Assembly (NCBI GenBank): GCA_034401135.1
Contig: JAWZSP010000008.1
Location: forward strand, 3,038,001 to 3,102,000
DNA: 64,000 bases
Reading direction: 5' to 3'
Source of the DNA: Volutella citrinella
Taxonomy: Eukaryota; Ascomycota; Sordariomycetes; Hypocreales; Nectriaceae
Shown piece after piece: positions 1 to 64,000 of this stretch (the stretch's first letter is position 1; each line of letters opens with the position of its first letter). The translations under genes were made by a program, and so were the position numbers. The notes below the pieces were generated by a model. It was not told where the DNA came from. It searched no databases and saw only the letters and a list, made by a program, of their open reading frames with translations.

Positions 1-1405
1 GTACTAACCAGGCTCCAGCGTCCGTCGTAGGGCCGCCACCATGCAATCCCAGCTGTGAGATACCCTCAGGGCTGCGCCCCCCGCATTCCGACGGCGCTGG
101 AGGTGTGGCAGCAAGGCAGCGTACCCGACAATTTCATGTGATAGTGTGCTACGAGCTACAACCGTCGGCAACAGACGCTAGGAGCTCTAGACGCATCCTG
201 CTTTCGGACGAAGCCGGCTCCAAACACCGCCGGACGGCTCAATCCTCCGGCTAGATCGACAGTGACTGATAAACCCCCGAGTTGTGCGCGTCGGTGGCGC
301 GGCTCCATGGCGTCGGCTAGCGGAAGATGAGTTCCCCAATTTTGCATAGCCTACGAGTTGGAGGCGCGTGGGGAAATAGGACCCATGTCTGGTGTGTTTC
401 CCAAAGTGGCCATGGATTTCACCCGCGGCACAAATTTTGTGCCGAACCAGACTGGACACTTTCATGGCGGGATTCCAGTGGCGTGATGTGAGTGAGCGCT
501 CACGATAGTCCAGCCAGCCAGACACAGCTTCACTCGTTCCGGCCCGCGCCCGGTATCTCTTCACGACCCATTTTGTGTTGGTCCCGCTTTGCTGTTTCTC
601 GCTATATCTGCTGCTTGTCCTTCCTTTTCTGTTTCTTTTCCATTCTATATTCCTTCTTCTCTTACTAATCTTTCTGCTCATTTATTCTCTAACTTTTCCC
701 ATTGATTCCGTGTGGGGTTGCATTGCCTCCGTGCCTCCACAGCCCCAGATTCTTCCACCTTCCCTCGGGCTTTGTCACCCTTCATTGCTGACTATTGCCG
801 TCAACGCACGCTTCAGCCATCTGTGCCGCTTCAGCCATCTGTTCCGTGTGCCCTGATCTATGCGCTCTCAGCAGTTTTAGACAGGGAGGCGTGGTTGGTG
901 TGTGTTCGTGCGTTCTTGTGGAACAATGTGGAATATGATGGCTTTGTAGCCTAGACGCATTTGGCCCTTGCACGACAGAGATAGGAAGGACGATCGCGCC
1001 TCCAGACAGGAGTAGATTCAGCTGATGGAGGCGAAACCGGCGGACAAGGTACGGCTTGCCATCCTATTGGTTACCGCCGTACTATTTTTTTGTGGCATCT
1101 GGAATCATCGATATGCAATGATGCAGGAGTATCCGAGAAAAGAACAACTAACCCACCCAGGCATGGCCACTCCGTTGGTTTGCCCATAACCGAGGCGATT
1201 TAAACCCCATTCGTAGTGACAACGGCTTTGCCCCTGCTTACCCCGCAGCCAGGGTGCGTCTGGACTCCCAGGTCGTGACCCAACGCAACGGGACCGCGTC
1301 AAAAGAGGGACAGCCCGACCTAGCTCAATCCATCCATTGAATGCTCGTCCTGACTGTCAGCATCTCGTGCCATAGAATCAACTGTCCCCTCTGCCATCGC
1401 TACCG
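1..1405. other. Intergenic region left of the first regulator
   Basis: No gene is supported here. There is a strongly pyrimidine-rich stretch on the + strand around 590-700, and an 18-bp near-perfect tandem duplication (unit starting cttcagccatctg) around 812-847. The open frames on both strands have composition explained by the CT-rich tract and no recognisable domain. The last few hundred bases presumably hold the promoter of the gene starting at 1406. Confidence 0.5.
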
Positions 1406-4242
1406 ATGATTGAATCACCCAGTGATGCAACGCCTGCGAGTCGTCGCGACTCGCAACGAGCGGCCAAGCGCGCACTCATGGCGTGCCTAGCGTGTCGTGC
1501 CCGAAAGGTCCGGTGCGACGCCATCCTCCGCGACGGGAAATGTACAAACTGCGAGCTGGACAACCGGGAATGCGCCCTCAAAGCGAGGCCGGCGAAATAG
1601 TACGATGACATGACATGTCCGTCAAGGTGGATCGGGCTGGCTAACAAGTGCTCAACAGCCGGTCCAAGAAGGCCGAAACCACCACCTCAGCCCCTGCTGG
1701 TAGCCTCCCCACCGAGTCCCACCCACAACCCGTCTCTCACCAGCTTCGATTTGTGTCTGAGAATGAGAACAGCGGCGGCCACCCAGGCGTATCGCTGGGG
1801 ACGCCTTCGGATTCCACTGCCAGTCCTAGTCACCCGAGAATGAGATCATTGCAGGATAAGGGCAGCCCGAGTACGTCCCCCGGAAGCCAGGGACCGCGAT
1901 CCGTCCCGTCTGGTTAGTCTAGATCCTCTCATCCTCGAAAGTCCAAAGAACTGTCACTAATCTGCCTCTGTGTTCGCCCAGCATCGGGAATGTGGAATGA
2001 GAATAACGACAACACCCTGTCAGCCGGATTGCAGATCCAAAGCTCACACGTCATTTATTCCTGCTTACCCTTCCTCGATGTCGACCTTTCGCATGTGGCT
2101 CAGGTTGATGTACAGTTCCTAGAGTCACAAGGGTGCTTCCAAGTACCTGCTCGACACCTTACCGAAGCCTTTGTCCGCGAGTACTTCCTCCATGTCCACC
2201 CGGGTCTGCCCATGTTGAACGAATACGATTTCTGTCAGCTTTTTTCTCAACAAAAGCGTACAAAGCAGTCCCCAACGCTTTCCCTCTTCCTGTTTCAGGC
2301 GATGCTGTTCGCATCTTGTAGCGTAAGGAGATTTCTGTTGCGCATCTGTGGTAGAAGCTGATGAGAGACATAGTTTCTTCCCACTTGCACTATCCAGAGC
2401 CTCGGCTTTAAATCGATTCTCGCCGCCAGAAATGAATACTATCGTCGTGCAAAGGTATGTAATGTCCAAAGTATTGTCTTCTCTTCTTGGGGCTTCCATG
2501 CTAACTTGCATCTTAGCTCCTTTTCGACTTCAGCGTGGAGAGAGACCAAGCTGCTCAGGCACAAGGTGCACTTTTGATGTCATACAACGCCGCCATGCGC
2601 ACTCAAAAGAGAGCCAATTCCATCTGGCTTTCAACAGCCATTCAGCTGGCACAGGCTGCAGGCGTGGAGGCCCTCGATAGGGCCATAGAGCAAAACTCGG
2701 AATTCCCGATGTCGCTGAAACGCCTTTACTGGTGCTGCCTCGTTCGCGATCGCATTCTTCCACTAGGGGTCCGTCGGCAACTGAACATGAACAAGAAAGA
2801 CGTTGGTTTGCCATGCATGGCCATTTGTATCCAAGACTTCAACGACGAGATCCAAGGCTCGCAGTTCTACGATCCGGAAACAAAGGCGGCGTTGATCGAG
2901 ACTTTCCTTGTGCTTTGCGACCTCGCTGTTGCCCTGACAGACACCATCGCGACTGTCTACCCCGTCGGTCTATCAACAATTAGTATCCTCACCAGTGTCA
3001 CCAAGGTTCAGGGCTTTTTCCATAATGTACAATCCTGCAAGTTAACGTTGGAATCTTGGGCCGACAGAGCAAGAGAAAAGTTTCCCATTCTCAGCCGCTT
3101 GGACAATCTGAACGAGTCCATTATCTTATTCAAAAACCTGATATATATCTACTTCCAGTAAGTTGCACCGCTAGTCTCTATCCTTTATGTGACGGCACTA
3201 ACCGGTTAAAATAGCTCTGCTAGGCTGGCTTTGTATCAGAGTGAGAGCCTTATCCTCGCCGTGTGCTCCATTGGTATTCAGCATGAAGACAACCGGTGGC
3301 GCCAGAGCAAGATGAAGTTGGAAGACGCCGCAGCTAGCATCACCGAAAGGATGAAAGAGATTGTCAACATCGGGCAGGCCAGATATCTCCCCATCAGCAT
3401 GTAAGTCCTCTCTGAGAATCTGGTGCCGCGCGCAGACCAACGAATAACACGACAACAGCGTGGCCTATGTTGCTGTCCCTGTTGTATTGCACATCCTTGA
3501 TGTCAAGTTCTCTACCGGCAAGCCTCAGTCAGACTCAAAACAGGAGAAGCTCAACGTATACATGGAGGCGATGAGTGGACTCCGGACACAATATGATGGA
3601 ACTGAAGAGGTCTGGCACTTTATCAATTGCGTCATCGACTACGCCGCCCACCAGAACCTTTTTCAGTACTCGTTAAGGAATAAACCCATCCTTTGCGGAG
3701 GGCCCGGCTCGTTGGGAAGACCAGGTTCCACCGACCAGTGCACCCAGTCCGTTATGATTAACGAATGGGGTCATTTATTTCTCTATCAGCCAGTTATTTT
3801 CTTCCGTCTTACACACACGATAGACTTATCTCTATCGAACGGCCACTATTCCGAAGACACTAGGTTTCCAATGGCACTACGTTCCACTCGACTTTCCCTA
3901 TCTCGGATTAACATGAATACAAAACCCATGCAGGAAGCCTGCCTGACGAGCAACCTAGAGCCAAGCAACAAGGATCCCTACGACGCCGAGGTCTGGAATA
4001 GCAGGAACGGGGCAGTGGGCCAGGAAACCCAGACCGACATGTTGCTCTATTACAATCCCACATCATACTCACCGATCGGCTTCAATGGCTTCGCGTATGA
4101 CACAAATTACGACATGGCGACCTCATCGTCCTTCCTCGACTATGAGATTGGTAGTGAAGAGGCCGGTCTCACAGTTTCTCAAGACCCTTTGTCTTTGAGT
4201 CTGCATGAGACGAACTTTGATCCTATTTTTGATATAGATTGA
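1406..4242 (+). CDS. Zn(II)2Cys6 transcription factor, CTF1-like
   Basis: Seven exons fit: 1406-1599, 1659-1912, 1982-2322, 2374-2454, 2517-3157, 3215-3400 and 3459-4242. They total 827 codons. The N-terminal exon carries the binuclear zinc cluster (CLACRARKVRCD, then CTNC and a final C), about residues 27-55. The middle region has the fungal_trans (PF04082) signature, including a segment around LYWCCLVRDRILPLGVRR. The layout and the 'F..QGCFQVPARHL' stretch before the middle domain resemble cutinase transcription factor 1. It is clearly paralogous to the minus-strand regulator at 25.5-28.3 kb, which has the matching 'IQGCLHIPARKYL'. It would act in the nucleus as a DNA-binding activator. The target is unknown, and cutinase control is not implied because no cutinase gene is in the window. 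Confidence 0.88.
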
Positions 4243-4458
4243 TAGCCATATGGCCATATGGGAATACGTTGTTGTGCTCTATAGATGAGCCGTGTGTTCA
4301 GTTGGCAAGTCACAACAGAATACGAGCCACTGTGACCTATATATTATACGATGAACTAGTAAGCAAAGCTCTCGACTCTTGGGTCTCTGAGTAGTTCGCG
4401 TCCTAAAGTTGATTCGTTGCCATGCGTAAAACAATTTAGTACGGCAACTCGGTCAGCT

Positions 4459-4489
<31 letters not shown>

Positions 4490-5370
4490 CACCTGTAAGC
4501 AAGCAATCAATCCGAAGAAGGTAACGACCGAAGCACTCTCCCACAGAATCAGAGATTATTCATCCCCTTTCGCCTGTTACTAGGATCCCAAAACAAAAAC
4601 GAACAAGGGCGTGGCGTTGGTGTGTAATGGCGGCGTGTAAGCGAAGCTGCCGAGGCCGAGGGTTTGGTCAATTTTAAGCCGAGAGGCAGCCACAGACCAA
4701 ATGCTGGTCCCCCTGTCCCCATCAACTTCCCTTTTTGTCCCTCTGCATGGCAGCTTCACCTCAAGTCTGACTATTTCCAAGCCAGTGATCTCTCATCTGC
4801 CAAAAAAAGAGGCTTGCCCCGAGATCGTTCTAGTATTCTGGCATGTGAACATTCACAGATGCCTTCCTCCCCTTTCTCGGAACCAGCCCCTGGCCAGAAT
4901 CCGCCATGTCTCACATTTGTGTAACGTCTCGAACATGGACAAAGCTGTTCAGCAGGGGCGCCACACCATTCATCCGCCTCACTAATGCTGAATCCTTCCT
5001 TCCCTCCACCAAGGAATGGCCACACACTTCCCCCACCTCTGACTGCTTGCCACCGAGGTCAAGAGTCGATGACTTGTCAGATCCGGCGAAGCGAGGGGCC
5101 AGGGGAGCACACCCTCTCAATTATTCTACTATTCCCCTTCGCGATAGCGCCACACGACGCGAGCCGGCATGGTGGTAATTGACTTCACCACTCGTTCCCC
5201 CACCAAGCCTACCAATCTGTTCAGTTGGGCCAGGGGCAATGTGTGGGGTAGTGACTAATCTCTAGATCCCCTTGTACAAAAAGTGGCCACTTTCCCCACA
5301 AAGTTGGCCCCTGGACGCACAGGTGCATCTCAACATGCTCCATTCTGCATGATTCAGGCCTGCAGCGACC
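4243..5370. other. Intergenic region, no gene seen
   Basis: About 1.1 kb between a regulator and a receptor gene. It contains a 27-base A run (4459-4485), two CCG triplets at 6-bp spacing near 4650-4658, and one TGGGGTA at 5244-5250, about 120 bp before the receptor start. The open frames here overlap each other on both strands and show no domain. Confidence 0.6.
4459..4485 (+). repeat. Poly-A tract of 27 bases
   Basis: An uninterrupted run of A about 220 bp after the stop of the first regulator. It could be a length-variable homopolymer or a trace of a retroposed polyadenylated end. No target-site duplication was evident by eye. Confidence 0.9.
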
Positions 5371-6829
5371 ATGACGCCCTCCAGGAGAGCTTGCCATCTT
5401 TTTATTGCTTTCATGTTGACGTTTGCCGCTCGAGCCGACTTGGATCTCAAAAGCTTACCACAATGCGCTGTATGCCTGCAAATCCCACATCGGACTGTAT
5501 TTATCTAACCATCCCAACTGCAGACTGCTTGTTTCGCAACAGCAGTAGCCGACACAGCGTGCTCACTCAATGACACCGCGTGCCTCTGCACAGAATCTTT
5601 CAAGGATAAAGTAGAAGTGTGCGTGAGAAATAGTTGCACCATCAAGGAGTCCCTGAGTGCGCTCTCCTTCCGCCCTGCATGCCTCTGCCGCATTTCTAAT
5701 AGCTTCTCTAGCGACCAAGAACGCCAGCATGGTTCTTTGTGGCGCGCCGGTTCGCGACAAAGGCCACGAATACATCGCAACGTCCGTTTCCCTCGCCATC
5801 ATCTCTGGGGTCCTCGTCGCTCAGCGGTTCGGGTTCAAAGTGTACGCCAAACTTGGCATTGGCATGGACGACTGGATGACGCTTCTCACCTTGGTTCACA
5901 TGATTCCGATAACCGTGATTACGATTGTCGGAGTGACACACAACGGCCTGGGCAGAGATCTATGGACCTTGCAGTTTGATCAGGTTTACAACTTTGGCAA
6001 GTACTTCTACATCTCCGTGGTGTTGTACTTCTCCGAAATTGCTCTCCTGAAGATAGCCTTGCTGTTCTTCTACTTGCGCATCTTTCCCGGGAAACGAATA
6101 CGCCTCATCATCTGGTTAACAATGGCATTCAACGCAGCGGTGGGAATCACTTTTGTGGTTGTTGCAGCTTCCATCCAATGCAGGCCAGTCAGCTTCTACT
6201 GGACTAATTGGGATGGAGAACATACTGGAAGTTGCCTCAACACCAACGCCATTGCGTGGTCAAATGCTGGATGCAGCATCAGTCTCGATATTTGGATGCT
6301 CTTACTTCCGTTATCCCAACTACGGGGTCTTCAATTGCACTGGAAAAGAAAGATCGGAGTTGGGCTCATGTTCTCTGTGGGCTCATTGTAAGTCTCTCGA
6401 GGAGGTGTTGTACGTTTGTTGATCAAGAACTGACTATGACCAAGCTTCACTATTGTGAGCATCCTGCGTCTTCAGTCGCTTTTTAGGTACCGATCAGACT
6501 CCCAGAACCCTTCATGGGAATTTTTCGATGCGGCGAAGTGGTCCATGGTTGAGATCAATATTGGGATCATCTGCAATTGCATGCCATCCATGCGGTTGGT
6601 TTTGGCCAGGATATTTCCCAAAATCATGGCAACCAACAGCTTCGCAACTGGCACTGATGATGTTGGCCGAAGGAGCGGGCGGTCCAACACAAAGGACATA
6701 CCATTGAGTGTGAATATTACGTCAAAGTCGAGTCACCGACTTGGGTCGAAAGTAGGTGGTGGGATTACGTACGAAAGGACGTTTACAATAGAGTCAACAG
6801 ATAACGACGAGACAAAACTAGTTGTATGA
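5371..6829 (+). CDS. PTH11-type integral membrane receptor with CFEM domain
   Basis: Four exons (5371-5469, 5524-5656, 5712-6387, 6445-6829) give 430 residues. A signal peptide (MTPSRRACHLFIAFMLTFAA) leads into a CFEM domain whose eight cysteines all fit the family spacing. The last one (NASMVLC) is reached only after the second splice, which supports the junctions. Next come CGAPVRD and a seven-helix rhodopsin-like region (PF20684) with DDWMTL, and a hydrophilic cytoplasmic tail. In Magnaporthe PTH11 such receptors sense surface or host cues at the plasma membrane. The ligand here is unknown. It lies between two Zn2Cys6 regulators, so a sensory role for this locus is possible but is inference only. 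A TGGGGTA site lies about 120 bp upstream. Confidence 0.9.
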
Positions 6830-7089
6830 AGGGGACGTGTCAAAATACAATTCCCATCTCTTGGACCTGCCTCGGGATATTTATGCGACACAAGAAGCCA
6901 GCCGAATTGCAGATGCTGTGTGAATGAGGTTGAGAGCGTGTTCTGTCGGAGAAGGTGTAATGTAGGGTAGGATGCTGCAGGGACTAAGTTAGACCGAGGC
7001 CAACCAGACGCAGCACAATATTTTATGCCGAGAGTTACCCGACAGCACCACCCGATAGGCTCCCTGCTCGGCATAAATCTGTCTGAGCA

Positions 7090-9830
7090 ATGACCTACCC
7101 ACTTCGCGGGGGACCAGGGGCTACGGGCTTCACGTGTCCACTTCCCCGCATTCGAGGTGGATCATCTGCCGGCCAAACCTCCGGAACGTTCCCAACGTTC
7201 TCCTTGAAGCTGGACTGCAACGCTGAGGATTCCCGGGCGGGCGTGCTTCTTAACGTCGCCAGTACTCGCGCCGCTTGTGCGCACGACTCTGATGCTATGG
7301 CCTGTGCTACCTGCCGGGCCCGCAAGATCAAGTGTGACCGGACACTGCCGACATGTCTGAACTGCCGGCTGCGATCTAGCCACTGCACCTACGCCGGCGA
7401 GCGTCGCAAACGCCGATGGGTAGACGCGGCTTCTGGCAACGGCAAAAGGCCGGCCTTGGACAATCCAAGCGAATCGCTGCGGGGGCCCGATGCCCAGTCG
7501 CGAACCGTAGCCACGTCACACGACTCTCTGCACCTGGGGCAGGCCGAGGCTGCCGTTGACCAACTGATGGCGTCTGACAGTGAGAATTCCGAGTCGGACG
7601 AAATGGATTCTACTATCACCACAGCAAATATGATGCTTGACTGCATTGAGGTCGATCCACCTCAGACTGGCCAACCAGCAGCCCAAATTGATCGCCGCGT
7701 AGGCCTACCATCGCCGGACGACGATGACGACAACAACAACGACCGCGACGACAATGATAACGACAATGGCGATGTTGGTGTCGCAAGTGCCAAGGACGCA
7801 CACGACGACACTATTCCTCTCGACCATATTCTAGAGGGGACCCCTTCTCGAGATGTCTCATTCATGCCACTGTCGGTATGGCTGAGAGCCGCCGACGGGG
7901 ATGAATACACTGGTCCCTCGTCTGGCATCTCGACAATGTCAGATCTAGGCCTCCAATGGATCCGAGAACATATACCAAATTCCGAAGTTCTGTGCAGCAG
8001 CATTCTGGACATTCGGAATTCCATCCTGGGCCACCTTCGCCAACCCAAGTGCCTTTCCCCTGGATCGTACACTTCGCCTGGCTCGCCTCGCACGTTGAAG
8101 GCTATTTCGCATGCCGAGGCCCTCCAGTACGTGGATGCCTTTTTTGCCACCACACAAATCCTCTTCCCCATCCTAGATCGGGGCAGATTCGAGGAGCAGC
8201 TGGCCAGGTATGGCACTGACCCATCCAATTCGACGGTCGACTGGAATGCATTGCTCAATGCTGTCCTCGCTTCCGGATGCCGAGCGGCTCTCTCCGATGA
8301 AAGCACAACGGCATTTCAAAAGTCTGGACGGATAGCTTGGGATTACTTCCAAAATGCAATGTACTACCAGTCCAAGATTGTTAATCTGTCCACGAGCCTT
8401 CTTGGTGTCCAGGCATTGGCAGTCATGACTGTCTTTGCCCAGGGCATAGCCAGCCCCCAACGTCTCGAGTTCACGCTTTCATCCATGGCCGCACGTCTAG
8501 CTCAGAGTTTGGCTCTCCACCATTGCCCGCCAGCGGAATGGAAGCTGAGTGAGGACGAACAACGAGAGCGGAACCGAGCCTTTTGGGTCATCTACTGCCT
8601 GGACAAGACGATTTCTCTTCGCTGTGGACGGCCAGCTGTCCTCCGTGACCACGAAATTAGCTGCGCCTTCCCACACGGAGAACACATGCTCTTACATGCC
8701 GAGTATAGCCTTGAGATACCAGGTCGTGTACAGAATCTAGACCTTCTGCTCTGCGCAGTACGGCTCTCTCGCGTGTGTGGCATGATTTCAGAAACGCTAT
8801 ACTCAGCCGCTGGGCTGCATCGACACACGTCAGCATTGCGAGAGCCAGCCATCAGAATCCTAAAAGTCCTCGAGGCCGTGCAAGTAAGCCTTCCTCCTGA
8901 ACTTAGGACCGATAGGCCGTTTAGCAAGATCCGTGGCCTAGCAAAGAGTTCGCAAATACCCCTCCTCGTCATACACTCGACCTATTACTATTTACTCTGT
9001 GCCATTTATCGGCGGTTTACCCCCATGTTTTCCCATGATGGCAAGGACACTCGACATTACCTGGCCAACTCCACCGACACGACGCACATAGAGGCAGCAA
9101 GATCAATCGTACTACTTACAAAATTTTTTGACATTGAAAGCTTTGCACCGGGCTGGTGAGTTTCTTGGACCTCTGCGTTGAGACCTTGACGACCGAGCGC
9201 ATCTCTGACCTACTTGCCCCTAGGCTCGTGTTTTACTATCCCTTCACAGCACTCACCACCATCTTCATGCATGTCATTGAGAATCCTTCAGAACCATCCG
9301 TTCGGGATGATATTGCATTGATGGAAGTTGTAGTGGGATTCTTCGCTCGTCTCGAGTACATCACTTCTGGAGAAGCCGCCTTTACAAAAACGACGGAATT
9401 CGTCCGTCAAGCTCGGAGTGTCGTCGCTGCCGCGACCGAAGCACGGGACAGCCACAACCAAACTAACCCTGAACAGCCACCTGGCAGCATTGGTGGTGTA
9501 TCAGAAAATAGTGCGACCCAAAGGAGCACCGAGCCGGTGAACAACAGCTTACCTATCTTGGCGGGCAGCAGGCAGTCTAGCTCGTGCGTGGCGGGGACGG
9601 AGAATCCGGTTGCAGGACCTGTTGTTACGGCCGAAGTGCCCAATGAAGTTCCTTCTCTGGGAGAAATAAACAATCAAAACGCCGATGACGTTCTGAACCA
9701 CCAAAACCTACCACCGTTTTTCTTCTCGAACCTTCCTGCTTCCCCAGCACTTCCTCCGGATGAATTGTTGGACGGGGGCTGGCTAGAGAGCTGGATGCAA
9801 AGCTCGGAGAATGTACCAATAGCATACTGA
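7090..9830 (+). CDS. Zn(II)2Cys6 transcription factor with fungal_trans domain
   Basis: Two exons (7090-9155 and 9224-9830) joined by a 68-bp intron. The splice turns FAPGW into a continuous LVFYYPFTALTT segment that matches the family. The zinc cluster is ACATCRARKIKCDRTLPTC with CLNCRLRSSHC, starting near 7300. An acidic, Asp/Asn-rich linker (about 7720-7770) precedes the fungal_trans domain, which holds ALHHCPPAEW and RNRAFWVIYCLDKTISLRCG. The + strand is open from ATG 7090, giving 890 residues. An ATG at 7297 would put the zinc cluster at the extreme N-terminus (821 residues) and is the usual arrangement, so the first 69 residues may be 5' leader. The general class is XlnR/Acu-like. Target genes are unknown, and no cluster motif was seen in its promoter. 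Confidence 0.9.
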
Positions 9831-10430
9831 GAAGAGGGCGAGGTGTCAGACTTGAGAATTCATTGAGAGGTGAAGGTTTGGTATGACCGTATATATTACC
9901 AGTTGACCGAGAACGTCGTGCTGAGAGGGTCAATATATTAGTTTTGGGCGAGTAAAGGCTGTCTGGAACACCGACACAGACTAATTGATATAATCTTTTC
10001 ACTATACCGCTAGGCAATGAAACTGACAATCTCGTTCTGGTCTAATTATACCCAGGCGATCTCCTGCCCCTCACGTTCAAGTAGTAGCAGTCTACCATTG
10101 CTCCGCGTGACAAAGCGATCTGTAATGCTTTGCCAGTAGACAGAAAGGTAGAAGAGGTCCATCCATGTATTTGTAAAGCGGTAGCGTAGATTGAGTCCCC
10201 GAACCTTACATACATGTAGTACATGGACCTGAGAGCGCCGTGGAAACGCATTGGGTTGGGGCACTACCCCAAATTTTGGGGTTACCCCATTTTCATGCGC
10301 TCTCGACATATATTAGGCATCACATGTAGTCAAGGGGCTTTTTACTATTGGACAACTAGATACTCTGGCAATAACTTGAGTAACACCGTACTGGAGCATC
10401 CAAACGCAGACGATACCGCTTCGAGCGAGC
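9831..10430. other. Intergenic region with promoter of the first SDR
   Basis: No gene recognised. The right part holds the clustered TACCCCA motifs at 10265-10289, listed separately, about 140-165 bp before the SDR start. Confidence 0.6.
10265..10289 (+). promoter_or_regulatory. TACCCCA-N5-TGGGGTTACCCCA cluster upstream of SDR
   Basis: TACCCCA lies at 10265-10271. TGGGGTTACCCCA, an imperfect palindrome, lies at 10277-10289. The same heptamer occurs as inverted pairs before the second SDR, between the AscI-like gene and the BVMO, and before the third SDR. A GGGG core would suit a C2H2 factor such as the one encoded at 13.5 kb, but that pairing is inferred. Confidence 0.55.
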
Positions 10431-11335
10431 ATGGCAACCGACACATCACAAGGCGTTGCGCTCGTAACTGGTGCCGCTTCTGGTACGTAGATATTCTCTA
10501 GTCCTCAACGCTCTAGTACTGATGAAGAGGCATAGGCATCGGAAGAGCCACCGCTTTGGCATTTGCGCGGGATGGGTGTCGGAAACTGGCCCTAGGTGAC
10601 ATTTCCTCGACTGGCTTGGAACAGACTCGGGATTTGATCCTACAAGCCTATCCAGATGCAGCTGTTATTACACACAACATTGACGTGGGCGACGAGAATC
10701 TGGTCGATACATTTCACTCTGCTACCATCGACGCTTTTGGTCGCATCGACTTCGCGGCAAACATTGCCGGATATGGGCACAAGGCACAACGGTCTGTTGA
10801 TCTCGACATGGCAGAGTACACTAAAGCCTTCAACGCCAATCTCAAGGGAGTGAGTCGTGACGAGCGGTGATGGGATATAAGGATGTGCTGATCAGAACGC
10901 CAGGTATTTCTCTGCCAAAGAGCCCAACTGCGTCAAATGATGAAACAGGAGCTCCTAGATGGGTTCGAGAATCGCGGAAGCATCGTAAACGTAGCCAGCC
11001 TCTGCTCGACAATTGCGATGCCGGGCTTGGCCGCATACTCTGCAACTAAGGGCGGCGCCCTGGGACTGACGAGGGGCGACTCGTTGGACTACGGAAGCCA
11101 CGGAATCAGGGTCAACTGTGTCGGGCCGGGAAACGTCCGAACTCCAATGCTAGAGGCGGCCATGTCTGAGGAGCACATTAACAATTCTGCGGATATGACT
11201 CCACTGAAACGGCTAGGACGGCCAGAAGATATTGGGAATGCCGTTGTTTGGCTGAGTTCGCCAATGGCCAGCTATATAACGGGCATTCTCCTTCCTGTTG
11301 ATGGTGGTTTGGCACTTCGGACTGGTCCTATGTAA
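10431..11335 (+). CDS. Short-chain dehydrogenase/reductase (SDR)
   Basis: Three exons (10431-10482, 10536-10849, 10904-11335) give 265 residues. The cofactor motif TGAASGIG spans the first splice. DIS at the end of beta-2, NIAG, the catalytic Ser (VNVASLCS) and YSATKGG with Tyr and Lys are present, and a C-terminal GILLPVDGG completes a classical SDR. It would oxidise or reduce an alcohol/ketone with NAD(P) in the cytosol. The NNAG motif is changed to NIAG, which is tolerated in the family. It runs tail to tail with a close relative at 11.6-12.5 kb. Both genes carry introns at identical places (in the Gly of the cofactor motif, and after NLKG), so they are probably an inverted duplication. 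The promoter has the TACCCCA cluster. Confidence 0.93.
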
Positions 11336-11560
11336 TCTCAGAACCTATAGTATTGATGGGAAACCCGACTTATGCATTTGTGCGATTGGCAACTTGGGTC
11401 TCCTCTGTGTTTTACACTTGTCAGGCCCTGTCAGGCCGAACACATCCTTTTCAATTTTGCGTCAGCTTTAAGACAGCTATGTCGGCACTGTATCACTGAT
11501 ATGATCACGGAAGTTGCTCTGTTGTTAAAGTACATCCTTATACGTCAAAGAGTCTAGCCT

Positions 11561-12499
11561 CTAGAGATTATGATACAGAAGTGCTCCTGTATCTATTGGC
11601 ATACTGATGCCAGTTATCCCTGTAGCCCCAGCGCCCGACAAGAAAACTATGCCATCTGCGACCTCTTTAGGGGTGACATGCCGACCCATAGCGGCCTCTC
11701 GCGCTGAAGCGGCGATGAACTCATCAGACATGTTGTCCCGCATCAGCGGCGTGTCAACAAAGCCAGGACAGACGCAGTTGATTCTGATGCCCTCCTCAGC
11801 ATACTGCCGAGCGTCTACTCGCGTCATACTCACTATCCCGTGCTTAGAGGCACCGTAAGCTCCAATAGAAGGCATTACTGCCAGGCCAGCCAGCGATGAA
11901 GTGTTCACGATGGAGCCCTTGGGGGCGTGTTGTACGCCCACCGACAGTGGCTGCTGCTTCAGCATGGCGGCGACTTCATATCGCTGGCACAGAAAAGTCT
12001 GAACGAACAAGAAGATTAGCCAAAGAAAAGATGTGCAAGAAAAGAAAAGAGCTTTTGTCTGAAAGTGAGGCTTACACCCTTGAGATTGACCTCGTTGGTT
12101 CGTGTAAATGAATCCACGTCCTCTTCATGAGTCATCTTGCCCCGGCCGATAACGCCAGCATTGTTGCAGGCAAAGTCAACTCTTCCATGGACACGGACGC
12201 ATTCGTGTATCATGTTTTTGACCGCTTCTTCTTTGGAAATGTTGGCAATGTGGATCACAACCTTGGCGTCGGGGTTGATCTCCAGGACCAGAGAGCGCGT
12301 GGCCTCAAGGCCCGTCTGCGATAGGTCAACGAGGAATAACTTGGTGCAGCCTTTGTTGGTAAACTCCAAGGCGATTTGTTGGCCTATGCCTTTTGATCTT
12401 GTCAGCTGCGCTCCCGTCCATGCTTGGATACTTGGGAGGATGCTTACCCGAGCCTGACCCAGTGATCAATGCCACCCCAGCGCTGATGAGAGGATCCAT
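11561..12499 (-). CDS. Short-chain dehydrogenase/reductase (SDR)
   Basis: Exons on the minus strand are about 12448-12499, 12076-12389 and 11561-11998, giving 267 residues. Motifs seen are TGSGSGIG (interrupted by the first intron), CNNAGVIG, the catalytic Ser in VNTSSLAG, YGASKHG, and CPGFVDTPL. It is a classical SDR with substrate unknown. It converges on the SDR at 10.4-11.3 kb and shares both intron positions and the NLKG and FLCQR segments, so the two are paralogues. Inverted TGGGGTA/TACCCCA copies lie about 140-170 bp upstream of the start. Confidence 0.93.
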
Positions 12500-12635
12500 G
12501 ATAGTTAGCGTTTGCTTTTGGATTGCTGATGAGTCTGGGCTTGATTAAGGGCTGGCATGATACGGTAAAATGAAGTGTCCTGAATATATCCCGGTCACTG
12601 CTTTATGCTATTGGGGAGACGGCTCCGCCCTGTCT

Positions 12636-12670
12636 TGGGGTAATTTCGTAATGGTAGTCCAACTACCCCA
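12636..12670 (+). promoter_or_regulatory. Inverted TGGGGTA-N21-TACCCCA pair
   Basis: TGGGGTA at 12636-12642 and TACCCCA at 12664-12670, about 140-170 bp upstream of the minus-strand SDR starting at 12499. It has the same arms as the other paired sites but in the opposite arrangement and with a longer spacer. Confidence 0.5.
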
Positions 12671-13473
12671 AACATCACACGAAAGTTGCACTCCCACCTT
12701 GTGGACAGCGAACAGGGCACCTTTCCGGCCAGTCTCTTCCCCACTACATGTCCAAGGGCCAGGGGCCATCTAGGATACAAAGACCGGCCGTCCGACCCGA
12801 TACGGGGGCTCTCGCGAACAAAGTACGACTATATGCTGGATTGATCCAGCCTGAACTATGTTGTTACTAATTCTTTAGTGATCGAAGCGATGCGACACCA
12901 CAGGTGCAATTATTGACGGCTAGCGATAGGCAGCCTTGAGGCATGGACGTCAAGACACTGTGACGCCCGAAAAGGGCTAGCACCAAACATCAGAGGATTG
13001 ACACAAAAGCGGAAGGCTCCACCTGAACAGTCCCATGGTGATGCGGGGAGGGGATTCCGGCCGCGGGCTGGATCGGGTTGCGCTGACTGTGCTAGCTACC
13101 ACGTTGCGTCCTCCGTCACTCGGAACAGCGGATATTAGAAAGAAATGAGAAAAACAAGCAGTGAAAACACCCACGATAATTTTCAAATGTCTGGCGGAAC
13201 AGAAGCAACCGTCGAAAGCCTGAGCTTTTCGCTCCTGTTCATCGGGCGGCTCTTTGTGTGTTGAAGCCGAAGCCGAAGCCGACACCACCCACTGTTCCTG
13301 TTCCCGGGCCCAATGAATGCTGTCTTTCCCCGGCATTGACGAAGATGGGCACAGTTCCCGGCTTAGCGTAGTGTAGATCTTGGTCAAGCAAAGTAGTCTT
13401 CCGTTGCGGCCTGCAGTGGAGACCTCTTGGTCAACGTTATCTCATTGATGGTATCTGATTAGCCACCACCGCC
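12671..13473. other. Intergenic region before the C2H2 regulator
   Basis: No gene supported. A 136-residue minus-strand frame (12977-13387) has no recognisable domain and overlaps the likely promoter. The stretch holds the CCG array at 13263-13283. Confidence 0.55.
13263..13283 (+). promoter_or_regulatory. (GAAGCC)3 array: three CCG at 6-bp spacing
   Basis: Three direct hexamer units place CCG at 13267, 13273 and 13279, about 190-210 bp upstream of the C2H2 regulator start. CCG/CGG triplets are the usual half-sites of Zn2Cys6 factors. The array type recurs before at least six other transcription units in this window. Confidence 0.6.
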
Positions 13474-16106
13474 ATGAACGCCGCCCTCGATAACAGCGGC
13501 ACTGCTGTCGACGAGGCAATACTGAATCAATCTGCGAGGGGCCTAGGCGAGAGTATTGATGGAGCTACCAGTAGGAAGGTTGGCACCAGAGACCAGAGGC
13601 AGCGAAGGCGAGTCTGCTCCATCTGCGGGCGAGGTTTCAAGAGGAATGAACACTTGACCCGACATTTTAGAAGACGTATGCCGTGCCATTCACACCAGCC
13701 TGCCATATTCTGCACTGAATGAGACTAATAATGTGCTGGTAGACACCAATGAAAAACCTTTCCGTTGTCGAGAATGCCAGCTTTGCTTTGCCCGCAAAGA
13801 GCTATACGTGCGTCATTCACGAAACATTCATGGAAGGGAGAGACATCAAGTTCCCCCACCCGATATTGTGGGAGCCTCTGCCGGCGCTGCACACATTGCA
13901 GCCAAACCCCTCCCACCTGGCAAAATCCCCCTTGTCACAGCCATCGACCTGCACTATCCAATCGTTTCCCCAATTCCTTCGACTTCTCGAACAGAGCAGA
14001 ACGCCCAAGAAACGATGCTTAAGGAGGTCGAGATTCTGGGGGTCTCTCAGAGGCTTGATTCTAACGCATTGCCGTCTCCTCCATCTACGGGAATCGGGGA
14101 TGGTCAGCTCACCGAGCTCCTAGAGTCCGTTCATGACACTGATACCATGTTGAACTATGCCATGATACCACTATCGGATTTACATGGAGAGGGTATTACT
14201 GAGAATGCGGTGGATCCCCTGGTTCTACCAGACAATGCTGACTCAATGCTCGAATCCTGGTCTTTATGCTGGACCAATGATGAGTATCATTTTGATTCAG
14301 AGAGCCTGAGGGTCGAGATGGTTGAAGCAATCAGTGCTATCAAGGTTTGTCTCAACCCCTGTATAACCTGGTCTTTGTCGGCTGCACTATCATTCCCAAC
14401 TCTGTTACAAGTATCCAGTTTGCTAAGCCCACTCGTCAACTAGTCTTCCAAGCAAAATGGCCTTGACCAGTCCTCCATACCACCAGCATCGGAACTAGAA
14501 GCCTATAGGGCGTCGATGATGTCCACAGGCAACGTTTTAATGTCATTCATCCACACAAGAACCATGTTTCGAGCAGGCGAGCCAGGTCTGTAGGGTTGGA
14601 TGCAATACTTATTGAACAGTATCTGACACTCTACATAGGTCTGAATCTGGCCCTATTTGGTGAGGCTGCCTTCCATTGTGAGGACGAACGGAATGCCTCT
14701 ATACTACTGAGGGCCTCTCGGCTGGTTGTAATTGACTGGGTGAGTATGGCAATGGCACCTTATAAAGTCACTGAGCAAACATTATTGACATAGCCGTGTC
14801 TGAGCAGTTGTCAAAACATCAGAGCCATCCTGTGCCTCTGTGGTTAATCAATTCGCTCTTGATCGTGCAATTAAGACAACTACAGCTGGGTGGGCTTGAG
14901 GTAACCGATGACTGGGGAGGTGTGATACGAAATCTTCTCGCTATTTCGAACATGCCAGAGCGTGTAGAAGTTGTGGACACTGCGAAATACAAATGCCTTG
15001 AGTATGAGATTCCATGGTACACTTTTATCCTAGCAGAGATGAGAAAGCGGTAGGTTTGGCTATCATCTAGGTTACACAGTTAGACGCTAATGAGCTGCCC
15101 TAGGAGTCTCATGTGTGTGCTCATCGGTGTCAGTTTCTGGTCAGCCACGGTTGCATGTGAAGTTCCACTGAGCCATTACGCCGTGGGATGTCTTAGTCCA
15201 CCTTGTAATGGTGCTTTGTGGGACAGCAGCTCATATGAAGAGTGGGAGAGCCATCACAGACACACAGAAGCTTCCAGGTCTTGGCAGGAGCTTATAGAGT
15301 TCCTTTCAGAGGATTCTATTAGTCCTACGACCGATTTCGCGTCATTGGCTTTGCTATCAGGGATTCGACTTTACGCTATCCAATTACGAGAGTCATGCAC
15401 ACTCCCATCCTCACACTTACGTGACCGGAGGAACGAACTTTTCAACGCTTGGAATGCAAGAGAGCTTTTACCACGGGCAAGGTCTTCATTAGGGCGGTTC
15501 ATCCCTCCTCTTGCGCTCTATACCCGAATAGAAGCAGAGATTGACATCGACGAGGCATTGAAATGCTTCAACACACACAGATTCTTAGACATGCGTGAGT
15601 GTTTACAAGACGGCAACCTCGCCCTCGCTTTCCGACTATCTCTCAGCTGTATAATCGAGTCGTGCTCCGCTGATTGCGGACTCCCTGTCACGCTTGCTAC
15701 TCCCTGCGGTACGTGGAATTCAGCATAGTATCCCCGGCTTCGAGTTTCGCTTTGCACCGACGCTCCTGCTTCCCTCTTGACTCTATAAGGCTAAGCGCTA
15801 TTTTTTTTAGCCATTATTATTTGCGAATATGCGGCAGTACTATGTGACCAATCGTCTCCAGACCCGGAAGCCGTTGGTGCACTGAGACGCGTATTGGAAA
15901 TCATCGACATGTCCAACGGGACTGTGTTTTTGGGCAAACTTTGGGACCAGTTGCAGCTTCTTGTTTGCCGTTACACCGGTAAGACTCGGATACGCAGATC
16001 TCCTTATTCTTGGGGATGCTTCTAACTATTGCTAGGCATTGTTGACCTGTTGGTGGCTTCCTATGGTTACTGTCAAATGTTGGGCACCTTAAGTTTGACG
16101 GTGTAG
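13474..16106 (+). CDS. C2H2 zinc-finger transcription factor
   Basis: A multi-exon gene. Exon 1 (13474-13675) and exon 2 (from 13743) join across an intron inside the zinc-finger linker to give two tandem C2H2 fingers: CSICGRGFKRNEHLTRH and CRECQLCFARKELYVRH, linked by RHTNEKPFR. Later exons include segments near 14450-14590, 14639-14740, 14796-15050 and 15100-15720, then 15811-15979 (LRRVLEIIDMSNGTVFLGKL), ending at 16104-16106. Middle exon boundaries are approximate. Total length is roughly 700 residues, typical of C2H2 factors with a long fungal_trans-like C-terminal part. Finger 1 helix residues R(-1), H(3), R(6) suggest GGG recognition, and finger 2 has R(-1) and R(6), so a G-rich site like GNGGGG is predicted. 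That could fit the TGGGGTA motifs nearby. A CCG array lies in its own promoter. Confidence 0.85.
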
Positions 16107-16377
16107 AGGGATTCATCCGAATAGAAGTTATGTTTTAGGAGAACTTGGTCAGGTGAAAATGTTAGGCATGTTGAGTGAGCTTGAAGAGTCGAAAATGAGG
16201 GGCGTGAGGAACTTGGCGACTTGTCTATAACATGCGTCGGACTTCCCACAGTTGCCCAATGATTTATTCATCATAGATGCTACGCATGCCTATTAAACGA
16301 GACAAAATACACTTTCAGCCTGGGGTACACAGGATTCGTGGCCATATTTATTTGACTGGGCGCGCAATCTTGCCACT

Positions 16378-17580
16378 CTATCTGTTCTTGGCCAGGTCAC
16401 GAGCCCACACGATCTCGTCCCGCTCCCAGACAAATGTCAGTGCCGATGCTATCGGCCCAAGAACCAGCACACGTAGAATAATCTCAGACCATCCTCTGAA
16501 ACCAAGCTTTGCAAATTCATGATGGAGCTCATTTTCGTCCCTGGCGTGAACAGCAAGACGGATCACGAGTCCCCAGATGACATAGGCTATGCCGGAAAGT
16601 ATGTAGTCCCACTGCATGAAGATATGGACACCTTCTGCAACACTCGTGACGGCAGTCTCACGAAATGGCAATGTCGGAATGAAGATCTGGCCTGGTACAA
16701 GGCTAGATGCATAGCGTTCATTCAGTAACCCGGGAACCAGAAGTGCCGATGCTGATACCGAAACGGTATATAAATGAGAACCTGCGCCGATTAACAGACC
16801 CACTGCATAGACCGATCGCAAGAGATTGATTTCATCCTTGCTCTTGACTCTGCGATTGCCTGTCCTGCGAGCATAGTATGCCCGCGCGGCAACCAGGACA
16901 CCATGGCTGAACACTGGGAAGGCTAGCCACAATGCGATCGTGTTAATTTTGAATGTCGAGCTAATGACAGTGGGGGCGGGCAACACTGCAATAACTGTGA
17001 AAAGCACGTATCCCACCAGAACAACCGAAGGGGTTGCTTGCAGTGAGGCGTAGTCTTGTGCCCTAATTGACGCGCTGCTAGGGCTGAAGATGGTGCCTGC
17101 ATGCGACAAGTGGTAACACAGGTAGAATGGTATCACAGTTGCAAAGCCGTGCATCTGGATTATGATACCAAGAGTTGTTGCGCTATTTTCCGGTGAGCTT
17201 TTGGTCTGCAAGACGGATTGATAATGGATAACCCACGTTGGGACGGCAGCATTGCCACTTCGGCTGGCCTCTACTAATGCTAAGATATAGGTTGCGACGA
17301 ATCCGCCAGCAAATGGAATGTTGGCAAGTGACACTTGGGTTGTGTTGCCATCCATTATTACCCAGAAGAACGTCACAAGGCCCTTGATGACGACATCAAT
17401 AGGCCAGATGCCCGTGAACCTGCCTCCGAATGGTGTTCCGTCTGGTAAGATATCGGCGCGAATGACTGACCAGACTTCCCATAGGAGCCCGTTGCGAACA
17501 GCGAAGTAGTAAAGCGCATAGTATGCGAAGAGCCAGATGAGGATGAGACCCGCTCGAAAGATGTACAGACCCTGAGCCAT
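16378..17580 (-). CDS. Polytopic membrane protein, AscI-family terpene-cyclase-like
   Basis: A single exon of 400 residues from the ATG at 17578-17580 (MAQGLYIFRAG). The longer in-frame extension to 17691 lacks hydrophobic character. There are about eight hydrophobic helices. The conserved-looking stretch LPDGTPFGGRFTGIWPID followed by an aromatic-rich helix (FFWVIMDG) resembles the membrane-bound AscI-type proteins of fungal meroterpenoid clusters, where some members cyclise farnesylated substrates. Many members of the wider family have no known function, so cyclase activity is an inference. It is divergently transcribed from the BVMO at 18.1 kb. The shared spacer carries both motif families found across the cluster, so the two are probably co-expressed. 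Confidence 0.65.
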   Translation of the reverse strand: MAQGLYIFRAGLILIWLFAYYALYYFAVRNGLLWEVWSVIRADILPDGTPFGGRFTGIWPIDVVIKGLVTFFWVIMDGNTTQVSLANIPFAGGFVATYILALVEASRSGNAAVPTWVIHYQSVLQTKSSPENSATTLGIIIQMHGFATVIPFYLCYHLSHAGTIFSPSSASIRAQDYASLQATPSVVLVGYVLFTVIAVLPAPTVISSTFKINTIALWLAFPVFSHGVLVAARAYYARRTGNRRVKSKDEINLLRSVYAVGLLIGAGSHLYTVSVSASALLVPGLLNERYASSLVPGQIFIPTLPFRETAVTSVAEGVHIFMQWDYILSGIAYVIWGLVIRLAVHARDENELHHEFAKLGFRGWSEIILRVLVLGPIASALTFVWERDEIVWARDLAKNR

Positions 17581-17790
17581 AACGTTGGTGGAGGGGAATA
17601 TGTGATATTGGAGACGATTGTGAGTGTCAAACAGTGAACGTGAACGCGTGGAGGATGATTGAGTATGAGATGGTGAGTTTAGGGCTTGCAATAGCTGTGT
17701 ATGTTCAACTTTGACGCTTGGAGCATGAGTCCCCTGCTTCTTTTGCCTCAGTTCGGTTATGGGGACGACGGTGGGCAGCGCCCCAACTCT

Positions 17791-17806
17791 GAACCCGAGC
17801 CCGAGC
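17791..17806 (+). promoter_or_regulatory. CCG-N3-CCG site in a bidirectional promoter
   Basis: GAACCCGAGCCCGAGC places CCG at 17795 and 17801, between the AscI-like gene (start 17580, minus) and the BVMO (start 18132, plus). It is a two-unit version of the array seen elsewhere. Confidence 0.5.
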
Positions 17807-17843
17807 TACTTGTATCATCCCCACACCGCCCGTTCTTTACTAC

Positions 17844-17872
17844 TACCCCACCTCAAACCATAGTCTGGGGTA
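17844..17872 (+). promoter_or_regulatory. Inverted TACCCCA-N15-TGGGGTA pair
   Basis: TACCCCA at 17844-17850 and TGGGGTA at 17866-17872, in the same bidirectional spacer as the CCG site. A further TTGGGGTGG lies near 17949. Confidence 0.5.
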
Positions 17873-18131
17873 ATGCTTTGTTGCCACCCTCCCCAAATGC
17901 CTTTGACTTGTCCTTGAAGCACCGGGTTGTGAACAGCGTCTGTGCTTATTGGGGTGGTGCAGTCTGAAGTGCTCGTCAGTGCCGGCAGCAGAGGTGCCCT
18001 CATGCTCAAATGTAGTATAAATGAAACAATAAGAACAAGAAGAATCCGGGATGACGAATACACATGTCCGTATCTCATCCATCAATTCACCAAAAACACA
18101 ACTGAACGCCGCCCCCACAATCACCAGAATG

Positions 18132-19703
18132 CACTCCAAGCCTGCCCCCACGGCTGATTCGAGCCCTGACTTCGACGCGATTATCGTTGGAGCCGGCTTC
18201 GTTGGTTGCCATCTTCTGTACAGCCTTCGCGCCTCCGGTTTTCGATGCCTAGCTATTGATGAAGCCCCAGAGATTGGTGGAGTCTGGTACTGGAACTGTT
18301 ATCCCGGTGCCCGTGTCGACTCCAGAGTTCCAATCTATGAGTATTCCAACCGGCTACTCTGGAAAGATTGGACCTGGAAGCAGAGATATCCGTCCCGCGA
18401 TGAAGTTTGTGGGTACTTTGAACATGTCGAGAGGAAGCTGCACTTGAAGAAGGACATGCTCTTGGGAACACGAGTTAATTCGGCTGCCTGGAATGATGAC
18501 GCTGGAACTTGGTCTGTCAGCTCCAGCGATGGAGTTACGCGAACTTCAAAGTTTCTCCTGCTCAGTACTGGGTTCGCGGCCAAGGCGTACATACCCAACA
18601 TCAAGGGTCTCGACCTCTTTCATGGTCTGGCTTGCCATACCAGCAGATGGCCCCAGGGCGGTATCGATTGTGACAACAAGCGGATCGGAGTCATCGGAAA
18701 CGGTTCAAGCGGTCTCCAGGTCATCCAGGAGCTTGGCCCCAAGGCCAAATCGTTGACAGTCTTCCAGCGAAGCCCTACGTGCGCTCTCCCGATGGGACAG
18801 GAGAATTTGGAAGCCAAGGACCAATCGTCGAACAAGGACTCCTACCCCGATATCTACAAACAACGCAAACAAACCTTTGGAGGGGTAGACTTCACATTCC
18901 TACCTTATCTTGGAGCTGATGCAACTCCCGAGGAGAGAGCTGCCAAATTCGAAAAGATTTGGAAAAATGGGGGCCTTTCGTTTTGGCTCGGCACTTACGT
19001 TGATGTCCTGAGAGATGCGACCATCAATGCCGAAGCCTATCATTTCTGGCGAAGCAAGGTGCTACCACGGATCAAAGATCCCAAGAAGGCAAAGATTCTT
19101 GCGCCCGAGAAGCAGCCATATCTCTTTGGCACCAAGAGGGCAACACTAGAGCAGCGTCTATATGAAGTCTACAACCAAGACAACGTGAACATTGTTGACA
19201 CCAAGGCCAACCCAATCGCCGAGGCCACCGCCTCAGGACTCAAGCTCCAGGATGGCGAGATTCATGATCTCGATGTCATTGTCTTCGGCACTGGCTTCGA
19301 CTCCATCACCGGGCCCCTTCTGGCCATTGACATCAAAGGCAAGAAGAACAAAACACTCCAGGAGCATTGGGGTAACGGAACCAAGACTCAACTGGGTCTC
19401 ATGGCAGCTGGGTTCCCGAACATGATCATCTTGTACGGTCCTCACGGTCCTACATCCTTCTGCAACGGGCCTACCTGCGCTGAAATGTACGCGGAATGGG
19501 TTCTGGATACACTGCTCCACATGAGAGCCAACGAGATTGATCGCATCGACACGACCGAAGAAGCCGAGGCGAGATGGAAGGAGACTATCAACGCAATTGG
19601 CAATGCTACCCTGATACCCCAGACGGACTCTGAGTACATGGGGAGCAACATTCCGGGCAAGGTTCGAGAGTGCCTTAACTTCCTTGGCGGGTTTCCAGAG
19701 TAA
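18132..19703 (+). CDS. Flavin Baeyer-Villiger-type monooxygenase
   Basis: A single exon, 523 residues from ATG 18132 (MHSKPAPTADSSPDFDAIIV); the in-frame ATG at 18051 would give 550. FAD-binding GAGFVG comes near the start. The Baeyer-Villiger fingerprint FxGxxxHxxxWP is present as FHGLACHTSRWP, followed by the NADPH-binding motif GNGSSG, then FGTGFDSITG near the C-terminal third. This is the cyclohexanone-monooxygenase class: it inserts oxygen next to a ketone to give an ester or lactone, using FAD, NADPH and O2. The substrate is unknown. Neighbouring SDRs could supply the ketone. Its promoter is shared with the AscI-like gene. Confidence 0.92.
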   Translation, partial: HSKPAPTADSSPDFDAIIVGAGFVGCHLLYSLRASGFRCLAIDEAPEIGGVWYWNCYPGARVDSRVPIYEYSNRLLWKDWTWKQRYPSRDEVCGYFEHVERKLHLKKDMLLGTRVNSAAWNDDAGTWSVSSSDGVTRTSKFLLLSTGFAAKAYIPNIKGLDLFHGLACHTSRWPQGGIDCDNKRIGVIGNGSSGLQVIQELGPKAKSLTVFQRSPTCALPMGQENLEAKDQSSNKDSYPDIYKQRKQTFGGVDFTFLPYLGADATPEERAAKFEKIWKNGGLSFWLGTYVDVLRDATINAEAYHFWRSKVLPRIKDPKKAKILAPEKQPYLFGTKRATLEQRLYEVYNQDNVNIVDTKANPIAEATASGLKLQDGEIHDLDVIVFGTGFDSITGPLLAIDIKGKKNKTLQEHWGNGTKTQLGLMAAGFPNMIILYGPHGPTSFCNGPTCAEMYAEWVLDTLLHMRANEIDRIDTTEEAEARWKETINAIGNATLIPQTDSEYMGSNIPGKVRECLNFLGGFPE

Positions 19704-19901
19704 AACAGGATCATCAACCAGGAGATTCAAGATGGCTACCCAGGTTTCACCTTTTCGTAAGAGGTCAGCACTCACTAGTTGCGGTTTCTTTTGTCTGCAA
19801 TTGTCAAGTAGTGAATCACAGGAGAAGACCGAGTTGTATTGACATCAGTATTCTATCAATGTCCCCTTGAACACTGCATGTCCACCCTCAAGCGCATGAC
19901 A

Positions 19902-20567
19902 CTACCCTGTTTGTGCTGACTGCTCGATCACGTCTATCAGAGCCCCGCCTTGGAGCGTCTTCATATGTCTTGAATTGATTACAATGTCCTCACCAAAGTA
20001 GGCCGAGTAAGCCCCTAGGCCGTCTTCTTTGAACTCAGGGCCCCATTCAAATGGACCAGAGACAAGCGAGAAGGCTTTTGAATCGTCAATATGAAGACTG
20101 CGGCGGACCTCAGCTCGGAGCTCCGTTATTGTCATGTCCACCACGGCTTCTGGTGGGCGCACAAAGTACAGCACCTCTCGACCTCTCTTGTTGACTCTCA
20201 GACGCTCCACGTCAGATGGTTCACGTCGCTTCCAGCCCCTCCTGTCTTCATTCCCAGGATCCAGTGCTTCCGGTACCAATACAAAACTCTCTCGTTCCTG
20301 AATGAACGACGTTCGAGAGAAGCACAGTCCAAACTCAGGTGTCGTTGGAGGAATTGGACAAAGTTCAAGCTTGCAACCAGTGAACAGGCAGGTGTTTCCA
20401 ATATTTTCCGATGGGTTCATGGTTCGAAGCCAGCCTAAATCTGCTGAGCGACCTAATGTAGGGACCAGGCGCACAATTGCATTGTGTAGTTCCCTGCGCA
20501 CCGGGCATTTGTGTGTCCATTCCATGCGAGAGTTCCTACCAAACTCGGAGAAGACACAATTCTTCAT
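19902..20567 (-). CDS. Uncharacterised protein, 221 residues
   Basis: An open frame of 221 codons from ATG 20567 with no stop and no need for introns. The family was not recognised. There is no signal peptide or membrane helix. The C-terminal half looks folded (VLYFVRPPEAVVDMTITEL, LVSGPFEWGPEF, YFGEDIVI), with a basic segment around KRREPSDVERLRVNKRGRE. The antisense strand also carries shorter open frames, so coding status is probable rather than certain. It is divergent from the SDR at 21.1 kb, and the spacer contains TACCCCA/TGGGGTA sites, so it may be a member of the cluster. Confidence 0.5.
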   Translation of the reverse strand: MKNCVFSEFGRNSRMEWTHKCPVRRELHNAIVRLVPTLGRSADLGWLRTMNPSENIGNTCLFTGCKLELCPIPPTTPEFGLCFSRTSFIQERESFVLVPEALDPGNEDRRGWKRREPSDVERLRVNKRGREVLYFVRPPEAVVDMTITELRAEVRRSLHIDDSKAFSLVSGPFEWGPEFKEDGLGAYSAYFGEDIVINSRHMKTLQGGALIDVIEQSAQTG

Positions 20568-20836
20568 CTCTTCTTGGCAAATATTGAAATCGTGCTTTAT
20601 CCAGACGCCTTCCGAGTGTCCAAAATGTTAGCTGGTGGACCTCGGCATGGTGGCGGAGGGTTGGGGGGCGAGGGGGACATCAATACCATTTTGGAGAAGG
20701 ACTTCCGCGTGAAGGCTCTTGCTCGACTTCGATAGGACACTGCCATTGGCGCTACTTCCCATGATCTTGCAAGCAGTCGCAGCGTCAGAAGGGTTAGGCG
20801 CGATCCGGTGGTGAAGGAATGGACAAGATGGACGGC

Positions 20837-20919
20837 TACCCCAATCCAGGTGGGGTAGTTCTTGAAGCCGAGCCCACTGACCCCATCAAGCCCATGCCGC
20901 ACTGACTGGTACTGGGGTA
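20837..20919 (+). promoter_or_regulatory. TACCCCA-N7-TGGGGTA pair plus a third TGGGGTA
   Basis: TACCCCA 20837-20843, TGGGGTA 20851-20857 and TGGGGTA 20913-20919 lie 170-250 bp upstream of the SDR at 21089 and 270-350 bp upstream of the orphan gene at 20567. A single GAAGCCGAGCCC half-array (20864-20875) sits between them. Confidence 0.55.
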
Positions 20920-21088
20920 TGTCCGTGCTGGTAAGTGGATACAACTCCAGCTAATCAAGAGTTGTTCAAGCACAAGGGACAGATATCGCATCCCAAAGGT
21001 TGCCCTTCTACGCGGAACGACAATTCGGTCCTCCTCAGACTATCATTTACTATCATTGACGCATTACCGTTACTGTTATCCTCTAACC

Positions 21089-22086
21089 ATGTCGGACAAG
21101 GCCTACATTGTCACCGGGGCTGCCGGCGGTATCGGCAACGAAATAGTACGTAATCTCGTTCAGAAGCAAAATGCCAACGTCATCGCCACCGATATCGTTG
21201 AAGGGCCCTTGAGCACCCAAAAGGAAACTTACGGCAAGAAGCTCATTGTCATCGTCGGAGATATTGTCGATGTCAGTTCGAATTTCTACTGCCCCTTTCA
21301 CCATTGACACCCGTTGGCTAAACTTGACTCACCAACCAGCCCGCCCTGTCCGAAGCATGCGTCAAGGCGGCGATTGACAACTTTGGGCGCCTTGACGGGG
21401 TTTCGCTTACCGCTGGCGTTTTCGGGAGTTGCTACAGGCTTGCTGATGCATCGGTCGACAAATGGAAGCGAGGGTTTGACATCAATGTCTTTGCACACCT
21501 GAATGCTGTCGGTTTTGCACTTTTACCTCTTACTCGCAACCGACTGACATCGTCCAGCTTCGCTTCGCTCTCCCCGAGCTGCGCAAGACAAAGGGCTGTG
21601 TCGTGGCTGCTACTTCTGGGGCAGGTGATGCCGCCCTGTTTTCTGGATGGGGATTCTATGGCGCGTCCAAAGCAGCTGTCGGTTTCCTAATCAAGCAGAT
21701 TCATCTCGAGGAGCCGCACGTTACGGCAGTTGGTATCTCTCCGGGATTGTGTGATACCAAGATGATTGATGGGTTGAGAAGTGGCAAGAGTAGGCTTGCG
21801 GGTCCCTAATAATGTAAGGATGCCATCGCTGACTTGACCGTTCGCAGCCGAAGGGTGGACCGATGAAGATGTCGCATCGTATGAGGATTTTGTGTCAAAG
21901 ATTGAGATGGTCACTCCAGAGATTGCCGCAAACTCCTATGCTCAGTGCCTCACCAAAGGCTCGCGCGAGCTCTCTGGGCTCATCATTGATTACGATGATG
22001 CACGCCTGCCCATCGAAGATAAGCTAAAGAGAAAGGACACGATGGAGCGCCGGTCCTATACACAGTACTCGGACCAAGCTAGTTGA
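21089..22086 (+). CDS. Short-chain dehydrogenase/reductase (SDR)
   Basis: Four exons (21089-21271, 21340-21507, 21558-21789, 21848-22086) give 273 residues. Cofactor motif TGAAGGIG, an acidic TDIV at the end of beta-2 favouring NAD, a catalytic Ser within ATSGAGDAALF, YGASKAA with Tyr and Lys, and SPGLCDTKM are present. It is more distant from the two SDRs at 10-12 kb and has different intron positions. NNAG is replaced by LTAG. The substrate is unknown. The promoter carries three TGGGGTA-type sites. Confidence 0.9.
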
Positions 22087-22545
22087 ATAATTGCGGGATG
22101 AGGACTTGTGGGGATGATTGAGTTGCATAGCAGATAGTAACCACTGAAACATATTTGTAGTGTCCATAACATCGAAGGCCTTAACGTGAGCTCTCCCCCC
22201 ATCTGTGTCTTACCTGCGTGTCCCATTGGTAATTGTTGTACAGAGCCATGAACAACAGGCATGACTGATCTAGCCAATCTGCACCCTGGCTGCATTCCAT
22301 GGCCACTTTTTTTCATAAGGCCGGCTTTGGTTGTATTTGGCCACTCAGGGTGCATCCAGGAAACTTCACCTGCTTGGCAGATACACAATTGACAATCACG
22401 AGCAACCGCATCTTTTTAGAATACAGGTGGGCATGACAATAGTGACGGCAAGATGTATTTCCGCAAGGCGCACCAAGGTGCAACACGACTTCATTCTTTG
22501 TCCAGTCTAATAGCAGAAAAGCCCAAGCTGGCGATACCTCAACTT
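22087..22545. other. Intergenic, convergent gene ends
   Basis: This stretch lies between the stop of the third SDR and the stop of the minus-strand DUF3237-like gene. Nothing beyond probable 3' untranslated sequence is seen. Confidence 0.6.
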
Positions 22546-23097
22546 CTATCCCACCTTGGAAATTTGGTAGCTAATCTCAATCTTGGCCCCCTCCACGAGC
22601 GTCTTAGCCTTCCCCGCAGCAATGAAGACGGCACTGTTGACCCAACCAAACTCCTTTGATCGACTGTAGATCCTCGGCGTCATGTAGAGATACTCTTCTC
22701 CAAAGTCGAAGCTGGCTCCAGCAACACCACTAAACACCTCAGTCGTCCCTGGTGTCATGGTAAACTTGCCCAGGTAATGCATGTCCAGATTGATACCACC
22801 AGGGCCAATAGAGCCCATTCTCGCATCTACCGTTGCTGTGTTTTGGCCCTGGCCCAGGCCCATCCAGTCAGATATGGACTTGATCTCAAACCTGGTCTTT
22901 CCGTCGACAGTCTCTACATATCCACTGTCTCCTGAAGTTCATTTTGTCAGTCTTGTACCTGGACTTGGATTAATGTAGAGCAACGAACCGTCGACTACGG
23001 TGAGATCAGAAAATTCATTACCGGGTCCCATTCCATTCGGGATGGACACCTGCACGTAGACGTTGAAGACGGGTGTCAGCTTGAGATAAGAGGCCAT
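22546..23097 (-). CDS. DUF3237-family-like small protein
   Basis: Two exons, 22989-23097 and 22546-22931, with a 57-bp intron carrying a CTGAC branch site, give 164 residues. The pattern fits the DUF3237 beta-barrel family: an N-terminal strand (LKLTPVFNVYVQV), GPGNEF with a short hydrophilic centre, DARMGSIGPGG, and a C-terminal 'YMTPRIYSRSKEFGWVNSAV' followed by a final strand ending ISYQISKV. There is no signal peptide. Family members turn up beside biosynthetic or catabolic genes in fungi and bacteria, but their reaction is mostly unknown. Upstream are a 12-bp tandem repeat rich in GGGG/CCCC and a three-unit CCG array. Confidence 0.65.
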
Positions 23098-23234
23098 TAT
23101 GATGTATGAAAGTGCGAGTATGTGTTGATTGTTGATTGTATCACTGATAGTCAATCTACTAACTTGGGCGCCATCTTTTCGGCTCTCATCGTCGCATTTA
23201 TCATGTGCACATTGTAAGTAACCCCCACTTCGTT

Positions 23235-23275
23235 CCCCAGAGCGATCCCCAGTGTGATCCCCAGAGTGATCCCCA
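23235..23275 (+). repeat. 12-bp tandem repeat, about 3.4 units (CCCCAGAGYGAT)
   Basis: Units start at 23235, 23247 and 23259 with a partial unit at 23271: CCCCAGAGCGAT, CCCCAGTGTGAT, CCCCAGAGTGAT, CCCCA. Read on the minus strand this is a regular array of CTGGGGATCA-like sites about 140-180 bp upstream of the DUF3237-like gene. Each unit offers a GGGG core one helical turn apart. Confidence 0.85.
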
Positions 23276-23330
23276 ACTAGACCCACAGCTAACCCCACCA
23301 CCAGCCACAGTGCTAGGGCAACTCCCCAAC

Positions 23331-23350
23331 CCCGAAGCCGAAGCCGAAAC
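23331..23350 (+). promoter_or_regulatory. CCG array, three units (CCCGAAGCCGAAGCCGAAAC)
   Basis: CCG at 23332, 23338 and 23344, 235-255 bp upstream of the minus-strand DUF3237-like start. It has the same 6-bp period as the arrays at 13.27, 28.57, 31.51 and 37.96 kb. Confidence 0.6.
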
Positions 23351-23761
23351 AGCGTGACCTTGTGGCCCAGTACTTCCAAACCCGACTTCGAGTGTATGGA
23401 TGCCAGTAAGTTAGTCCGACACTACTCTCTGGTAGCGAATACGCAGCTGCAGGGCATCTGGCACAGGTGTCTGTGGTAGACCTACAATGAACCTGAGAGC
23501 ACTATTGAAGGAATGAAGTGATCGGGATGTGATGGATGTGAAGGGGTCGGCTACCCTAGGGTGTCTGCCTCTGACTCAAGAACGATACTTTAGAGTAACA
23601 TGGCTACGATGCATCACGTTGAATAACCAACATTTAGGTTCATAGTGTGTCATTTAAAAAAAAAACCAATTACACCCATTTCTTGTCATTTCTCAAGTCA
23701 AATGTGAGTAACCCTCTCAGCTTTGTGCTGGCCACTTTTCTGTTCTCACTAGTGTTGTTTT

Positions 23762-24333
23762 CTACCCCTTAAGTAACAAATATTTAGCTTTAGGCACTCC
23801 ATGGTTGGCAGCATGTATTTGAATCATGAAAAGAGGCATTAGGTGGCTGGGGTAGGCTGGGCTTACTGTATAAACGCGCACGCTTTGGAAGCGAGTGCTA
23901 CCATTCGACTCTTTGGCCGTCAAGTGACTAGCAAACGGGATTACCGACGTTTCCCCGCTCTCTTTGACCAACTTGAGAGTTCCGCATAGCAGTATTTCTG
24001 GTCCCTGGGCATCGTCGAAAAAGACGCGCTCTACGCGGTGCTCGCGCGAGGCGATACCATTCCAGGCATTGACGCGGCTGCTAGAAATCTCTTGGCCTTG
24101 TTAGCAGACCGCATTGTCACTGATGCAGCTGTGGGATTCTTACGGGCTGCACCTTCGAGCCTCCCAGCAGGTGTAAGCATGGAGGCGTCCGACGTAAAGA
24201 CGTCTGCTGCCATCTTGGGCCCGGCATCAGCCGCCTTGTCATCTGCAAGTTCGTAGAAACGACTGATGAGCTGCTTGATCTCGCCAGGGACACTTTGGAT
24301 GGGCCAAATAGTTTTTTCCGTTACGTAGCTCAT
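23762..24333 (-). CDS. SnoaL-like / NTF2-fold small protein
   Basis: Exon 1 is 24144-24333 (MSYVTEKTIWPIQSVPGEIK start). A 53-bp intron with GCTAAC branch follows, then an exon from 24090 down. If read to the stop at 23762 without another intron, the protein is 172 residues. The layout is that of a SnoaL/NTF2 cone fold: an N-terminal helix (IKQLISRFYELADDK), an early strand (FTSDASMLTPAGRLEGA), WNGIASREHRVERVFF, and a closing strand RFQSVRVYTV. A GTAAGC after VRVYT could be a further splice donor, so the C-terminus is uncertain. Fold relatives include cyclases, isomerases and dehydratases of polyketide and meroterpenoid pathways. It is divergent from the VOC dioxygenase, and the spacer carries a CGG repeat. 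Confidence 0.65.
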
Positions 24334-24470
24334 GTTGAAACACAATGGAGAAATGCGGCAGAGGTAATTGGGCAACTAAGTGACGGATGTCGCCGCAGTC
24401 TTGCTTGGGCATGGAGTGCCCTTTTCTTCGGTCTTAAGCCGAGATGCAAAGAAGAAGCGGCGTTTTGTTT

Positions 24471-24490
24471 GGTCGGCTTCGGTCGGCTTC
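24471..24490 (+). promoter_or_regulatory. Direct repeat (GGTCGGCTTC)2 between SnoaL-like and VOC genes
   Basis: A perfect 10-bp tandem duplication with CGG at 24474, 24480 and 24484. On the minus strand it reads GAAGCCGACCGAAGCCGAC, close to the array consensus. It sits about 140-160 bp from the SnoaL-like start and 155-170 bp from the VOC start. Confidence 0.55.
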
Positions 24491-24642
24491 AGTCCAAGTC
24501 CTCGCCCGTCACAACGCATGTTAGCCAATACCCCGCAGCATATGTATCGAGCTCTGTCCGACACCGATGCCTAGCTTGGCTGATACCGACGGGAACAACG
24601 TAATCACTCCTCTACTGTTTACTCCTCCATCCTGCATCCAAG

Positions 24643-25236
24643 ATGACCCAATTAATTCCAACCTACAACACGCCTAGTCCCGTCATGCCGCCTCAGAGCT
24701 TGGCACATGTCGTTCTTCGAACAGCAGACCTTGGCAAGATGCGCGACTTCTATACCCAGTTCGTTGGTGGCCGGGTGACTTACGGAAATGAAATGATTTC
24801 ATTCATCACATTTGATCATGAGCATCACAGAATTGCCCTCATCGGCATCCCGGATACCGCACCCAAGGCGAAGAATAGCTGCGGACTGGAGCATATCGCC
24901 TTCACCTTCTCGAGCCTGGCAGATCTTCTCAACGCCTATCTGCAGCGCAAGTCTCGCGGGATCGAACCGGTATGGTTTGTGAACCATGGCCCTACCACTA
25001 GCATCTATTACAAGGACCCCGATGGCAATATGCTGGAGACGCAGGTCGACAACTTTGAGACAGTTGAGGAAGCAACCGAGTTCATGCTGAGCGACGCGTT
25101 CAGTGAGAATCCGATCGGGACGGATTTTGATCCACAGGAGCTCATAGATGCTCTCAACAGCGGGGAACCTGAAGCAGAGCTCAAGAAGAGGCGCGAGATT
25201 GGCCCTCGTGGCATGCCGGATTTGGGTGCTATGTAA
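24643..25236 (+). CDS. VOC-superfamily (extradiol dioxygenase/glyoxalase-like) protein
   Basis: A single exon, 197 residues. A vicinal-oxygen-chelate fold is indicated by SLAHVVLRTADLGKMRDFYT at the start, then GLEHIAFTFSSL and a final strand with YYKDPDGNMLETQVD. The three metal-ligand positions expected of the superfamily are present: His in LAHVVL, His in GLEHIA and Glu in NMLETQ. The sequence resembles fungal proteins labelled biphenyl-2,3-diol 1,2-dioxygenase III-like, which would open a catechol ring beside the two hydroxyls. Other VOC activities such as isomerase or lyase cannot be excluded. The C-terminal tail (about 50 residues) is acidic. With the FAD aromatic hydroxylase at 29-31 kb it could form a hydroxylate-then-cleave pair. 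Confidence 0.85.
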   Translation: MTQLIPTYNTPSPVMPPQSLAHVVLRTADLGKMRDFYTQFVGGRVTYGNEMISFITFDHEHHRIALIGIPDTAPKAKNSCGLEHIAFTFSSLADLLNAYLQRKSRGIEPVWFVNHGPTTSIYYKDPDGNMLETQVDNFETVEEATEFMLSDAFSENPIGTDFDPQELIDALNSGEPEAELKKRREIGPRGMPDLGAM

Positions 25237-25535
25237 TGCCGAACTTCTGGGCTATACATGACATGATGAATTCAATTGGTGATAAGTACAGAAATGGGCG
25301 TCTATGCGTGATTCTTACTCTCGGAAGACTGCCTGCACTCTCATAATACATGATTCAGCACGTTTAATGACTCATGAGATGAATCTCACCAACACGTGAT
25401 TAGAACTAGTAGGGATTTACTACTTCGGAGGGACAAGAAACTAGACGAACTTCAAGCGAGGCGGCGATAACTGTCCCATCGAACACAAATGTTACCAGAA
25501 CTAATGAAAGGCCGAGTAATACTCTCGATAGCGAT

Positions 25536-28306
25536 TTAAATGTTTTCACTATCATCTATGGCCGCCATCGTCCAGGTTTGCATGCCAATGTTGCTCAATC
25601 CATTAAGCCAACACTCGGAAAGCATATCAGGGCCCTCTCCATATGACCCACCAGAGGGGAAGGAGTCGCGAAAATGAGAACACAGGCTCTCGTCTTGGCT
25701 TATAGTTTGAGGTACTGATTCCTGGGCATGTATATCGTCTTGAAACCCCGGTCTGTCGTTTGATGTCAACATCGCGTCAGGTGACAGCTGACCAAATGGT
25801 GTTTTGGGAAAAGACGGCGGGCTGCACAACTCAATGACTTCATCTTCGTCGTTGTCGTCGTCTTCTGGAGTGGACGTGGAGGCTATTTCGACAGCATTCA
25901 ACTGCTCAAGATTGTATCTGGGTGAGGGAAGCTGAGCTGAGAAGCTTTCTCCTCGAAGACGTGCTTCCAAACTCGCGAAAAGTGCCTGGTCTGGGGCTCG
26001 TCTCTTCCCTAGAATAATATCAATGGCGAGTGCTAGATGCAAGTACCTCGCAGCACTAGATTCAACTCGAGGGGAATCACTTGTGGCGCGGATGGATACA
26101 AGTAATGGCGACGAGGATTTTTCTTCGCTGACCTCGGCGATCATTGCTTTGACCCAGCTAGTGCCCTCGTATTGGCGCTCGTATATGTTCATGGCCTTGC
26201 GGAGAATGCTGAGCCTGTGCTTGGGGAGATCCAAGTCGAATACAACCGGCGACTGCGGAAGGGGCATGATCTCGACATCAAAGATATGCAGCAGGAGAGG
26301 CAAGGCAGTGCAGGAAACGGCACTGATCGGAAGCCATCGCGCCAATCCAAGCCTTAGCAAATTATCCAGACACTCGATGGTGCCCAGAGAGGCGTCCCAT
26401 AGAGCTGAATAGCTATTGCGTGGTAGTGTGGCGTTGGCGTAGTCTGTGTTCAATGGAGTACCCATGCTTATTAGATGCAGCTTGTAGTGGCCCAGGGCGA
26501 GCTTGGCCGAACTGGTAGCCGAAAGAGATCCGGTCAGCAAACTTGTCATCCATAGAAAGCTGATAGGATGGGCGCACTCACTAGTAGTAGATCTTCATCA
26601 GGGTACTGTAAAGAATGACTGAGTCATGATATCCATCGCTTTGGGATATTGCGGAGGGCGAAATGTTGAACTTGACGAGGCGTCTGTTCGCCTCTGTATG
26701 CCAAATCCGAAGGGCAGCTTCGCAGCTATGGAGAAGCTGCCAGTCTTTGATACTTAAATCGTTTCTCCCAAGCCTTTCTTCAACGGGGTAAGTCAAGGGA
26801 AGGATATCTGTGAGTACAATGCAAAGCTTCATGAGCAACTCAAAGACAACGGCCAAATGGAATTTGGTCCCGAGATCGTGAACCCTGCTTCGGTGGAACT
26901 CGTCAGAAAGATCATCAAGTCCAAGGCATGCATCAAGGCTAACATCAAACTGGTCACGGCCGATCTGGATGCTGCGGCGAGTCATTAGGCCAAGCATGCG
27001 GTCACGAAGAACGCAACACCACCACAACCGCCGGAGTGTGGATCGCTTGCGGGGTGACGCGTCCAGCTGCCGGTATCGATGAGCATCTGCGTCCCTAGCA
27101 TGCCCTATCGCGATTGTGAGCCATGGGGTCCTGGTCTTTTGCGGAATGTTTGAGCCAGGAAATGACCACGAGGCAAGGAGCAGAGCTGCCTGGGATCTGA
27201 TAATGTCGCATGACTCAGTGTCAAAGTCAAAGAGGACTTTAGCCCGCCCGTAGAAACATGCCCTGGCTTGTTGGGTGTTGTCAAACCCCAGTTGCTTCAG
27301 TGTTGACTGGGAGACAAACTGTGCAAAGTGCAAAGTTCAAAGTTAACAAGAATGCCAGTCTGGATGAAGTATGGGGATACTGACATTTGAGCATACGAAA
27401 AGAATGGATTGGAACACGAGTGGAGATACTTCATCTCCCTCGCCGCATTTTCCGGAGCAGTCGTAATAAGTATCACCAAAGTCTCCCTCGTTGAGTATAG
27501 GAAGGAGTGGGTGCATGTGAAGAAAGTACTGCTCAATGAATTCGTCAAGGTACTTTCGGGCGGGGATGTGTAGACAGCCTTGTATGACGAGAAACTCGAA
27601 TGTTTGACGTGGAAGGGCAGACAAGTTGCCAGCCTTCAGGAATGGATAAGTTGAGTACAGAACGTAAGGCGATGAAGCGCTGGGCCGAGGCTTGTCCTCC
27701 ATGCCACTCTTCTCAGCCCAACCATCGAGATCGATGATATGGGACCCGGTGAAGGGTTCCGACCCAGGTCTTAGGGTATTGCTTGTGTGAGATTTCGGCA
27801 ATGGCTCTGGCAGAGGCTTTGGGGAGGCGTTGGGGGACGACTGCAGAGCCTGCTGCTCGGAGCCATTCTGCCCGCGTGCATGCTGCGTCTCGCTTGGTGA
27901 TCGTTTGCTGACGTGGATCGTTTCTGCTATGGCTGCGATGCTCATGCTATGATTCTGATTGGTATTATCGGATGGGCCTGGTGCAGATGTCGATGTTTGC
28001 CTGGGTCTCGAGGTCCGCGGTGGCACGTTGTGATGTTTGATGCTGCAGAAACAATTGGTTAGCACCTTGTTCGAGGAACCATGGGCATGTCGTCCACAGG
28101 CTTAGTTACCGAAGTCTCTGCGGCTTCCTCTTTAGGACTTCACATTTGACTTCATCCAGTCGACAATTCATGCACGGACCGTCGACAGAAGGATGACATC
28201 TGACCTTGCGTGCACGGCATCTGAGGCAGGCGTTGGGAATGCGCTTGCGTACTGGTCGCTTTTGCGGAGCGCAGAGCACCACGGGCAGCTGTGCATCTTC
28301 CGACAT
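25536..28306 (-). CDS. Zn(II)2Cys6 transcription factor, CTF1-like
   Basis: Minus-strand, at least four exons. The first (about 28114-28306) holds the zinc cluster ACLRCRARKVRCHPS with CMNC and a final Cys. A 60-bp-class intron leads to IKHHNVPPR. The next exon carries a Ser/Pro-rich linker, SALPRQTFEFLVIQGCLHIP and the start of the middle domain. Further exons near 26588-27310 and 25536-26540 complete fungal_trans (LWWCCVLRDRMLGLMTRRS) and an acidic C-terminal tail. Total is roughly 800 residues. It is paralogous to the regulator at 1.4-4.2 kb. The position inside the cluster and a three-unit CCG array in its own promoter make it the best candidate for the pathway-specific regulator, possibly self-regulated. 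This is inference. Confidence 0.87.
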
Positions 28307-28931
28307 TGCGCAGAGGGCAAGAATGGCGCTGATGTCAATGCCGGGCTTCTCTGAACAAGATGTGGTGTTGCAATACTATCAGTTGGGAGCCGAAATGAGT
28401 CGTCTCTAGATTAGGGCCGACAGAGTGGGTTTCTTGAATCCAGGTATGATAATGGTAAATGGTCAGGTTGGTGCGTGTTAGCCGCCGTTCAAGACTTGGG
28501 TGTTTTCCCCAGTTGTTCGCGCAGGTCGCATGCGGTGCGAGAAAACAGGCCCCCTCCAGTTCTGAGCCCGAACCCGAGCCCGGTTGGCGTATCGACTAGT
28601 GCCGTCCCTACCCCGGACCCGACATGCCCAATGCGGGGGGAACCCTGGCTGTGAAGCCAGCAAGTGGCCGAATAAATCGCATGGAGTGGATAACGCACAG
28701 GAATCTGCTGGTCCCTGATAGGTTTGTCGCCGCTTCTGTGTCAGGGGCTTCTCGCCATTGTCGCTGCCATCCTGAGCTGCTACGTTTGTGCTTGCCGGTG
28801 TCTCTACTCTTTAATCGCTAGTGGTAGGCTCTCGTTTCTTGGTAGCCAAACTGCATGTTGGGAGGAAACGTAGAAGGCATTTAGAGAACACATCAAGGAT
28901 AGTATTGAAGCTCACAGTACATTCTTCGGAC
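28307..28931. other. Promoter region of the second CTF1-like gene
   Basis: No gene recognised. It contains the CCG array at 28564-28583 and the 3' flank of the minus-strand FAD monooxygenase. Confidence 0.6.
28564..28583 (+). promoter_or_regulatory. CCG array, three units (GAGCCCGAACCCGAGCCCGG)
   Basis: CCG at 28568, 28574 and 28580, 260-280 bp upstream of the Zn2Cys6 regulator start at 28306. Confidence 0.6.
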
Positions 28932-30848
28932 CTAATGCTGGAAGACACCCATCTTATCCAAGACAAAGTCATCCACTTGAGTGATTTGCTTTTCAGTGGT
29001 GCCGAATGACTGTCCCTTCTCTGCTGTCTTGATGCCTTCAGGCTGCACTTGCAACTCAAGTCTGCCGGTCACAGTCTGAAGCACTCTTTCAGCAGCCGCA
29101 GCCGAGTCCAGTCCATCACCCCTCCAAGCAACGTGATGGTCTGGTCGTACAAGAACAAGCTTGCGCTGGTACAGTTCCTTTGCATGTCGCTCATGTGCGA
29201 GAGCGACCTGGGTCACCGTAACACCAAGTCGTTCTGTAGCTGAACCGAGGAGCTGCTGCCCAACTTCTTCGTTGCTAAAGACAAGTAAACACCAATTCTT
29301 GCCAAAGAGGTCGAAAATTGCCTTGCCGTCGCTTAGGAAGACGTGTGGTGCTCGGCTGCCCGGCCAGGTCGAAGGCACATAGTGTCGTGGATTCCACGCA
29401 GGCTGCTCACCGTCGCTGTCTTGCCGGCTGATGACGCAAGATTCGTATCGGTAGCCCATTTCAATACCAAAGTCCTTGTTCTCTCCGTCATTCTTCTGGT
29501 AGTGCTCATGAACCTGACCCCGAAGGCGTCTCCCTGCTTCGCTGTCCTCATCCAGAAGACGGGGATCGTTGCCATCCAAGATATCCTTCAGCTTGAGATG
29601 CACATCGAAGTGAACTCCAGAGTGAACAACATTGCGGACTGCCACTGGCTTCCGCTCTTCCTCGTAAGACTTAAGTAGCCCGACCCCAGATTGCTGATTG
29701 ATGACTGAGGCAAGCTTCCAGCCCAAGTCAAAGGCGTCGCCGATGCCCATGTTCATACCATAGCCACCAGTGGGGATATTTTGATGGGCTGCATCACCAG
29801 CCAGAAACACGCGAAGCTTTGGGCTGGCCCAGGTCCTCGCCACCGCAATGTTGGGCCTCCAGATGGAGCGGACTAGGATCTCATCGATCTTGATTGTGTA
29901 GCCGCCGTACAAACCGCCCAGGACTCGATAGACGGCCTCCTCGGAGCCGATCTTTTCTGGTTCCGCATCAAGGGGCATAAACAAGTGAGTAGTCCAAGTA
30001 TCCTTTTCGTCCTGCGCAATGATGCATGCCTCAAATCCTCCAGATTCGCCAAGCAGGAAAATATGCCAGAACCTTCCTTGCTTGTGGAGGCGTGTCAGGT
30101 CTCGAGACTTGAAATGGACCAGTAGTGCGCATGACGGCCTATTCTCAGGTGTGATTAGTAGGTTGAACTCCGAGCACAATCGAGTGTATCTGTGGACTTG
30201 AGCTTACACCGGCTTGATATCCAAGGGCAAGTGTAGAGACTTGCGAACCCGGCTCGATCCGCCATCGCAGCCGGCGACGTACTCGGAGCGCCAGACTCCG
30301 GTTTCTCCGGTGTCTGAGTTCTTCGTCACAGTGATGACGTGATCTTCCTGTTCCTCCACCGATTCCACCTTGAAACCGTAACGGAGGTCGATGAGCGGAT
30401 CTACATCGCACTTTGCCTTAAGCCACCTCTCAAAGATGGCCTGTGAGATGCGTTGCCAGGGCTCCAAGGGCATAGTGCCATCATTGGTCTCATTGATTTG
30501 TTTCTGGAACTTGTCGACGCCGGGTAGCTGCCAAGAGGTGACACAGGACGAGGCCGAGAGGCCAGTGGAAATCAGGACGTTCTGGTCAATGTCGGCAGGG
30601 ACGCCCTGCTTGCGTAGATCATCCGCCAGATGAAGCCTTCTGAAAAGCTCCATCGACCGCGCGTTGGTAAGGTCCATTTTCGGCCAACTAGTGGTTGTCT
30701 TGTTTCTCTCGAAAAGGATTGACTTGACTCCATAAAAGGACAACACCGTGGCGAGGATCAGTCCAACAGGGCCACCGCCAGCAATCAGGACCGTTCCCGA
30801 AGGTAGCTGCTGGACCATTCCGCTAGTGTTTGGCTGGCTAACAACCAT
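28932..30848 (-). CDS. FAD-dependent aromatic hydroxylase (PheA/TfdB family)
   Basis: Two exons (30208-30848 and 28932-30138) give 615 residues. All three flavin-site motifs of the family are visible: GGGPVGL near residue 25, the DG motif (AGCDGGSSRVRKSL), and the GD motif (FLAGDAAHQNIPTGGYGMN). The C-terminal part, about 170 residues, has the thioredoxin-like extension of phenol-hydroxylase-type enzymes. It would hydroxylate a phenol or similar ring with NAD(P)H and O2. There is no signal peptide, so it is probably cytosolic. A TGGGGTA (30861-30867) lies directly before the start codon. The long spacer to E1-beta holds a six-unit CCG array, which could serve both genes. Confidence 0.92.
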
Positions 30849-32174
30849 CTTGGCTCGTGTTGGGGTACAAAGACAATGGCGTTACACAGTTGGTGAAGAA
30901 CAAGTGTACTGAGTGTGTCGGTGAAACTTTGCTTGGTGCAGGAAGCGTGCCAACGTGACTTTTAATGAGAGCATGAGAGGTCATGTAGCCCGTCGCCCAA
31001 CACCTACTCAGCCTCGGACGAAAGCTTGCGCAAGCCGTGGGCAGTGGGATGACCTGGATGAAATTTGGGGCACCTCGGAAACCAATCCGGTGTGCGGATC
31101 ACGGATTGGCCCCCCGAGTGACAGAGAGAAGCGCACGCTGCGCCAATGACCGTGCCATTGCTGCGGGTGCTGGCGAGAATAACAAGATGCTACGCGATAT
31201 GTGCCTACGGCTATTTGGTATTCTATCTGCGCTGGCCGAGGCCGTGGGATCTCTATCAAGAGCAGCATTTTAGTTGGTACGGCATTGGTTAACTACCGGT
31301 AGGGCTGTTAGGCCCGTTCAGGTTCCTTCAACTCTCCCAAAGTTGTGTAGAGTATACACCGGCTTGCGTTGTGGAAACTAGCTCTAATGTGTTCTCACCA
31401 AGTGTGGCTAAGTGTAAATTGCCCATCAGCAAGCTTCAGCTGGCGCGTTTAGCCATGTGTGAGTTGTGTACCTTGTAATGGTGGGCAGCCCTTTCAACTC
31501 CGGCTTCAGCCCGAACCCGAACCCGCGACCCCGAAGCCGAGCCCGCAAAGCCTAGGCTCCACCCGCTTTGAACCCGGAGGCTTCAAACACCCCTACCAAT
31601 CCTGGGTCCAAAACTCCCCCCCCCCTCCCCAGGATCCAGGTCATTCACTCGGTCTAGTTCGATTGATCTGCCCTAGTGAACAGGGTCAGGGCGCAGCCAC
31701 CACGGCTTAACGCGAAACTTCATGTAACCGTGTCTGGGGCTGGGGATATTGTACTTCGGGCGCTTTGGGCGGCCCCCCTTTCGTCCTCCTGCAGTGTGAA
31801 AGATGCCGAGGCATGCGAAGTCCTCGAACTTGGACCTGCCACCTCGTACCAGGCCTTCGGTAGCGGCTACACACGGTTTTATCCATGATGACTCTATCCA
31901 TCCCGACCTGGGCCGCCAGTCTCCGCACCTCGCTCTATGTTCGGCTTGTCAAGGGACTGCTCACGCTAGTCCTGTAGGCAAGCTCATGATCTGAAGGAAG
32001 GCTGGCCCCACACTTGGGCGTCTGCTTTGGGACAGCTTTTCTTTTGTGCCTTGATGAGTCTTGGATAATCCCAAAGCCTCCAAGTCTTGACTGTACTGAT
32101 CGCGGATTGGCATATGAACTTGAAGTTTTCAGTGCAACTACGGGATTTTCCAGCTCCAACACCTTACGTCAACA
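30849..32174. other. Long spacer between hydroxylase and E1-beta
   Basis: About 1.3 kb without a recognisable gene. It contains TGGGGTA at 30861, a C-rich run near 31617-31637, and the six-CCG array at 31510-31546. Overlapping frames on both strands in 31.4-32.2 kb have no domain and are composition-driven. Confidence 0.6.
31510..31546 (+). promoter_or_regulatory. Six-CCG array between FAD hydroxylase and E1-beta
   Basis: CCG occurs at 31511, 31517, 31523, 31531, 31537 and 31543: two blocks of three at 6-bp period, separated by 8 bp. It is the longest array in the window. It lies about 660 bp from the hydroxylase start and 630 bp from the E1-beta start. Confidence 0.65.
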
Positions 32175-33406
32175 ATGGCGGCCCGCTTGCGATTCCCGAG
32201 AGGCCGGATAGGCAACATCAGGTACTATTCTTCTACCGGTTCTCAACCAACTACGCGTAGACTGAACTTACCAACAAATTTTGCGACCACGCCGATATTG
32301 CATCATGACAGGGACTCTCTGCTCCAGTCCTCGGAGCTGCCCGGAAGTGGTCCATCGACAAGGTTGAATCTGTTCCAGGCCGTCAATTCGGCCCTTCAGA
32401 CTGCACTGAAGACATCGAACCGAGTCCTGTGTTTTGGCGAAGACGTTGGCTTCGGCGGGGTCTTCAGATGTACGACTGGTCTCCAAGAGGAATTCGGCAC
32501 GGATCGCGTCTTCAACACCCCAATTACTGAACAAGGCATTGTGGGCACCGCCATTGGCATGGCTGCAGAGGGCATGAAGCCAGTCGTTGAGATCCAGTTC
32601 GCCGACTACGTCTTCCCCGCCTTTGACCAGATCGTCAACGAGGCAGCCAAGTTCCGCTACCGAGAAGGCACAACTGGTGCGAACTTGGGTGGCCTGGTTA
32701 TCCGGATGCCTTGTGGAGGCGTTGGTCACGGCGCTTTGTGAGCTTCGCCAACCACCCCCGTCCTGCGACAAGTAATGAACTGACATTTACCAGATATCAC
32801 ACCCAATCACCCGAGGCCCTCTTCTGCCATGTTCCTGGATTCCGAGTCGTCGTCCCCCGGTCCCCGTCACAAGCAAAGGGGCTCCTTCTATCTGCGATAT
32901 TGGAATCTCCCGATCCAGTTATTTTCATGGAGCCCAAGATCTTATACAGAGCTGCGGCAGAAGAAGTCTTCGATGAACTTTACACTCTTCCAATAGGCAA
33001 GGCTGAGATTGTGAAGCCCGGCAAAGACCTCACAATAATCTCCTACGGACGGCCCTTGTACACCTGCTACGATGCAATTAAAGCGGCAGAGGCGAAACAC
33101 CCGGGTCTCCAAGTCGAACTCATTGACCTTCGTACTATATACCCATGGGACAGACAGACAGTACTAGAGAGCGTCAGACGGACTGGGAGAGCCATGATCG
33201 TGCACGAGAGCATGGTCAACTATGGCGTGGGCTCGGAGCTAGCCGCAACAATCCAGGAACAAGCTCTGTACAGTCTCAAGGCTCCTGTGCGTAGGATCGC
33301 CGGATGGACTACCCACACTGGACTGACGTATGAGAAGTACATCTTTCCAGATGTTGCCAGTATGCATCCCACCAACGCTTCGATAACAATAACATTTGAT
33401 GACTGA
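32175..33406 (+). CDS. 2-oxoacid dehydrogenase E1 beta subunit (branched-chain type)
   Basis: Two exons (32175-32737 and 32794-33406) give 391 residues. The first ~25 residues ([20 protein letters not shown]) are Arg-rich without acids, a typical mitochondrial targeting sequence. [30 protein letters not shown] and [19 protein letters not shown] are hallmarks of BCKDH E1-beta rather than pyruvate dehydrogenase. [14 protein letters not shown] follows the splice. It pairs with E1-alpha to form the thiamine-diphosphate E1 that decarboxylates 2-oxo acids and passes the acyl group to E2. It converges on E1-alpha. No defect is seen. The length matches the family. Confidence 0.95.
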
Positions 33407-33826
33407 CACAGCACATAGGAATCTACGATGGAATACTGGAACTTATTGACACCGAGGAATAGAGGGGGATGACTTGGTGTCTCGTAATAGATAGATTTGG
33501 TAATTCAATTTCGTTGCCTCCAATCGAGCGCCTAGCAACAGTCGAAGCCGTGGTGTTATTGTAAATTGGTCATTCTCTTGCCCTTCCGCTCCTTTCTCTT
33601 CTCCCTGCAGTAAGATGAAATAATTGGTATCGCCGACTAAGTAAGCAAATGGCGGGCAACCTGGCCACTTCTGAAGCGATGATGGTGGGTGGACGGTAGT
33701 TAGCCATCATGGCCTCAGCAGCTGCCTCACTCAGTTTGGAGCCTGTCTCACTTCTAGCTTGGACAATTCAGGCTGTTTTAGTGCAAAACTTCCAATCACA
33801 TTCTATCTCTAGAAATAACAGAATAT
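33407..33826. other. Intergenic, convergent ends of E1-beta and E1-alpha
   Basis: 420 bp between two stop codons. Nothing further is seen; presumably 3' untranslated regions. Confidence 0.6.
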
Positions 33827-35453
33827 CTATAGGCCCTTGATTCCTTCGATGTGTTGATCAATGTCATACTCCTCTGGGTACTTCAGCATCAATCGCTTGA
33901 GCTCATCGCGTTGACTCTCAGCCTCCTCAGTAACAGTAGCGTAAACATCGTCGAAAATGGATCTCAACGCCGGCTTTTTCTCACTCTCAGCATCCCTCAG
34001 TTCCCTGATGATATCTTTCCGTATCTGGGTTCGGGCTTCCTTGTCCAAATCCTCGTCCCACACGCCTTCATGCTGAAGCCATTGGAAAAGCCTGGAAATG
34101 GGGTTACGCTCGGAGGACTTCCAATATGCCACGTCCTCTGCACTGCGATAGGCTGTGCTGTCGTCACTAGTGCTGTGGTGCGAGATTCGATAGCTCATGA
34201 ACTCGAGAAGGATAGGCCGCCCACCCCCTTCGAGGGCTTTGCGTCGCGCTATTTTAGTCGCCTCGTAGACGGCGAAGATGTCAGTTCCGTCTACCCGGAT
34301 CGATTCAATCCCATAACCAGGACCCCGGCTTGCGATACCGTCTCCCTTGTACTGTTGAGAAGCGGGAGTTGAGATGGCGAATCCATTGTTTCGGCAAATG
34401 AACAGTACTGGGCTGTTGATTACAGCAGCCACGTTGAGAGCACCGTGAAAGTCACCTTCGCTTGCAGCGCCTTCACCGAAGTAAGCTGCTGCTACACGGG
34501 GAGCCGAGTTCGGGTCCTCCCTGTCCTGCATCTTCAAGGCGTAACCGGCCCCTACCGCATGAGGGATCTGCGTTCCGAGAGTCGAAGCCACAGCGTGCTG
34601 GAGGCAGTCGTCGATTAGTGTGACGACCTCTTCCGGGACACAATTTGGGCCTCCGTCTACTTACGACTCCTACTTTGGCCTTGCCACTAAAGTGAACGGG
34701 CATGTTGCGTCCCTTGCCCGGGTCATTGTGGTTGGCAGCTAGTTGGCTCATGAAGTCCTTCAGCTCAAACCCGCGCTGCAAGAAAACACCATGCTCTCTG
34801 TACTGTGTCGTGATGATATCATTTGGACCAAGAGCAGCGGCTGAGCCAACCATTAGTGCTTCCTCCCCAGCAGACACCTAATTTTGGGAATAAGCCATTG
34901 ATTTATTGCCTACTCCGTTGATTTGGGAAAAGAATGATTCTCACCATGTAGAAGCTTATTCTCCCATGTCTCTGGGCATCAAACATGATGCTGTCCATGA
35001 TGTTGACTTGACAGCTCGGTTGTTAACAGCGCACCCCAGGTGATAGGCATTACTCTCCAGGGGCGGCGACGTACCGGTGAGCATATGCTTGTACCATTGC
35101 AGAACCTCACTAGCCGGGATCTCGGTAGCGTGCGGTGTGTTTGGCGCAATTTTGTTTTCGTCGTTCAAGATGCGAAACGTCGGGATCCTCGGCGCGTCCG
35201 ATGGCAAGTCCCATTGCATTTCATACGTGAATGGGCTGTCGATTGCGCCTGGGAAACGAGGAGCTCTAATATTTCAGGAAATTTAGTTTCGCCCTGTCGG
35301 AGAGTTTGCCTGGTTGGTCTTGAGGAGGCCGTAGACTCACGCAGCAGAAACTGTAGAATTCCACCTCGACGAGAGTTGTCGAGCGCGGAGCAATCTGGCA
35401 CTCCTCAGCTGCTGGCCAAGGCCGGCCCGGTTCCAATAACGAGAGATGTTCAT
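33827..35453 (-). CDS. 2-oxoacid dehydrogenase E1 alpha subunit (branched-chain type)
   Basis: Five exons (35341-35453, 35075-35265, 34945-35006, 34665-34877, 33827-34597) sum to exactly 450 codons. The start at 35453 was chosen because it alone gives an Arg-rich, mitochondrial-type leader (MNISRYWNRAGLGQQLRS) that joins in phase to the conserved APRFPGA. Other landmarks are QRHGRISFYM, QYREHGVFLQRGFEL, the thiamine-diphosphate motif beginning GEGAASEGD and ending in NN (CRNNGFAIST), and the phosphorylation loop ISHHSTSDDSTAYRS that in BCKDH is the kinase-regulated serine segment. It is the decarboxylase half of E1 in the mitochondrial matrix. It is divergent from E2 across a 392-bp shared promoter. 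No damage is seen. Confidence 0.95.
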
Positions 35454-35845
35454 TTAGGCTAGATGGGGTCCGAATTGTATGCAGAGTGCTAGGGAACGAC
35501 GGCTTGTCGTAGTTATCTGTGCCCTTGGGCCTTGATTCTGCCACTTGGGGTACTGTCCCCATCTTCCTATCGCATTGTCACCCGCATCCGAGGCAGCGGT
35601 TATTGTCGGTTGTGATCTCCTGGGCATGACGGCATGGCTTTCCATTGGCCGGGGCCGAAACCGGGGTCCAGTCCGAGGTTCAAAGTGGCCGGCCTCGCAT
35701 GAACCCTTGCATTGCTCGGAGGGGGCTTCTCCGGCCTCCGGGGACCTGTCATGCTTTCTTTAAATTATCATCACTATTAATGATTTTTAGATGCCGTTCA
35801 TGCTCTGTGGAGAGTCTTGCATACGACTATCAAAGCTTGGGTATC
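35454..35845. promoter_or_regulatory. Bidirectional promoter E1-alpha / E2
   Basis: 392 bp separate the two start codons. It holds TGGGGTA at 35546-35552, overlapping TACTGTCCCCA, and a GGCCGAAACCGG element near 35653-35663 with two CCG triplets spaced 7 bp apart, a looser version of the cluster array. A shared promoter would keep two subunits of one complex in step. Confidence 0.5.
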
Positions 35846-37519
35846 ATGTCTTGCTTACGGCAGTCCATGAGGCTCACTACGTGGACGCGAACTTCACTTC
35901 GGCCGGTCCGGCATCTCTCCGGTCCCCTCTCAATTCGAAATCGGCAGTTTACCAGCACGGCACTGGTGCTCGGGACGAAGCCATTTGTCCTTGCAGACAT
36001 TGGTGAAGGTCAGTTACAGCCGAACTAGTAAAAAAGGCAAGGCCGCTGAATATCGATAGGAATAACGGAATGTCAGGTCGTTTCATGGCTTGTCAAAGTT
36101 GGGGATCAGGTGCAAGAATTTGACCCTATTTGCGAAGTGCAGTCCGATAAAGCGTCGGTCGAGGTATAATCTCCTAAGCCATGATGCAATATCATGCTTG
36201 TGTCTCACCGTTGCCAAGATCACATCTAGATTCGATGGCCGCGTAGAGAGGCTTCACTACGAGCCAGGTGACATGGCAAAAGTCGGCTTAGTACGTCCTT
36301 CTGTTCCTATAACCCCTGAGATGAATGAAAAACTAACCTAAGTCGCCATTAGCCACTGCTGGATATCGACGTTGAAGGCGAAGAAGAGCCGAAGACAGTG
36401 GAACATGCCAAGCCGATTTCCTCAGACGATGACGCCAACGTCAAGGCCTCCCTACGCGACCCGACCGACGCACAACAAGGCCAAGATAGCCACCACTCGT
36501 GGAACCCAAAGAGTATGGAGATTGGAACCAATACTCTACGTGCTTATCAAGATCAAACAAGCCCAGCGTTGGTTTCACCTGCCGTTCGACGTATTCTCAA
36601 GCAAAACAACATCGACTTTGGTGATGTGAACGGCACAGGCAAAGGCCAACGGATACTGAAATCAGATGTACAGAAGGTCATCGAAGCTCGTCTACGTGGT
36701 CAAATTTCTGACTCCAGTTCTACGTCGCCAGCAAACGGCTGGCATTTGAAGACGGGTGAAGCATCTGGAGATCGTCAAGTAACATTATCCCCGATACAGC
36801 AACAAATGGTCAAGTCAATGACGCAAGCATTGACTATTCCGCACTTTCTCTACACCCAGAATGTAGACTTGTCAAAAATAATGCATTTTCGCAAACAGGT
36901 CATGAATGACCGGCTATTGGCGAGTCAGCTGCAAAACGAGGACGGGAGCATCGTCAAACTGACTGCGCTTCCGTTTCTACTCAAATCTCTGTCCATGGCT
37001 GTGGCCAATTTCCCCTCGCTGAACTCGACGTTGATTATGGCCAAAGATGGCGACGGCATCGAGCTTACGGTCAAAGCCGCGCACAATTTCGGGCTCGCCG
37101 TGGATACTCCCCGCGGGTTGCTGGTCCCGGTTATCCGCGACGTGCAGCAACATTCAGTAGTTTCTCTGGCAAAGGAGATTTCTCGGCTGAGCCAACTAGC
37201 CAAAGACGGGAAGCTCAAGCCAGAGGATATGCAAGGCGCAACGTTGGTCATCAGCAATATTGGTAGCATTGGCGGCCAGGTTGTGGCACCAGTCATCTTA
37301 CCACCAACAACTACTATTGTGGCCATTGGCAAAATCGAGCCCACACCCGCGTATGGCCTTGATGGGGATGGGAAGGACGTGATTGTCAAGAAAATGCAGG
37401 CTACACTCAGCGTGAGCGCTGATCACCGCGTACATGACGGCGCGACAGTGGCACGGTGGGTGCAAGAGGTGGCACTGTACCTAGAGGATCTGGGATCGAT
37501 GGCTATCTATCTATCCTAG
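35846..37519 (+). CDS. 2-oxoacid dehydrogenase E2, dihydrolipoamide acyltransferase
   Basis: Four exons (35846-36008, 36060-36163, 36219-36290, 36353-37519) give 501 residues. A mitochondrial leader ([20 protein letters not shown]) is followed by one lipoyl domain with the lipoylated lysine in SDKASVE, a charged linker, and a peripheral-subunit-binding domain ([20 protein letters not shown]). The acyltransferase domain holds the catalytic DHRVHDG near the C-terminus. A single lipoyl domain and [18 protein letters not shown] fit branched-chain E2 (DBT) rather than pyruvate E2. It forms the core that transfers the acyl group to CoA. E3 is not in the window and would be the shared cellular lipoamide dehydrogenase. 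All parts look intact. Confidence 0.95.
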
Positions 37520-38297
37520 GCAAATTGATTGCTCTAATACCAGGGAAATTCGCAGGCACAAAATAGAGACGACGCAATGTTAATAGGGCATACGTCCCAT
37601 CTATCCAAGTTCTATTCCCCGGTATTAGGCGCCATCGCGGGCAAAGCATAGCAGTGCGCTATTCATTCCGTCATTCCCAATGTATTCTTAGTACCTGGCA
37701 CTAAAACGTACACCTACCAGTTCTTCACTCTTTCATGGTCATTTCCAGTGTTCTAAAAGCCACCCTCGTGTATGCACCCCGATGTCATCGTCACTACCCG
37801 ACCCTGCGGTTCAAGGATTTGCGCGCCGCTTTTCCAAATTAAAAAAGAGGTCCCTCCTCTTTTCGGGACTCGGGTAAGATTTCAAGGCCGCGGGCTTCTC
37901 CCTGTAATCAAAGATGTCTCATTGGCAGAAAAAGGCAGCGGGCCAGGGCCACTGTGAGGCCGAACCCGAACCCGTGCAGCCCGCGCGCAGAGCATCAGCT
38001 GCACGCTACCCACCATCCAACACTTTTCTGATCAAGCCGGAACACTAGCTGTTAGTGCGGGGTCGCGAATCCAATCGCACGCCGTCACCCCGCGTTACTA
38101 TGTTGCATTGCATGACAGACGGTGGAATGAGCGCGGCCCCAGCAACGTTCCCAGGGCGTTGCATGTTGCAACCAGCGAAATGTGTTTTAGCTGTAGATCT
38201 ACCAGCATTGCGATTCTCTACAATAAATATAGGGCGTAGCACCACAGGCTACAGACTGACAAACATCAGAAAACCACCCTGCCTTGAACAGATTACA
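37520..38297. other. Promoter region of the first P450
   Basis: 778 bp without a gene. The CCG array at 37960-37974 lies inside, and a TATA-like segment (caataaatata, near 38220) precedes the P450 start by about 75 bp. Confidence 0.55.
37960..37974 (+). promoter_or_regulatory. CCG array, three units (CCGAACCCGAACCCG)
   Basis: CCG at 37960, 37966 and 37972, about 325-340 bp upstream of the P450 start at 38298. Confidence 0.6.
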
Positions 38298-40282
38298 ATG
38301 GCTTCGATTTCACAACTTGTCTTGGGCCTTGGGCCCGCTGTGGCCTTTTTGTTCCTCCTCTTCAAACTGAGCAAGGTCGGCAGCAGACCTTCCGGCTTGC
38401 CTCCCGGCCCACCAACATTGCCGCTTATCGGTAACCTGCATCTTGTCAGCCCTTTCGACAGTGCCTGCCCAGTTGCCTCCGAACTAACATGTGCCCAGAT
38501 GCCAAAGAAGCAGCCGCATCTGCAATTTCAGAAGTGGGCTAAGCAATATGGGTATTGAGTCCACGAATGGGTTGTTGCCAGGCGCATGGTTAACACTTGG
38601 CACAGGCCCATCTACTCGCTCGTCCTGGGAACAAAGAAGATCATCGTGCTGTCGTCCGACACCACTGTCAAGGACTTGCTCGACAAGAAAGGCAGTCTCT
38701 ACTCGGACAGACCCGACATGTACATTGGCCAAAGAATTGCTAGCGGGAATCATCGCTTGGTTGTCATGGTGAGCCTATCTCCAATCATCATGCCAGCTCC
38801 TTGCTCTCTCCAATCGTGTCTATCTACTAATAGTTTGCAGAGATACGGCGATAACTGGAGGATGATTCACAAGATGGTTCACAACATCCTCAATATCAAA
38901 TCCGCTATCTCTTATGTCCCGTATCAAGATCTCGAGAACAAAATCCTGCTTGAAAGTTTGCTCGACACTCCCAACGACTTCTTGCTCCACATCAGGCGGT
39001 TCACGTACTCGCTTTCGACGCAAATGATATTTGGCTACCGCTGCGTCAATAACAAGGACCCAAATCTTTTGCAGCTCTTTTCGGTATGGCAGTATGGCCT
39101 TTCATATTTGGATCAGATAAAGCTAACCGAGGGATAGTGTTTCGAAAAATGGGGCAAGCTGTCGGCCAGTTCGAGTGCTCAGCTAATTGACCTTTATCCT
39201 GTCCTGCAAAAGCTGCCCGAGGCAATCGCCCCAGATGTCCGCTATGGAAGAGAACTGTACAAGGTAGAGAGAGAGTTATATGTTGGCCACTGGCTGAGAT
39301 CCAAGAAGGCTCTGGATGCTGGTACAGGATTGGTGAGTATTTACTATTGCACTCGTCGTTCAGCTGTTGGCCTAACTAATACTACTTTAGCCTTGCTTCT
39401 GTAACGATATCTACCGCGGACAAGTTGAACATGGATTTTCCGACGATGCTGCAGGATACATGAGTGGCTCCCTGCTTGAGGCTGGGTCTGACACGACTGC
39501 ATCAACCCTCTATGGCATCATCCTGGCTCTCCTGGTATGGCCGGAGGTCCAGACGCGAGCGCAGGAGGAGATCGACCGCTTCGTTGGACCAGACCGTCTG
39601 CCAAACATGGATGACTGGGAGAATCTCTTCTACATCCGTTGTTGCATCAAGGAGGGTTTGCGATGGATGCCAACTGTCATCATGGGCGTACCGCATGCAG
39701 CCCTGCAAGACGACAGCTATATGGGATACAGCATCCCCAAGGGGTCAACAGTCATAAACAACGTCTGGTAAGCCAAGATCATGGTACTCGAGCTGAGGAG
39801 AAAGTTTCTAACCACGTTTCAGGGCAATTCACATGGATCCGGAGCGGTCTCCTAACCCGCGCGTATTTAACCCTGACAGGTTCAAAGACGACCACACCAC
39901 CTTGTATCAATCTGCTGTCGGAGATACCAAAAAGCGAGACAATTTTGTTTTTGGTGCTGGCCGTCGTCTGTGCCAAGGAATCCACATTGCCGAACGGTCA
40001 CTATTCCTCGGCCTCTCCCGACTGTTGTGGGCCTATACTTTTAGTCCAGCCAAGGACGCACAAGGAAATCCCGTCGAATATGACACAGAGACGCTTGTTG
40101 GTGGAATTACTGTCCAGCCCGATGACTACCCGGCCATCATCACTCCTCGCTGTCCAGAGAAGACTGCCCTCATCCGCAAGGAAGCAGCCGAGTGCCGTAA
40201 GCAACTCGATCCCGCCACCGGGCAGTGGATGAAGGTTCCGGAGGGTATGGCGTTCAGTACTTGGATGCCAGGCAAGGCATGA
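38298..40282 (+). CDS. Cytochrome P450 (microsomal)
   Basis: Seven exons (38298-38444, 38499-38551, 38606-38768, 38841-39083, 39138-39332, 39391-39767, 39823-40282) total 546 codons. An N-terminal membrane anchor is followed by the proline hinge (LPPGPPTLPLIGN). The I-helix oxygen-activation motif is AGSDTT, the K-helix ExxR lies in KEGLRW, and the heme loop is FGAGRRLCQG with the cysteine ligand. It is an E-class P450 of the type found in fungal oxidative pathways; family number and substrate cannot be assigned by eye. The C-terminus has an unusual hydrophilic extension after the last strand. It is the right-most gene with a clear CCG array. Confidence 0.93.
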
Positions 40283-41060
40283 TCGTGACCAGCTGGTGCT
40301 TTCGGCTTGTCCATGCACTTCTGGAAGAATGTTGCTCAGAACACGTTGCAAGCTGTCGTAGCACAGGATAGTTGCACAAAACTATCCTGAACTTGAAGCG
40401 CATCTCGACGTGAGCATCGAGTGTTGTTATCTTGTAAGAACACATCCGTCACCAGACAGTACTGTTTTTGTTAGTGAAACCTCCTACCTGTTTGACGTGC
40501 AAGGTTTTGTCTGTAACCGTTCCATCAAAGAGCAATCCAACAACTGGCTTGACATAAACTCCTTCTCCGCCCCGGAGAGCAAGGCCTACGTCAGGCCACA
40601 TAGAATGGCCAACTTGACCTAGATGCACCAGACCATCCTCTTCAGCAATGAAGCGGACAGCGTGATTTCACTGTTATGCCATTTGATAAATGGCCGTTGA
40701 GGTTTTTTCCACGCTTACGGTGTTTCTGAATCAGGTGGTTGAAGCATGGTTGTCACTGTCAAGGTCACTGCCCCAACATACAATTAAATACAGCCCAGGT
40801 GGAGCCTTTGGACTACATTCGGGTTCCGCTTCAGCTTTGGCCCTGGGATGTGCCCTGGTATGGTGTGGGGAAAGGTCCGAATGCTACCGCCGGTGTTGAG
40901 CTGCAAATAATAACCAAAAACGTAATCAATAGCGTATCCAGGGTCCATTCTAATCTCTACGCTGCATTCCTATCCCCTCTATCTCCCAAATTTGCCATAA
41001 CTGTGCTCAGTGCATACTACATCCCCCCGGTCGACTTCCTTGGTTGTGTTTGATGGGTTT
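40283..41060. other. Intergenic, convergent gene ends
   Basis: 778 bp between the stop codons of the P450 and the kinase. Short open frames are present on both strands but no domain or regulatory array is clear. Confidence 0.5.
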
Positions 41061-42660
41061 CTAGTCCTCCGCCGGTGGGCTAGCCCTTTGAGTTGCGAAG
41101 AACGGATGGCCAATGAGCTCTTGGCACGAAGCCCGTTCCGTAGGCTTAGTGACAATCATTTTCTTGAGCAGGGCGTAAAAGGGTGCCACGCCTTTGGCCT
41201 GTGTCTCCTTCCATTGCCATGCTTCATCGCGGTCGAAAGCTTCCGGTGCTAGAAATTGGTTAGCCTACTATCCCACCATTTCAAAACATCCCAATAGCAT
41301 AGTAATGGGGAATGGGGAATGGCTGACCTTTGTAATACTCTTGTAGCCCGACTGACCACTCTTGCGGTGGCGGGCCTCCATGCAAGATACAACCATTAAG
41401 CCAGCTCTTGGGCCCAGTCCAAGACGGTGGCCAAGAAGCCAGGTAGGTCCAGCCACCGGCACGCATGAAATCAAACTAAATATCCGAGTCAGCAATTTCC
41501 CAAATCAACCTCTACGGGGCTCACGGACTGTGCATGCGAGTGCCCAAATGTCTGATTGTTGGTTCCACACACAGCCCTCGTTCCCTTTTGACGCCCAGTG
41601 AACTTGAACCTCTGGCGGGCGGACGTAAAAGGGCGCATGCTGTGGTGGCGCTGGATTTTCGTCACTGGTCATGTATGCTGTATGTATATATATCCCTTGT
41701 CAGAGTCGCCAAACGCTTGGAATTCTTGATGCTGCGTCGTACCTCGACCAAAATCAATAATCTTTACACCCGCTTGAAAGCGCATAGCCTTTGAGACCTT
41801 CGCATTGAAGAGCTCCGCGATCTCCGTAATTTCAGTCAAGTAGGCTGGAGCCGTTGAGGGATCCGCCAAAGGATCGACTGCGACAACGGGAGTCGCTTCG
41901 GGGTTGAGCAGCTCGCTCACGACGGCGTCTTCATCTAGCTGGTTTATTTCCGGAAAGGCGAGCCCAAAGTTGCCCGCATGAGGGTCTATTCATATCGTTC
42001 AGCTGAGCCTTAGTCCTGATCTCGAGGATTACCGTACCTCCGTGCACTACACCTTGACCATGAAGGAAGGCGAATCCTTGGATGACCTGATGCATAATGT
42101 TCGGGGTGCAATATTGATACATTTTGCAATTGGTCAAGGGCACCACCACTTCGGTAACAATGCATTCGTGAAATCCGTTGGGCCCTTTGATTATGAAGCT
42201 GTCAAGCAACTCAACAACGGCTTGATGGCCATCCATCTCACGCCCGCTTTCGCGAAGATGCTGCAAAATCTCCGTCTCTCGGCTCGTCATAGGCGCGTCT
42301 GTTCCTCGGGTTGCCTTGATAGCGACCCAAGTGCTTTTATGTTCTAGTCAGCCATTGTTGAAACGAAGCGAGATTTCATGCTCACCTTTTTTCCAGGTCG
42401 CGCGCAAGCCAAATTGTGGCAAACCCTCCAACTCCTATTTTGTATAGGATCCGATATCGTGGTTTCTTTTCAGAGTCGCTGACGCAGGTAGATGGCTTGG
42501 GAAGCACATCGCCAAGGATAATGGGGTGAAGTCCATTTTTACAGTAGTGATCGGGGTCCTCGTCACCCTCACCTGGCCGGTCCCAGAAATAACGTGAATC
42601 TGATTCTTCGGTAGTCATCGCGGTTTTTGTAACTAGCAGCCTACTAGCAGGAATGGTCAA
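41061..42660 (-). CDS. SRPK-like protein kinase
   Basis: Minus-strand, about six exons, ending at 41061. The start is 42660, or more likely the in-frame ATG at 42618 (MTTEESDSRYFWD). SRPK hallmarks are the N-terminal HPIILGDVL, a glycine loop IGVGGFATIWLARDL, the ATP-site lysine in WVAIKATRG, and the catalytic loop HGDPHAGNFGLAF, restored by splicing near 41990-42045. The metal-binding IIDFGRG and a C-terminal QSDIWALACT also fit, as does a closing ERASCQELIGHPFF. Key kinase residues look intact. Such short fungal SRPK relatives are numerous and fast-evolving, with unknown targets. No cluster motif was seen near it, so membership in the pathway is doubtful. Confidence 0.82.
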
Positions 42661-43816
42661 CGAGTGAGCTTGCGTTCAAGGAACCTCCTAGAGCCCTGGA
42701 TTGAAGTGGCTTCTGATGATTTATATACATGGCACAGGGCTAGCAAAATTCCCCTCGGCCGACCTCATCACCAGAAGTGACAAAAAGCACTTTGTTATGA
42801 ATAGCTTCCTCGTCGTCGACATGTTAGGTATGGCATCTACTATGAAGTTAACTGTGCTTTCCATTGTGTATCTATTTATTGCACGGGCTTATCTAATTAT
42901 CTTCCATGAGGCTGTGTGTTGCACAGGCTTGTTGAATTATGTTCTATTAATAGCTTCTTTGTCCGAGTAAGTGCTGCACGGTTCTCAGATTTTAAGGCTA
43001 GTTATCGCATTACCCTACCATGCCCCCCTTCGATTCAGTCTTTAACAAAGGGATCGGTTGAGAAGAACAGGCTGCGTGCTAACAGCCCACCCGAAACTCG
43101 CACAATGACCTATTGTCAATGAGCAGCTAGCCCGTGCGCCCCCAACGCGCATCTTTGTCAAGGTTGGGTGCACGGAGTAATGACCAAAAAGTCAGGAAAA
43201 ATCCAAAGGATTATATAGAGACCTCCGAGTCGCTTGGTACCTGGCTTCCATCTCTACATTTGCTTGTTCTTGGTCATTTGCAGTCGTTGGATTCTGCGGC
43301 TGCCTTATGCGCACTCCATTTTCGGCCGGCGAAGGGGGAGGGACGGGGGTGCCTGCTATAGACGATCTGAACACGGCCGGCCTAAATAAATACAAGAAGC
43401 CATAGTTTGGTCGAATGGCGGGCCTTCTATGACCAAATATGGAAATGCCTGCTTCTGACTCCTTTGTTGACACAGTGTTGTGCTGATCTGATCCAAAGTA
43501 TAGCAGAGAACTTCGCGCTTGGTCTTTGTTTGCTGCTAAAATGGGTTGGTTTTTTCTTGTTCAACCCATGGTGATCACAGAAAAGGTACTAAACTTGGGA
43601 CGAACAAATTATAAAAAAAAGAATATGTTCACAGGCTGTTTATTACTTCTCACCTGTAGTTGACTATTAAAACGATCTCATCTTCATAATTTGTAGGCAT
43701 AGACAGACAGCAATTCCGGTTCCATTCACCGTCCGCTAGTCATATTGCATCTTCTGGCCACCAGCACACGTCAGATCTCACAATACATATTGACTCACCC
43801 AATAATCCATTGAAAC
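42661..43816. other. Intergenic region between divergent kinase and orphan gene
   Basis: About 1.15 kb, somewhat AT-rich, with no gene, array or RNA recognised. Confidence 0.5.
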
Positions 43817-44402
43817 ATGGAACCACCATTCGAGGAAATTGCGTTAGGTCCTCCAGGCACTATCAGCATTCGGTGCAATGACGGCCAGGAGATCGATATT
43901 GTATTTAAGAAGGGTGTTCCAGAAACGGAAAAACAGGGACGACACAATACAATGCTAACCCTCCGAGGCTTTTTAGAAGCTTGGAAGAACGGAGAACTGG
44001 TAGGTAGATGGTTGTAGGGGGTAGTAACTTTGCTAATCTCATCATAGGACGTAAACAGAAAGCAACCTACAACAACCTGCGATTTTCTCTTCGTAACGTA
44101 AGTACTATCTATATACCAGCCCAATTATTGTGTAATCACTCACATAATCAAGCGAATGCCAGCATGTATCCAACCATACACCAGACGAACCAGCACACAT
44201 CACGTTGCAACTAGCAAGTAGCTTGCAGTGGGAGAGCGCGAACCCCGGTGGCACGCCTGCCATCCACGTGTACTCGGGGGAAGAAAACGGTTCCGGCGGC
44301 TATAAATCCTGGAGGATGACGAAGTCAAAAACCCGAGAGAAATTTGGACGTACGTTTGTGGAACAGATCCAGGCGGCAATGGCCATTCGGGTTACTGAAT
44401 AG
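43817..44402 (+). CDS. Small uncharacterised protein, three exons
   Basis: Exons 43817-44003, 44048-44097 and 44163-44402 join to 158 residues with exact phase, and both introns have GT-AG ends. The first intron, 44 bp, is near the lower limit for fungi. The protein starts MEPPFEEIALGPPGTISI and ends in a helical, basic C-terminus (MTKSKTREKFGRTFVEQIQA). No signal peptide or membrane segment is seen, and the family was not recognised. The exact fit over three exons supports a real gene, but no function can be proposed. Confidence 0.55.
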
Positions 44403-44602
44403 ATTTTAGTTGGGGAGAGGGAGGTTAGCAGTTCATGTGCCAGGGTGAGGGACTTGTACAAGGCTCACTTCTCTAATTTAGGTTACTACACCATGAAACA
44501 CTCAATATGCGTGTTGTTTGAGGGCAAAACAAAGCGCCGTCCTTCTACATGTGCGGAAAACTATCGCTAAGTTGAGTCGACAGGGTTGGCTACTGTGAGA
44601 TA

Positions 44603-46318
44603 TTAGGCAAAGCATCCCTCTGGCACAAGCCCATACTCTTCCAACACCTCCGCATCTCTGCTGGACCGCTTTAGTGACGCTGTGTCCTTGACTATGAGCT
44701 GCCTGTGTCTTTCGCTCCTCGGCGCAATATGGAATGGATAGGCCTCTGGGTGCGAGACTGTGCTGGATGGGATTACCAGAGTTGGCTCGATCTCATTGCC
44801 ATGTGCATCGATCGCCTTTGTGAAGTTGAATACTGCAAGGGTCTGTGCTACAGTCAAGAATAGCGTAGAATCGGCAAAGACACGCCCTGGACAGATCCTG
44901 CGACCGTACCCAAACACATATTCGCGAGGATCAGGTTCATTGTAGGGCTCAGAGTAGCGCTCGGGGATGAAGGCGTCTGGGTCGTGGTACACGTCCGGAT
45001 CTCGAGTAAACCAGCGGACGTTGGCCATGAGAACAGAGCCCTTGGGGATGGTGTATCCTTCGTAGATCTGATCCTCATCGCTAGTGTGAGGGATGCCGTT
45101 TGGCGCAACAGGTTGCCATCGCAGCGCTTCCTGGACGATGGCTTTGATATAGGGCAGGCTCTCCTGGTCGGTAAATTGCGGCAATCTCTCGGTTCCCACG
45201 ACGCGGTCGATTTCTTCCTGGGCCTTTTTGAGGACGCGCGGGTTTTGAATCAGAGCCAGGTAGAGGAAGGAAAGGGTCGCAGCACTTGTGTCAGATCCGG
45301 CCGCAAGCAGGGTGACGGCAGAGAATTTGACTGCTTTCTCATGATCTAGGTCCCCTTCCTTCTTAGACAGAGCATTCGCGACGTAGGAAATCTTGTCCTT
45401 GTGGGCTCCATCATGCATCTGGCGCTTTGCGAATTCGTATGGCACGTTTGTAGCATCGAGAACTTGCTTCCTCCACAGAGCTGCAATCCTCTTGAACTCG
45501 GTACCGGGAAACCAGTCAGGGAGGTGCTTCAGTGCAGGCATTGAGTCAACAAGCCAGGCCCCGGGAATAACTGCATTGTTGAAATGGGCCATCATTCGCG
45601 TGTTGAGTTGGAAAACAGTATCCGTCTTGGCATTATCAACAGAGTATCCATATGTCAACTCGATGATTTGGGAGCCAGCTTGGCTACGGCAGGCGCCTCG
45701 CTTCAGCAATCACTCGCAAGCAGCCATGGTTTGGGTATACTTACACATCAAGATGCTCAAAAAGGTCCTGGGGCTGCTCAAGCATTCTTAGAAGCGTGCG
45801 ACCAACTTCCTTCTCTTGAATCTGAAGAGTCGAGTCCACAGCAGCCTTGGTTCCAATGTATTGAAGCATCATCTTTCGATGCAGACGCAGGCCATCCCCA
45901 TACGAGTGGCCCGTCGTAAAGTTCTTGAATCCGACCCTAAGGTAGCTCAATCAGCCCTATCGCCAGCATTAGTCAAGCTTGAAAACGCTTACATTCCCCA
46001 TCCAAACTCCAACCATGGCCGTGACGAGTTCTTGGCGCCCCTCTTTTCCAGAATCCCCAATGCCACATTTCTGTCGTTGAGTAGCACAATCGTTTGACCC
46101 ATTACAGTAATGGAGCTGATCGGGCCGTAGAGCTTGGCGTGCTTGAGCCAGTGCTGCCACTCCGGCATGCCTGGAGGCGGTAAGTCCTTTATGTTGCCGA
46201 CGATTGGGAGCGGCTTCGGGCCCGGGGGCAGTCGCCAGTCGCCATTCTTGCGCAGTCTCAGGATCACGAAGCTGAGCAGGGCCAAGACGGCAACGGCCTT
46301 GATCAAGAGAGACACCAT
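44603..46318 (-). CDS. Cytochrome P450, CYP64-like (sterigmatocystin-oxidoreductase type)
   Basis: Three exons (45993-46318, 45745-45936, 44603-45683) give 532 residues. An N-terminal anchor is followed by LPPGPKPLPIVGNIKDLPP. The I-helix is AAGSDTS, ExxR lies in VQEALRWQP, and the heme loop is FGYGRRICPG. General layout and the PERYSEPYNEPDPREYVFGYG segment resemble the O-methylsterigmatocystin oxidoreductase-like group that is widespread in fungal gene clusters. Substrate is unknown. It lacks the CCG array in its promoter, so it may belong to a different transcription unit from the P450 at 38.3 kb. Confidence 0.92.
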
Positions 46319-48011
46319 GGCGGCAGGTAGGCGCGGCTAGGACAGCAACTTCTCAGGCGTCCGCAAGAAGTCCTTAGAATGCAGAGGGGTAGAGCCACGT
46401 ATTGAGCAGGGCACCGCCCTTTTATTGCCGCCATGCAACCGATCCGTCTTCGTTTCGACCGCGCTGGACAGCTTGGATGCGGCTCCACCAGGGCCAGCAT
46501 CGCCGATACTGCCCCAAATGGGCTGTCAGCCACTCGATTTGCCTCAAATCGTATAGCTCCTGTGTGATTGATCCGGGTCTGTCCCCGGCCCCCCGCCCAT
46601 TTTGGTCTTTGCGCCGGCTAACTCACGATAATGGGGCGTGGGGCACAAAGCTGAATGCACAGACGCACAGCCAGCGTATAGGCGCGAAACTCTGGGACGC
46701 ATTTGGAGAGAAGATTTATCTGCGGGAGACGCCTCGGGCCCAATTGCGTTAGCTGGGCGTGTCATCAGCTACCTGATGAAGCTGGGCCTGGACCTGGATG
46801 GCATACAAAAGGCCGGTCCTCTAGAACGGAAACCAGCTTCGAGAAATCTCAGCATGCAATACCCTGCAGGCTTGGCGGCTTATTGGATCCCGCCCTAGCT
46901 TAGCCGCTTCGCCTTTGTTCCGCGCTAGTATGCCTGGTGTTCCCACCCGCGTTTACGAATTGCCAAAAGCAGATAATCAGTGTTGTCCAAGGGGCCGCAC
47001 AAGAGTGGGTTCAGATCTGGCCCGGCACTGAAGTACTTTTCCAGATTTTATTATTACCTCGCCTCTCTAGCGGGACAGGGCCCTATGCCGGTATTTGTAC
47101 CCGGTCAAGGTCAAAGTACAGACAAGGAGATCGCGAAAACTACCTGGGGTTGATCAAGAATCTCCTCAGATGCTATAGCAGGGGCCATGCGGACCAAGGA
47201 TTGACCCAGGATAGGCTGGAGGATTTTCAATTTATCCCCCAAACAAACAGCACAGCTTTGAACCCGAGATCCCAATGTTCATGGACTCTGGTAAGAAATA
47301 CCTAGCTGTAATTAATAACCAGGCAAGTAGATAGTTTGGTCGAGGAACTCTGTGACAGGCGCTCCCAGATGGCATGGCCCAACGCTTCAAGCATGGCCCC
47401 GCCGTGAACAGTCGTACTTCTTGTAGGGTAGTGTTTTGAAGTATCGCCATGTGAAATAGCGCTCCGGTCCTCTTGTTGGTTTACCGCTCGTGATCAGTCC
47501 TGGTACGCCGGCCAGAAGCGACGGTATTATCTGAGGGGATATAGGTGATGGAATGATGTGCCGGGATGGACCGGGTTCTGCAGCCAGTTCGACAAAGGAT
47601 AGCGCATTCTGCAAGCCTGGGTGACGTCGTTGGATGCACGCCGTAGACATGTCACTCTTGGAAGGTTGATGGGGAGATAATTTTACTCGGGCATGGAAAT
47701 GTGTCGGTAGATGACCGTTTCAGCAAACAAGATCTGGCCTTAGTCTCAGGTGGCTTTCTTCTCAGCTATGTTGTTCGGTCTGTGATGATCTCGTCGAAGG
47801 TACGCTGTAGTGGACAACTAGTTCTAAGATTCCTTAGTAAATATTTCCTCCAAAGTTCAGCTGTACAGAGACTTCGCGCGGTGGCAAGTTAAGAATCGTG
47901 TTGTTGATTACTACCTGGTATTGCTCCAGGAAAAGATGCCAAGTACGATGTCGACGAGGAACGTGAAAATCATCAGGATGCTCTTATATGGTTAGAATTA
48001 TCTTCAGACGT
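46319..48011. other. Gene-poor stretch
   Basis: 1.7 kb. Open frames up to about 120 codons occur on both strands (46937-47305 plus, 47387-47650 minus), but none shows a domain, start context or splice pattern I can support. It may include relic coding sequence next to the decayed SDR. Confidence 0.45.
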
Positions 48012-48543
48012 CTAACTATTTGGAAGATCTCCCCAGTAGATAAGCTGATCCGGTCTAGTTTTACTCTTAGCTTTTACCATTAGTGCTCCAGATTGCGAGC
48101 CAAGAGACATTGAAGATGGCTGGCTTGCGGATTGTGTAAAGAGAGGGGGAGAGCGTGTAGCGGGAAGCAGCATGGAAAATTCGCGTATCTCGCATGCGGC
48201 AGCCCTTCGATATGTTGACCATGCTGAACTGTAGCTTACGAGAATGATAGAGGTGTTGAGAGGGTCAATGCAGCGGGGGCACATGTCCGGAGCACAAATT
48301 TTGCCCCGCTGTGAAAAGCATTTCGAATCCGTCGCTCTCAAAGACGGGCCGTTACTAAGGTCGACGAAGTGGAAGGTGGAAATACTCATCGTCAATGATG
48401 GGACGGACCGACGGAGGTTAGCCTTGGTAATGCTCGGATCTCATATCGTAGACGCGAGCCCCTATTTTCGGAATGCCTTGGCCATCTCGATCTTGCCGAC
48501 ACCCGAGGAGCAGCCTGTTACTAGGATGATCTTATCGGACCAT
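48012..48543 (-). pseudogene. Decayed SDR (acyl-dihydroxyacetone-phosphate-reductase-like)
   Basis: Reading the minus strand from about 48540, the start of an SDR is plain: DKIILVTGCSSGVGK, with the TGxxxGxG cofactor motif, then EMAKAFRK and a stop. A frame change then resumes as GARVYDMRS. Further down, pieces such as ISTFHFVDLSN and KSKTRPDQLIYWG fit later SDR segments in other frames. At least one stop and two frame changes lie in the first 50 codons, so it cannot encode a working enzyme as read. The closest general type by feel is the AYR1-like branch, which is tentative. Confidence 0.5.
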
Positions 48544-48894
48544 TTGCCCCAGAGCTATTATTCATCATACATGATCCGAGATGCGGGCCGTCGCCTGGCG
48601 CATCAAACATGGCGGTGGCGCATGGGAGGTGCACCAGCTAGCCTGGGCAGCTGTGACCCTCGGATGTCCGAAGTGTCCGAACTCCGAAGCCAGTTGTGGT
48701 GTAGTGAGCACGTCCTGACCAGACTCGGATCAAATTTGCTCATTGACAAGCCAGCCGTCTTAGAGCATACTAGATCGTCATTGTCATCACTAAATCATTC
48801 TTAGGAATGCAAGATATTGTATTCTAATTCGTCGTTCTCCTCACGAGTTGTTGCCTGTGCGGCTTACATGATGTCCACCGAACCTGGTGTCGAA
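48544..48894. other. Intergenic
   Basis: About 350 bp between the SDR relic and the end of the SRPBCC-fold gene. No feature recognised. Confidence 0.4.
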
Positions 48895-49327
48895 TCAATG
48901 GGCCAGCAACTTATTTAGAGACACGTTAAAGCCTTCGTAGGTCCGATCTAACCACATCTTGAGATTCGCCTGCCCTTCCTGCGTTGCGACGGCAGACTCT
49001 CCCACCCAAGTGATTTCAGTCTCATGCGGAGAAATCTCAGGCAGGGAGTGTGGCGTAAGATTCGACGTCTCCGAGGTCGTCGCGGAAAATCCTCAGCCGT
49101 GTCTTGTAATTCTCAACATCGACTTCTTCGATGCGCCCGGTGATGAGCAGGTTGAGATTCGCGCCATAGGCAATAGTCCTGGTGGCCCCAATGCCGAAAC
49201 CCTTGACCGAACATAGGATGCAGTCAGGCATCCAAAATGTAACGGCACCAAAGGCAGAGATCAATGCCCAAACTTCGCCGATTGGGGCGTGAATGGTTCC
49301 CGTGTATTCGGCGATTTTCGTTACCAT
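48895..49327 (-). CDS. SRPBCC (START/Bet v1-fold) small protein with a frame break
   Basis: From ATG 49327 the frame reads MVTKIAEYTGTIHAPIGEVW, ALISAFGAVTFWMPD and VKGFGIGATRTI, a typical SRPBCC/polyketide-cyclase-like beginning, until a stop after SYATLPA near 49040. The family-like continuation (PEISPHETEITWVGES, then ANLKMWLDRTYEGF) runs on in the +1 frame to a stop at 48895. Either one extra base in a CCC run breaks the gene, or a short intron (about 46 bp, weak GTCGAA donor) removes the overlap. The fold continues across the break, which favours a frameshift or sequencing error. A GCCGAAGCCCG element lies about 220 bp upstream. Confidence 0.6.
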
Positions 49328-52076
49328 GATGTCGGATCAAGAGGAGACGAATATTAGGTGTGCAATGTTGGTGATAGGCGAAAATGTAGAGAAAAGAGCA
49401 CAATGGCAAGAAAATAAGCCCGGACAGCCTCAAGCGGTTTTCTTGTATTTGTAAATACGAACTAAAACCAAGTTGGGCACAAGATTGCGGCCCATTTTGG
49501 CGATCGAGCCAAGCATTGACTGACGGACATGGAAATCTGGAAAAGCCGAAGCCCGCTGAGGATCCAACTTCAAAGCTGTGCTTAGCAATAACTAGCAATC
49601 AAGCAGGTGCATCAGCTGACTTATAGAGCCTTTATCGCTTACAGGGGGCCAGGCCGTAACACAACACCTACCAGTAGAGCTGGAAAGAGCCAGCGTTTTC
49701 AGTCCCCCAGGTTCTCGCAGATACTCAGCTTTACCCTGATGACTACATTAATCAATAGCAAGGACGGCTCTATAAGAAAGCTGCAAGTAATGATAAGCCG
49801 CGAACGAAGAGACAAGATAGCAACGGTGACAAGCCCCCTCTTATTATGCACCAGGACACGACAACGTCTGGAGAGCTGCTGCTCCAAGATGCGAAGATGA
49901 GAAGGCTGTGGTAGGGTGGCTGGAGCTGGTGCTTCGAAATGGAGGCCCGCTCTTAGAAACTTTCCGGTGCATAGTCATTCGAAGCGTTTCTAACTACTGT
50001 AATTCTCATAAGAATGACCCGTTCATTGCGCACGGGTGCAAATTACAATATTCTCATCTATAAAGAGGACCACTACCACAACGACTGATATGTCTACGGA
50101 TATTACAACCACGGTAACAAAAGCTGCTGCTAGGCCCACCACTGTCGACTTCTGCACCCATGCTATCACTTTATCTAACACAACGCCAGTTATTTCATAT
50201 AGGCGGTATTCCAATTAGGAAGGGCACTGTCGACCTGGGCTCAGACTTCCTGCTTAAGAACCTTGCTAATCTCGAAATCTTCAACTCGGAGCTCGCATCA
50301 AGTAGTCACAGAGTCAATGACGTGGGCGAAGATAGATAAGTCGTTCAAATACTATTTTTATAATTATCAGCACGTTGGCATATCTCTGTCTGACTTGAGG
50401 CTTTTATAATAACAAAACAACTTTTTATATTATAACTAAAAAAACATAGTTTGGGAATTTCACTTAAATATTATTAGTAATTTTTTTTTAAAGCTTTGCA
50501 AAGTGTAATAAGCAGGCTATTGAATCAGTACCTTTATAGAGAATAATTTAGAACCCAGAACGGGGCCTTGTACTTAAATATCAAGTGTAGGGTAAGTCAA
50601 GTCCTCCCGCCCTTGCTAAATCCGCCGCGCACGGGCCATAAGTGCAGATTTACAATTATGGCCCGTGCACCAACGTAGCTGTGAGAACCTGACGGGAATG
50701 CACAGTGCTGTCAGGACCCACACTATTAACAAACGTGACATTTCTTCCTATTGACACTCAGCATTACCCCCTGGCACGGCTGCCAATATCAACCCCAGTT
50801 CGACTACTGCAGTTTAAATAGTTGGAACTAGCCCGGTCGTTATTTTTTAAATACTTAGTCATTATTATAGGATATATATGTCAATAAACAGAAATTTCTA
50901 CTATATATTCTGCCGTCTTTGTTTTGCTTTTAATTTCCTCGCCCTGCATCTATCCAGAGCCTCTTCGCTATCCGCTGCCTTTTATCATGCTGCATAAGGC
51001 GGGCGGTGGCGAGGGCTGAAACCTTAGCCACGGAAGTAAGGAAAAGACAGTGGGCACAAGGCAATTCAGCCAAGCGAGGCACAATAACTTCACTAGGCCC
51101 TTGGGCACCCTGAGACGTAGCTACTTCATCACTCCCTAGTCTAGGTATCTAGTCTACTTCACCTACAAGTTGGCGCTCGCTTCACTGGACCTGCGCAATC
51201 AGAAGCAGGGCTAGTCTTCGGACAGAGGCCCAATCAAGATGACTCCCACTTGGAATGTGTTGCGTAATCATGCAATTGCGGACACTAATCCACCTACCTA
51301 TCTATCAATGTCGCCATTCGGCTGGTCCATGGTGGAATAGCATGCCCAGGCGAACTACAAACCAAACTCGGGATGTGCGGCATAGCACAACAACAGGGCT
51401 GGCGCAATAGTCACGCTCGGCACCGCGTCAAGCGCCCTAAACTCGAATCCTGCAACCCCTTTCCCGCAGAGTACATAGTGCCCTCTGTTATTGTTGCGCT
51501 AATCAAGCCGCTCGTACTCGGCCCCGCCCCGTGCACACAGCTTCAGTAACGACTGACGCGGGATTACTCTATTAAAATCCCGCACCCGTCACCTGTGCTT
51601 ACCGGCCGGTGGGTTCCTTGTGCCGGTTGGTCTTCAAGGTTCCAAACTTAAAAGAGGATAGTCTGGTCGGATGTCAGCAGCTCAGGCGATCACGCCTGGT
51701 TCCAGAGCGCTTGTACCTGACTCCGCTCGAGTCAGTCATGCCAGCTGACCGTCGAGACAGAGGGGTAGTAGGATTGCGGCATTACTGGGCTGTTGCAGGG
51801 CATTGATGATTTGATTTTAGTGGAGCGCTAAAACACGGCCTGTCTGTTTGCAGTTAATAAGCCCGGAGAGGAGCCTAACCCAACCCCAACAGGAGGCGGT
51901 TTGCGTGTCTCGGGGTCAAATCCTGTCCCCGTGAAAATGAGCTTTTGTGCAGTCCACGGAATAACATCCGTCCATGATGAAGCGGCCAATGTACGCGTTG
52001 GAATAGATGGGCACTTCAGGCACAGAAAAGCCTAACGATTTACAACTGTTGACCTAGGCACTAAGACACCGCAAGA
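49328..52076. other. AT-rich, gene-poor region; possible repeat relic
   Basis: 2.7 kb without a recognisable gene. Roughly 50340-50580 and 50820-50940 are strongly AT-rich, unlike the rest of the window. A 13-bp inverted repeat lies at 50629-50668. Around 50690-50740 the sequence has the look of an LTR start (TGTGAGAACCTGACGG and TGTCAGGACCCACAC), but no partner LTR, primer-binding site or polymerase frame was found. It may be a mutated transposon remnant. Confidence 0.45.
50629..50668 (+). repeat. Perfect 13-bp inverted repeat with 14-base loop
   Basis: GCACGGGCCATAA at 50629-50641 and its exact reverse complement at 50656-50668, next to the AT-rich tract. It is consistent with a hairpin or a small element end; nothing decides between these. 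Confidence 0.75.
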
Positions 52077-53236
52077 CTAGGATCCATCATACAACTTTTT
52101 CCAGTCGTCTTCTTCAAGCACTTCCTGTTCCATCTGCCTCAGGAATTCAATCTGATCTCTGATAAAGGCTCTTGCGCTCTTGACGTCAAAGGGGCTCTTG
52201 TGCTCAACGCTTTGGTCCATCTGCTCGCGTCGCCATCGGAAGCGATCCTCCAGCATGCTGAATCGGTACTGTGTATACTCATTGTAGAGCTCGTCAATGT
52301 TGGAGATGGGACGGACGAGCTTGAGGACTGTATCGTCCCGGACTGCCGCAGATCGCGCCCGGAAGGCCGTCACCATGCTGACGCGCTCCGTGCCCCCGTA
52401 GGCGCGGAGGGCCTGGTGATCAATGTATCGACCCTGGAGGACGACGGCGTATCCCTGGATATTGGGTTAGAGTATGATCAGATATGAATGTCGGTTTTGC
52501 TGACACTTGCCTTCTGGGGACCCCGGACTTTGATGACGTTTCCGTCCGCAGTCTTCAGCGCAGTCTCGCCGCCCACCATTTCAGTGCAGTCTGACAGCAT
52601 CGTTACGCACACAAACGCGTAGCTGTCATTGTGCCAGCTGACGATGGCATCGTTCTTCTCCTCGGCCCCAGGCTTCGCATCCTCAATTACTTTGTTGTGC
52701 CTCTCGGCTTGGTCTTCCGGCAGTGGCGAGAGATCTGGTATGCTAGGCCCCGAGACGTTGATGTGGGCAATGTCGTAGTCCATGACGGGGACGAGATCGA
52801 TGCCGGCGAGCTTGGAGATTATGCGCAGAGTCTCCGGGCTCTTCCAGGCATTGTAGATGAAGGGGGCGCGGCTTGCCATTCTTGTTAGCTCACGGACAGA
52901 CTGAGCGCCGCAGGAACCAGCATCTTACTCTCGGGCGTATCCGCGAAGTTGGCACTCGGCATATTTGCTCGAGAATCGATGCTGGGCCCAGATGTCCTTG
53001 TTCGTGAAGAGCTCCCGCCGCATCTCGACGACTGCGTCATCGGAGAACAGCCGAAACGGCTCAGAGACGCCAAACAGCGAGATGCCTTGTTCGTCTGGAT
53101 AGCCCAGGTCTTGGAGTGACCAGACCTTTGGCGGGGGCTCGTAGGCCAGGTGCTTGGAATGATCAAAGATTAGGCTGGGAGAGACATTGCCTGCTTGGCA
53201 GTGCTCCTGGTTAGGAAGTGTCGCTGCGGGCGCCAT
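52077..53236 (-). CDS. 2-oxoglutarate/Fe(II)-dependent oxygenase-like protein
   Basis: Three exons (52929-53236, 52511-52880, 52077-52454) give 351 residues. The second intron has a GC-AG border (GCAAGT donor, CTAACCC branch). Iron-ligand residues fit a HxD...H set: SWHNDSYAFVCVTML holds His and Asp, and GRYIDHQAL holds the distal His. Between them, GGETALKTADGNVIKVRGPQ resembles the strand leading to the 2-oxoglutarate arginine in fungal oxygenases. It would hydroxylate or oxidise a small molecule with Fe(II), 2-oxoglutarate and O2. The substrate is unknown. It is divergent from the transporter at 53.9 kb. Confidence 0.8.
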
Positions 53237-53945
53237 GGACAGAACGATGTCGAGGGTTATGATGTTGACTTGTGCCGTGTGCAGTTGCTGAAGGATATTG
53301 AAGTCGATGCATGCATGCTATTTACCACAGCAGCACTTGTCTCGATCCGCACGTAATACCACGGGGCAAGGCACGGTCTGGCGACAAGCTCGGCTTGTGT
53401 GTCCGGCGGTCCGCTCCTTGGTCGACACAAGCACGCTAGGGGCTGTTTCGCCATGCGGTAACACGATTGCGACATTTGCACATAGGTAACGCTCCACCAG
53501 GGCCCTGGAGCGCTGGTGCCGGGGATATTGACCACGGCAGGCAGGCTAAGTTGAAAACTTTTCGCTGGCGCGTTTCTAAGCCCAGCCCGAAGTCCCGAAC
53601 CACCGAACCATGGTCCATGGAACCCATTTCAGCCAAGGAACCCTAGCGCTGAAGAGGTCATCGCAATTACCTCTGTCGCAATGTTAGATTCTTTCTTCCA
53701 GGGGTCAAGATAGCTCATTGACTCTGGAGGTCGGGGCATGGGTCAGGATGGGGACGCATTTACATATCACTCAGCAAGAGTTCCCTCGAAACTCGAATTG
53801 TGGCCCCCAATCCCATCTGCCATCATTTGTATCTATAATACCATACATACGGTGACTTGTTGCTGTTCTGTTCTGGACTCTTTCAACCCCTGCTGCCTTG
53901 TTCCCTCGTTCATTTCAATATTTGAGCATTGTCAAAACATCCACC
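53237..53945. other. Shared spacer between oxygenase and transporter
   Basis: 709 bp between divergent starts; no gene. A loose CCG-containing stretch (cccgaagtcccgaaccaccgaacc, near 53586) does not keep the 6-bp period of the cluster arrays. Confidence 0.5.
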
Positions 53946-55489
53946 ATGGGCGCTGAAAACTCTAGCTCGTGGGGCGACACGCTTCACCGTTGGTACAGAG
54001 GCACTCTCTACCAGGCCGTTGTCCTCGGAATCGTCAGCTTTAGCCAGCAAGGCATATGGACTGCTCTGGCCAGTAAGTACACATGACTGCGCCTTCTTTT
54101 GCTCCAAGGCCTCCGGCTTATCGTCTCCCTCCAGGCATGGGCGCGGGCGGCCTCGCCACGCCGTACTTTGTCAATGCCGCCAACGTCATCACCTATGTCA
54201 TCATGATCGTCTTCAGTCCCATATTCGCAGTCCTAGGCAACCGATTTAGCCTCAAGTGGATTCTCGTCATTGGCACGATTGGATACCTCCCGTACTTTGG
54301 CGCCCTGTATTGCAACAGCGTGTACGGCACCCAATGGTTTCTACTCCTTGGCGCGACTACCTGTGGCTTCTCTGCCGCTGCGCTCTGGACCTCGGAGGCA
54401 GCCATTGCCGTTGCATACCCGGAGGAGAACCGACGCGGCCTGTACATCAGTTTGTGGATGGCCATTGGTCTTCTTGGCACTGTCATTGGCAGCTCTATCC
54501 AACTAGGGCTCAACATTGACAACTCGCGTCAGGGGAGCATTTCGACAGGCACCTATCTTGCTATGATTGGACTGTCCTGCATAGGACTGCCGCTCGCATT
54601 GACTATCTCCTCCCCACAGAAACTCATCCGGACGGATGGCACCAAGCCGACCTTTAGCTCTGGGAACGCTCGGATACCCCTCAAGGAAGGGTTTGCTGGC
54701 CTGTGGAAAGCTCTCAAGTCGCGCCACATCATCCTGCTGATGCCCATCTTCATCACCGTCCGGTGGAGCTATACGTACCAGGGCAACTATCTCGCCATCT
54801 ACTTTACCGTCCGAGGTCGTGCTCTTGCTGGCTTTGTGCAGACAATCTGCGGCATTGTCGCTACGGTTGGCTGGGGCCGAATGCTGGACTCGCACAGAAT
54901 TTTCAAGACCAAAAGGGCCCTGTGCAGCGTGGGATGGTACTCGATGCTCTTAGTGTTTGTGGTACAGTGGATATTCAACTTTTACATGCAGGCGTCCCTG
55001 CAAGCGCGGGAGCCTGCTCCGGTCATCGACATCTTGTCGCCAGAGTATGCCAAGGCAATTGTCGGCTACTGTCTTTTCAGGTATGGGCCGGGAGCCCCAG
55101 CATGAACTCGCATGCAGATACTAACTTGGGATAGCATCGCCGGAAACGCGTCGGTAGTGTGGACCTACTGGATCCTGGCACTTTACAACGACGACGTTGA
55201 CACAATCTCATACACGAGCGGCATTCTACGGTCGGCCGAGAGCATCGGATTCGCATGCGCATACGGCATCGGCTCGAGAGAAAGTGTGTCTCTCATGACC
55301 AACCTGGCCGTATCCTTTGCCGTGTTTGCCGTCAGTGTTCCATTCACCTGTTACGTGGCCTGGAAGGGAGAAGCCCTGGAGAAGAGCGAGGAAAGCGAAG
55401 CCACGGGCTCAGTGAGCGCATCCATCGACGGGGTTGAGTCTGCTGTCGAGAAATCCCGGGCTGCTGCCACAATGGATCAGGCTGCTTGA
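53946..55489 (+). CDS. UNC93-like major facilitator transporter
   Basis: Three exons (53946-54072, 54135-55080, 55135-55489) give 475 residues. The start codon has a strong context (CCACCATGG). About 11-12 hydrophobic helices are present, with SFSQQGIWTALASMGAGG at helix 1, GTIGYLPYFGALYCNS, AALWTSEAAIAVAYPEENRR and GWGRMLD. These fit the DUF895/UNC93 branch of the MFS found in fungi. The cytoplasmic C-terminus is Ser/Glu-rich. It is probably in the plasma or vacuolar membrane. Cargo is unknown; members often sit next to oxygenase genes, as here. Confidence 0.9.
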
Positions 55490-55751
55490 TTGGCTTGAAC
55501 ATGGCGTCGATAATCTGGGCCTACTACATATGAATGCTCTCTGCAAGAGTTCCCATGTGGCACAATACAACGCCATTTTCCAAACTTTTCACTGGTACCC
55601 TTGCATGTACTACCAAGGCTAGTGATAACGAGGAGCACGCGCTTCATTATCACTATGAATCGAGGTCTAGTTGGTAACCGCTCAAGAAATGACCATGGCT
55701 GCCATGAGCATTAATAGGGCAAAATGCATTTATATATTACACTATGCATAC

Positions 55752-57743
55752 TCAAGCCGAAACCTGGCAAACCTCGCAGCCGCATCGTATTCCCTGGTTG
55801 CGCAGAAAGGCCTTGCCAAAGTTGATTGTGATTTGCTCGCCGTGTCTTATATCCCTCGTCGCCTCAACAATCATGACCCATGCTCCAGACACTCTACGCG
55901 GAATCATCCTGGCCGAAGACCGGCATGAGTGGTTCATATTCCGGAATGTACTGGCAGCGCCTCCAACATCGATTTGGCAGATGATGGGCTCGCCGTCAAG
56001 GTCGAAGCGCCGCATCTCCACGATCCACAAGCTGTTGGGTGGGTGCGAGCCTACTGGCAACAGGCGTCCTGTGAGTTGCCCGACGATGGCGCCTTTGCGG
56101 TAGGCGATATCGCCCTCTTCAGCGGCCACGGCTTGCAGCCCGATGCCCTGCTTACCAAAGACCTTGATCCGTGGCTTGCGCGCAGAGAGAACCTTGGTCT
56201 CGTGACAAGAGCAGGCCTTGGCGTCCTCGCAGAGATCGCATTGCTTGTGGGCTAAAGGGATAGCCAGGGGGTGCGCAGGCCAAGACCAAGCATCCGGCCA
56301 GCTGGGAGGCTTGGGACTGTCTTTGAAGTCGCTTTCATTGTACAGGCAGTCATCGCAGCTGGCATGGGGCTGCAGGAGGGAGATAATATCGGATTCGGGG
56401 AGGTTGCCCTCCCACTTGTAAAGATCGGGATGGTTCTTCTCCCACTTGAACTCGGCATCGTCGATGATGCCCAGAACCATATGCTGGAACGCCTCTGCCA
56501 CTTCGAAGAGTCTGGTGACAAACGGACTGGCCATTAGGTGCGCAAAGATTTCCACCTCGTCTCCTTTCATATTGACAAAGTCGTTTGCCGACACGCCGTA
56601 CGGCGGCTCTGCCTTGATGGGGATCAAACTCAGAAGCCCCGGGAACTGACCGCAGACGGCCCGCCACGAACGCCCCTGGCGGAGATACTGGAAGAATCTC
56701 GGCCTCTCCGCGTCTGCCCACCCAAACTTGTTCATGGCTGCTTTGACCTGTGCACCGTCGGCGCGCAGTCGCCCCGCCTTGGTCTCGTCGACGGCTTGGG
56801 CGACTTGGAACTGGACCAGCCGAGTCAAGAAAGTGCCAACTGCCGTGCGGCCCGTCAAGATTTGAAGGCGCTTCGTGAGCTCCAGGGCTTTTTCAAGGCC
56901 GGAGCCGCCGACTTGCAAGAGACTCATTTCCGTCTGGCGCGAGCGTCTGGTACGGATCAGAGAGCATAGCTGCCGAATGGCTGGACCGCCCTGAACAGCA
57001 GCGACTCGGCGGAGCATCAGCGCCGTAGGGGGGTCGACGATTGAGAAAATGGGAATGCGAGAGAGCTTGTCGAGGTTCTTGATCCTGTATATGAGCCTTG
57101 CTAGATCTGGCGGCATCTTAGTCGGCCCAGCGTTTTCGGGCGCCGTGTGGCCATGGCCGGCCGCGGGTGGATTCTCCGGACGGGTTCGCTTGGCCTTGTG
57201 CCTGAGCTCGACTTCGGTATCGCCAATGGGTTTGCCGACAGGGGATCGCAGCCGCTTCCTCGGCAGAGGGGCACTCGCTGATACGGGCGTACCATTAACA
57301 CTAACGGCAGTATCGCCTATAGGCGACAGAGGCGTTTGTGGTGGTGTCGGCTCGGCGATGCCCCTTCTCGATTCCACAAGAGGTTCGGCCGCTCCCGAAG
57401 ATGCAGACTCGCAAGACGGACGAGTAGGTCCTGGTAATGGAGGAATCAAATGAGTTGGCGGAGGGGACCTGGGAGGAGCCTCGTCAGAATTCCCATGCCA
57501 AAAGGCGAGCGTGGTGTTGGCATCCAGTAGAAGCCTCTCGGACAGATGGAGCGTGTCGCGCGCGACACTCGACAAGACGCGCAATGATGCCGTTACTTCA
57601 CTCTGGGCTGGAGTCGCAGTTGGTGTCGATGCGGATGTCGGCGCAGGAGTTGCACTCAGCAGCGTCGGCCGCAGAGCCGAGAGCGACTCGACCAAGTGCC
57701 TGGCGCGGGCAATTATGGCATCGATGTGCTCGAGATTGTCAGC
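55752..57743 (-). CDS. SET-domain protein, putative lysine methyltransferase
   Basis: A single exon, 663 residues from ATG 57743 (MADNLEHIDAIIARAR); the frame is open further upstream to 57863. There is a long disordered Pro/Ser/Thr-rich N-terminal third, then a helical middle part. The C-terminal SET domain starts near IKVFGKQGIGLQAVAAEEGD and contains the knot motif RNMNHSCRS, GEQITINFG in the place of the usual ELTxDY, and a post-SET cysteine cluster CGCEVC. A further cysteine group (CDDCLYN, CDLCEDAKACSC) precedes SET. It is probably a protein or histone lysine methyltransferase; the target is unknown. The Tyr-to-Phe change in the last SET motif could alter product specificity. It is not obviously part of the metabolic cluster. 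Confidence 0.85.
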   Translation of the reverse strand, partial: ADNLEHIDAIIARARHLVESLSALRPTLLSATPAPTSASTPTATPAQSEVTASLRVLSSVARDTLHLSERLLLDANTTLAFWHGNSDEAPPRSPPPTHLIPPLPGPTRPSCESASSGAAEPLVESRRGIAEPTPPQTPLSPIGDTAVSVNGTPVSASAPLPRKRLRSPVGKPIGDTEVELRHKAKRTRPENPPAAGHGHTAPENAGPTKMPPDLARLIYRIKNLDKLSRIPIFSIVDPPTALMLRRVAAVQGGPAIRQLCSLIRTRRSRQTEMSLLQVGGSGLEKALELTKRLQILTGRTAVGTFLTRLVQFQVAQAVDETKAGRLRADGAQVKAAMNKFGWADAERPRFFQYLRQGRSWRAVCGQFPGLLSLIPIKAEPPYGVSANDFVNMKGDEVEIFAHLMASPFVTRLFEVAEAFQHMVLGIIDDAEFKWEKNHPDLYKWEGNLPESDIISLLQPHASCDDCLYNESDFKDSPKPPSWPDAWSWPAHPLAIPLAHKQCDLCEDAKACSCHETKVLSARKPRIKVFGKQGIGLQAVAAEEGDIAYRKGAIVGQLTGRLLPVGSHPPNSLWIVEMRRFDLDGEPIICQIDVGGAASTFRNMNHSCRSSARMIPRRVSGAWVMIVEATRDIRHGEQITINFGKAFLRNQGIRCGCEVCQVSA

Positions 57744-58136
57744 CATTTTCCTTGCCCAGTGTTTTTGGGAGAAGGAATGAGTCGCGGGAAACGCAAACTT
57801 GCCTTGGACCCGCCTTAGAGGATGAATTGCGCCATCGCCGGAGACCGTGACTAAGCGCTGCACTAACTGCTAACAGCTAATTAGGTGGATGTGCTTTTCC
57901 CACGGGGTTCGTCTTGACTTCTACCATCCATGGCTGGCGGGGGCGTTGTTGTGCCGCCTGTCGATTATACTAAAAAGGCAGCAAGATGGTCAAGTATGCA
58001 CGTTGAAGCAGCGAAGCCATGCACATCAATATTAAGTTCTATTGAAGAACTTCCTGGGCCAAATTTCTATACTATATCTATGAAAAGCTAGCAGCCATTC
58101 TTACACCACCGCCGGCTCTCTACTGCGAAGCCCAAA
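57744..58136. other. Intergenic
   Basis: 393 bp between the SET gene start and the stop of the NmrA-like gene, both on the minus strand. No feature seen. Confidence 0.5.
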
Positions 58137-59057
58137 TTAGACCTGGGGGTTTTGACGAAGGAACTCTTCCATCGACGTAGTCTTGACGTTCAATTTGTGG
58201 TTGTCGAGGTGCTTGAGTGAGTAAGTTCCATCCAGCTGGAAGAGCTGGTAGAACAAGCCAATGAAGCTGTAGTAGTCTCTATAAGGCTTCTGATCGCGCA
58301 GAGCGTAGGCGAGCTTCCTCAGATCTTCCAGCGAGCCTCGTTGTTTGAAAGCAACGTCGATGCCCCTGACCTCCTTGTAGATCCTGGCGAGCTCCCTAGG
58401 AGAGTAAGCGCCGGAATGCAATTCCCAAAAGCCTCCTTCAGGGGCATCATCGCGCTGGATAACCTCGACCGAGAACTCTGCTGCGTCCTTCTCGGTTGTC
58501 AAGTCCCACGTCTCATCACCCGTCCCCCAAATGTCGACTGTCTTGTTTTCCGGGTCCCATGGCCCGTTGTAAGCCGGTGAGAAGTTTCCGTGGCCGGGAA
58601 GCGAAAAGTAAACCTCGGTCAGACCACCGGTCAGAATCCAGGTGGGCTTGATGGTTGAGGTCAACTTGGCCTGTTGATAGAACGCGATGCAGGCGTCATA
58701 GCTCTGGTGCATGCCAAGTTTGAGCTCTCTCCAGTCACAGTTCCAGCTGGCGGCGAGGAAACGGGTGATTCCGGCACGCTCAGCAGCACGCAGCAGAATC
58801 AGCTGTGCATCCAAGTGCATTACAGGGGTTCCTGCATACGCGCAGATGACGGCATCAGCGCCGGCACAGGCTCGATCCAGAGCCTCGACATCCCAGTAGT
58901 TCTGAATCTCGACAAAACTTTCTAGCTTGGACCGCTGCTCCTCGGTGAGCTTGGATGGAGATCGACCAAGGCCACGGACAGTGTGTCCACGGGAGACGAG
59001 ACTTTCAATCAGGTGCAACCCGAGGTTGCCAGTGACTCCGGGGATGAGGACAAGCAT
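58137..59057 (-). CDS. NmrA-like / isoflavone-reductase-type NAD(P)-binding protein
   Basis: A single exon, 306 residues from ATG 59057 (MLVLIPGVTGNLGLHLIESL). The 47-residue in-frame extension upstream is not hydrophobic or conserved-looking. The atypical-SDR glycine motif GVTGNLG is at the N-terminus, followed by VRGLGRSPSKL, which places an Arg to bind the NADP phosphate. AASWNCDWRELKLGMHQSYD and TWILTGGLTEVYF fit the substrate region of the PCBER/NmrA-like family. It could be an NADPH-dependent reductase of a phenylpropanoid-like substrate or a redox-sensing regulator; these cannot be separated by sequence reading. Confidence 0.87.
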   Translation of the reverse strand: MLVLIPGVTGNLGLHLIESLVSRGHTVRGLGRSPSKLTEEQRSKLESFVEIQNYWDVEALDRACAGADAVICAYAGTPVMHLDAQLILLRAAERAGITRFLAASWNCDWRELKLGMHQSYDACIAFYQQAKLTSTIKPTWILTGGLTEVYFSLPGHGNFSPAYNGPWDPENKTVDIWGTGDETWDLTTEKDAAEFSVEVIQRDDAPEGGFWELHSGAYSPRELARIYKEVRGIDVAFKQRGSLEDLRKLAYALRDQKPYRDYYSFIGLFYQLFQLDGTYSLKHLDNHKLNVKTTSMEEFLRQNPQV

Positions 59058-60217
59058 CTTGGCTGCTGATTGAGTGGTATGTAAGGTGTTGGATTGAAAT
59101 GTGACGTAAGGGGCGAGAATCTTGGGATTTTGGTTGCAAGAAGGCTTGTGATATGTCAATACTCTGAACCAAGCTCCTCTTATAAAGTAATTCTTCATCT
59201 CCCCTTTTACAAGAGATTTTTCATCGCCGGTCCAATTATGGATTACTAACTAATAGGCCATATTGCCGCATGTTTTGTGGGTTATCTTGCCCCATGAACG
59301 GACAGACACAAAACATGAGTCGCTATCCCCGGTTTACAGCCTAGCACTCTAGACAAACGTACGTCGATCATGCACGTGTGGGTCCAGCGTTGCAGGATCT
59401 CCTCCTCCTCATGCTAACAGCTCGATTACTCAGGTAACTCGAAAAAAGGCGCATGGAGTTGCTTGATAATCCTGAACTGTTGGCAGCACCGTGGCCGGCT
59501 TGCAAGGCATTGTTGGGTCCTAAGACGTCGCTCCCTTCTGATTCCTCATACTTGTGGGCGGGCGCATTAGATGCCGAGACGGACTAGTCCAAAGGGACCC
59601 TAGCTACACCGGAATACTTGATGGTACAGGTAGGTAGGATTGGCGTCTACGGCAAACTACCGCCGAGGAAATCCGGGGAAGACCGAGTCTCGCACTTCAG
59701 AGTGTGCCGAACCCCGCAGATTGAGGTGCTACTTGGCTGTAGTGGCACCCAGACCTGTCTACTCCAAATTTGTTGGATGCGGTGAGGGTGAGAGCACTTT
59801 GGACACACCTCGGACTCTTCGGACATTTCGGACAATAAAGGTCCGGGCCGTCGCTTCAGCCTCGTTTCAACAAACACTCAAGACAGTTGTGGTCTGACGA
59901 CTTGCTTCGCTTGGCAGCTGAACTGTCCACGTATGGCATGTAGCTAGCTGTTTCTACAGGCATCACGCATTGCCTGTCAGGTTCGCTAACCCCCTGCAAT
60001 GGACCTAGGCATATATCACTCGTAAGTCACGCGGAGGAGTGTCACCTTACAATGCATAGCGTCTTCATTATTTACGTGGTTTCTACCGAGGAGACAGCCC
60101 TAGTGGCGTCACGGGCGTTGGTCAAGAGATTCTTCACGCATGCACAATTCATACCAGAAGAGGATGTGGTCACACTTTGTATTATTTGACTATCTACTCG
60201 GTCAAGTTCCAGTGACG
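59058..60217. other. Intergenic region
   Basis: 1.16 kb without a gene. Overlapping open frames near 59640-59900 lack any domain. Confidence 0.5.
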
Positions 60218-61207
60218 TCAGGTGTTGGTTGGTACACCCTCAGGGTACCGCTCGCCCTTGACCTGGAATTTAGCCAGGGTGGCATCAATCTCGGCCATCT
60301 CTTCATCAGTCAGTTCGACCACGACCGAGTTCTCCTTCACACGCTCAGCCGTCGTAGCTCCCGGGATAGGGATGATAGTGGGCATGCCAGGGCGGCGCTG
60401 TAGGCTCGTGAGCCAGCCGAGGGCCAGCTGTGCTGACGTGCAGCCCCTCCGCTCGGCCATTGCCTGGATTTGATCGGCAAGTTGCAAGTTGATCTCAAAG
60501 TTTCCAGGCTGGAAGCGAGGCATGTGTCGGCGGAAGTCACCCTCCGGGAAGTCGTCAATGGACTGGATCTGGCCCATGAGGATGCCCCTCCCCAGCGGCG
60601 AATAGGCAACAAGAGGGATGTTATGACGAGCACAAGCCTCCGCGATTCCGTTCTCTAAGGGGTCGGTTGAAAAGAGGGAGAGCTCGACTTCAACGGCCAC
60701 AATATTTGTAAGGGCGGCTGCCTCGTCAATGGTCGCGGCCGACACCTCGGAGAGCGAGATGCCACCCACTTTGCCCGTCTTGACATACTCACGGTCGATG
60801 ACACCAAACGTCGTCTCGAGGGGAACGTTGGGGTCTCGGCGAGCGCTCTCAAAGATATCGATGTACTGCCTACGTGGGCCGAGCTGAGAGAGAATGAAGT
60901 CGATGGAGCGGCGGATGTTCTCAGGGGAGCCATCTGGTCGCAGGTTCGGAAGTAAACCCCCCTTGATGCAGATAACAAACTTGTCGGCGTCATCTGGGTA
61001 CTTTTCAAGGTAGGCTCGAATCAAGGTCAAAGAGTTGACCTCGGGAGTGCCGTAAAACTCGCCGCCATTCCAGTAATTCATGTTATTGGAAAGCGCCGCG
61101 CGCATGGTGGCAAAGGATTGCTCATGGCTGACAGGCTGTGCACGCCAGGTGAACCCCATGAGACCGAAACCAAGGGGGCCAACCTCCTTTCCAGCGAGTT
61201 GGGGCAT
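60218..61207 (-). CDS. Aldo-keto reductase, pyridoxal-reductase-like (AKR8)
   Basis: A single exon, 329 residues. A TIM-barrel AKR with GPLGFGLMGFTWR at the N-terminus, NYWNGGEFYG at the usual catalytic Asp/Tyr region, KFVICIKGG with the catalytic Lys, LVAYSPLGRGILMG, and the NADPH-binding IPIPGATTAERVKEN. The Asp of the standard tetrad is replaced by Asn (WNGGEFYG), as in the yeast pyridoxal reductase group AKR8. It would reduce an aldehyde such as pyridoxal, or a related carbonyl, with NADPH in the cytosol. Placement beside other reductases may be coincidental. Confidence 0.9.
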   Translation of the reverse strand: MPQLAGKEVGPLGFGLMGFTWRAQPVSHEQSFATMRAALSNNMNYWNGGEFYGTPEVNSLTLIRAYLEKYPDDADKFVICIKGGLLPNLRPDGSPENIRRSIDFILSQLGPRRQYIDIFESARRDPNVPLETTFGVIDREYVKTGKVGGISLSEVSAATIDEAAALTNIVAVEVELSLFSTDPLENGIAEACARHNIPLVAYSPLGRGILMGQIQSIDDFPEGDFRRHMPRFQPGNFEINLQLADQIQAMAERRGCTSAQLALGWLTSLQRRPGMPTIIPIPGATTAERVKENSVVVELTDEEMAEIDATLAKFQVKGERYPEGVPTNT

Positions 61208-61815
61208 CTTGTAGGGGTTAACTGTTGTGGCTGAGTTTGTTAGTACGATTAATCGTCCTTAAAGATAGATGAGATGATCCAAATAGCGTCGACTGCTATA
61301 TATTTACAACTAGACCGATACCTCGTCTTCGAATACATTTTTCGCATAGCAACGAACACGGAGTTCAACGACCACTCGGAGGCGAGGGTAACGCTATTGA
61401 AAGGCCAGGGTCTTCGGTCTATCCTTCCAGTCCGAGACCCGTAGTGGCGCTCCTATCTCCGAGTAGCGAAAATTCGTAAGGGGCAACTCCAGTGTTATAT
61501 TACTAATAGCAGAGTCATGACGATCGCCTGTTTCCCACTTTGCACGTCATTTCCATCCAGACGTCGCCTGATGGACTAAGTCCGTTCCGCCCAGCCGATG
61601 CCATCGTCTAGGGCTGCAGCTATCAGTGCTACTACGCAAATCGTTCAAGCCAAACAACAGCACAAATATTCTACTTCGTTCTGCAGCCTTGATCATCGCA
61701 ATCGCAATATACTTCCGGTCCATGTTAAATGTCTGGCTGGAAACCCTTTCTTCGGACAACGTGCCAGAGACCTTCATCCTTCATGTTGGTCCCTATTTTC
61801 GCCGGCATCCCCGCC
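61208..61815. other. Shared spacer between AKR and questin-oxidase-like gene
   Basis: About 600 bp between divergent starts; no gene or array recognised. Confidence 0.5.
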
Positions 61816-63140
61816 ATGGCATCGTTCCGCTCCTTCTCCCAAACCATTGACATTCCCCCAGTAGACGTTCACGATGTTGAAACCGCACAAGGGCGGCGAG
61901 CATCATGTCTCAAGCACTTGATACAAAAAAACCACGCAAATTACTCCGTTCTATACCATCACCTGCAGTTCGACAACCATACCCCGCACATCCTCTCCTC
62001 GGCGTACATGCTCGGCGCAACCGAACACCAATTACGACACATTTACGAAGTCGAGTCAAGGGGAATGGCCCCCTGGCGAGATGCTCCAGCCCAGGTCACT
62101 GAACGTAACTGGCGGGACCTGCTTGGACAAAAGCAGTACCAGCGAGGGTATCTAGACTACTTCGAAGCTACGCTGGCTTCAAAGTTCTCGCACGACTGGA
62201 ATAAGACGGTTGAACATTTCATACTTGAGGGAGAAAAACCCTTGATCAGCAGCGCCATTGGTGGTCGTACGTGCCCATAAGCCGTGGGCGCGGTTGATTC
62301 ATTTCAAGCATCATGAATTGCTAATATCTCTAGTCGGACACCCACTCATCCACTTGGGATATGCCTACGAGATGAACTCCAAGGATATCGCCATGGAAGC
62401 CCTTACCCTTACGGCCGTGCAGTACAACTACCTCCACAAATATATCGACGACAAGAAGTATACAGTACCCTCGGAATGGCAGTCAGACTCCCCGCTGGAG
62501 ATTCTCAACCGGGTCGCGCAGGACAAGCGCTTCGACACACTATTCCAGCGGCCAGCGATATCCAATATCGATAGGCTGTTCGAGGCGCACGAAGAACTGG
62601 TACTTGAGTACTGGAACGCGTGGGACCTCAGAGACCCCGTCGAGCAATTCGAGAAGTCCCAGGAGGCCGCTGTCGCCCTACTAACGGCCACGGTTAAGCC
62701 TGGCAGCCATGCATACAGCTTTTTTATCGTCCACCTCCTTACGACGAGCCATACTGTCAGAATCCTACTACCCAGTATCCCGTCCAAGTTCCATATTCCC
62801 CTAGTTAGGGGCTGGTGGCTTCTGACCTTGGCTGGGTATATTGCGCACCTCCGGCCTGCCATTAATCCAGACAATGTCGAGAAGGATGTGAAGGGACGTG
62901 ATTGGAGATGGGTCGAGGAGCGCGCGCTGAATTCGGCGTATGCCACGGATGCTCACTATGTAAAAGGTGCGTGTGCTGCTACTGCTGCTTGTTGTGTAGA
63001 CAGGAACTTCCAATGCTGACAGGACCACAGCTATTCGGGCGATGAAGGAGGCTGCTAAGACTTGGGGCGATTCCCACGGGCAGTATCTCGCCTCCGCCGT
63101 GTCGTTTGCTGGCAACTTCCGCGGGTGGAGGTTCAGCTAG
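61816..63140 (+). CDS. Questin-oxidase-like protein (DUF4243)
   Basis: Three exons (61816-62266, 62334-62966, 63031-63140) give 397 residues. The start was set at MASFRSFSQTIDIPPVDVHD; an upstream in-frame ATG at 61729 is possible. Family features are NHANYSVLYHHLQFDNHTPH, HILSSAYMLGAT, GHPLIHLGYAYEMNSKDIA, and a His-rich centre including HLLTTSHTVR. Members include GedK, the questin oxidase that opens an anthraquinone ring by a Baeyer-Villiger-type reaction, and related cluster enzymes. Here the substrate is unknown. It is divergent from the AKR and followed by a flavin monooxygenase on the same strand, suggesting a small separate oxidative gene group at the right end. Confidence 0.88.
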
Positions 63141-63537
63141 GCCGTTGACTTAAGAACGAGCCGTGCTCTTATGTATTAATGTTGGGTAGTGCGACCTGAG
63201 AAAAATGATGCACAATATGCTCTTGATGAGACCCGGAAATATGCCAACATGCATTGCCTGTCGATGTTGCGCTGAATTGCAACTGCGGATCTGCTTTTTG
63301 GCCTGCTGACGCTCTGTCATCCAATACTTTGGAGTCTCAAACCCCACCTCGGCCGCATTGCGTGATGGATGATTGATGCTCGATTGTAGCCGAGGCTCCC
63401 TGGCCTCCACAAGCGTCATCATCTGCATGGATTACGCGATTAGAACCCCTCCATCAACCACCCAGAACTAGAGGAGGTTCCAGCTCAATCACCACTCTTC
63501 CAGGGCAGCTATTATAAAGCTCCCAACATCTTGCGCA
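63141..63537. other. Intergenic
   Basis: About 400 bp between two plus-strand genes; no feature seen beyond a presumed promoter. Confidence 0.5.
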
Positions 63538-64000
63538 ATGGCTACTTCAGTTCGACAAGGCGGTCCGGTCCTCAAGGGCCCATTCGATTTCCCTGATAGT
63601 CCACTCAGCCGTGCTGCCAGGCAACCTCTCATGCTCGGGGTATTTCTCAACCTGCAAGACATCAAGATTTCGACCCATCCAACTTCAAATTCATGGGACT
63701 TCGATTACAACCTCGAGGTGGTGCAGAAAGCCGAGGCACTTGGGTTCGACTTCGCCTTTAGTAGGACGCAGTGGTTGCCCAAAGGCGGCTACGACGGGGA
63801 GGCGTCGCTCGATGCCTTTGTCGCCCTTGGCGCCATGGCGGCTGCCACCAAGAGCATCCTGTTGATCTCAACCATGCATGTTCTGTACGGCCCGTTGCAC
63901 CCATTGCACATTGCAAAGTACGGAGCGACACTGGACCACATCGCCAAGGGACGATGGGGCATCAACGTCGTCACGGGCCATCGCGCCATTGAGCATGAAA
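63538..64000 (+). CDS. Luciferase-like FMN monooxygenase, partial (right edge)
   Basis: An uninterrupted frame from ATG 63538 (MATSVRQGGPVLKG) to the window edge, 154 codons seen. The pattern fits the bacterial-luciferase-like, FMNH2-dependent monooxygenases of the SfnG/alkanesulfonate type: GVFLNLQDIKIS, AEALGFDFAFSRTQWLP, FVALGAMAAATKSILL, and KYGATLDHIAKGRWGINVVTG, which is the loop around the flavin phosphate. Such enzymes cleave C-S bonds or oxidise small ketones with reduced FMN from a partner reductase. More than half of the gene lies outside the window. Confidence 0.85.
   Translation, partial: MATSVRQGGPVLKGPFDFPDSPLSRAARQPLMLGVFLNLQDIKISTHPTSNSWDFDYNLEVVQKAEALGFDFAFSRTQWLPKGGYDGEASLDAFVALGAMAAATKSILLISTMHVLYGPLHPLHIAKYGATLDHIAKGRWGINVVTGHRAIEHE

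Follow-up and report, generated by a model that had tools for sequence, protein, structure and literature searches.

Central mitochondrial complexes are, to our knowledge, rarely regarded as members of specialised gene clusters in fungi. Among them, the branched-chain 2-oxoacid dehydrogenase (BCKDH) complex (BCKDHA/BCKDHB/DBT) is the one that the genes described here resemble. Bacterial meta-cleavage pathways comprise a hydroxylase, an extradiol dioxygenase, a hydrolase, a hydratase and an aldolase. In fungi, degradative clusters of the phenol 2-monooxygenase type combine an FAD ring hydroxylase with regulators, a P450 and dehydrogenases; only their core genes are named, and the terms 'branched-chain', 'oxoisovalerate' and 'keto acid dehydrogenase' do not occur in the main text (PMC10735191). 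In Aspergillus terreus grown on salicylate, BCKDH E1 and E2 genes are extremely expressed and upregulated, and an action of BCKDH on 4-hydroxy-2-oxopentanoate is discussed and left open by the authors (PMC7842363). A Baeyer-Villiger monooxygenase (BVMO) gene and a short-chain dehydrogenase (SDR) gene adjoin the 3-hydroxyanthranilate cluster of that fungus, but the available part of the article does not describe the induced BCKDH genes as members of the cluster, and their loci look unlinked by number (PMC7842363). No description of clustered fungal BCKDH genes was found in the open-licence literature, a weak negative given that scope, and a word check of the accessible text of PMC8283699, PMC10512309 and PMC10735191 gave no mention of them.

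The window analyzed here, a stretch of 64,000 nucleotides of Volutella citrinella DNA, carries E1-beta, E1-alpha and E2 genes of BCKDH type side by side at positions 32175-37519 (Table 1). Automatic models of all three had errors in splice sites or starts, and manual models took their place; the exon ends of these were set by hand from the sequence alone. All nine introns have GT..AG borders, and the reading frames are open throughout. The gene structures and Pfam domains confirmed the initial annotation of three intact, adjoining subunit genes. The ends given there for E1-alpha and E2 were also right, but its E1-beta end, 33406, falls in the last intron, so that the last exon had been missed. 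The first 40 residues of each chain contain 7 Arg and no Asp or Glu, a composition compatible with a mitochondrial leader.

Table 1. Features of the locus (window positions) and second copies of the subunit genes (contig positions).
Feature	Position	Strand	Details
E1-beta, BCKDH-type	32175..33462	+	390 aa, 3 exons: 32175-32737, 32794-33359, 33419-33462
E1-alpha, BCKDH-type	33827..35453	-	449 aa, 5 exons: 33827-34597, 34665-34877, 34945-35006, 35075-35265, 35341-35453; ThDP and phosphorylation-loop residues kept
E2, BCKDH-type	35846..37519	+	501 aa, 4 exons: 35846-36008, 36060-36163, 36219-36290, 36353-37519
Putative C2H2-type regulator	13474..16100	+	by inspection; end approximate; incomplete model without a Pfam match; motif 205-211 bp upstream
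Putative membrane protein	16378..17580	-	400 aa, identified by inspection; without a Pfam match; motif 211 bp upstream
Type I Baeyer-Villiger monooxygenase	18051..19703	+	550 aa; motif 260 bp upstream
Short-chain dehydrogenase	21089..22086	+	motif 225 bp upstream
DUF3237 protein	22546..23097	-	motif 237 bp upstream
VOC/glyoxalase-fold enzyme	24643..25236	+	197 aa; inspection shows an H/H/E pattern of ligands
Zn2Cys6 transcription factor	25536..28306	-	model uncertain in middle part; motif about 260 bp upstream
FAD aromatic-ring hydroxylase	28932..30848	-	615 aa, domains FAD_binding_3 and Rng_hyd_C; contig shared with an E1-alpha or E2 homologue in some other genomes
Cytochrome P450	38298..40282	+	motif 336-342 bp upstream
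Promoter motif, 2 overlapping copies	13263..13280	+	upstream of putative C2H2-type regulator
Promoter motif	17791..17802	+	between membrane protein and BVMO
Promoter motif	20864..20875	+	upstream of SDR
Promoter motif	23334..23345	+	upstream of DUF3237
Promoter motif, 2 overlapping copies	28564..28581	+	upstream of Zn2Cys6 regulator
Promoter motif, 2 copies	31513..31544	+	divergent FAD hydroxylase/E1-beta promoter, 642-685 bp from start codons
Promoter motif, 2 overlapping copies	37956..37973	+	upstream of P450
Canonical E1-alpha	C8:2159778-2160753		second copy, own-genome search
Canonical E1-beta	C1:1669812-1670321		best-matching exon
Canonical E2	C1:3838984-3839706		second copy, own-genome search

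Pfam searches identified E1_dh (7e-88) in E1-alpha, Transket_pyr (3e-37) and Transketolase_C (3e-33) in E1-beta, and one lipoyl domain, E3_binding and the catalytic 2-oxoacid_dh domain (6e-67) in E2. Against solved structures, both E1 chains matched BCKDH/2-oxoisovalerate dehydrogenase best, E1-alpha with 387 bits (158 for the best chain named pyruvate dehydrogenase) and E1-beta with 374 (272); judging by the entry codes, we take the top BCKDH relatives of both to be the human enzyme. The solved-structure list alone did not decide the type of E2, because its longest matches, at 208 bits, were pyruvate dehydrogenase (PDH) E2s, with the core chain of BCKDH E2 scoring 150. Among nine loci of its own genome, however, E2 matched the one taken as BCKDH E2 with 315 bits, the next reaching 105. 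A PDH-type complex was thus ruled out by the best solved matches for the E1 chains and by the own-genome comparison for E2. In a numbering that we presume to be that of the human enzyme, E1-alpha keeps the catalytic and phosphorylation-loop residues Q112, Y113, R114, S162, E193, R220, N222, H291 and S292, and E1-beta keeps E46, E76, Q98, Y102 and H146. By residues, domains and E1 matches, the trio is of the BCKDH E1/E2 type, and BCKDH-type oxidative decarboxylation is predicted. It shares with the mitochondrial complex all three subunits, their domains, the E1 catalytic residues and the phosphorylation loop, but differs in its separate clade, its grouping of three genes, a motif common to neighbouring oxidoreductase genes and changes next to conserved active-site positions.

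A canonical copy of each subunit gene is present elsewhere in the genome, at three unlinked places. The trio is therefore a second set, as initially proposed, and the hypothesis that these are the only copies was ruled out. Identity between the window proteins and the canonical ones is 60% for E1-beta, 52-58% for E1-alpha and 40% for E2. Protein homologue searches covered E2, E1-alpha and the FAD hydroxylase. In trees built by a quick method, with SH-aLRT as the only support and several long branches flagged, the window E1-alpha and E2 group outside the canonical fungal BCKDH clade: the paralogue clade containing the window protein holds 57 of 120 rows for E1-alpha, where the canonical clade has 62 (support 100), and 56 of 121 rows for E2 (support 99). 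These protein comparisons place the window genes within an old lineage of ascomycete paralogues. Two clade-wide changes in E1-alpha adjoin conserved residues, F110T (55/56 paralogue hits; 59/61 canonical hits keep F) and S161A (all 56 paralogue hits; 60/61 canonical hits keep S). Residue 193 is Asp, not Glu, in 27 of the 56 paralogue hits, so the active site varies within the clade.

The aromatic hydroxylase is clustered in the window with other catabolic-type genes, the arrangement that marks a fungal degradative cluster. A questin-oxidase-like gene is also present, and a 172-aa protein had no Pfam match. The VOC enzyme matched a poorly characterised protein weakly (9e-7) and may have a function other than that of a ring-cleavage dioxygenase. 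A tandem-hexamer motif, GARSCCGARSCC, is present in 11 copies from 13.2 to 38.0 kb of the window, all of them outside gene models and spread over seven intergenic regions of the cluster; the 10 kb that flank the window on each side contain none. Genome-wide, 477 copies in 45.1 Mb correspond to approximately 0.68 expected per 64 kb, but the pattern was derived from the window itself after it had been seen, and P values therefore overstate its rarity. The proposal that the trio and its neighbours have promoter motifs in common held for E1-beta, which shares GARSCCGARSCC with the FAD hydroxylase, the P450 and others; no exact copy lies in the E1-alpha/E2 promoter or in the VOC promoter.

We looked for the same linkage in other genomes. 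E1-alpha and E2 homologues lie on one contig in 19 of the 26 organisms named in both hit lists, and for 21 linked pairs the E1-alpha and E2 distances correlate (Mantel r 0.73; 0 of 5000 shuffles as high). In Fusarium solani-melongenae the two locus tags are 119 apart. Sharing a contig does not amount to being neighbours, because several shared contigs are megabases long. Of 18 organisms, 8 have the FAD hydroxylase homologue on one contig with E1-alpha or E2, including contigs of only 17.7 and 25.3 kb, but in the other 10 it lies on a different contig. Homologues of the FAD hydroxylase and the VOC enzyme are fused in one 669-aa protein (Fulvia fulva P0319). Linked E1-alpha/E2 paralogues thus recur in many ascomycetes, so that this genome is not alone in having the arrangement.

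The incomplete linkage of the hydroxylase would suit a second BCKDH isozyme that serves ordinary Val/Leu/Ile catabolism and lies among oxidoreductase genes by chance, as would the retained catalytic residues and phosphorylation loop and the best matches of the E1 chains. We nevertheless consider this unlikely. Identity to the canonical copies is low (E2 40%, E1-alpha 56%), the clade-wide changes adjoin conserved residues, the E1-beta promoter motif is common to the hydroxylase, BVMO, SDR and P450 genes, and the scan of the window models, some of them covered only in part, gave no acyl-CoA dehydrogenase or aminotransferase.

P450s, BVMOs, questin-oxidase-like genes and regulators are common in secondary-metabolite clusters, and all are present here, so that the complex might instead feed an unusual acyl-CoA starter or acyl group into such a pathway. 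The backbone search covered PKS and NRPS genes and gave no match within about 130 kb: the closest ketoacyl-synthase match (C8:2897136-2898061) lies about 140 kb before the window begins, and the closest condensation-domain match (C8:3332406) about 230 kb after it ends. The idea of a secondary-metabolite cluster that includes a PKS or NRPS gene is unsupported, and the supplier role offered as one option in the initial annotation is weakened by this absence and now appears improbable. Equally doubtful is a 2-oxo acid of aromatic or indolic type, for example an arylpyruvate, as the substrate in place of a ring-cleavage product: the aromatic hydroxylase and BVMO are fitting neighbours, but no aminotransferase or amino-acid oxidase accompanies them in the models scanned, and the active-site residues of the human enzyme are mostly kept.

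We favour, as the reading with the better prospects, a dedicated complex in a catabolic cluster that would convert a pathway 2-oxo acid to acyl-CoA, with E3 encoded elsewhere. E3 had been reported absent, and indeed the window gave no match, E3-like matches lying on other contigs. The earlier reading of the trio as a dedicated pathway complex is partly supported by these comparisons, and the complex probably completes the breakdown of some compound other than a branched-chain amino acid. As a probably mitochondrial second E1/E2 set, it would be part of a co-regulated, presumably inducible cluster of approximately 27 kb. The P450, SDR, BVMO, FAD ring hydroxylase and VOC enzyme would open an aromatic or cyclic compound, one product being a 2-oxo acid. 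E1 would decarboxylate this acid on thiamine diphosphate, the lipoyl arm of E2 would pass the acyl group to CoA, E3 from elsewhere in the genome would reoxidise the lipoyl group, and the acyl-CoA would presumably enter beta-oxidation.

The preferred substrates may be short hydroxy- or unsaturated 2-oxo acids left by extradiol ring cleavage via the FAD hydroxylase and VOC enzyme, for example 4-hydroxy-2-oxopentanoate, whose shape is close to that of the 2-oxo acid of leucine. We propose a ring-cleavage substrate only tentatively. Like bacterial meta-cleavage pathways, the cluster has a hydroxylase and a VOC-family enzyme, but among the window models scanned there was no ring-fission hydrolase or decarboxylase, hydratase, aldolase or FAH-family member (the closest FAH match, C8:3000334, lies about 37 kb upstream of the window), and a 2-oxoacid dehydrogenase would have to replace the aldolase. 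It is conceivable, if still speculative, that ascomycetes have a class of catabolic clusters in which a dedicated paralogous BCKDH complex, not an aldolase as in bacteria, ends ring cleavage by turning the 2-oxo fragment directly into acyl-CoA, with F110T and S161A adapting the complex to hydroxylated or unsaturated 2-oxo acids. If so, 'redundant' BCKDH annotations in many ascomycetes would be markers of an unstudied catabolic route, and how fungi complete extradiol ring cleavage could then be tested by means of three genes and a few 2-oxo acids.

The window (C8:3038001-3102000 of the 45.1-Mb, 26-contig V. citrinella genome) contains genes for E1-beta, E1-alpha and E2 of a BCKDH-type complex. 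The gene limits in the initial annotation held except at the end of E1-beta, which a third exon extends to 33462. All nine introns of the trio have GT..AG borders, the expected Pfam domains were found in all three proteins, and among solved structures BCKDH is the top match of the E1 chains. The N-terminal 40 residues of every chain include seven Arg and no acidic residue. Catalytic residues are intact in both E1 proteins, at positions that we take to be those of human BCKDH.

Features of the cluster and related loci (window numbering unless a contig is given)
Feature	Position	Remarks
Trio	32175-37519	E1-beta (+), E1-alpha (-), E2 (+)
FAD hydroxylase	28932-30848	Class A ring hydroxylase, next to E1-beta
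Exact motif copies (11/11)	13263-37973	+ strand, irrespective of gene direction
400-aa membrane-like protein	16378-17580	No Pfam match
172-aa protein	19902-20420	No Pfam match
Questin_oxidase family gene	61783-63058	Beyond the motif-bearing region
FAH-family match	C8:3000334-3001191	About 37 kb upstream of the window; distant, possible partner in ring-cleavage steps
Canonical E1-alpha	C8:2159778-2160753	Own-genome search; taken as BCKDH type
Canonical E1-beta	C1:1669812-1670321	Own-genome search; taken as BCKDH type
Canonical E2	C1:3838984-3839706	Own-genome search; taken as BCKDH type
2-Oxoacid dehydrogenase pair (L023)	C7:229337-232655	E2 of succinyltransferase type by inspection

Canonical E1-alpha, E1-beta and E2 genes were found elsewhere in the genome, unlinked to one another. 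The trio is thus not the only BCKDH copy but a second set, as had been proposed. Identity between the window and canonical proteins is 52 to 58% for E1-alpha (two exon blocks), 60% for E1-beta and 40% for E2. Additional E1 and E2 genes were taken as PDH and 2-oxoglutarate dehydrogenase types. At L023, an E2 adjoins a second 2-oxoglutarate-dehydrogenase-type E1, which shares 56% identity with the copy on C2. This makes one more linked pair, with a transporter-like gene alongside. With 8 of 68 candidates scored, E3-like matches, all under the curated cut-off, occurred on C4 and C3 and more weakly on C9 and C1, and none on C8.

Homologue scores and trees place the window E1-alpha and E2 in a paralogue lineage. 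Among the best 120 of 5736 E1-alpha proteins, 59 had a higher score with the window protein than with the canonical one, as did 42 of the best 120 of 4221 for E2. In quick trees with SH-aLRT support, in which several long branches were flagged, the window E1-alpha fell in a 57-row clade (support 98) and the canonical copy in a 62-row clade (100) of 120 rows; the window E2 fell in a 56-row clade (99) of 121 rows, with the canonical copy outside. Among the matches listed, the best-scoring ones of the canonical E2 were proteins from Metarhizium, Thyridium and Ustilaginoidea.

Linkage of E1-alpha and E2 recurs in this lineage. Among the matches listed, 26 organisms were named in both paralogue sets, and in 19 of them the two homologues were on contigs of equal length, taken as one contig (20 pairs, A. 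unguis counting twice). The smallest of these contigs measures 20 kb and the largest 6.5 Mb; a common contig is therefore proof of close spacing in the short ones alone. The two genes have consecutive locus tags in Zalerion maritima, Pseudogymnoascus sp. 03VT05, A. nanangensis, P. herquei and A. oleicola; in T. virens FT-333 and Scytalidium lignicola their tags differ by two. Evidence against linkage comes from F. solani-melongenae, with tags 119 apart, and from seven organisms with the genes on different contigs, for some of which the sequences may come from different strains (F. decemcellulare, A. pseudoustus, F. poae, P. pancosmium, I. robusta, E. xenobiotica and F. oxysporum f. sp. vasinfectum). 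For 21 linked pairs, one of them that of the window, E1-alpha and E2 distances were correlated (r 0.73, partly owed to common species history; none of 5000 shuffles as high, maximum 0.35). The only canonical control for linkage is V. citrinella itself, where those genes are unlinked.

Adjoining the kept catalytic residues, E1-alpha of the clade carries, among the homologues listed, F110T (55/56 paralogue hits; F in 59/61 canonical hits), S161A (56/56; S in 60/61) and A165G (46/56; A in 60/61), and residue 193 is Asp in 27/56 paralogue hits. The single window E1-beta differs from its canonical counterpart by A49G, L74I, F82T and G83A. These sequence changes are compatible with an altered substrate preference of the paralogue complex.

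A promoter motif is shared by E1-beta and neighbouring genes. This tandem GARSCC hexamer, GARSCCGARSCC, has 11 copies in the window and 477 in the genome, and a reversed control pattern has 3 and 530, respectively. Copies lie in seven intergenic regions, 5' of the C2H2-like gene, membrane protein/BVMO, SDR, DUF3237, Zn2Cys6 regulator, FAD hydroxylase/E1-beta and P450. In our gene models, five of the seven have a copy 205 to 263 bp from a start codon. The E1-alpha/E2 and VOC promoters have no exact copy, nor do the 10 kb flanking the window on either side. With up to one mismatch, 21 copies were observed against a shuffled mean of 4.5, and none of 100 shuffles reached that number. Poisson values of 1.8e-10 (11 copies) and 7e-6 (seven places) are overstrong, because the pattern was picked from the window itself. 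The extent of the cluster, about 13.2 to 40.3 kb, is set by the motif. The 10-kb locus upstream of the window (L025) prolongs the oxidoreductase-rich region without motif copies; it contains genes for an ABC transporter, an aldehyde dehydrogenase and a P450 by inspection, and a zinc alcohol dehydrogenase by Pfam.

The best solved matches of the FAD hydroxylase are RebC and 2,4-dichlorophenol 6-monooxygenase. Of the organisms represented by its top 29 homologues (P0241-P0269 among the 120 listed), 18 also occur in a paralogue set, that of E1-alpha or that of E2. Eight share a contig with either gene (F. decemcellulare, F. oxysporum f. sp. pisi, P. lividum, Thozetella, F. agapanthi, Thelonectria olida, A. 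pseudoustus and Capronia epimyces), and ten do not. F. decemcellulare has hydroxylase FDECE_4991 near E1-alpha FDECE_4993 by tag, and a 17.7-kb contig with hydroxylase NM208_g6859 (P0282) and E2 NM208_g6858. A single Fulvia fulva protein combines a hydroxylase homologue (57%) with a VOC domain that shares 63% identity with the window VOC over 162 residues. It is either a true fusion or an adjacent gene pair merged by annotation, and both ways hydroxylase and VOC are linked. The window VOC enzyme is weakly related to a 'biphenyl-2,3-diol 1,2-dioxygenase III-related' structure.

Judged from their sequences, the predicted P450, SDR and type I BVMO, with the ring hydroxylase and VOC enzyme, would be suited to oxygenating an aromatic or cyclic compound step by step. 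2-Oxo acids are products of extradiol cleavage, and the short fragment could be turned into acyl-CoA by the BCKDH-type complex. The same 2-oxo acid to acyl-CoA step was raised for A. terreus on salicylate, as 4-hydroxy-2-oxopentanoate to 3-hydroxybutyryl-CoA, and was left undecided by the authors (PMC7842363). The scanned window gene models include no hydrolase or hydratase, and the ring-cleavage route is therefore incomplete as read. The literature searched contained no description of a dedicated BCKDH within a fungal cluster, and we rate the complex as known and its recurrent setting as new.
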